The notes beneath the pieces are model-generated. The model was not told the origin of the DNA. It did not search any database and saw nothing but the letters and a program-made list of their open reading frames with translations. The position numbers and the translations under genes were made by a program. Source: Desulfocapsa sp. (GTDB lineage: Bacteria; Desulfobacterota; Desulfobulbia; Desulfobulbales; Desulfocapsaceae). From it: a DNA stretch of 32,136 nt. The stretch covers positions 1 to 32,136 of the forward strand of contig VMSP01000003.1 in assembly GCA_013792135.1 (NCBI GenBank), in the 5' to 3' direction. This document shows, in pieces, positions 1 to 32,136 of this stretch (position 1 is its first letter; every line of letters starts with the position of its first letter).

Positions 1-1
1 A

Positions 2-100
2 GGGGTCCCATCAACCGTGGAGTCAATATCAGAAGTACCAGCAGAGGCTAAACCGGGGCAGCGCCGACCAGCTGTGTTTGAAATTGAATGTGTAGCTTAA
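2..100 (+). CDS. possible C-terminal end of an unidentified protein (partial)
   Basis: From base 2 one frame stays open for 32 codons and stops at the TAA at 98-100. The peptide ends PAVFEIECVA and has a mixed, protein-like composition (GQRRPAVFEIE). The gene would begin before the window. I do not recognise the family. A short open tail can arise by chance, so this is a weak call. Confidence 0.2.
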   Translation, partial: GVPSTVESISEVPAEAKPGQRRPAVFEIECVA

Positions 101-372
101 ACTCAGTGCATAATTGTCTTGACTCAGGGGTCCACTTTAGACTACGAATATAAAAATCTTACTTGCAGCGGCTGTTCTGACGTATTTACGATATATAATA
201 AAATCAAAATGAAACTCCACTCTCATTTGTCAGATGGGAGTGGAGTTTCATCTAAACTCACTTTGAGTCAGGTGCTTTTTTTATTTTGCTCGCATTTTGA
301 TGCAAATCCCTTCTGTTACCATCGAATCGTCGACAAACTCTTCTCGAAAAATATGGTACAAGCCATACATCC
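101..372. other. intergenic stretch with no convincing gene
   Basis: This AT-rich stretch holds a strong hairpin at 209-251 (listed separately) and a T-run at about 274-281. The octamer AGGGGTCC occurs at 1-8 and again at 126-133. That could mark the end of a mobile or repetitive element, but no transposase can be read. An open frame running through 119-376 crosses the hairpin and has no protein-like features. Confidence 0.4.
209..251. repeat. strong 18-bp inverted repeat (hairpin)
   Basis: The left arm at 209-226 (ATGAAACTCCACTCTCAT) pairs with the right arm at 234-251 across a 7-base loop. The only imperfection is one G-U-type pair. No T-run follows at once on either strand, so a classical intrinsic terminator is not clear-cut. 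It could be a terminator of an upstream gene, a small structured RNA or a miniature repeat. Confidence 0.65.
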
Positions 373-507
373 CTAACCGAGCAGCCACCTGACACAGGCT
401 ACCACGGCCAGTATGCCAACACAAGTTACAGCCCAGCCCTTCCAGTTATTTGGCGTCCACCCGTATCCGATTTGTTTCTTCCGAAACCAAGATGGGTGAT
501 CCACCAT
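373..507 (-). CDS. small single-span membrane protein, 44 aa
   Basis: A 44-codon frame reads M-V-D-H-P-S-W-F-R-K-K, then IGYGWTPNNWKGW, then a hydrophobic stretch (AVTCVGILAVVACV) and WLLG at the end. The pattern of a WF-x-K-K motif, a YGW-x-P-x-x-W-x-GW motif and one membrane helix matches a small, widespread bacterial protein family that I recognise by pattern only and whose function I do not know. The N-terminal basic and aromatic part is probably cytoplasmic. The gene points the same way as the downstream-numbered acylphosphatase and MFS genes and may be the last gene of that unit. The start codon at 505-507 has only a weak ribosome-binding site (AGGGTAAG about 16 bases upstream). It is shorter than the usual gene-calling cutoff and easy to miss. 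Confidence 0.6.
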   Translation of the reverse strand: MVDHPSWFRKKQIGYGWTPNNWKGWAVTCVGILAVVACVRWLLG

Positions 508-594
508 TTTCTCATATGTGCTTACCCTTTAAAAGGGTATCCATTCTTTTATAACGATATCACATACAATCAACGAAAAGAAGAAAGGCTCCGG

Positions 595-879
595 TTACCA
601 TTTAATGATGAATTCCTCTTCCCCGTATATCGGCTCCATTTCCTGCTTTTCCACTCGCACCACACTGGATTCAGTCGAGCCCCGGGGAAGCCAGTTAAGC
701 ATGCGCCCCACCGCTTCCTGATCTCCCTGAAATTCGGCCTCCACTGTCCCATCGGCCAAATTTCTAACCCAACCGCTCAATGCGAGTTTCTTTGCCTGCT
801 CCAAGGTCGTCTGCCGGAAAAAAACTCCCTGTACCCGTCCATAAACAACAGCATGAATACGTTTCATCCGCTCACTCAT
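595..879 (-). CDS. acyP: acylphosphatase
   Basis: This 94-residue protein hydrolyses the carboxyl-phosphate bond of acylphosphates in the cytoplasm. The signature V-Q-G-V-F-F-R is present with its phosphate-binding arginine, followed by GWVRNL-x-DGTVE with the catalytic asparagine. The length matches the usual 90-100 residues. The start was chosen at the ATG at 877-879 because it overlaps the MFS stop codon (ATGAGTGA) and is preceded by a run of G's that can pair with 16S rRNA. An in-frame GTG at 898-900 would add seven residues and is less likely. The overlap implies translational coupling to the exporter upstream. The pairing of these two genes has no obvious metabolic logic. Confidence 0.93.
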   Translation of the reverse strand: MSERMKRIHAVVYGRVQGVFFRQTTLEQAKKLALSGWVRNLADGTVEAEFQGDQEAVGRMLNWLPRGSTESSVVRVEKQEMEPIYGEEEFIIKW

Positions 880-2257
880 CCCCCCCTCTCTTTTTTCCAC
901 GGAAAAAAGAGAAATAGATTCCTACCACACAAAAGAGCACAAAGAGAAGGAGACAAAAATGCATACTTTGCAGAAAAAGTTGCAGATTATCTGGTCCTAT
1001 CTCTTTTTTACCCACAAAGATCACGAGAGATATTGTCGCAACAGACATGGAGATCATCTGTCCAAAAAGACGCATGATAGCTACTGTTCCAGAGGCAAGA
1101 CCAAGGTATCTCCTCTCCACCGACCCCATAATGGCACTCATATTGGGGGAAGAAAAAAGGGCGAAACCAAAACCGAGGACGAGCAGAACAACCACAATAA
1201 GCCAGAGAGGAGTGGTTCGGGAGAGAGTTGCCAGAACGGACAGGCCAACTGCAGTAATCGCCATTCCTGCCGATGCGAGAATCCTTGGATCTTTACTGTC
1301 GGAGAGTTTTCCTGCCCAGGGAGAAAACAAGGCCATGATTATTGGCTGGGCCATGAGCACAGCGCCGGCGACATGCGGGGCCATCCCTTTCACATATTGC
1401 AGATAGAGACTTACCTGGAAGGTAACAGCAAACGTTGCGGCATAGTTGATAAGTGCCGCCATACTGGAAAAAAGGAAGATCCTGTTTTTGCAAAAAATTC
1501 GTACATCAAAGACCGGAAACGCCACTCTGGACTGGTGAAAGAAAAAGGTAACCATAAGGACTATTCCTATGACCAGAAGCAGTGACGCCTGGATGGTCGG
1601 CATCCTGATCGCCCCATAGACCAGACAGAACACGGAGGTGCAGTAAAAAAAAGTACCGACCAGATCGAACCGCTCCCCCCTTGCCTCAGCCCAATCACCT
1701 TCAAGGTGACGCAAGGCAATATACAAAACGCCAGCCCCGAGGAAAAACATACTACCAAACAGGGAACGCCAGCCAAGATAGTGGGTCATAAAGCCACCGA
1801 CAAAAGGTCCGGTGGCCAGACCGACATAAACAGCCGAAACCAGAATACCGAGAGCCCGTCCTCTTCGCTGGGGGGCAACCACAGAGGTAAGAATGGCTAT
1901 GGCAGTGGTCACAAACATGGCTGCCCCCATCCCCTGAACAGCCCTCATCGTCAGAAGCCAGCCGACATCGGGGACAAAGGCGGCAACCGTTGAGGCTAGC
2001 GAATAGAGGACAACACCAGCGAGAAAGATTTTCTTACGCCCATATATGTCGCCGAACCTGCCAGCAGGCACCAGAAGAATGGCCATGGCCAGCAGATAGG
2101 AGGTAGGAATCCAGCCTAAGGTTACCGCATCTACAGTAAACTCATGCTGGATGGCAGGCAGGGCAATATTCACAGAGGAAATCATAAAAGGCACCATGAA
2201 TGAGGTCAGCGTTGTGACAAAAAGTGCTGATCTTTCCTGCTGCTGTTCAAATTGCAT
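872..2257 (-). CDS. MFS exporter, DHA2 (EmrB/QacA-like) drug:proton antiporter type
   Basis: This is an inner-membrane transporter of about 460 residues with many hydrophobic helices. Motif A is clear near residue 70 (GRFGDIYGRKKIF), and the antiporter motif C region follows (GLATGPFVGGFMTHYLGW). The N-terminal segment (ALPAIQHEF, then LGWIPTSYLL) is typical of 14-helix DHA2 exporters that expel drugs or other organic compounds using the proton gradient. The substrate cannot be told from sequence. The start was set at the ATG giving M-Q-F-E-Q, with GGATGG upstream. A GTG two codons earlier is an alternative. Its stop codon overlaps the start of acylphosphatase. No regulator gene lies beside it. 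Confidence 0.88.
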   Translation of the reverse strand: MQFEQQQERSALFVTTLTSFMVPFMISSVNIALPAIQHEFTVDAVTLGWIPTSYLLAMAILLVPAGRFGDIYGRKKIFLAGVVLYSLASTVAAFVPDVGWLLTMRAVQGMGAAMFVTTAIAILTSVVAPQRRGRALGILVSAVYVGLATGPFVGGFMTHYLGWRSLFGSMFFLGAGVLYIALRHLEGDWAEARGERFDLVGTFFYCTSVFCLVYGAIRMPTIQASLLLVIGIVLMVTFFFHQSRVAFPVFDVRIFCKNRIFLFSSMAALINYAATFAVTFQVSLYLQYVKGMAPHVAGAVLMAQPIIMALFSPWAGKLSDSKDPRILASAGMAITAVGLSVLATLSRTTPLWLIVVVLLVLGFGFALFSSPNMSAIMGSVERRYLGLASGTVAIMRLFGQMISMSVATISLVIFVGKKEIGPDNLQLFLQSMHFCLLLFVLFCVVGIYFSFFRGKKRGGDE

Positions 2258-2263
2258 AACCAC

Positions 2264-2619
2264 CCATCCACAGAAGGTAACATATTTTCAAGGCATTATA
2301 GAGACACCGAAAAGCTGACAATAACTTCGTCAGTAGAGTAAGTGAATCATCCTTTCTTGTCAATTCCCGGAAAGTACCCCATAAAGCACCTTGTATCCCG
2401 GTGCCTGTTTTGATACGTTAAAAGTTCTCTCAGGTTTTATTTCCAAAAAAAGCTCTGCTTGATTTGGTCGCCCCCGACAGACAAATCACATTTTGTTATA
2501 GATTCACACGATCCTTTCAATCTTACAGCCTGTAAAAAATGTCAGCCAAACAGGATGTTCAAGAAGCATCTCTAGCCATAGGTGAACTTCACCGAGTACT
2601 GCCAAGGACTATATTTTTT
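2264..2619. other. divergent intergenic region between MFS and LapG-like genes
   Basis: The region separates a leftward exporter from a rightward protease, so it should carry promoters for both. I see TATAGAT at about 2498-2504 as a possible -10 element for the rightward gene but no matching -35. There is no sigma-54 motif. A frame open from 2539 could extend the protease by 27 non-signal-like residues. Confidence 0.35.
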
Positions 2620-3312
2620 ATGACTGACGCCGGATCATATGGATTGAATCAAAGAAGAACAGAATTTTTTACACTATTGCTATCAGCTGTTATGCTGGTA
2701 GTCTTTTTACTCTTTATGAGCGGTTGTGGAGCCAAGAGGAAAGTGGCAGAAGAAGCAGTTGCGCTTGATGCGGGCCAACAGAGAATAGCGGATTGGTATG
2801 CGTTAATAAAAGAGAAGCGTGATGCGTCTGAAATAGAGAAACTGAAATCAGTTAATTATTTTTTCAATCAACTTGAGTTTGTGGATGATCTGAGCCACTG
2901 GGGAAAAGATGACTACTGGGCCACACCCCAGGAAATGCTGGTTAGTAACGGAGGAGACTGTGAGGATTTTGCTACAGTCAAATATTTCACTTTACGTCTG
3001 CTTGATATCCCAGATGAAAAATTGCGCCTTGTATATGTAAAATCCCTGAAACTGAATCAGCCGCACATGGTCTTAAGTTATTATGCCGAGCCAACTACAG
3101 ATCCCCTTATTTTGGACAACTTGGTTCGTACGATCCTCTTTGCTTCGCAGCGAACGGACCTTATTCCAGTCTACAGTTTTAACGGTCAGGGATTATGGCT
3201 GACCAAAAAGGAAAGATCTGAGCGTTTGGGAGGAGCAGAGCGCTTGAGCCTATGGCAGGCATTGCAATCCCGATTCAACCAGGAAGACCTTGCCGCCCCA
3301 CTGCCAAAATAA
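2620..3312 (+). CDS. LapG-like periplasmic cysteine protease (BTLCP family)
   Basis: This is a transglutaminase-like cysteine protease of the family that contains LapG, which in other bacteria cuts large surface adhesins under control of a c-di-GMP receptor (LapD). Numbered from the upstream ATG at 2539, the triad is Cys141 in GGDCEDFATVK, His176 in QPHMVLSYY and Asp193 in LILDNL. The acidic residues after the cysteine fit the calcium site known in LapG. The C-terminal RTDLIPVYSFNGQGLWL block is also typical. A membrane segment (residues 45-62) ends in MSGC, which could be a lipoprotein signal with Cys63 as the lipidated residue. The start at 2620 was chosen because it gives a plausible short N-region before that helix. 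No good ribosome-binding site supports either start. No adhesin or LapD gene is next to it. Confidence 0.8.
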   Translation: MTDAGSYGLNQRRTEFFTLLLSAVMLVVFLLFMSGCGAKRKVAEEAVALDAGQQRIADWYALIKEKRDASEIEKLKSVNYFFNQLEFVDDLSHWGKDDYWATPQEMLVSNGGDCEDFATVKYFTLRLLDIPDEKLRLVYVKSLKLNQPHMVLSYYAEPTTDPLILDNLVRTILFASQRTDLIPVYSFNGQGLWLTKKERSERLGGAERLSLWQALQSRFNQEDLAAPLPK

Positions 3313-3369
3313 GCACAGCGTTTTGAACCGTTACGTTTAGAATCAGGAAGAACAGATTTGTTAGAATAA

Positions 3370-3438
3370 AAAATGAGGGTTACCTCCTTGATTTTGGTTG
3401 TTGGTGGGACAACTATCAAAACCGGTACCCCTCATTTT
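3370..3438. terminator. long inverted repeat between two converging genes
   Basis: The arms at 3370-3384 (AAAATGAGGGTTACC) and 3424-3438 pair at 14 of 15 positions. The 39-base inside is itself partly self-complementary (TTTTGGTTGT against ACAACTATCAAAA). It lies just after the rightward LapG-like gene and just after the leftward small gene, where a bidirectional terminator is expected. Its length also fits a small mobile repeat. Confidence 0.5.
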
Positions 3439-3528
3439 CAGAAACTCATTGTCAGATCAGATCTGAACTTATGCAAATTATCCTCTATCATGAATGCTCG
3501 TGAATAATAATTAAAGCTCCTGTTGCTT

Positions 3529-3807
3529 TCAGACTTGAAGACGAGGTCGGTTCGCCTGCTGTCGCCGCTTCTGCTCAAGTCGTTTTGTCTCGGTAATAGA
3601 CAGCTGCTGCGTATCCATCTTTTCACTTGTCTCCCACCCTTCTCCAAGAAGGGCAGACAGCTGGAAGAAACAGTACCAATCGTCTCTTTTAGCCTGCATA
3701 TTTTCTCTATTGTAAATTCCTTTTCCAAAACGTTCCACAGTTGTGGACAACAGATGAAAGGCCCCGATAATTCCTACAGTCGAAGCAAATATTGTCAATG
3801 GTTCCAT
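3529..3807 (-). CDS. small membrane-anchored protein of unknown function, 92 aa
   Basis: I do not recognise this family. The ATG at 3805-3807 has an excellent ribosome-binding site (AAGGAG, 8 bases upstream), which outranks an earlier in-frame ATG. The protein begins MEPLTIFASTVGIIGAFHLL, a single hydrophobic segment. A hydrophilic region follows, with DDWYCFFQLSALLGEGWE in the middle and a highly basic, glutamine- and arginine-rich tail. It looks like an N-terminally anchored protein with a cytoplasmic tail. It follows the stress-type gene at 3846-4400 on the same strand with a 38-base gap, so the two probably share the sigma-54 promoter upstream. Confidence 0.6.
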   Translation of the reverse strand: MEPLTIFASTVGIIGAFHLLSTTVERFGKGIYNRENMQAKRDDWYCFFQLSALLGEGWETSEKMDTQQLSITETKRLEQKRRQQANRPRLQV

Positions 3808-3845
3808 AACAATAACTCCTTTATATTTAAAATTATATTGAAACA

Positions 3846-4400
3846 TTATAAACGTGAACAGCGCAGATCAACAACCGGAACATGAGAATGTTTCCGGTCT
3901 GCTCGCACTGCTGCTTCATCTGCCTTACTTAACACATAGCGAATACCTGCATCAGCAGCACTCACACGGGCAATAGCCTCTTGGGGATCGCTGACATCCA
4001 TCACATGCTCAACTTTGATTCCGCAGTCCATCGCCTGCATGATAAATTTTGCTGCATTCATCCTGGCCATCTCCATAAAACGATCAATTTCTCTTGTCCT
4101 TCTGTCACCTGAAAACTGTAGGGGTTTAGCTGTTACATCAAGGGCGACAATTTCACAGTCAAGTCGCTGGGCCATTTTCATGGCATAGTCTGTAATCTGC
4201 GCCGCATACTCTCCATCCTGGACCATAAGTACCTTTGTTGGAGAATTTCTCTGGTCTACCATCCTGGCCAGGATATCAGCGCCTGAAGTCAAACTTCCGG
4301 CCGCCATTACACCCATATCAACAGATTCTTCTTTGATCCTTTTCACATTGACTTGTTTATTTGTTTTCAGTCCTAATGCGAACCAATCAGTAAATCTCAT
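3846..4400 (-). CDS. universal-stress-like alpha/beta protein
   Basis: This 184-residue cytoplasmic protein has a middle segment that looks like the first half of a UspA-type fold: a beta strand (KVLMVQDG), a helix with AAQITDYAMKMAQRLDCE, then a second strand IVALDVTAKP. After a helical region (residues about 100-150, MEMARMNAAKFIMQ) comes a further strand-helix pair (IKVEHVMDVSDPQEAIARV). The canonical nucleotide-binding G-x-x-G motif of UspA is not obvious, so nucleotide binding is doubtful. The start was placed at the ATG with GAGGAG seven bases upstream. It is the first gene after a strong sigma-54 promoter and lies downstream of the receiver-Lon gene on the same strand. Another stress-type gene ends the 14-20 kb operon. 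Confidence 0.6.
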   Translation of the reverse strand: MRFTDWFALGLKTNKQVNVKRIKEESVDMGVMAAGSLTSGADILARMVDQRNSPTKVLMVQDGEYAAQITDYAMKMAQRLDCEIVALDVTAKPLQFSGDRRTREIDRFMEMARMNAAKFIMQAMDCGIKVEHVMDVSDPQEAIARVSAADAGIRYVLSKADEAAVRADRKHSHVPVVDLRCSRL

Positions 4401-4464
4401 GATGTTCTCCTCTCTATGATAGGTGTTTGTGAACATTTATCTATTGTGTCTTTGCTTAGTGTTT

Positions 4465-4482
4465 AGCATCTGCCATGCCAAA
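4465..4482 (-). promoter_or_regulatory. sigma-54 (RpoN) -24/-12 promoter for the stress-type gene
   Basis: The minus strand reads TTGGCATGGCAGATGCTA. The invariant GG and GC are exactly ten bases apart and the flanks agree well with the consensus TTGGCAC-N5-TTGCA. The predicted start is near 4454, leaving a leader of about 54 bases before the ATG at 4400. Confidence 0.7.
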
Positions 4483-4860
4483 TTAATAAATATTTTTTAT
4501 CAAAAGAAAACAGTATGTTATATAAATAAAAGACGGCTCCAACTCTGCTATGTCGTCAACCTCTAGTTATTGCAGCTTGAAACAGCTACCCTTCCCAAAA
4601 TCAAGTAAAATGCAGATTTCCTGACACAGAAGACTGCATCCACAGTGCATAACATTAAGGAATGTAAAGATATTCATAAAAGAATATCTTATGAGAAGCA
4701 GGAGGCTGTTGCAGGATGAAACTGTGTAACAGAATGCAACAAAAGACGTATCAGAAGGCAGTCGAAGAGGGAATAGACAAGCATTACAACAGAAGAGTAT
4801 TCCCTGGAAGTCAGGGAACCCTAGAATAGATCTTTCTGTTTTTCTTTGGGTAAAAAAGGA
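4483..4860. other. regulatory region upstream of the stress-type gene
   Basis: No gene is seen. There is a 9-bp perfect inverted repeat at 4667-4675 / 4682-4690 (AAGATATTC), a 7-bp hairpin at 4800-4818 (TTCCCTG...CAGGGAA) just after the Lon gene, and a TGTTGCA...TGCAACA pair at 4707-4713 and 4735-4741. The 4800-4818 hairpin lacks a T-run on the minus strand, so Lon transcripts may read through. Confidence 0.4.
4707..4741. promoter_or_regulatory. possible enhancer site: TGTTGCA / TGCAACA dyad
   Basis: Perfect 7-base half-sites lie at 4707-4713 and 4735-4741, separated by 21 bases. They sit about 225-260 bases upstream of the sigma-54 promoter, a normal distance for an activator site. The same half-site appears twice upstream of the kinase operon (7679-7718), which suggests a shared regulator. 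Confidence 0.4.
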
Positions 4861-6888
4861 TCAGACAAGCAGGTGCGGAATTGCCTCGTCAAGCGTATCG
4901 ACATACACCAGTTCCAGATGTCCCGTAACATCGTCACTTAATGAGGTCACATCTTCCTGGTTTTTTGCAGGCAGGACAACCTTGACACAGCCGGTTCGAA
5001 CACCAGCCAGGAGCTTTTCACGAATTCCACCAACAGGCAAAACCTGGCCGGTCAGTGTCATCTCACCGGTAATCGCTACTCTGCGATGTGCCGGACGGCC
5101 AGTCAGCAGAGAAACCAGCGCTATGGCTATGGCAAGGCCGGCCGAGGGACCATCTTTTGAAACCGCACCAGCTGGTAAGTGAATATGGATATCCGAATGA
5201 TCGTAGAAATCAGGCGCAATTCCAAGTCTTTCAGCATTACTTCTAATATAACTCAGAGCGGTCTGGGCTGATTCACGCAACACTTCGCCCAGTGATCCGG
5301 TAAGGATGAGATTCGTGTGGCCCCGCATTATCAAGGACTCGATAAACATAATCTGACCACCAAACTGGGTCCAGACCAGGCTGGTCACTACCCCTGCCTT
5401 GTCCTCGCCTTCGGCTGCTTCCTGACGATATTTACGAGGCCCGAGCATAGAGGTGATTGCAGCGTTGTCTATATCAGGCAGGGATTCCTGCGCATCGTTC
5501 TGCAGAACCTTCAGGGCAAGTTTACGACAGATGGTTCCGATTTCCCTATTGAGCCCTCGCACTCCGGATTCCCTGGTATATTCGATAATCAATTTTCCAA
5601 AAGCCTCATCGCTGATCCGGGGATTGATTGCGGTCAAGCCATGAGCAGCTAACTGCTTGGGTAAAAGGTATTTTCTGGCAATGACCTGCTTTTCCTGAAA
5701 CGAATAGCTGGGAAACTCAATCACTTCCAGGCGATCCAGTAGAGGACCTGGCAGTTTTGTGATATCATTTGCCGTAGCAATAAAGAGGACGCCGGACAGA
5801 TCAAAAGGGATATCAAGATAATGATCGATAAAGTTCTTATTCTGTTCAGGATCAAGGACCTCAAGCAAAGCTGAAGCGGGATCTCCCCTGAAATCTTGGC
5901 CGATCTTGTCAATCTCATCCAGGATAAAACAGGGGTTGGACACGCCGACCCGTTTGATTTCGTTAATGATGCGACCTGTCATGGCTCCGACATAGGTCCT
6001 CCGATGTCCACGGATTTCAGCCTCATCACGCAGACCCGCCATGGAGAGACGGACAAACTCCCGGCCAAGGGAGATAGCGACGGATTGGCCGATGGAAGTT
6101 TTTCCGGTACCGGGAGGACCCGAAAAGCAGAGAACAGGCCCATGGCTGACGTGTAGTTTTTTCTGTTTGTGGAGGAGCGCCTCTACCGTCTCTTTCAGTT
6201 CGTCAAGCCGAACCGGCTTCGACAGATAATGGGTCGCCCCTTTACGCAAGGCATCCACGGCATTGGACACCGTAGCATAACCGGTGACCATAATGACACT
6301 GGTCTTGGGAGATGCCTTGGACATCTTGTCAATCAGGGTAAGACCATCCATCTTATCCATTTTCAGGTCCGTGATCATCACATCAAAATGATCACTGTTT
6401 TCAACTTGCTGCAATGCATCCAAGCCGTTTACAGCGACCTGTACCGTATGACCAAGCCCCTTAAAAAAACGTTGCATATTCTTGCAGGCAATCTCTTCAT
6501 CATCAACAATCAATATTCTTGACTGCTGTTTATTTTTCAGGGTCTTGGTTGCCAGAAATTCCAGTACGCGTTCCTTGACCGCCTCAAGCCCGTAATGATG
6601 CGAGGCCATGATGGATTCAGCCCGTTTGAGATCAAGATTATCCTGGGTCTCCTTAAACCAAGGCAGCGACAACAACAGCTCGACATAGTCGATACCTATG
6701 GAAAACTCGGCAGCAAATTGATCAATTTTCCCAAGACGATCCAGTTCACCTGTCACCTGACGAGCAACGTAAGGCGGCAAATCAATTCCAGCGCTCCTGG
6801 TTTTCAAATCGGCTATCTGTCCGGAACTGATAGTTCCTGCAGGTTCTAATGTTTGGGGCGCTGCTTCTTTTTTTGAGAAAAAACTCAT
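4861..6888 (-). CDS. Lon-type ATP-dependent protease with an inserted response-regulator receiver domain
   Basis: This 675-residue cytoplasmic protein degrades proteins using ATP. Residues 1-120 correspond to the helical segment that precedes the Lon ATPase (SIGIDYVELLLSLPWF, then HYGLEAVKERVLEFLA). The large N-terminal substrate-binding LAN domain is missing, which explains the short length against about 780-800 for Lon. A complete receiver domain follows at 122-245: acidic pocket D129/D130, phospho-acceptor D174, T202 and K224. The AAA+ module has Walker A GPPGTGKT at 257-264 and Walker B ILDEID at 322-327. The C-terminal protease has the Ser-Lys dyad S582 (KDGPSAG) and K625 (REKLLAG). The receiver sits exactly between the helix and the Walker A strand. 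It resembles the receiver of the NtrC-type regulator at 9437-10813. All catalytic residues of every domain are intact, so phosphorylation-controlled proteolysis is plausible. Confidence 0.93.
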   Translation of the reverse strand: MSFFSKKEAAPQTLEPAGTISSGQIADLKTRSAGIDLPPYVARQVTGELDRLGKIDQFAAEFSIGIDYVELLLSLPWFKETQDNLDLKRAESIMASHHYGLEAVKERVLEFLATKTLKNKQQSRILIVDDEEIACKNMQRFFKGLGHTVQVAVNGLDALQQVENSDHFDVMITDLKMDKMDGLTLIDKMSKASPKTSVIMVTGYATVSNAVDALRKGATHYLSKPVRLDELKETVEALLHKQKKLHVSHGPVLCFSGPPGTGKTSIGQSVAISLGREFVRLSMAGLRDEAEIRGHRRTYVGAMTGRIINEIKRVGVSNPCFILDEIDKIGQDFRGDPASALLEVLDPEQNKNFIDHYLDIPFDLSGVLFIATANDITKLPGPLLDRLEVIEFPSYSFQEKQVIARKYLLPKQLAAHGLTAINPRISDEAFGKLIIEYTRESGVRGLNREIGTICRKLALKVLQNDAQESLPDIDNAAITSMLGPRKYRQEAAEGEDKAGVVTSLVWTQFGGQIMFIESLIMRGHTNLILTGSLGEVLRESAQTALSYIRSNAERLGIAPDFYDHSDIHIHLPAGAVSKDGPSAGLAIAIALVSLLTGRPAHRRVAITGEMTLTGQVLPVGGIREKLLAGVRTGCVKVVLPAKNQEDVTSLSDDVTGHLELVYVDTLDEAIPHLLV

Positions 6889-6990
6889 TACTCTCCATCC
6901 ATTTAAAATATTATTTGTACAACAGGGAAATGAAACTAAAACAAAAACAGCCCTACCGTATAAACGACTCTAGTCCTGATGATTAAATTT

Positions 6991-7326
6991 TCAACGACAA
7001 TTATAAGGTTGAATAAGAATCTTAGCCGGGATGTTGAAATGTTGATGAAGGTTGCGTATCATTCGGAGGGAAAGTGGTTTGCGACGATTAAGCACGGAAC
7101 TTATGTTGCCGGAACTGCCGATATCCGCCTTTAAATCCATATTGCGCAGGCCTCGTTGAGCCATAACTTCTTTCAGGTACTCAATAGGGTCCGGCAGATG
7201 TTCATCTGCATACAACTCTCCGGCAGATTCAATTGAAGAGATCACTTTATCAAGAATTTCTTGATCTTGATTGTAAATGAATTATTCGCTCCTTTCCATT
7301 ACGCTTGCCAGATTCATTCTATGCAT
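6991..7326 (-). pseudogene. HigA-like XRE-type regulator interrupted by an in-frame stop
   Basis: The C-terminal 84 residues match the HigA/COG5499 antitoxin type of helix-turn-helix protein: DPIEYLKEVMAQRGL, then a DNA-binding segment (GSSGNISSVLNRRKPLSLRMIRNLH) and FNIPAKILIQP. The best start is an ATG at 7324-7326 with AGGAG eight bases upstream. That frame meets a TAA at 7282-7284 after 14 codons (MHRMNLASVMERSE), then continues in frame into the family-like helical N-terminus. Translation could restart at the GTG at 7243-7245, but no ribosome-binding site is seen there. Family members usually have about 110-135 residues, as the interrupted frame would. No HigB-type toxin is recognisable beside it. 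A decayed antitoxin is the simplest reading; a short leader peptide with re-initiation is the alternative. Confidence 0.6.
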
Positions 7327-7678
7327 AGTTTTTTCTCCTAAAATAAACAACTGCTAATCGAAAAATGACTGTGAATGCTTGATTTGTATCCTCACATTGA
7401 GCGATGCAAATCAATAACAATATTTTTTTCATATGAGACTTGTAAAGCATCTTCCTCTCAGTAAACAGATAAATCACGAATATATTCAGTTTTTGATTTG
7501 CAACCTGTATGCCGTTTCTCATCAGGTTAAATAAAAAAGATGTTGATCGCTTTCCATAGCTTTAGCTTCAGGTGAAGAATGAGGGGAATAAGAGGGAGAA
7601 GAATTTATTACAGGACCTAAACGCTTGCGAAAACAAGAAATTAATTACTCTTTTACCTGACAGCAGGCGTTGCAAATA

Positions 7679-7718
7679 GCAACACTTGCTGTTGCAATAA
7701 TGTTGTGAATATGCAACA
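7679..7718. promoter_or_regulatory. tandem dyad sites, probable enhancer-binding elements
   Basis: Two adjacent dyads share the half-site TGTTGC/GCAACA. One is GCAACA-N5-TGTTGC at 7679-7695 (perfect). The other is TGTTGT-N6-GCAACA at 7701-7718 (one mismatch). Centres lie about 22 bases apart, two helical turns, and about 95-125 bases upstream of the -24 element, the usual place for NtrC-type activators. Confidence 0.5.
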
Positions 7719-7754
7719 CTCTGCTGAGAGGCACCCGAAAACCGGCGGATAATG

Positions 7755-7776
7755 CTCTTTGCAATATTGCAAAGAG
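7755..7776. promoter_or_regulatory. perfect 22-bp palindrome upstream of the sigma-54 promoter
   Basis: The left half is CTCTTTGCAAT and the right half is its exact complement, centred at 7765/7766. It contains TTGCAA repeats related to the tandem dyads upstream. It lies about 35 bases before the -24 element, so it could be an operator or a third activator site. Confidence 0.5.
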
Positions 7777-7810
7777 AGGATGGTAGTATCAATCATGTTT
7801 TATTTTGCAT

Positions 7811-7827
7811 TTGGCCTCAAACTTGCT
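7811..7827 (+). promoter_or_regulatory. sigma-54 (RpoN) promoter for the first kinase/regulator pair
   Basis: The sequence TTGGCCTCAAACTTGCT has the -24 GG and -12 GC ten bases apart and a perfect TTGCT. The predicted transcription start is near 7838, giving a leader of about 130 bases before the kinase start. Confidence 0.65.
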
Positions 7828-7971
7828 ACTGACAGTAGATGGTCTACAAAATTATTTCTTAACCATTCCATTACACATGAAGACTCTATCCGGGGACGCA
7901 AAAGAGGAGAGAACTCATTCACCCTTCTTAGTGTTCATTCTTCCGATTGTTCGAAAAGAGCGTGAGGTACT

Positions 7972-9444
7972 ATGTTTTCTTTAAATCTACGCCAGAAGAT
8001 GATTGGTTGCTTTTGCCTCCATTTGTTTTTTTACATTATTATTGTGATCACTTTCTTAAAAGATTTTGACATGTTTAACAAGGATGTCGCTTTATTAATC
8101 CATGCCGGGAATATCAGTAATATCTGCCTTGAAATACGACGTTATGAGAAAAACTACATCATCGCTCATAATAATGATGATTTTACCAAAGTCCTTGAAT
8201 ACATTAACGAGGCACAGCAATTTGCCCCCCAAGTCATGAATGATTTGAAGATCATGCCCCAGCCGACACATCTGCAGAACATTTCCAGTAAACTGGCAGA
8301 ATATAAGACGAGTTTCCAAGACCTTAAAGAACAATGCATCTCCGGTCAGGAGCTTACCGTGTGTCCCTTGCGAGAAAAGGTACGTGGCCTGGGACAAGAA
8401 TTGGTCAACATCACCGAAGACCTGATCCTGTTCGAACAGCACAAAATGAACACCTTCATCGCCAAGTTTAAAAGTCGACTGGCAAAAACGATTTCTTTTC
8501 TTATTTTTCTCTCAATTTTCACCATCACAACTCTCTACATCTCAATTATCAAGCCCTTAAAAAGGGTGGAAAAAGCTGCAATAGCCATTGCCAATGGGAC
8601 CTTTTCACCGCTACCCGTTGATGAAAAAAAAGGTGAGGTGCGCAGTGTACTTAGGGCCTTTAATAAAATGGTCACAGATCTCGAAAAACAACAGGGACAG
8701 CTCTTTCAGGCGGCAAAGCTCTCTTCAATTGGCACTCTGGCCTCAGGAACAGCGCACCAGATAAATAATCCGCTCAATAATATTGCCACATCCTGCCAGC
8801 TGGCCCTTGCTGAGATAGACCCCGAGCAGAGTCCTTTTGTCGTCAAGATGCTGGAGACCATCAATCAGGAAACCGAACGTGCCGGGAAAATTGTTCGCGG
8901 TCTGCTGGAATTTTCCAGAGATCAGAACTTTTCCCTGCATCCGTATCCTCTTGCAGAAGTTGTAAACAGGGTAAAACAGCTTGTTACCGGTGAAGTCCCT
9001 GCCGGAGTCGATATGCAGATTAGTATCCCTGAGGATATAATCCTCTATATCGATGTCCATAAAATGACTGAAGCCTTATTGAATCTTACAATCAATGCAC
9101 TTCAGGCCATCACTGAACCGCCGGGGATCGTCTCTATCGGAGCAGAAAAAGATGGCGACAATACAAATGCAGTCATTACCATTGCCGATACAGGCAGAGG
9201 CATTGAGGAAGAGAACCTGCAGAAGATATTTGACCCGTTTTTCACCACCAAAAATGCAGAAAATGGAACCGGTCTTGGATTGGCAGTTGCCTATGGGATT
9301 ATAAATAAACAAAAAGGTTCCATCCAGGTAGAATCGGAAAAAGGAAAGGGAACTCGGTTCATTATCACGCTGCCGCTCCATCTCGAAGCTGAAGGAACAG
9401 GTTCTCCCGGTCAAACTCCACTATCCAGAAATGACAATGTCTGA
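7972..9444 (+). CDS. sensor histidine kinase 1 (periplasmic helical sensor, HAMP, HisKA, HATPase)
   Basis: This inner-membrane kinase has 490 residues. A membrane helix at 11-29 and another at 173-192 enclose a periplasmic domain of about 140 residues beginning with [12 protein letters not shown], a pattern seen in four-helix sensor domains. The periplasmic part has two cysteines, C122 and C131. A HAMP region (about 193-245) leads to the H-box [18 protein letters not shown] with phospho-acceptor H262. The ATPase has N375, DTGRG at 406-410 and GTGLGLA at 432-438. The residue after the histidine is Q263 rather than the usual glutamate or aspartate, which may alter kinase or phosphatase activity. 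The start has TGAGGT six bases upstream. It overlaps the regulator gene that follows and is paralogous to the kinase at 11049-12515. Confidence 0.9.
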
Positions 9445-10813
9445 AAAACCTACTATTGCAATTTTACTGGTTGACGACGAAGTAATAAACCTTGAGAACG
9501 TCGGTCATTTCCTGGAACAGCAAAGGTTTCAGGTCACAACTGCAACAAACGGCAGCGAAGCAATCAGCTTGCTGCAACAGTCCCATTTCGATCTGGTAAT
9601 AACGGATTTAAAAATGGGTGACGTTGATGGCATTCAAGTTATGAATACTGCCAAGGAACTCCAGCCGGAGATTGAGGTTATTATTGTTACCGGCTATGCA
9701 ACCATCAACTCGGCTGTAGATGTCATGGCCCAGGGAGCATTCTATTATCTCTCTAAACCGATTAAGCTCAAAGAACTTCATGCCCTGGTTCTCAGGGCCG
9801 TTGAAAAGACAATGCTGCTGCGGGAGATCACTCGTCTCAAACGACGCATCAAGACACAACAGGGAACGACTCAGTTTATTGGCCAGAACCCGGCAATACT
9901 GGAGCTTAAGGACTCTATTGTCCGTTTTGCCCAGCTTGACTGCAATATTTTGATCACCGGTGAAACCGGAACCGGTAAAGAGTTGGTGGCCAGGACTATT
10001 TATGAACTGAGCCCCAGGGCCAATAAACGCTTTCTCCCTATTAACTGTGGGGCAATGACGGAAGAGTTGATGGTCAACGAACTCTTCGGCCATGAAAAAG
10101 ATGCCTACACCGATGCCGGTGGCTTACGTAACGGGCTTCTCGAATCAGCCAATGGCGGGGTTGTTTTATTTGACGAAATAGGTGAAATGCCGCTTACCAT
10201 GCAGGTAAAGTTACTACGGGTGCTACAGGAGAGAAAAATTATCAGGGTCGGTGGCACCAAAGAGATACCAATAGATATCCGGGTGCTGGCTGCAACCAAC
10301 CGGGATCTCAAGAAAGAAGTGCAAAAAAAATCATTTCGCCAGGATCTCTATTACCGGTTGAATGTCGTCAATCTTCATATTCCGCCGCTCCGGGATAGAA
10401 AGGACGATATCTCCCTTCTGGTCAACTATTTTCTGGCCAAACATCCCCCAAGTGGAGGAACCAAAACTGTCTCTCGAGAAGCACTACGGCGTCTACAGTG
10501 TTACGATTACCCGGGCAATGCACGAGAACTTGAAAATATCATTGAACGCTCCCTGGCACTTTGTGACACCTCAGAGATACAACCATACCATCTTCCATCG
10601 GACCTAAGCAGCAGCCCCAATTTTCACCTGCCAAAGATCGAGGCCGTCAACTCAAGCCAGAGCCTTGACGACAATGAACGCGAATATATTCTTTCGGTCC
10701 TTAAAAGCGTTGACGGTAATAAGACACAAGCTGCTAAGATCATCGGTATTGACAGGGTTTCCCTCTGGCGAAAGTTGAAAAGATATGAAAATATCGGAAT
10801 TGACACAGGGTGA
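9437..10813 (+). CDS. NtrC-type sigma-54 response regulator 1
   Basis: This cognate regulator of the preceding kinase overlaps its end by eight bases. Counted from the ATG two codons earlier (9431), the receiver has D15/D16, phospho-acceptor D59, T87 and K109. The AAA+ domain has an intact Walker A (GETGTGKE, 177-184) and Walker B (LFDEIG, 246-251). The Fis-type helix-turn-helix is at 429-452 (NKTQAAKIIGIDRVSLWRKLKRY). The loop that contacts sigma-54, normally GAFTGA, reads DAYTDA at 224-229. The aromatic change is mild, but both glycines are replaced by aspartate. That may weaken or re-tune contact with sigma-54. Likely targets are the TTGCA-rich dyads upstream of its own operon and possibly the site at 4707-4741. 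Confidence 0.9.
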   Translation: MSEKPTIAILLVDDEVINLENVGHFLEQQRFQVTTATNGSEAISLLQQSHFDLVITDLKMGDVDGIQVMNTAKELQPEIEVIIVTGYATINSAVDVMAQGAFYYLSKPIKLKELHALVLRAVEKTMLLREITRLKRRIKTQQGTTQFIGQNPAILELKDSIVRFAQLDCNILITGETGTGKELVARTIYELSPRANKRFLPINCGAMTEELMVNELFGHEKDAYTDAGGLRNGLLESANGGVVLFDEIGEMPLTMQVKLLRVLQERKIIRVGGTKEIPIDIRVLAATNRDLKKEVQKKSFRQDLYYRLNVVNLHIPPLRDRKDDISLLVNYFLAKHPPSGGTKTVSREALRRLQCYDYPGNARELENIIERSLALCDTSEIQPYHLPSDLSSSPNFHLPKIEAVNSSQSLDDNEREYILSVLKSVDGNKTQAAKIIGIDRVSLWRKLKRYENIGIDTG

Positions 10814-11048
10814 TGTGGCATGATAAAAATGGCAGACTGTTTCTTCACAAGACTGGAAAAAACCATTATCTGGCATCTCCTACCGTCTCCGGATCTCCCC
10901 TCTTGTATTTCGTAATATCTGTGGAGAAAATGCAAATCCCTTTCACTCCTCCTATGACTTTTTTTTTCGGTTCCCCCGAAAACCACTTTCCTAACTGGAT
11001 TGAGAAGTTGGATGGAGTGCGTCTGATTATCTAAAGCGAGGAAGAACA

Positions 11049-12515
11049 ATGCAGATTCCATGTATGTTTAATCAGTGTACAATCCGGCAGCGACTGATAC
11101 TGCTTAACTCCATTACCTTGGTGCTTATTGTTACCCTCGTCTCTATATATACCTACCAGCTTATTTCGCTGGAGAGCAAGCTGATAACCATGGAGCGGGT
11201 TGACGATCTTTTTAGCAATATCCTGGAAGCGCGTCGTTATGAAAAAAATATCATGCTTCAGTTGGATAAAAACAATGTAACAAAGGCCAGACAGTCGTTG
11301 CAGAAAACAACTACTTCAATTGAAGAGTTATCACCTAAGTTCAATGAGTTATCTGAGCAAAAACTATTTCTTCAGCTCAAGGAAAGTTTCACCAAATATA
11401 AGGTCATTTTTGACCATTGGTGTGCAGATGGAGAGTGTGTAACAGATCCTGCTCAACAGGATGACAGTTACCTTATCCGGCAGGAGGGGCAAACGCTGGC
11501 AGACAATGCGGCTGAACTGGTTCATCTCAAGAGAAAACATATCAGTGAGGGGTTCAAAGAGATTCTCTTCTGGCTGACCTTTATGCCAGCCGTGCTATTT
11601 ATATGTGGAGTAATTCTGTTTTTCTCACAGATCAGAAGCATACTCACCCGCCTTTCCTCGTTAGATCAGGGGACTAAGAACCTGGCGGCGGGGGAGTTTA
11701 AAATCATTCCAACAACTGACACCTCACCAGATGAGATCTCAGGACTTATTGATGATTTTAATAAGATGGTCGGGGCATTGGAACAAAAGCAGGAGGAATT
11801 GATTCAGTCAAAAAAAATGGCCTCCATCGGCACTTTCTCCTCAGGCATTGCCCATGAAATCAATAATCCACTCAATAACATCTCCCTCTCTACAGATATC
11901 ATTCTGGAGGAGTTCGACTCTATGGAGGATGAGGAAATCAAGGAGATTTTGGGTGATATCATGACCCAGACAGATCGGGCCAGTAAGATCGTCAAAAATT
12001 TGCTGGATTTTTCCCGGGTTCAGTCTTCAGAGATGCAACCGGTGTACATCGATTTTGTCCTGCATAAGACAACAGATCTTATCGCTAATGAACTGCGTAT
12101 TCATAAAATTGCCTTGGAAAAAGACATTATTGACCTCCTGCCCCAAGTCAATGGAGATTTACAAAAACTCCAGCAGGTATTTCTCAACCTGATCATCAAT
12201 GCGGAGCAGGCCATCGGCGATTACGGAACCATCACCATCCAGGCCTGCAAAACAGATACAGGATATGTTCGCGTCAACATCTGTGATACCGGCCCAGGCA
12301 TTGCCCAGGAAAACATCGATCAGATTTTTGACCCTTTTTTTACCACGAAAGGGGTAGGCAAGGGAACAGGACTAGGTCTGTCCATTGTCTATGCCATTGT
12401 TAAAGAACATGGCGGATATATTGAAGTTACCAGCAAACTGGATGAAGGAACGACCTTTTCCGTATATCTGCCTGTGTACCATGATAATGAGAACAAGGAG
12501 CAGCAGCCCATATGA
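11049..12515 (+). CDS. sensor histidine kinase 2, paralogue of kinase 1
   Basis: This 488-residue membrane kinase has the same architecture as the kinase at 7972-9444. A membrane helix lies at 16-35, followed by a periplasmic helical sensor starting LEARRYEKNIML, and a second helix at 174-193. A HAMP region follows, then the H-box ASIGTFSSGIAHEINNPL with H269 and the canonical E270. The ATPase has N384, DTGPG at 413-417 and GTGLGLS at 439-445. The periplasmic domain has C125 and C130 in HWCADGEC, so both sensors share a cysteine pair near the same place. GAGGAAGA lies just upstream of the start. The stop overlaps the next start by four bases (ATGA). The 235 bases before it hold no convincing promoter, so it may be read from the first pair. 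Confidence 0.9.
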   Translation: MQIPCMFNQCTIRQRLILLNSITLVLIVTLVSIYTYQLISLESKLITMERVDDLFSNILEARRYEKNIMLQLDKNNVTKARQSLQKTTTSIEELSPKFNELSEQKLFLQLKESFTKYKVIFDHWCADGECVTDPAQQDDSYLIRQEGQTLADNAAELVHLKRKHISEGFKEILFWLTFMPAVLFICGVILFFSQIRSILTRLSSLDQGTKNLAAGEFKIIPTTDTSPDEISGLIDDFNKMVGALEQKQEELIQSKKMASIGTFSSGIAHEINNPLNNISLSTDIILEEFDSMEDEEIKEILGDIMTQTDRASKIVKNLLDFSRVQSSEMQPVYIDFVLHKTTDLIANELRIHKIALEKDIIDLLPQVNGDLQKLQQVFLNLIINAEQAIGDYGTITIQACKTDTGYVRVNICDTGPGIAQENIDQIFDPFFTTKGVGKGTGLGLSIVYAIVKEHGGYIEVTSKLDEGTTFSVYLPVYHDNENKEQQPI

Positions 12516-13876
12516 TAACCATTGCCATTATCGATGATGAAGAAACTGCGAGAAAAATGGCAGGCCTTATCCTGAGCAAGGCTGGTTATACCGTAGAGAC
12601 CTTTGCTGCAGGTGCTCCATTTCTGCAGAGAATGGAGCAAGATCCGTTTGATATTGTTTTTCTGGATTTGCAGCTACCTGACATGGGGGGACTGGAAATT
12701 CTGGATCATATCAAAGCGATCCACCAGGAGACAGAGACCGTAATTGTGACCGGATATGGTTCCATTGAAAATGCGGTAGAGGCGACCAAAAGGGGGGCAT
12801 TTCATTATTTGACCAAACCCTGTCGCAGTCATGACCTCTGCCTGATGGCCGAACGAGCTGCTGAAAAAATCAAATTACATCAGGAGAACACACGCCTGAA
12901 ATCACAGGTGGGCAATGGCACCCTGCTGCCCGGATTTATCGGCAACAGTAAGGCAATGCAACCGATATTTGAATTAATCGGCAAGGTTGCCCAAGTGAAC
13001 TGCAATGTTCTTCTGGAAGCAGAAACCGGTACCGGCAAACAGCTGACTGCCCGGGCCATCCATGAACTTGGCCCGAGAAAGAACGCGCCCTTTGTTTATT
13101 TCAACTGTGGCGGTTTTAGTGAAGATCTGATCTGTAACGAGCTGTTCGGCCATGAAAAGGATGCCTTTACCGGTGCATCCGCATGCAAGATCGGTCTGCT
13201 GGAATCGGCTGCCGGCGGAACGGTGTTTCTCGATGAGATCGGAGAGATGCCCCTGTCCATGCAGGTAAAACTGCTTCACGTTCTTCAGGAGCGTCAAGTA
13301 CTCAGGGTGGGTGGGATCAAACCCATTGATCTCAATATTCGTATTATTGCCGCGACCAATAAAGATTTCAAACAGCTTATCCAGAAGGGGACATTCCGGG
13401 AGGATTTGTATTATCGGCTGAATGTGGTGACAATCCGTTTACCCCGGCTTTGTGAACGAAGGGAGGATATTCCTCTGCTGATTTATCATTTTATCGCTAA
13501 GTCCAATAAGGCATTTTCCAAGGACATCCAGGGGATTTCCTCCCGTGCTCTGGATCTGCTTATGCATTATAATTTCCCGGGAAACGTGCGGGAACTCGAA
13601 AATATCATCCAGCACGCAGCAGCTCTAACTGAAGGGAAAAAACTCATTCCGGAAGATTTTCCTACTCACCTGCGAAAATTACACCTGCAGGATAATTACG
13701 AAGAGGATCTTTTACCGTTGGACAACATGGAAAAACGCTATATTTCAAAAGTTTTACAGAAAACAGGGAACAATATTAAGGCCGCAGGCAAGATACTGAA
13801 AATGTCCCGAACGACCCTGTGGCGAAGAATAAAAAAATATGGCCTTTCCGAACCAACCGACCGCAATGGATCTTAG
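12512..13876 (+). CDS. NtrC-type sigma-54 response regulator 2
   Basis: This 454-residue partner of kinase 2 is translationally coupled through ATGA. The receiver has D8/D9, phospho-acceptor D52, T80 and K102. The AAA+ domain keeps a near-canonical sigma-54 loop (DAFTGA, 217-222) and an intact Walker B (FLDEIG, 239-244). Its Walker A reads AETGTGKQ at 170-177, with alanine replacing the first glycine and glutamine replacing the glutamate after the lysine. The conserved PPLRER segment reads PRLCER at 311-316. The Fis-type DNA-binding domain is at about 418-443 (NNIKAAGKILKMSRTTLWRRIKKY). ATP binding may be weakened, but the essential lysine is kept. It ends 236 bases before the sigma-54 promoter of the exporter operon, a natural target. 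Confidence 0.9.
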   Translation: MITIAIIDDEETARKMAGLILSKAGYTVETFAAGAPFLQRMEQDPFDIVFLDLQLPDMGGLEILDHIKAIHQETETVIVTGYGSIENAVEATKRGAFHYLTKPCRSHDLCLMAERAAEKIKLHQENTRLKSQVGNGTLLPGFIGNSKAMQPIFELIGKVAQVNCNVLLEAETGTGKQLTARAIHELGPRKNAPFVYFNCGGFSEDLICNELFGHEKDAFTGASACKIGLLESAAGGTVFLDEIGEMPLSMQVKLLHVLQERQVLRVGGIKPIDLNIRIIAATNKDFKQLIQKGTFREDLYYRLNVVTIRLPRLCERREDIPLLIYHFIAKSNKAFSKDIQGISSRALDLLMHYNFPGNVRELENIIQHAAALTEGKKLIPEDFPTHLRKLHLQDNYEEDLLPLDNMEKRYISKVLQKTGNNIKAAGKILKMSRTTLWRRIKKYGLSEPTDRNGS

Positions 13877-13953
13877 GTTTCACATTGAAACCACTTTCTA
13901 TCGGTCAGATTTATTTAGTCCTTATATTTAAGCTTATTACACCTTGAAAACCC

Positions 13954-14002
13954 GCTCATATTTCATTCTGAAACATGAGCACAGTTAGCTCATTCTGAAA
14001 CA
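13954..14002. promoter_or_regulatory. probable enhancer site: palindrome plus repeated half
   Basis: Bases 13954-13980 form a 27-bp near-perfect palindrome, with outer arms GCTCAT/ATGAGC and inner arms TTTCA/TGAAA around TTC. The only mismatch is A against C between the arms. The 12-mer CATTCTGAAACA occurs at 13964-13975 and again at 13991-14002. It lies about 110-160 bases upstream of the -24 element, as expected for a bound NtrC-type activator. It differs from the TGTTGC-type dyads, so a different regulator probably binds here. Confidence 0.55.
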
Positions 14003-14111
14003 ACTCCCCCTGAGGAATCTTTATTCTTCCTGAAAATAAATCTCTTTATAACTACCCTGAATATCGATATTTTTTGCTTTTTACTAGACTCTCGCCCGCA
14101 GAATCCAGATT

Positions 14112-14129
14112 CTGGCATCTCTATTGCTA
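14112..14129 (+). promoter_or_regulatory. sigma-54 (RpoN) promoter of the exporter operon
   Basis: CTGGCATCTCTATTGCTA matches the consensus at TGGCA and TTGCT, with GG and GC ten bases apart. Transcription should begin near 14139 and run into the exporter gene at 14326. Confidence 0.75.
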
Positions 14130-14325
14130 ATCAAAAAGAGTAATTCAAGACCGGGTGTGCAAAAGTTTTTTTGTCCGAGACAGTGAAGTAATGGGAGGAA
14201 TATGGAAAGACAGAAAAGAAACCGGAGTACATAGTTTTTTTTGGCAAGGAAACGATTGAGAGGAAGAAGATTTTTTTAGGAAAATAGAGAGTATTTCATT
14301 CATCACAAGGAGGTTTAACGATATC

Positions 14326-15261
14326 ATGTTTTATATGTATTTACCTATTGCAGGAAATAGTGTGAACATTCTCCTGATTCTGGGTTTGGGCGGTTTTGTC
14401 GGGCTGCTTTCAGGTATCTTCGGTGTAGGTGGTGGTTTTCTCATGACCCCCCTGCTCATGATGTTCGGCATTCCGCCGACCGTGGCTGCGGCCTCCGACT
14501 CAAACCAGATTGTCGGGGCTTCAACGTCGGGGACCCTGGCTCATATGCGGCATGGGAACGTGGATATAGCCATGGGTGTCATGCTGTTGATCGGCGGTAT
14601 TGCCGGTGGTACCGTAGGCGTCCAGATCATTAAACTCCTGCGTGCCATTGGGGGTGCTGATTTTCTCATCGCCATCACCTACGTCATTATGCTTGGCGGG
14701 GTGGGTGGCTATATGTTCTGGGAGAGCCTGCAGAGCATGAAAAAAAGTAAGACCACGACTGCAGAAGCAAAAATGTCTGCGGGTGAGCAAAAACCTACCA
14801 AGAAGTCATTGCTGCAAATGCTGCCCCTTCAATACAAGTTCGAGAAGTCAGGTTGTCATATTTCCATGCTGCTGCCCCTCGGTTTTGGTATTCTGGTGGG
14901 TATCCTGGCCGCTATCATGGGTGTTGGCGGTGGTTTTATCATGGTACCGGTCATGGTCTACCTCCTGCGGATGCCCATGCATGTCGTTGTCGGAACCAGC
15001 CTGTTCCAGATCCTTTTTACCTGCATCAACGTCACCGTCATGCAGGCTTACAGTAACAAAACTGTTGATTTTGTCCTTGCAGTCCTCCTGTTACTGGGCT
15101 CAACCATTGGTGCCCAGGTAGGAACCAGTATTGGTAAAAAGCTTAAGGCCGATCAGCTCAAAATTATGTTGGCAAGCCTAGTTCTGCTGGTCTGTGCAAA
15201 GATGATGGCCGGTTTGCTGATGACCCCAACAATTATGGTGGCCCTCAAGGGTGGTCATTAA
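14326..15261 (+). CDS. TSUP-family (TauE/SafE) membrane transporter
   Basis: This 311-residue inner-membrane protein belongs to the family that exports sulfite, sulfoacetate and related organosulfur anions, sometimes other small carboxylates. It has the family's two-fold repeat. The first half carries GFVGLLSGIFGVGGGFLMTPLL and the second carries ILVGILAAIMGVGGGFIMVPVMVYLL. A hydrophilic loop of about 45 residues joins the halves (about 140-180). It is the first gene behind the sigma-54 promoter and is followed closely by the TIGR02186 protein, a pairing I recognise from other proteobacteria. Sulfite or another sulfur oxyanion is the likely substrate in this organism, but that is inference from family and context. 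Confidence 0.88.
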   Translation: MFYMYLPIAGNSVNILLILGLGGFVGLLSGIFGVGGGFLMTPLLMMFGIPPTVAAASDSNQIVGASTSGTLAHMRHGNVDIAMGVMLLIGGIAGGTVGVQIIKLLRAIGGADFLIAITYVIMLGGVGGYMFWESLQSMKKSKTTTAEAKMSAGEQKPTKKSLLQMLPLQYKFEKSGCHISMLLPLGFGILVGILAAIMGVGGGFIMVPVMVYLLRMPMHVVVGTSLFQILFTCINVTVMQAYSNKTVDFVLAVLLLLGSTIGAQVGTSIGKKLKADQLKIMLASLVLLVCAKMMAGLLMTPTIMVALKGGH

Positions 15262-15283
15262 GATGTATACGGAGAAAAATATA

Positions 15284-16057
15284 ATGAAACGAGTTGTGTA
15301 TGGATTGCTGACAGTTGTTCTGGTGAGTCTGGCCTGGTTCAATTCGTCCATGGCAGCGGAAGGACCGTTGTTGCTCGAGCTTGCCAAAACTAATATTAAG
15401 ATATCCACATTTTACAATGGCACAACCCTCGATGTTGCCGGCAGTTTACCTGCTGATGAGGATGTAGTTGTGCAGCTCAGTGGACCTAAAAAAGATGTCC
15501 ATTTGAAGGAAAAAGGAAAGGTAGCTGGTTTTTTATGGATGAACAAAACCGATGTCTCCCTGGAAAATACCCCGGCCGTCTACATGGTGTATACCCCGAC
15601 CGGCTCAACGGCAGATAAATTTCTCAACCCTGATCTGGGGGTGGGCTACCAGGCGCTGGTCAAGGATATAACCAGCAATCCGGAATCTGCCGATAAGACT
15701 TTTATCTTTGGTGAGTATGTTAAGTTGATGGAAAAATCAGGAGTCTATGCTATCAATGAGGGCACTGTCAAATATGGCGAGCCCAACGATGGGATGAAGA
15801 GCTTTATTATTACCTTAACCATTCCTTCAAAGATGAGTGCGGGCACCTACAAGGTTGCAGCCCTTGCCATGAAAGATGGCGTGGTGACCAGCCGGGTAAC
15901 TGAGGACCTTACTCTGGAATTATCCGGGCTGCCTGCAGCTATCTCCTCGATGGCCTATGGCAGGCCGCTACTCTTCGGTTTTATGGCCGTATTTATCGCG
16001 GTTGGTGCTGGATTACTTGTCGGAGTTCTTTTCCGGGGTGGCGGAGGGGCCCATTAA
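15284..16057 (+). CDS. TIGR02186-like membrane-anchored periplasmic protein
   Basis: This 257-residue protein has an N-terminal signal peptide (MKRVVYGLLTVVLVSLAWFNSSMAA). The periplasmic domain begins LLLELAKTNIKISTFYNGTTLDVAG, typical of the TIGR02186 family found next to TSUP transporters. One C-terminal membrane helix (about 229-251) ends in a glycine-rich tail (RGGGGAH). The chosen ATG has GGAG about nine bases upstream; an earlier in-frame start would overlap the exporter and disrupt the signal peptide. Its biochemical role is unknown. The constant pairing suggests an accessory or substrate-handling subunit of the exporter. It is the second gene of the sigma-54 operon. Confidence 0.8.
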   Translation: MKRVVYGLLTVVLVSLAWFNSSMAAEGPLLLELAKTNIKISTFYNGTTLDVAGSLPADEDVVVQLSGPKKDVHLKEKGKVAGFLWMNKTDVSLENTPAVYMVYTPTGSTADKFLNPDLGVGYQALVKDITSNPESADKTFIFGEYVKLMEKSGVYAINEGTVKYGEPNDGMKSFIITLTIPSKMSAGTYKVAALAMKDGVVTSRVTEDLTLELSGLPAAISSMAYGRPLLFGFMAVFIAVGAGLLVGVLFRGGGGAH

Positions 16058-16090
16058 GCATATTGCTTAAAATTAGAACATGAGAAAATC

Positions 16091-18655
16091 ATGAAAAACT
16101 TTCTGCAACGGGTCGGTCAGTTCTTTCAGACAAAAGAGCAGACAATTGTCCCGTTTAAGCTCATCTTTGCCGACTTTAAGAAGATTCTGAATCTCAATAA
16201 TCAGATTCTGGATCTTATCGCCGATGCAAATGACAAGTTGAGCGGGGACTATATCTTTGATGAGCAGTATATCCATAGCACCTGCCATCAATTGACCGAC
16301 TTGGTGCGGGAACTCATTGTTCTTATCAACCACCTGACACAGCAGAAATATTCAGATCTGTACAGCAGTTTTCACCATATTGATGAGAAGATTGAAACCA
16401 TTCTGCAGGGAGTTGTCCTCTGCCCGGTGAAGGACTTTATCCTGCCATATTCATCTATTACCCGGGACCTTATCGACGCTGTAGGCGGGAAAAATGCCAA
16501 TCTTGCCGAGATAGGTTCCGTGCTTGGCTTTCACATACCGGATGGTTTTGCCATAACCACAGCGGCATTCTCGGCCTTTTGGTTGGAGAACAACCTCGAG
16601 GAAAAGGTTGCTGCGATTATCGAGCAATGGCAACAAAAGGCTATATCCGACGAAGAGATGGCCTGGGAAATTCAACGGATGATCTTTGACTCAACAGTAC
16701 CAGCAAAACTCAAGAGGGATATGCTTGATGCCGCCGGCAGTCTTAGCAAAGGAAAACTGGAAGCAACTCCCCATTTTGCTGTCCGCTCAAGTGCTCAAGG
16801 CGAGGATGGTATCTCCTCCTTTGCCGGGCAGTATCGCAGCTGTTTGAATATTCCCCTCAAAAATCTGCCACAGGCATATAAGGAGGTCGTTGCCAGTCTC
16901 TATAGCCCCGAAGCCATGGAATACCGGCGACGTAAAGATTTCCGGGCCAATGAAATCAAAATGTCTGTGGCCTGTCAGTTGATGATATCGGCAAAGACAA
17001 GTGGCGTGATGTACAGTTATGACCCGGTGCTGCCGGAAGAGGAGACGCTGGTCATCAGCTCTGCCTGGGGACTGGGTGAACCCATTGTCTCTGGAAAAAT
17101 TTCCACAGACCTCTTTGTTCTCGACCGGCAACCACCCCATGCGGTCAAAGAAGTACAGGTCGTCCGTAAAGAACAAAGCATGAGTTTACATGGATCTGGT
17201 GGTATCGTCATGGAGTCGGTACGGGAAGAACAACGAACACAACCCAGCCTGAAGAATCAGCAGTTGAAAGAGCTCGCCCAAGTAGGGCTGCAGCTGGAAA
17301 AATACTTTAAAAAACCGCAAGATGTAGAGTTTTCCATTGACCAGCAAGACAGGATTATTATCTTGCAGTCCCGACAGCTGAGCCTGCAGCAGGAACAGAT
17401 GCCTCGGGCTTCTGATTTGACCGATATTAGTGGCAAATATCCCATTCTCATGCAGGGTAAAGGCATTGCGGCCATGAAAGGAATTGCTTCCGGACCAGTC
17501 TGGGTTCTAGAGCATGATAGTACCCTCCAGGACTTTCCCATGGGTGCTATTCTGGTGGCCCGTTATGCGTCACCACAACTGGCACGGGTGATCCATAAAG
17601 CCAGCGGCTTTATAACTGATATCGGCTCAACCACCGGTCATTTAGCCACCGTGGCCAGGGAATTCCGGGTGCCGGCCCTGTTCAACACAGAAAACGCCAT
17701 CACTCTGCTTAAACATGGACAGGAAATTACCCTGGATACGGAGAGCCTGACCGTATATGAAGGGATCGTGCACGAACTTCATTATTACAGCTTTCATGAA
17801 GAACCTATCGAAGAGATGTATGAGTACCGGCTGCTGCGGCGGTTACTCAAAAAGATAGAACCTCTTAATCTCTTTGATCCACGTGATGAGAATTTCACAC
17901 CCAAAGGCTGTCAGACCTATCATGACCTGACTCGATTTGTCCATGAAAAGGCAGTGGAGACGATCATTGATCTTAACTTTTACCATACCCATCAGCGGGA
18001 TACTCAGGCCGGACAGCTGCTGTGGAGTTACCCTCTTGATTTGATTCTGATTGATGTCGGAGGCGGTATAGAGGGAGAACATGATAAAGGAATACGACCC
18101 GAACAGATACGTTCCATTCCCATGCAGACCTTGCTGCACGGCATGTCTCATCCCGGTATCTGGGATATGTCGCCCATGAAGGTTGATTTTGGTAGTTTTA
18201 TGTCAAGTCTAACCAAGACCCCACCAACTGGTAATTCAAGACCGGAAGATGTGGGTCGCAACCTCGCGGTAATCTCGGCTGAGTATACTAATATTAATTT
18301 TCGCCTGGGCTATCACTTTACAGTCATTGATGCCTACCTCTCTGATAATATACTAGATAACCACATCTACTTCAGGTTTTCCGGTGGAGTGACTGATACA
18401 GTTCGGCGTTCACGCAGAACCAGCCTGCTCAATAAAATTTTATCCCATTACGATTTTCTATGTGAACAGCACGGCGATATTATCGTTGCTCGCTTAAAAA
18501 GAATGAACAAGGAGAGTATGCTCAAACGCTTATTTCTGCTGGGAATGCTGATCGGCTTTACTCGACAGCTGGATGTCAAGATGGTCAGCGATGCAACGAT
18601 ATCGGTTTATTTTGAACAGATTAAAACCATAATGGAGGAGAGTTATGGCAAGTGA
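16091..18655 (+). CDS. PEP/pyruvate-binding (PPDK/PpsA-like) protein lacking the PEP barrel
   Basis: This 854-residue cytoplasmic protein has an unusual domain order. Residues 1-115 are a helical domain I do not recognise. Residues 120-430 are an ATP-grasp domain of the PPDK/PEP-synthase type (AVGGKNANLAEI, HFAVRSSAQGED-x-x-x-SFAGQY, SSAWGLGEPIVSG, DVEFSIDQQDRIIILQSR). Residues 455-560 are the swivelling phosphohistidine domain, with GFITDIGSTTGHLATVARE and the likely phospho-acceptor H517. Residues 575-854 then replace the usual PEP/pyruvate TIM barrel with an unrecognised domain (RLGYHFTVIDAYL, then FRFSGGVTD). It could therefore form a phosphohistidine from ATP but lacks the standard site to pass it to pyruvate. 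Phosphotransfer to a protein or other molecule is one possibility. It overlaps the receiver gene that follows by 11 bases, implying coupled translation. Confidence 0.85.
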   Translation: MKNFLQRVGQFFQTKEQTIVPFKLIFADFKKILNLNNQILDLIADANDKLSGDYIFDEQYIHSTCHQLTDLVRELIVLINHLTQQKYSDLYSSFHHIDEKIETILQGVVLCPVKDFILPYSSITRDLIDAVGGKNANLAEIGSVLGFHIPDGFAITTAAFSAFWLENNLEEKVAAIIEQWQQKAISDEEMAWEIQRMIFDSTVPAKLKRDMLDAAGSLSKGKLEATPHFAVRSSAQGEDGISSFAGQYRSCLNIPLKNLPQAYKEVVASLYSPEAMEYRRRKDFRANEIKMSVACQLMISAKTSGVMYSYDPVLPEEETLVISSAWGLGEPIVSGKISTDLFVLDRQPPHAVKEVQVVRKEQSMSLHGSGGIVMESVREEQRTQPSLKNQQLKELAQVGLQLEKYFKKPQDVEFSIDQQDRIIILQSRQLSLQQEQMPRASDLTDISGKYPILMQGKGIAAMKGIASGPVWVLEHDSTLQDFPMGAILVARYASPQLARVIHKASGFITDIGSTTGHLATVAREFRVPALFNTENAITLLKHGQEITLDTESLTVYEGIVHELHYYSFHEEPIEEMYEYRLLRRLLKKIEPLNLFDPRDENFTPKGCQTYHDLTRFVHEKAVETIIDLNFYHTHQRDTQAGQLLWSYPLDLILIDVGGGIEGEHDKGIRPEQIRSIPMQTLLHGMSHPGIWDMSPMKVDFGSFMSSLTKTPPTGNSRPEDVGRNLAVISAEYTNINFRLGYHFTVIDAYLSDNILDNHIYFRFSGGVTDTVRRSRRTSLLNKILSHYDFLCEQHGDIIVARLKRMNKESMLKRLFLLGMLIGFTRQLDVKMVSDATISVYFEQIKTIMEESYGK

Positions 18656-19028
18656 ACAGACCAGTATTCTGATACTGGATGATGAACCTATTGTTAGTAA
18701 ACGACTAAAGCCATCTCTTGAGAAAAAAGGCTACGAAGTAGAGACCTTCACCAGCAGTGCCGATGCGCTGAAACGGGTAACAGAACGGAAATTTAATATC
18801 GTTATTACGGATTTAAAAATGGACGGCGTAGATGGTATGCAGTTCCTGACCGAGGTTAAGGAAAAATATCCGGATACGGAGGTCATCGTCATTACCGGTT
18901 TTGCGACTATGGCAACAGCAAAAGAATCGTTCAATAGGGGGGGGTTTGATTTTTTAGCCAAGCCCTTCAAGCTGGGAGAAATTGCCGAGGTCATCAGCAG
19001 GGCAGAGGAAAAGATAAAGAATAAGTAA
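18645..19028 (+). CDS. single-domain response regulator
   Basis: This 127-residue protein is a receiver domain and nothing else. It has D12/D13, phospho-acceptor D56 in VITDLKMDGVDGM, T84 and K106 in LAKPFKLGE. With no output domain it must act by protein contact or as a phosphate carrier, like CheY or Spo0F. AGGAGAG lies just before its ATG, inside the 3' end of the PPDK-like gene, so the two are translationally coupled and probably work together. The VITDLKM-x-x-x-DG motif is shared with regulator 1 and the receiver inside the Lon-type protease, which hints at a common kinase. Confidence 0.92.
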   Translation: MASEQTSILILDDEPIVSKRLKPSLEKKGYEVETFTSSADALKRVTERKFNIVITDLKMDGVDGMQFLTEVKEKYPDTEVIVITGFATMATAKESFNRGGFDFLAKPFKLGEIAEVISRAEEKIKNK

Positions 19029-19144
19029 ATGTTCGGCAGCACTCCATCTGCAACTCTTGAAGCACCCGAAGAGTTAAAAAAATAACTGAGAGTTTCATTC
19101 CCTGGATCCAGGATAATAGTTACTTGTTTCGTAAGGTGAGCACC

Positions 19145-19939
19145 ATGTTGAAAACGCTACTACATGTCAATGAAGATCTGGCCTCAAGCATTGCTCTTCG
19201 CTATACGGCCTACCTTGATCAGTTTGTACCCCTCTCTCTTTTTATCTCTCATGTCGAGAAACCGGCAGAACAAGAGCAGGGTGACACCGGCTGGGTTCAC
19301 CATACTTGGGAGGATAGTGTTGTCTCCAACGGCAAACGGCTTATTGAGCGCATGCTGCGTACAGAAAACATTGATTGTCCATTGGCAGGACGGCCAACGG
19401 TCTTTGTGGGAGAGAGGGATAAGGAAATTGCCTATGAGTTACGTAACGGTTTATATAATCTTTTTATCGAAGGATACTTGAATACCCCTGATCCTGATCA
19501 ATTTTATGAATTCATCAGTTCACCGCTCTATATCAATACGCCCTGTCCAGTTCTGGTGGTCAAAAATCTCTCCATCAATAAAAAATGTGCCTTATTCTGT
19601 GCAGACGGCGTTGATCCCAAGGTACTGGTTGAAAAAAGCATGGCAATCCTCGGAGATTCAACCTTAAGCTTTGACATTGTTTATTTTAAATTTAATGAAA
19701 ACAAAAAGTTAATCACACTTGACAAGGAGGATGGCGGCAGTTGTCTGCGGGAAGTCGAATCCCTGTTGGCCCAGCACGATAAATCAGTTGAGAAGGTTAT
19801 TGTTCTGTCAGGAACACCGGAGAGGGTTGGAGATTACCTTAAAGACTATGCGCTTGTGGTTTCGACCTTACCCACAAGAAAGAGCATGACAATGTACGTA
19901 CTGGCAAACTCTCTGGCATCGGTTCTCATGGTTCATTGA
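19145..19939 (+). CDS. universal-stress-like protein, two lobes
   Basis: This 264-residue cytoplasmic protein begins MLKTLLHVNEDLASSIALRYTAYLDQF, a beta strand and helix as in UspA-type folds. A second strand (VPLSLFISHVEKP) follows. A second lobe starts near residue 145 (KKCALFCADGVDPKVLVEKSMAI). The segment SPLYINTPCPVLVVKN resembles the last strand of a Usp domain. A clear nucleotide-binding G-x-x-G motif is not visible. The ATG at 19145 was chosen because AAGGTGAG lies just upstream. It is probably the last gene of the sigma-54 operon, 116 bases after the receiver gene. Its role is unknown, but it mirrors the stress-type gene at 3846-4400 on the other flank. Confidence 0.65.
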   Translation: MLKTLLHVNEDLASSIALRYTAYLDQFVPLSLFISHVEKPAEQEQGDTGWVHHTWEDSVVSNGKRLIERMLRTENIDCPLAGRPTVFVGERDKEIAYELRNGLYNLFIEGYLNTPDPDQFYEFISSPLYINTPCPVLVVKNLSINKKCALFCADGVDPKVLVEKSMAILGDSTLSFDIVYFKFNENKKLITLDKEDGGSCLREVESLLAQHDKSVEKVIVLSGTPERVGDYLKDYALVVSTLPTRKSMTMYVLANSLASVLMVH

Positions 19940-20115
19940 ACCATAAATGCAATCATATATTTTGCGAGAAAAGAGAGAGATAATCATGAGGATACTGGTT
20001 ACACGATATACAAAAGACTACAGTAGTAACCTCTTGCAAAATGTTTAACTGAAGAAGAAAGATTAGGGAGATAGTCAGGCCCCCAGATCAGCGAAGATAC
20101 CAAGGATGCATCTAT

Positions 20116-21534
20116 TTATGCGTCCAACTTACAGAGAAACTGGCGGTCGGTCATCAGATCCTGACCGTTGAGAAAACGATCAATGGATTCGGCAGCAACC
20201 TTGCCCTGGAAAACAGCTTTAGCAGCTGTCTGCGGACCAAGAACATTATCACCACCGGCAAAGACCCAGTCAACGGATGTCTGCAGGGTTAGAGGATCGG
20301 TTTCATAGGTGCCCCACTTGGTCACCTTAAACTCAACTCCCTGATCAGCAGCATGATCAACATTCTGGCTGATAGCAGGAATAAGTGAATCTGCCTTGAT
20401 AACAAAATTAGACATCTCTTGAACTACAGGTCTTCTTCTTCCTGAGGAATCAGGCTCCCCAAGTTCCATACGTACGCACTCAACACCAACAAGCTTTCCG
20501 TTTTCGGAGAGAATTTTTACCGGTGTGGCCAGCATCTCAATTCGAACCCCTTCTTCTTCAAGATGATGCACTTCCGCCTGTGAGGCTGGCATCTCAGCCT
20601 TGGATCGGCGATAGAGGATAAAGACATCAGAAGAACCAAGCCGCAGGGCCGTACGGGCCACATCAATGGCCACATTCCCTCCACCGACCACTACCACCTT
20701 TTTACCAAGATCTATTGTTTCCCCAAGATTGATTCGACGCAGATAATCAACACCGTGCATTACCCCTTCGGTGTTCTCTTCATTATCAAGACCCAATTTC
20801 CGACTGGCATGAGCACCAGCCCCGAGGAAAACAGCATCAAAGCCCTCATTTTTGAGGTCAGCCAAACTCTTATCCTTGCCGATAGTCACCCCTTTAACAG
20901 TAGTCACACCACAACTCTTCAAAGCCGCAAACTCAGCCTGAATTATATCACGAGGCAAGCGAAAGGGAGGAATGCCAACGGTTAACATTCCACCAAATTC
21001 TGAGAGGCTTTCAAAAACCGTGCAAGAAATTCCCTTATGAGACAGATAATAGGCGACAGACATTCCGGCAGGACCGGAGCCAACAATGGCGACTTTCTTA
21101 CCAATTGGCAAGGCACAGGCAGTAAAAATATTCTTGTTATTGGCAACCATCCAGTCAACAATAAAACGTTCAAGCATGCCGATAGCCACAGCTTGACCTT
21201 TTCCCTTACCGCGAATGCAGGAACCTTCACACTGAAACTCATGGGGACAAATACGGGAACAGACCGCAGGCATGGATGAGGTCTCTCTGATCTTCCAATA
21301 TGCCTGTTCAAATTCACCATCACGTAAAAGAGCTATAAAGCCAGGAATATCATTATGAATGGGACAGCCATCACGGCAGGCTGGTTTTTTACACTGCAGG
21401 CAACGATTGGCTTCAAGGATTGCAGTTTTGGTAGAGTATCCTGCCACTATTTCATTAAAATTAGTAACACGCTCAGCAACAGGCAACTCAACAGCCATCT
21501 GTCGGGCAATTGCCATACGCTCTTGTGGTTTCAT
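20116..21534 (-). CDS. gltA: NADPH-dependent glutamate synthase small-subunit / NfnB-type oxidoreductase
   Basis: This flavoprotein of about 472 residues belongs to the GltD-like family. It has an N-terminal domain for two [4Fe-4S] clusters (CLQCKKPACRDGCPIHNDIP and CSRICPHEFQCEGSC), an FAD-binding GSGPAGMSVAYYL motif, and an NADPH-binding VVGGGNVAIDVARTA motif. A stand-alone copy like this is either homotetrameric glutamate synthase-type GltA or the large subunit of NADH-dependent ferredoxin:NADP oxidoreductase (NfnB). No NfnA-like partner is visible in the window. The ATG at 21534 has AGAGGA just upstream; an ATG five codons earlier has none. A still longer frame reads through the terminator at 21611-21636 and is not credible. 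Confidence 0.88.
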   Translation of the reverse strand: MKPQERMAIARQMAVELPVAERVTNFNEIVAGYSTKTAILEANRCLQCKKPACRDGCPIHNDIPGFIALLRDGEFEQAYWKIRETSSMPAVCSRICPHEFQCEGSCIRGKGKGQAVAIGMLERFIVDWMVANNKNIFTACALPIGKKVAIVGSGPAGMSVAYYLSHKGISCTVFESLSEFGGMLTVGIPPFRLPRDIIQAEFAALKSCGVTTVKGVTIGKDKSLADLKNEGFDAVFLGAGAHASRKLGLDNEENTEGVMHGVDYLRRINLGETIDLGKKVVVVGGGNVAIDVARTALRLGSSDVFILYRRSKAEMPASQAEVHHLEEEGVRIEMLATPVKILSENGKLVGVECVRMELGEPDSSGRRRPVVQEMSNFVIKADSLIPAISQNVDHAADQGVEFKVTKWGTYETDPLTLQTSVDWVFAGGDNVLGPQTAAKAVFQGKVAAESIDRFLNGQDLMTDRQFLCKLDA

Positions 21535-21602
21535 ATTTCCTCTTGGCATTGTCGATTCAGGTTTAGTAATCGATTGAAGGAAGCACATCTCGTGTGCAAG
21601 AT

Positions 21603-21643
21603 AAAAAAAAGGCCGGCCCCTTAACAGGGGCCGGCCTTTTTTT
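21603..21643. terminator. strong bidirectional terminator after the ATP synthase operon
   Basis: A 10-bp perfect GC stem (GGCCGGCCCC at 21611-21620 against 21627-21636) with a 6-base loop is flanked by A's on the left and T's on the right, so it has a U-tract on both strands. It ends the leftward atp transcript 20 bases after atpC and isolates the oxidoreductase gene. Confidence 0.95.
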
Positions 21644-21663
21644 ATCATTCTTCTTTCGAAGAA

Positions 21664-22077
21664 TCAAGTCATTTTAGAAACTTTCATGCGCGCAAGGGCT
21701 CGCTGCAATGCAGCCTCAGCTCGGGTTCTATTTATTAAATCATCGTGTTGTGTAGCCTTGGCAAGACGCTGTTCGGCACGTTCCTTAGCCCTCATTGCCC
21801 TATCAACGTCAATCTGTTTTCCATGCTCGGCACTTTCCACCAAAAAAGTGATCTTGTTATTGGAAACCTCACAGAAACCGCCGCTGATCATAAGATTCTC
21901 ACGTTTCTTTCCCTGCTCGTAGGTCAACAATCCTATCCTGATTGTGGAAAGAAAAGGAGCATGATTGGCAAGAACACCAAAATCACCACCATACCCTGGT
22001 GCATTGACAATATCGACATCTTCACTGACGATAGCACCTTTAGGAGTAACTACTTCAAGTCGTATTTGTTGAGCCAT
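21664..22077 (-). CDS. atpC: ATP synthase F1 subunit epsilon
   Basis: This 137-residue subunit of the central stalk couples rotation and restrains ATP hydrolysis. The N-terminal beta-barrel is typical ([39 protein letters not shown]), followed by [20 protein letters not shown] and a C-terminal helical hairpin rich in arginine and alanine. It is the last gene of the atp operon. A 129-base gap containing a long hairpin separates it from atpD, larger than the other gaps in this operon, so epsilon may be expressed differently from the other subunits. Confidence 0.96.
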
Positions 22078-22140
22078 TCGATTGACCTCTTAAGCCGTTG
22101 TCCGAGAACAACTGTAACGTTTTACTGCCGTAACCGATAG

Positions 22141-22195
22141 AAGGAACAATAATGAAAAGGCCAAAAAATCAGTGGTAAGTTCGTTATTGTTCCTT
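22141..22195. repeat. 12-bp inverted repeat between atpD and atpC
   Basis: AAGGAACAATAA at 22141-22152 pairs perfectly with 22184-22195 across a 31-base loop. It lies in the atpD-atpC spacer. There is no T-run, so it is more likely an mRNA processing or stability element, or an attenuator, than a full terminator. Confidence 0.55.
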
Positions 22196-22206
22196 ATCAG
22201 GAAGGA

Positions 22207-23631
<1,425 letters not shown>

Positions 23632-23668
23632 TCACCCCTCCTCTAAGTCTTAAATTGGTAATGGTCTA

Positions 23669-24544
23669 TTATCCCTTAAGGGCTTCAGCGCCACCAACGA
23701 TATCCATCAACTCACCGGTAACTGCAGCCTGACGAGCCTTATTATAAATCAGAGTCAGGTTATTGACTATATCACGACAGGCGGATGTGGCATTATCCAT
23801 GGCCGTCATCCTTGCGGCATGCTCACTGGCACCAACCTCAAGCATGGCGTGATACAGAATAACATTGAGATATAATGGCTGCATGACATCCATGATTTCT
23901 TCAGTAGAAGGCTCATAAATATAATCACCACTAATCGCTTTTTTAGCACCGCCCTGTTCATTCGCTACCGGCTGCACAGGTAACATATCCTGAACAGCTG
24001 GTCTCTGAATCGCCACTGACTTGAAATGACCATACAGAACTTCAACCTTATCGGCTGCACCCTTTACAAAATTATCTGCAACATCCTGGGCAATTTCACG
24101 TGCATGAAACATCTGAAAAGAAGCCATGATATTGGTATATGACTTCCTGACCTTACCGGTCTTTTTAAAATATTGATGACCTTTTTTGCCTACACAGACG
24201 ATGCTGACTTTTTTACCTTCCGCTTCATAGGCCTTCATCTTTTTTTCTGCAAGTTTGTTGATATTTGCATTAAAAGATCCACACAGCCCGCGATCAGAAG
24301 TGACTATCACTATTTCCACAGTGGCAACATTTCTGACCTCCATCAAGGGAAAGGAACCTGTATTGGCACCTCCAGAAAGATTGGACATCGCCTCTTCAAA
24401 CTTGGAAGAATAAGGCCGGAAGGCCTCCATCTTCGACTGAGCGCCACGAAGCCTTGCAGACGCAACCATATTCATGGCCTTGGTAATCTGCGCCGTCTTC
24501 TTAACACCAGCAATCTTATTTTTAACCTCTTTTAAACTTGCCAT
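23669..24544 (-). CDS. atpG: ATP synthase F1 subunit gamma
   Basis: This 291-residue rotor shaft subunit turns inside the alpha3-beta3 head. The N-terminal helix (MASLKEVKNKIAGVKKTAQITKAMNMVASARLRGAQ) and the C-terminal helix (ARMTAMDNATSACRDIVNNLTLIYNKARQAAVTGELMDIVGGAEAL) are the two coiled-coil parts and are complete. The Rossmann-like middle contains VIVTSDRGLCGSFNANI. Length is normal. It lies between atpA (19-base gap) and atpD. Confidence 0.97.
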   Translation of the reverse strand: MASLKEVKNKIAGVKKTAQITKAMNMVASARLRGAQSKMEAFRPYSSKFEEAMSNLSGGANTGSFPLMEVRNVATVEIVIVTSDRGLCGSFNANINKLAEKKMKAYEAEGKKVSIVCVGKKGHQYFKKTGKVRKSYTNIMASFQMFHAREIAQDVADNFVKGAADKVEVLYGHFKSVAIQRPAVQDMLPVQPVANEQGGAKKAISGDYIYEPSTEEIMDVMQPLYLNVILYHAMLEVGASEHAARMTAMDNATSACRDIVNNLTLIYNKARQAAVTGELMDIVGGAEALKG

Positions 24545-24563
24545 GGCAGGACTCTATCCTCTC

Positions 24564-26087
24564 TTAGTTGATACCTTTTGTTGCTTTGAAGGTTTCACCG
24601 AAACTGATCAGAGCTTTATTAAGCTTGGCTTTGATCTCATCAGTAAAGACTTCCTGCGCTTTCAGATCAGCAAATATTGAAGGATCATTGGACTCGATAT
24701 AGTTATACAGCTCGTTCTCGTAGTCCCTGAGGGTATTAACCGGCAGCTTATCAAGGTATCCATTGGCACCAGCATAAAGAATCGTTACCTGCTTTTGCAT
24801 GGACAGCGGCTGATACTGAGGTTGTTTCAAGATCTCTACCAGTCGCTCACCACGGGTCAACTGGGCCTGAGTGGCAGCATCAAGGTCAGAACCGAAGGCT
24901 GCAAAAGCAGCAAGCTCCCGATACTGGGCAAGATCAAGACGCAGAGTACCTGCAACCTGTTTCATGGCCTTTACCTGAGCAGAACCACCAACGCGGGAGA
25001 CGGAAAGTCCAACATTGATTGCCGGCCGAACACCGGCAAAAAAGAGATCCGGCTGCAGATAAACCTGGCCATCAGTAATGGAAATAACGTTGGTCGGAAT
25101 AAAGGCAGAAACATCACCGGCCTGGGTCTCAATGATGGGCAGAGCGGTCAATGAACCGGCGCCAAGCTCATCGCTCAGCTTTGATGAACGCTCAAGCAGA
25201 CGGGAATGGTTAAAGAAAATATCACCAGGATATGCTTCACGGCCTGGTGGACGTCTGAGCAAGAGGGAAAGCTCACGATAGGCAACGGCCTGTTTTGAGA
25301 GATCATCATAGATAATCAGGGCATGCTCGCCTTTGTCCCGATAATACTCACCCATTGAGGTACCGGCAAAAGGAGCAACATACTGCATTGGCGCAGGATC
25401 AGAAGCACAGGCTGCAACAACCGTGGTATAGGACATGGCACCATGTTTTCTCAGGGCCTCAACAACGAGGGCTACCGTTGATTTTTTCTGACCGACAGCA
25501 ACATAGATACAATGAACACCAGTCTCTTTCTGGGCAATGATAGCATCAACGCAGAGGGCAGTTTTGCCAATCTGACGATCACCAATGATCAACTCACGTT
25601 GGCCCTTGCCAACCGGGGTCATGGCATCGACAGCCTTGGCACCGGTGTAACAAGGTTGATGCACACCTTTCCGGGCAATAACGCCTGGAGCAATAACCTC
25701 AATTTTAGAGGTCTCAGTGGTATTAATTGGACCCTGTCCATCAATAGGAAAGCCAATACCATCAACAACACGTCCTTCCATGGCCGGTCCAACAGGAACC
25801 TCGGCAATCTTGCCGGTACGCTTGACAAGATCTCCTTCCTTGATTCCCCTGACGCTTCCAAGAACAGCGCAACCAACATTGTCTTCCTCAAGATTCAGGG
25901 CAAGACCCATGATGCCGCCTGGAAACTCAAGAAGCTCCATGGCCATACAGTTCTGAACGCCGTAAACACGGGCAATACCGTCACCAACGGAGATAACGGT
26001 TCCGGTCTCATTCAGATCTATACTGGTTTCAAACCCGCTAATCTGATCTTTAATAATCTGACTGATTTCTTCTGCTCTGATTTGCAT
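24564..26087 (-). CDS. atpA: ATP synthase F1 subunit alpha
   Basis: This 507-residue regulatory nucleotide-binding subunit of the F1 head has the P-loop GDRQIGKT at 169-176, the alpha signature [17 protein letters not shown], and the typical N-terminus ([16 protein letters not shown]) that binds the delta subunit. Length and spacing are normal. It begins two bases after the atpH stop, with GGGAGAG upstream. Confidence 0.98.
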
Positions 26088-26089
26088 TT

Positions 26090-26635
26090 CTAGTCTCTCC
26101 CCTTTATGGAATCTTTTAAACTTGCAAGTTGTGTCCTGATACTGCCATCCAGCTCCAAATCCCCGACCTTGGCAATGATACCACCTATAATAGAAGGATC
26201 AACACTGGTAGTCAGTTCCACCTTCTTGCCAGTAAGCTTTTCTAATGCTGCTCTAACCTTGTCCTGCAATGCATCACTTAATTCAATAGCAGATACCACG
26301 CTGCCATGACTGACGTTCTTTTCATTGTCAACCATGGCCTGATACTCTTCCGCCACCTCAGGCAGAATATCAGCTCGTTTTTTCTCCACCAGCAGGTTAA
26401 GAAAATTGGCCATGATCGTTTCAACACCCATGGACGCAATCATGCCAACCATTACCTTCTGACGGGTGTCCAGAGGATAGAGTGGGTTGGTAAGCGCATC
26501 AGCCACTTGCGGAAGTGAGACATATAACCCTGCGACTCCCTGAAGCGTCTCGTTATATTCTTCAAACTTTCCTTCTTCCTTGCCGACAGCAAAAAGTGCC
26601 TTGGCATATCTTCGTGCTAAGATTGTCTGTTTCAC
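26090..26635 (-). CDS. atpH: ATP synthase F1 subunit delta
   Basis: This 181-residue subunit links the peripheral stalk to the top of F1. The N-terminus ([22 protein letters not shown]) and the C-terminus ([37 protein letters not shown]) are diagnostic. The start codon is GTG, sharing GTGA with the stop codon of the b gene (4-base overlap), which points to coupled translation. Confidence 0.96.
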
Positions 26636-27372
26636 TGGATGGCCCCTACCTTATCTAAGTAATCTTCCACAATCTTGACCTGATCATCCGCGGTCAGATT
26701 CTTAATGATTAACGCCTCAGCCATAACCGCCGCCTTGTCTGCGATTTCATTCTTCAGCATACGTCTGGCCGCAGTGACCTCATTGGCAACCGCCATCTGA
26801 GCCTGACGTTTGATGTCTTCAGCCATCTTTTCAGCGCGCTCAATAATCTTGACCTTTTCAATTTCGGCCTGGGCTATCGCCTTCTCAACGATCAGGCCGA
26901 CATCTTTTTCAACAGAGGCAAGCTTGGCGGAAAATTCTTTATAAGAACGTTCCGCTTCTACCTTTTTAGCTTCAACAGATTCGAGATCTTCCTTCACCTG
27001 CTTACGCCGCCCTGAAAGTGCAGCACCGATAGGCTTGGCACCAAATTTTATCAGGATAATCATCAAGGCAACAAAGTTCATCACCCTGAGACCCAGGTCT
27101 TTCAACTTTTCAGGTGAAAGGCTATTACGAACCGCACCATGTGCTCCAGCCGCAGCGTGCTCACCCACAACGGCTTCTCCATGACCAGCAGCAGTTCCTG
27201 TATCTCCGCCATGCTCAACAACAGCGGCGGCATGATCTGCAACCGGCGCAGCTTCTACGCCTGGTGTGCCATGAACGGCATCAGCTGCCCAGACACTGCC
27301 CACAGCCAAGGTGAGCCAAAGCGCTGCTGTTACCAGGGCGCTCTTTTTGGCTATTTGCTTCACCCTTCTCAT
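26632..27372 (-). CDS. atpF: ATP synthase F0 subunit b with N-terminal signal-like extension
   Basis: This 246-residue peripheral stalk subunit is much longer than a classical b subunit (about 156 residues). Residues 1-29 look like a cleavable signal peptide ending VWA. Residues about 30-85 are a low-complexity periplasmic stretch rich in alanine, glycine, valine and histidine. The membrane helix (about 93-112, RVMNFVALMIILIKFGAKPI) and the long charged coiled coil that reaches F1 follow. The start was placed at the ATG with AAGGAG nine bases upstream; it lies one base after the b' stop codon. N-terminal extensions of b occur in related Deltaproteobacteria, to my knowledge, but their role is unclear. 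Confidence 0.92.
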   Translation of the reverse strand: MRRVKQIAKKSALVTAALWLTLAVGSVWAADAVHGTPGVEAAPVADHAAAVVEHGGDTGTAAGHGEAVVGEHAAAGAHGAVRNSLSPEKLKDLGLRVMNFVALMIILIKFGAKPIGAALSGRRKQVKEDLESVEAKKVEAERSYKEFSAKLASVEKDVGLIVEKAIAQAEIEKVKIIERAEKMAEDIKRQAQMAVANEVTAARRMLKNEIADKAAVMAEALIIKNLTADDQVKIVEDYLDKVGAIQ

Positions 27373-27373
27373 C

Positions 27374-27799
27374 TCAGAAACTCCTTCCCAGAATTTTACT
27401 CGCCATGGCAGTTGCAAAACCATCCAGATTAGCTTGTAGCTCTTTTCCAGCATTCACAATCTGCACCTTCACATCCGCCAACTGCTGATCTTTTTCTGCA
27501 TCAGCCACAGCCTTGATCGCCGCAATCTTTTCATCACCTGCTGCCTGGGCACTTGCCCTGGCTGAATCCAAGGCACCCTTGGCCTGCCCTGATGCCAGAA
27601 TCATTTTTTTGTCTACTTCATCCTGTCTGCGACGAGCATTGTCCTGAAGCTTGGCCACATCATCATGCATTTCCTGCAACTTAGTAGCACGATCACGTAA
27701 TATCTTACGCACAGGTTTATAAATAACTACATTCAGCAGAAACATCAAAACAAACATGTTTACCATCTGAATCACGAGGGTGATATCCATTGTAATCAT
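27374..27799 (-). CDS. ATP synthase F0 subunit b' (second peripheral-stalk b subunit)
   Basis: This 141-residue protein has the classical b-type layout: an N-terminal membrane helix (ITLVIQMVNMFVLMFLLNVVIYKPVRKIL) and a long heptad-rich cytoplasmic coiled coil (about 33-141) rich in alanine, lysine and aspartate. Two different b-type genes in a row indicate a b/b' heterodimeric stalk as in Deltaproteobacteria, cyanobacteria and chloroplasts. AGGAG lies eight bases before the ATG. It is the first gene of the operon; no a or c subunit genes are upstream, so F0 must be completed by genes elsewhere. Confidence 0.93.
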   Translation of the reverse strand: MITMDITLVIQMVNMFVLMFLLNVVIYKPVRKILRDRATKLQEMHDDVAKLQDNARRRQDEVDKKMILASGQAKGALDSARASAQAAGDEKIAAIKAVADAEKDQQLADVKVQIVNAGKELQANLDGFATAMASKILGRSF

Positions 27800-27848
27800 T
27801 TTTATACGCTCCTATTCAGCTAAGATACCTGAAAACTTCTTTTCAAAA

Positions 27849-27905
27849 TGAATGGTCATTCACAATACGAAGGTCGGTTCTACATCATAAAACAGGGCAT
27901 GTCAA
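27849..27905 (-). promoter_or_regulatory. sigma-70-type promoter of the atp operon with downstream palindrome
   Basis: On the minus strand TTGACA (27905-27900) is separated by exactly 17 bases from TAGAAC (27882-27877). Transcription should start near 27870. A 14-bp palindrome (TGAATG-GT-CATTCA at 27849-27862) lies just after the predicted start and could be an operator or a 5' hairpin. The leader is about 70 bases. Confidence 0.6.
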
Positions 27906-28007
27906 CTTTTTTTGCATTGCATATGTAATACTAATTTTCTGTACAATAACAAGGAATTTGTTCCTTTCCCTTCCTCTTCTTCAAAAAATAAATTTTCAAA
28001 TAAAAAC

Positions 28008-30656
28008 TTATTCTCCCACAATCTTCTGCACACATGCCGGAACCGCAGCTATGGCCGAGGTTAATTTATCGATCATGGGTCCACCCGCCTGCGCCATGTC
28101 TGGCCTCCCTCCACCCTTACCGCCTACTATGACAGCAATTTCACCGATCAATACCCCGGCAGATATTTTTTCCGTAAGGTCTTTGGAGACAATGGCCAAA
28201 AGCGCTACCTTTTCCTTGATGACACCCCCAAGTACCACCACTCCGGAACCCATATGGTCCCGCACCCGATCACCTACTTCCCTCAAAGTCTGCGGACTAT
28301 CAAGGGGTATCTTCGCTGCTAGTACCTTAATCCCATTCACCTCCACCGCCGTCTGAAACAGATCTTCAAGATCTGTGGTCGCAAGCCTGGTGGCAAGTTC
28401 AGCCACCTGCTTTTCCAACTGTTTCTGGGCTATAATCAAGGATTTGAATTTATCATAAACCCCCTCAGGCCTGACATTTAAGGCCTGACACAACTCCTGC
28501 TCACGCTGCCCCATTCCCTGGACATAGGCAAAAGCGGCCCGTCCGGTCAAGGCTTCAATGCGTCTGACTCCCGAGGCGATACCGCTTTCCGAGACAATCT
28601 TAAACAAACCGATGGTCCCAGTCGCCGCCACATGGGTTCCGCCACAAAGCTCCCTGCTGAAATCTCCAGCCGAGACTACCCGTACCCGATCACCATACTT
28701 TTCACCAAAAAGGGCCATCGCCCCCTGCTGGACGGCCTCATCTCTGGCCAGAAGCCGAGTATCAAGCGCGATATTAGCCCGAATTTTTTCATTCACCCGC
28801 TGCTCAATTCGGCTGATCTCTTCATGGCTGAGTGGTGTGAAATGGGTAAAGTCAAAACGTAATCTCTCCGGGGTAACCAGTGAGCCAGACTGCTTGACAT
28901 GATCGCCCAGGATCTCGCGCATAGCGGCCTGCAGCAGGTGGGTAGCCGTATGATTGGCAGCAGTATCCCCGCGCTGCTCGCGGTCCACTGCCAGCTCCAC
29001 TTCCTGCCCGATACGAAGCACCCCTTCTTCCACCCGCAGATGATGAAGGATGATACCTTCGGCCGCTGTGTCAGTGCCAAGGACCAGGGCGTGACCACCC
29101 ACCCATTGCACAGTCCCCACATCACCTGCCTGCCCGCCGGATTCCGCATAAAAAGGTGTTGTCAAGACAAACAGCCGGCCTTCGGTGCCGGAGAGGATCT
29201 CAGGAACCTCCAGACCATCCGGGCTGAGCAGGGCCTTGACCCGAACCTTGAAGCTCAGCTGTTCATAGCCGATAAATTCCGCACGGGCATCGGCTTCAAC
29301 CAGATCCTTCACCCCCTGCTCCCGTAGCTTGACGTTATCCCCTTTCCACGAGGCACGAGATTTGACGCGTTGCTCTGCCATGGCCTCATGAAATCCTGCC
29401 TCATCAAAACCAATCTTTTTTTCCAACGAGATATCACGGACGATGTCCATGGGAAAACCGTAGGTGTCATACAACTTGAAGATAAAATCACCGGCAATCA
29501 CGGGATCACTGTCCTGACAAATCCGCTCAATCTCCTCATCGAGGAGGACAAGGCCATTCTCCAAGGTCTCGCGGAAACGTTCTTCTTCGTTCACTACCAC
29601 TTTTTTCAATAATTCAACAGCATCAAGCAGGTGTGGATAGGCATGGGCCATAGCCATAATCACAGTAGCCGTCACCTCATCCAGAAAGGGTTTATCAAGC
29701 CCGAGGTTACGACCAAAACGAACCGCCCGGCGCATAATCCGGCGCAGAACATAGCCCCTCCCCTCATTGGATGGAAGCACCCCATCTGCCACCAGAAAAG
29801 TGGTGGCCCGGGAATGATCAGCGATGACCCGCATGGCCGTGGTATCGGCACGATCATGCCCATAGAAACGACCAGAGAGCTCTTCCAGCCTTTTTATAAT
29901 CGGAGCAAAGAGATCTGAATCATAGTTATTAACTTTTCCCTGAAGCACCGCAGCAACCCGCTCCAGTCCCATCCCTGTATCAATACTGGGCTTGGGCAAG
30001 CGAGTCATGACACCATCTGCCGTACGATTAAACTGCATGAAGACCAGATTCCATAACTCAAGAAAACGATCACAATCACAGCCAAGTGCACAATCCGGCC
30101 GACCGCAGCCAGCCGCAGCCCCCTGATCAATATGGATCTCTGAACAGGGGCCGCACGGGCCGGTATCGCCCATGGCCCAGAAGTTATCTTTCTCCCCCAA
30201 GCGGACAATGCGACCCGGGAGCAACCCCTCAACCTTTTCCCACAGGGCGAAGGCCTCGTCATCATCTTCATAGACCGAAACCCAGAGCTGTTCTGCAGGC
30301 ACACCAAGCTCATGAATAAGAAAGTCCCAGGCATAACGGATGGCATCTTCCTTGAAATAATCCCCAAAGGAAAAATTCCCCAGCATCTCAAAAAAAGTAT
30401 GATGCCTCGCCGTGTAGCCGACATTCTCGAGATCGTTGTGTTTACCGCCGGCCCGCACACAGCGCTGGCTGGTAGTGGCCCGCACAAAATCGCGCCGGTC
30501 TTCACCCATGAAGACAGTCTTGAATTGGACCATGCCGGCATTGGTAAAGAGCAGAGTCGGGTCATCCTTGGGCACCAGGGAAGAGCTCTCAACCACGGTA
30601 TGACCATGCCTGGCAAAATAATCTAGAAATTTCTGACGAATTGTATTCCCGTTCAT
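28008..30656 (-). CDS. alaS: alanyl-tRNA synthetase
   Basis: This 882-residue enzyme charges tRNA-Ala with alanine and corrects mischarged serine or glycine. The catalytic domain begins IRQKFLDYFARHGHTVVESSSLVP with LLFTNAGMVQFK. The editing domain has the zinc-binding HTATH motif (near residue 570) and CGGTH (near 672). The C-terminal C-Ala domain ends with the conserved GGKGGGRPDMAQAGG segment. Length matches bacterial AlaRS (about 875). A separate cysteine-rich insertion (CGRPDCALGCDCDRF) in the catalytic domain is a known feature of many bacterial AlaRS. Little ribosome-binding sequence precedes the ATG. It is followed by the atp promoter region about 100 bases downstream. Confidence 0.98.
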   Translation of the reverse strand: MNGNTIRQKFLDYFARHGHTVVESSSLVPKDDPTLLFTNAGMVQFKTVFMGEDRRDFVRATTSQRCVRAGGKHNDLENVGYTARHHTFFEMLGNFSFGDYFKEDAIRYAWDFLIHELGVPAEQLWVSVYEDDDEAFALWEKVEGLLPGRIVRLGEKDNFWAMGDTGPCGPCSEIHIDQGAAAGCGRPDCALGCDCDRFLELWNLVFMQFNRTADGVMTRLPKPSIDTGMGLERVAAVLQGKVNNYDSDLFAPIIKRLEELSGRFYGHDRADTTAMRVIADHSRATTFLVADGVLPSNEGRGYVLRRIMRRAVRFGRNLGLDKPFLDEVTATVIMAMAHAYPHLLDAVELLKKVVVNEEERFRETLENGLVLLDEEIERICQDSDPVIAGDFIFKLYDTYGFPMDIVRDISLEKKIGFDEAGFHEAMAEQRVKSRASWKGDNVKLREQGVKDLVEADARAEFIGYEQLSFKVRVKALLSPDGLEVPEILSGTEGRLFVLTTPFYAESGGQAGDVGTVQWVGGHALVLGTDTAAEGIILHHLRVEEGVLRIGQEVELAVDREQRGDTAANHTATHLLQAAMREILGDHVKQSGSLVTPERLRFDFTHFTPLSHEEISRIEQRVNEKIRANIALDTRLLARDEAVQQGAMALFGEKYGDRVRVVSAGDFSRELCGGTHVAATGTIGLFKIVSESGIASGVRRIEALTGRAAFAYVQGMGQREQELCQALNVRPEGVYDKFKSLIIAQKQLEKQVAELATRLATTDLEDLFQTAVEVNGIKVLAAKIPLDSPQTLREVGDRVRDHMGSGVVVLGGVIKEKVALLAIVSKDLTEKISAGVLIGEIAVIVGGKGGGRPDMAQAGGPMIDKLTSAIAAVPACVQKIVGE

Positions 30657-30757
30657 AATATAAAAGAGCGTAAAATATTAAGGTAAAAGGCAGAAGAGGT
30701 AACTATTCAGAATAATAACTTATTCGTTAACACATTCTCCTATTGAGGCGCAAAATT

Positions 30758-31315
30758 TTATACGACATGGGGCAACATGGCCTTGAATTCCGGGGTTCCG
30801 GCACGGCCCAAAAGCTCATAGATAATCATCTCGGCGGGACCGACAATGGCTCCTGCCGCTGTCAAACGTACCAAGCCCAGTTCATAATTGGCCTTGGTAC
30901 GTGAAGATACAGCATCCGCCACCACCCATGGAGTCAACCCTCGTTCAAGTACGCCCATGGCCGTCTGGTAAATACAGATATGGGTTTCCACCCCTGCCAT
31001 AATCAAGGTAGTAACAATATTTGGCAACCTGTCAATCAAGGCCCGTGTCTCCATATTGTCCAAGGCGTTAAACTCGGTCTTATCTGGGCGGGGAATACCC
31101 CCCATCATCTCTTCCAACTGAGGGACATACGGCCCCAATCCTTTTTTATACTGGGTATTGGCCAGGATGGGCAGCTTCAAAATCCGGGCGCACTCAATCA
31201 TCCGGGTAATATTGGCAACTACCCGATCCGCCTCATAGATATGAGCCATCAGGCTTTGTTGCGGATCGATAATATAGAGACAACAGTTTTCAGGCCGCAA
31301 CAGAGAGCTGGTCAT
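30758..31315 (-). CDS. isochorismatase-family cysteine hydrolase
   Basis: This 185-residue cytoplasmic hydrolase has an isochorismatase fold and the complete triad: D17 (YIIDPQQSL), K79 (RPDKTEFNA) and C114 (GVETHICIYQTA). The GVETHICIYQTA block with the cis-peptide-forming GVE is diagnostic. Close relatives are often annotated as nicotinamidase-like or YcaC-like hydrolases, but the substrate cannot be assigned. No entCB-type siderophore genes are nearby, so true isochorismate cleavage is unlikely. It is 101 bases upstream of alaS on the same strand and may be cotranscribed with it. Confidence 0.88.
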   Translation of the reverse strand: MTSSLLRPENCCLYIIDPQQSLMAHIYEADRVVANITRMIECARILKLPILANTQYKKGLGPYVPQLEEMMGGIPRPDKTEFNALDNMETRALIDRLPNIVTTLIMAGVETHICIYQTAMGVLERGLTPWVVADAVSSRTKANYELGLVRLTAAGAIVGPAEMIIYELLGRAGTPEFKAMLPHVV

Positions 31316-31449
31316 CTTTTCTACAACCTCAAAAAATGGACAGTATAAAATTCACCCAGACAGAATGAAACATAAGCGCAGAATAGTATAAACTTTATGA
31401 TGCTATCGCTACCCTTTTTTCTCTTCCTCTCTGCACTTTTCTCAAAGGT

Positions 31450-31486
31450 AAAAAAAAAGGCACCCGTACTGAGTACGAATGCCTTT
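31450..31486 (-). terminator. intrinsic terminator of the symporter gene
   Basis: Read on the minus strand, AAAGGCA, a two-base bulge, CGTACT and their complements form a stem with an internal mismatch, followed by a T-run of nine (31459-31451). It lies 38 bases past the symporter stop codon. Confidence 0.85.
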
Positions 31487-31523
31487 ATTCCTGCCTGCAG
31501 CAGGAACTGACTACTTTACAGGA

Positions 31524-32040
31524 TCAGTGACTCTGGGCAGCACCTGCACCCATAGGAACACGAATATCCTCAACCAGATGTTGAATATGCTCTGGAGGCG
31601 CCTTGGTGACACTGGAAGCAGCAAAGGCAACGACAAAGTTGATCAGGGCACCCACGGCACCGAAAGAGCCGGGAGAGATTCCCATCCACCAGTTCGCGGC
31701 ATTATCCGGGGCCATGGCGGTTGTAGCAATAAACATGAAGCCCTTGAACCAGAAGATATAGCCCAGAGTGGAACCCAGACCTGCCAGCATGCCGCATATG
31801 GCACCCACATTGTTCATCCGTTTAACAAAGATCCCCATCATCAGAGCAGGGAATATCGATGAAGCGGCCAGTCCGAAGGCAAGGGCCACAACCTGGGCAG
31901 CAAATCCGGGAGGATTTAAGCCAAGATAACCGGCAACCAGAATGGCACCGGCCATGGCAAAACGGCCGTACATCAACTCAGTCTTATCATCAATATTTTG
32001 GTAGCGTAGAAAAAGAGAGACCTTGACGATGTGAGAGTAA
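31524..32040 (-). pseudogene. sodium:solute symporter C-terminal part, apparently cut by an insertion
   Basis: About 155 residues show the C-terminal end of an acetate/solute symporter of the SSS family: DDKTELMYGRFAMAGAILVAGY, then VALAFGLAASSIFPALMMGIFVKRMNNVGAICGMLAG, IFWFKGFMF, and GALINFVVAFAAS. At least four membrane helices are visible. An intact family member has about 550 residues. Family-like sequence fades just upstream of DDKTEL, where a segment with remnants of S-H-x-V-K is followed at about 32045 by a long hairpin and a rightward reading frame that look like a mobile-element end. The rest of the gene, if it survives, lies outside the window. The exact junction cannot be fixed by eye. 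Confidence 0.6.
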
Positions 32041-32044
32041 AAAA

Positions 32045-32102
32045 TGCCCTCCCCTTTATGGTAATAATAGTTTTGGCAAACTAACCATAATAAAGGAGGG
32101 CA
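32045..32102. repeat. imperfect hairpin at a probable mobile-element end
   Basis: TGCCCTCC (32045-32052) and TTATGGT pair with ACCATAA and GGAGGGCA (to 32102) around a 21-base AT-rich loop. Two unpaired bases on one side and four on the other interrupt the stem. It lies exactly where the symporter gene breaks off and just before a new rightward ATG. It may be an insertion-sequence terminal region or a transcription or translation shield in front of a transposase. Confidence 0.5.
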
Positions 32103-32104
32103 AT

Positions 32105-32136
32105 ATGGGATTTCTCCCACAGTGCGAAGGTATCAT
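32105..32136 (+). CDS. start of a rightward open frame, possibly a transposase (partial)
   Basis: An ATG follows AAAGGAGGGCAAT, an excellent ribosome-binding site six to seven bases upstream. It reads MGFLPQCEGI before the window ends. The position beside a long hairpin and a broken gene suggests a transposase N-terminus, but ten residues are too few to assign a family. Confidence 0.35.
   Translation, partial: MGFLPQCEGI

Follow-up and report, generated by a model that had tools for sequence, protein, structure and literature searches.

The 32,136-nucleotide stretch of Desulfocapsa sp. DNA analysed here (the window) encodes a Lon-type protease that carries a complete receiver domain (REC) within its own chain. 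On balance, its sequence and gene neighbourhood point to this protein, hereafter REC-Lon, probably being the protein-degrading arm of a two-component system with two outputs, in which one histidine kinase would drive both REC-Lon and a neighbouring sigma54-type response regulator (RR1). The open reading frame (4861..6888) starts with ATG and encodes a single intact protein of 675 amino acids. It lies on the minus strand, a point on which the preliminary description of this DNA was silent, and the plus-strand frame across the same interval is riddled with stops. The domains follow one another in the order Lon three-helix bundle, receiver, Lon AAA+, lid and S16 protease:

Residues ~22-120 (6529..6825, minus strand): equivalent of the Lon three-helix bundle, from alignment to ordinary Lons and structural alignment ranges to MtaLon.
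Residues 124-244 (6157..6519, minus strand): receiver domain with D129, D130, D174, T202 and K224, from Pfam, the strands and helices of the model, and alignment.
Residues 253-391 (5716..6132, minus strand): AAA+ large subdomain, from Pfam.
Residues 415-467 (5488..5646, minus strand): Lon AAA+ lid, from Pfam.
Residues 473-674 (4867..5472, minus strand): S16 protease domain with S582 and K625, from Pfam.

Pfam recognises Response_reg at 125-235 (96.6 bits, cut-off 30.2), AAA at 253-391, Lon_lid at 415-467 and Lon_C at 473-674, and the NCBIfam model TIGR00763 'endopeptidase La' matches with 686.5 bits (cut-off 608.05). Walker A (GPPGTGKT) lies at 257-264 and Walker B (LDEIDK) at 323-328. Alignment with ten ordinary Lons places the receiver between '...LEFLAVRKLK' and 'HGPILCF..GPPG', where the ordinary enzymes have merely a few residues. 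Together, Pfam and this alignment bear out the earlier proposal of a receiver set between the pre-AAA helices and Walker A, at what is a short junction in ordinary Lon, and the residues named at the time (D129, D130, D174, T202, K224, S582 and K625) are all at the positions given. The absence of the LAN domain also held, as Pfam finds no LAN match in the protein and its alignment starts near MtaLon residue 243/244, the globular (LAN) and long-helix (coiled-coil) parts being absent. Because the TIGR00763 match and the catalytic residues are present and the N-terminal LAN part is not, REC-Lon is, judged by its sequence, a LAN-less derivative of Lon and not a standard LonA; it has in common with LonA (MtaLon, E. 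coli Lon) the three-helix bundle, AAA+ domain, lid and Ser-Lys protease, but lacks their N-terminal parts and has a receiver preceding the AAA+ domain. In the predicted structure (pLDDT 82.5, pTM 0.76, for a single chain that shows nothing of the hexamer), 508 residues of the region 23-675 align to MtaLon (7yup) at 2.5 Å.

The active sites are strongly conserved. D129, D174, K224, the Walker A lysine, the Walker B aspartate and glutamate, S582 and K625 are invariant in 86/86 aligned REC-Lon sequences (two of which, L085 and L170, are one protein), and D130 is kept in 84 of the 86, being replaced by glutamate in L178 and L179. The Lon ATPase and the Ser582/Lys625 pair are thus intact, as had been claimed, and the receiver has its full acidic pocket, phospho-accepting aspartate, Thr/Ser and Lys, with a PF00072 score above the cut-off. 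Conservation across these 86 sequences rules out a pseudogene or a decayed receiver. The length of the insertion is nearly fixed, with position 101 and Walker A separated by 154-156 residues in 80/80 sequences.

This architecture is not new. A 2011 study of Desulfovibrio vulgaris presented DVU3303 as a response regulator that includes a Lon protease, and grouped it with the kinase DVU3304 and the regulator DVU3305 in a "three-component system" (PMC3333781). The novelty implied by the preliminary description is therefore lost, since the same domain idea, partners and hypothesis were put forward then for DVU3303. Phosphorylation of the protease was also suggested earlier (PMC3333781; PMC10102598), and the 2023 paper gives pairwise cofitness >0.9 for DVU3303-3305 (PMC10102598). 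Polar effects may contribute to this cofitness. The targets listed for the D. vulgaris system include genes of the Usp type and a putative anion transporter (PMC3333781; PMC10102598). Among the papers listed by searches of a mostly non-subscription literature, nothing on REC-Lon turned up past the D. vulgaris papers, nor did any phosphotransfer, protease or other activity assay of such a protein. By its published description, the DVU3303 system combines a receiver and Lon in one chain and likewise has a histidine kinase alongside, together with a response regulator of the sigma54 type, but differs from the window, where lon lies on the strand opposite to the pair, beyond which comes a second kinase and regulator.

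The neighbouring genes are the following:

3846..4436, minus strand: Usp-like gene of 196 amino acids that lies downstream of lon, in the same orientation; its match to Usp stays under the curated cut-off (18.7 against 24 bits).
7972..9444, plus strand: histidine kinase 1 (HAMP, HisKA, HATPase), from Pfam.
9431..10813, plus strand: sigma54-type response regulator 1, RR1 (REC, sigma54 AAA+, Fis HTH), from Pfam.
11049..12515, plus strand: histidine kinase 2, of the second pair, from Pfam.
12512..13876, plus strand: sigma54-type response regulator 2, RR2, from Pfam.
14326..15261, plus strand: TauE/SafE permease, from Pfam.

RR1 starts 2.5 kb from REC-Lon, as originally reported. Of 75 other REC-Lon loci, 59 have a kinase and a sigma54-type regulator no more than 8 kb away, against none of 20 ordinary lon loci; the remaining 16 REC-Lon loci have no such pair within that distance, seven of them with more than 8 kb of sequence on both sides. 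Gene order relative to the pair varies (28 convergent, 12 divergent and 15 same-strand arrangements, n = 55), so that the linkage outlives rearrangement. Since such kinases recur beside REC-Lon, kinase 1 is the likely shared kinase and RR1 the likely sister output, whereas kinase 2 is tied more loosely to REC-Lon, as a candidate for its kinase in the clade of the window.

The palindrome TGTTGCA-N3-TGCAACA, which was found independently of the published DVU3305 motif, is enriched in the window, where the following sites match it with two mismatches:

4568..4584: upstream of the Usp-like gene.
4707..4723.
4725..4741.
7668..7684: between lon and kinase 1.

The count is striking at this stringency only: with three mismatches allowed, the window has five sites against 2.07 expected, a number reached by 3/100 shuffles. 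In many genomes the palindrome sits at the REC-Lon gene itself, while here it accompanies the Usp-like gene as well as the kinase region; RR1 is presumably the protein that binds it. Two sigma54-like elements match the consensus and are candidates only:

4465..4480, minus strand: -24/-12 element TGGCATGGCAGATGCT, before the Usp-like gene.
14113..14128, plus strand: element TGGCATCTCTATTGCT, before the TauE gene.

Directly upstream of REC-Lon genes, the sigma54 pattern used was present in 2/79 stretches (shuffled mean 0.1), so that a promoter of this type at that position is not a general feature of REC-Lon.

The resemblance between the receivers of REC-Lon and RR1, noted in the preliminary description, is borne out genome-wide: among 104 other receiver matches, that of RR1 ranks first, with 90.5 bits and 45% identity, ahead of a single-domain receiver at 18657 (76.9 bits), and the RR2 receiver scores 74.6 bits, practically tied with the next at 74.3. 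The further suggestion that the two respond to the same kinase fared unevenly. Alpha-1 is the receiver helix that docks on histidine kinases, and across 55 pairs from the family it is 54% identical between REC-Lon and the adjacent RR1, against a background of 20% in comparison with 28 receivers from the window's genome, all of which are outscored by the adjacent RR1 in 44/55 pairs. For the REC-Lon and RR1 of the window itself, alpha-1 identity is just 21.4%, and four of the 28 other receivers match or beat RR1; a kinase-docking argument from this pair thus fails, and a shared kinase is here a family-level expectation. RR2 as the sister output is the weaker candidate by whole-receiver score (74.6 versus 90.5 bits), although alpha-1, at 21% identity to REC-Lon for RR2 as well, does not separate the two regulators. 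The likeness may moreover be due in part to common descent, because within-locus receiver pairs exceed cross-locus pairs outside alpha-1 too (47.8 versus 46.4) and the top covariation positions lie outside this helix. The excess in the beta4-alpha4 loop (72 versus 33 background) is as big as that of alpha-1, and that in the beta5-alpha5 loop is modest (31 versus 20). Same-position covariation of the two receivers averages z 2.2 within alpha-1 and 1.4 outside it; its six strongest positions fall outside the helix and the seventh (144) within, and it adds little to the case for kinase sharing.

These figures bear directly on the alternative that the clade of the window has been rewired, such that the REC-Lon receiver heeds kinase 2 or a distant kinase instead of kinase 1. 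The divergence of alpha-1 from RR1 in the window and in the relatives L185 and L186 (21.4%, 21.4% and 7.1% identity) is what it would predict, and a second kinase/regulator pair lies next along the window. Nevertheless, RR1 still ranks first of 104 by whole-receiver similarity and the alpha-1 of RR2 is no closer, so we regard rewiring as unlikely.

If a single histidine kinase does serve both outputs, it is most likely kinase 1 and would phosphorylate the receivers of both RR1 and REC-Lon, the latter at D174. Phosphorylated RR1 would turn on genes bearing the palindrome, and the phosphorylated REC-Lon receiver, by changed pairing or contact with the ring, would switch ring assembly or ATPase activity. 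In ordinary Lon the N-terminal part engages the substrate, upon which the ring is activated. As this part is gone from REC-Lon and a receiver occupies the joint between the three-helix bundle and AAA+, we infer that phosphorylation could stand in for substrate engagement. Architecture, invariant active sites, gene linkage, receiver likeness and motif enrichment are all in line with the scheme, in which phosphotransfer to REC-Lon, the choice between the two neighbouring kinases in this clade, and the activating sense of phosphorylation are each presumed. That the AAA+ ring is now triggered by a phospho-switch in place of substrate engagement, and that one kinase thereby commands both transcription and proteolysis, is accordingly offered as a tentative reading, somewhat less probable than its contrary.

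Two other readings keep the kinase and change what the receiver does. It might serve for docking and substrate delivery, once phosphorylated pairing with RR1 or other receiver-bearing partners and feeding them to the protease, with negative feedback on the regulon. The likeness of the two receivers would suit this role, as would the loss of the substrate-binding part of ordinary Lon, which calls for another recruiter, and receivers serve as protease adaptors elsewhere (CpdR and RssB, which act in trans on ClpXP). Negative feedback, however, predicts opposite mutant phenotypes, at odds with the cofitness of the D. vulgaris trio, and we consider docking improbable. In NtrC-like proteins the AAA+ ring can be either held back or activated by the receiver, and phosphorylation might be an OFF switch, with unphosphorylated REC-Lon destroying a factor until the kinase fires. 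There is a parallel in Xanthomonas citri, where ordinary Lon is deactivated by serine phosphorylation (PMC5784255), but in D. vulgaris the fitness effects of kinase, regulator and protease have the same sign (PMC10102598), which fits co-activation better and leaves the OFF switch with a low probability as well. Far less probable is a phosphate sink, whereby the receiver would merely drain phosphate from the kinase and tune RR1 independently of proteolysis: the similarity of the two receivers would allow it, yet a sink has no need of a place in the joint of the Lon motor, nor does it account for the near-fixed length of the insertion.

The domain order, which the preliminary description had suggested looking for in other genomes, was found at full length in 23/58 related genomes, in 37/297 genomes sampled from the phylum of the window (both counts include its own genome; in the phylum sample REC-Lons score at least 952 bits and the next match 744) and in 20/148 genomes sampled from the phylum of a Nitrospirota MAG (centre genome counted; at least 1050 bits, next match 738). 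This recurrence in three samples, together with the conserved active sites, makes it virtually certain that REC-Lon is no frameshift or assembly artefact, a danger flagged at the outset, and no decayed fusion. One of the 23 relatives, G030, has a TGA within the matched stretch. Many sulfate reducers and related bacteria share this design, and sequences from Desulfovibrionaceae, Desulfomicrobium and Halodesulfovibrio are among the relatives gathered. Among 397 Pseudomonadota genomes, none had a REC-Lon at E <= 1e-230 with three candidates scored per listed genome; this sample, which contained no known positive, does not support a wide spread in that phylum, and the zero means unseen in 397 genomes and not absence. 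The 2011 paper names Thioalkalivibrio and Dechloromonas among those in which the partner regulator has orthologs (PMC3333781).

Known receivers that control AAA+ proteases do so as adaptors acting in trans, whereas REC-Lon carries its putative switch as part of the protease polypeptide, in at least 37/297 genomes of the phylum and 20/148 of the Nitrospirota sample. Should its receiver govern the assembly of the ring, Lon activation could be addressed cleanly and chemically through a two-component kinase, and the locus would be a natural case of one kinase dividing its signal between gene expression and protein destruction; with its conserved trio of genes and the palindrome, this idea is directly testable in the laboratory strain D. 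vulgaris Hildenborough. RssB and CpdR, the ClpXP adaptors, resemble the proposed working of REC-Lon in that a receiver controls an AAA+ protease, but do so in trans and not from the same chain. The NtrC/NtrC1 family has, like REC-Lon, a receiver directly before the AAA+ domain; the AAA+ of REC-Lon is by contrast of the Lon type, and Pfam finds neither Sigma54_activat nor HTH_8, that is, no sigma54-interaction or DNA-binding domain match, in the protein. The best-scoring solved chains for the REC-Lon receiver belong to the NtrC family.

The preliminary description of REC-Lon, the window's Lon protease with a built-in receiver (REC), placed the receiver ahead of Walker A in a protein devoid of LAN, the N-terminal substrate-binding domain of ordinary Lon. 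Both points were borne out by Pfam and by an alignment with ten ordinary Lons (three from the window's own genome), and all residue numbers given for the receiver and the Lon active site were correct. The protein scores above the cut-off of TIGR00763 (endopeptidase La), and Pfam gave no LAN match in it.

6888..4861, minus strand: REC-Lon ORF, 675 residues
REC-Lon residues 125-235: receiver (Pfam)
REC-Lon residues 253-391: AAA (Pfam)
REC-Lon residues 415-467: Lon lid (Pfam)
REC-Lon residues 473-674: S16 domain (Pfam)

In the ten-Lon alignment, the segment before the receiver matches the three-helix-bundle part of ordinary Lons, and the receiver is a pure insertion, the alignment picking up again at (H)GPILCF ahead of Walker A. 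Structure prediction from a 20-row alignment yielded five models, the best with a mean pLDDT of 82.5 and a pTM of 0.76 (remaining four, 69.2 to 77.9), and it aligns to Lon chains on both flanks of the receiver. The top Z was obtained with Y. pestis Lon 6on2 (Z 35.1, 504 residues, 3.8 A). For MtaLon 7yup, Z is 31.2 and 508 residues (model 23-675, chain 244-771) superpose at 2.5 A, as do 234 residues for the three-helix-bundle/AAA fragment 4ypn. The model suggests that the receiver bulges from a Lon core that is standard in other respects; the part lost would correspond roughly to MtaLon 1-242, the globular and long-helix parts as named in PMC10643698. Residues 1-10 (6859-6888, minus strand) carry the motif M..(hydrophobic)F..K/R, present in 75 of 80 REC-Lons and followed by a tail of low model confidence; this end could be a targeting or membrane-touching one.

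The same domain order recurs full-length in 23 of 58 genomes of relatives and 37 of 297 sampled from the window's phylum, Desulfobacterota (own genome counted in both), as well as in 20 of 148 sampled across the phylum to which a Nitrospirota MAG belongs (this MAG, the centre of the sample, counted); REC-Lon is a family, not an accident. With a strict threshold, it was found in 0 of 397 genomes sampled across the phylum that includes a Rhodocyclus record, a sample without a known positive in which three candidates per listed genome were scored. Of 16 genomes taken individually, 10 have one, but eight of the 16 were chosen for having it. REC-Lons stand apart from ordinary Lons in score, at 952 versus 744 bits in the sample of 297 and 1050 versus 738 bits in that of 148. 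Carriers among the matches listed include Desulfocurvus, Halodesulfovibrio, Desulfomicrobium, Desulfacinum and Nitrospirota MAGs. In an unrooted tree of the AAA+ plus protease region, built by a quick method from 31 REC-Lons and 30 ordinary Lons (three further selected REC-Lons were filtered out), the REC-Lons fall on one side of a single branch (SH-aLRT 98), a split that fits one origin. Within the same genus, identity to the window's REC-Lon is either 96 and 86%, or just 50% (G007, G008, G016 versus G011, G013), which suggests replacement or two lineages.

Both active sites are conserved. The comparison covered 86 loci, 80 parsed jointly (including L085 and L170, which are the same protein) and six aligned separately; two loci had been set aside as copies (L073 of L181, L254 of L070) and L076 as truncated at its contig end. 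All 86 retain D129, D174, K224, the Walker A lysine, the D and E of Walker B, S582 and K625. D130 is kept in 84; 82 have T at position 202 and the other four have S. Residue 101 and Walker A are separated by 154-156 residues in 80/80. Judging from these sequences, both halves are under selection. The two exceptions at D130, L178 and L179 (from G106 and G070), have E instead, and their best nearby regulators score just 319-321 bits.

The architecture and the phosphorylation hypothesis were already published for D. vulgaris (PMC3333781) and are therefore not new; the window's REC-Lon adds a member. No biochemical test of a REC-Lon was among the papers listed in the literature searches. In D. vulgaris, the sigma54-type regulator DVU3305 is entered with a GAFSGA motif and its targets (PMC4641369), and DVU3303 (REC-Lon), DVU3304 (kinase) and DVU3305 are detrimental in chlorate, with every pairwise cofitness >0.9 and the putative anion transporter DVU3299 as a target (PMC10102598). 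In LONP1 and E. coli Lon, the AAA+ ring is activated when the N-terminal part engages substrate, and a loop between the coiled coil and the three-helix bundle is essential (review PMC12994072); in MtaLon, the sixth protomer may join substrate-dependently (PMC10643698). REC-Lon has lost the N-terminal sensing part, and its receiver occupies the next joint. Phosphorylation of D174 may take over the triggering role of the lost part and would activate the protease, the latter being the least certain step; activation is the proposed direction because mutants of the D. vulgaris trio share a phenotype. The architecture initially described is real, and the interpretation put on it is supported in part.

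Window proteins were compared with ORFs at 76 further REC-Lon loci, of which 75 were counted (L073, copy of L181, was dropped; L085/L170 are one record twice). At thresholds of at least 150 bits for the kinase, 250 for the sigma54-type regulator and 60 for TauE/SafE, a kinase and regulator lie within 8 kb of lon at 59/75 loci and a TauE/SafE gene at 45/75. Neither the pair nor TauE/SafE was found at any of 20 ordinary-lon loci, picked from listed best matches of ordinary Lons in the sample of 297, where two kinase matches (122 and 89 bits) fell under threshold. Fisher p values are 4e-11 and 3e-7, respectively, a guide only as the genomes are related. Seven of the 16 loci without the pair have >8 kb on both sides, the rest being cut shorter. 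Orientation of lon and pair varies (n=55: 28 convergent, 12 divergent, 10 with lon upstream, five downstream). A small ORF just upstream of the window's lon on the same strand (6991-7245, minus), between lon and kinase 1, has no Pfam match, reads like a HigA-type antitoxin and finds a counterpart at just three of the loci compared, those of the near relatives L184, L185 and L186. Pieces of the run at 14326-19939 (plus strand; TauE/SafE, Alph_Pro_TM protein, 854-aa PPDK_N and PEP-utilisers protein, 127-aa single-domain receiver, 271-aa protein) turn up again near some other REC-Lons. A LapG-like cysteine protease lies at 2539-3312 (plus strand; 230.6 bits, below the NCBIfam cut-off of 320).

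The window holds two kinase-regulator pairs. The preliminary likening of the REC-Lon receiver to that of regulator 1 (RR1, beside kinase 1) held for the whole receiver but not for alpha-1 in the window's own pair. A whole-genome search gave 105 matches, itself included, and regulator 1's receiver was first of the 104 others (90.5 bits, 45%), followed by the single-domain receiver at 18657 (76.9 bits) and that of regulator 2 (74.6 bits, the next match being practically level at 74.3); the three best all lie inside the window. Alpha-1 is the main kinase-recognition surface of receivers. At 55 of 60 loci with a regulator (five were dropped, their best-scoring neighbour being of regulator-2 type; the window was assigned to regulator 1 by hand), alpha-1 identity was 54.0% to the adjacent regulator versus 20.1% to 28 control receivers of the window's genome, topping all 28 in 44/55 pairs, while the remainder of the domain gave 47.8% versus 35.8%. 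The biggest excess is in alpha-1 and the beta4-alpha4 loop (71.8 versus 33.2); corresponding values are 57.2 versus 43.0 for alpha-4, 30.9 versus 20.3 for the beta5-alpha5 loop, 34.0 versus 29.4 for alpha-2, 28.7 versus 23.6 for alpha-3 and 28.2 versus 29.4 for beta-2. Family-wide, we infer that one kinase serves both receivers, most likely that adjoining regulator 1. Against such sharing, the window's own alpha-1 is 21.4% identical to regulator 1 and likewise to regulator 2 (4/28 controls are as high), and identity is 21.4% in L185 and 7.1% in L186. For the window's clade, the choice between kinases 1 and 2 is made on two grounds, whole-receiver similarity and gene order.

The upstream regions of 79 REC-Lon genes, at most 300 bases each, were searched for exact palindromes with no prior motif. 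The commonest were GTTGC-N5-GCAAC (17/79) and TTGCA-N3-TGCAA (16/79), the best in five shuffles being 3. Merged as TGTTGCA-N3-TGCAACA (at most two mismatches), they give 96 sites in 51/56 REC-Lon loci (1.01 Mb) versus two sites in 2/20 control loci (0.40 Mb), an enrichment that is partly circular as the motif derives from the same loci. The window's count, four versus 0.21 expected (reached by 0/100 shuffles), is less circular because the 300 bases upstream of its own lon hold no site; these are 4 of the 18 sites of the whole genome (binomial p 1e-5). Three precede a Usp-like gene and the fourth lies between lon and kinase 1.

4480: sigma54-like element, upstream of the Usp-like gene 3846-4436

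We take the palindrome to be a putative RR1 site. Among 33 neighbouring pairs <400 bases apart (loci L148-L203), 18 are spaced 86-91 bases, about eight helical turns, which may reflect the loop or oligomer geometry of an activator.
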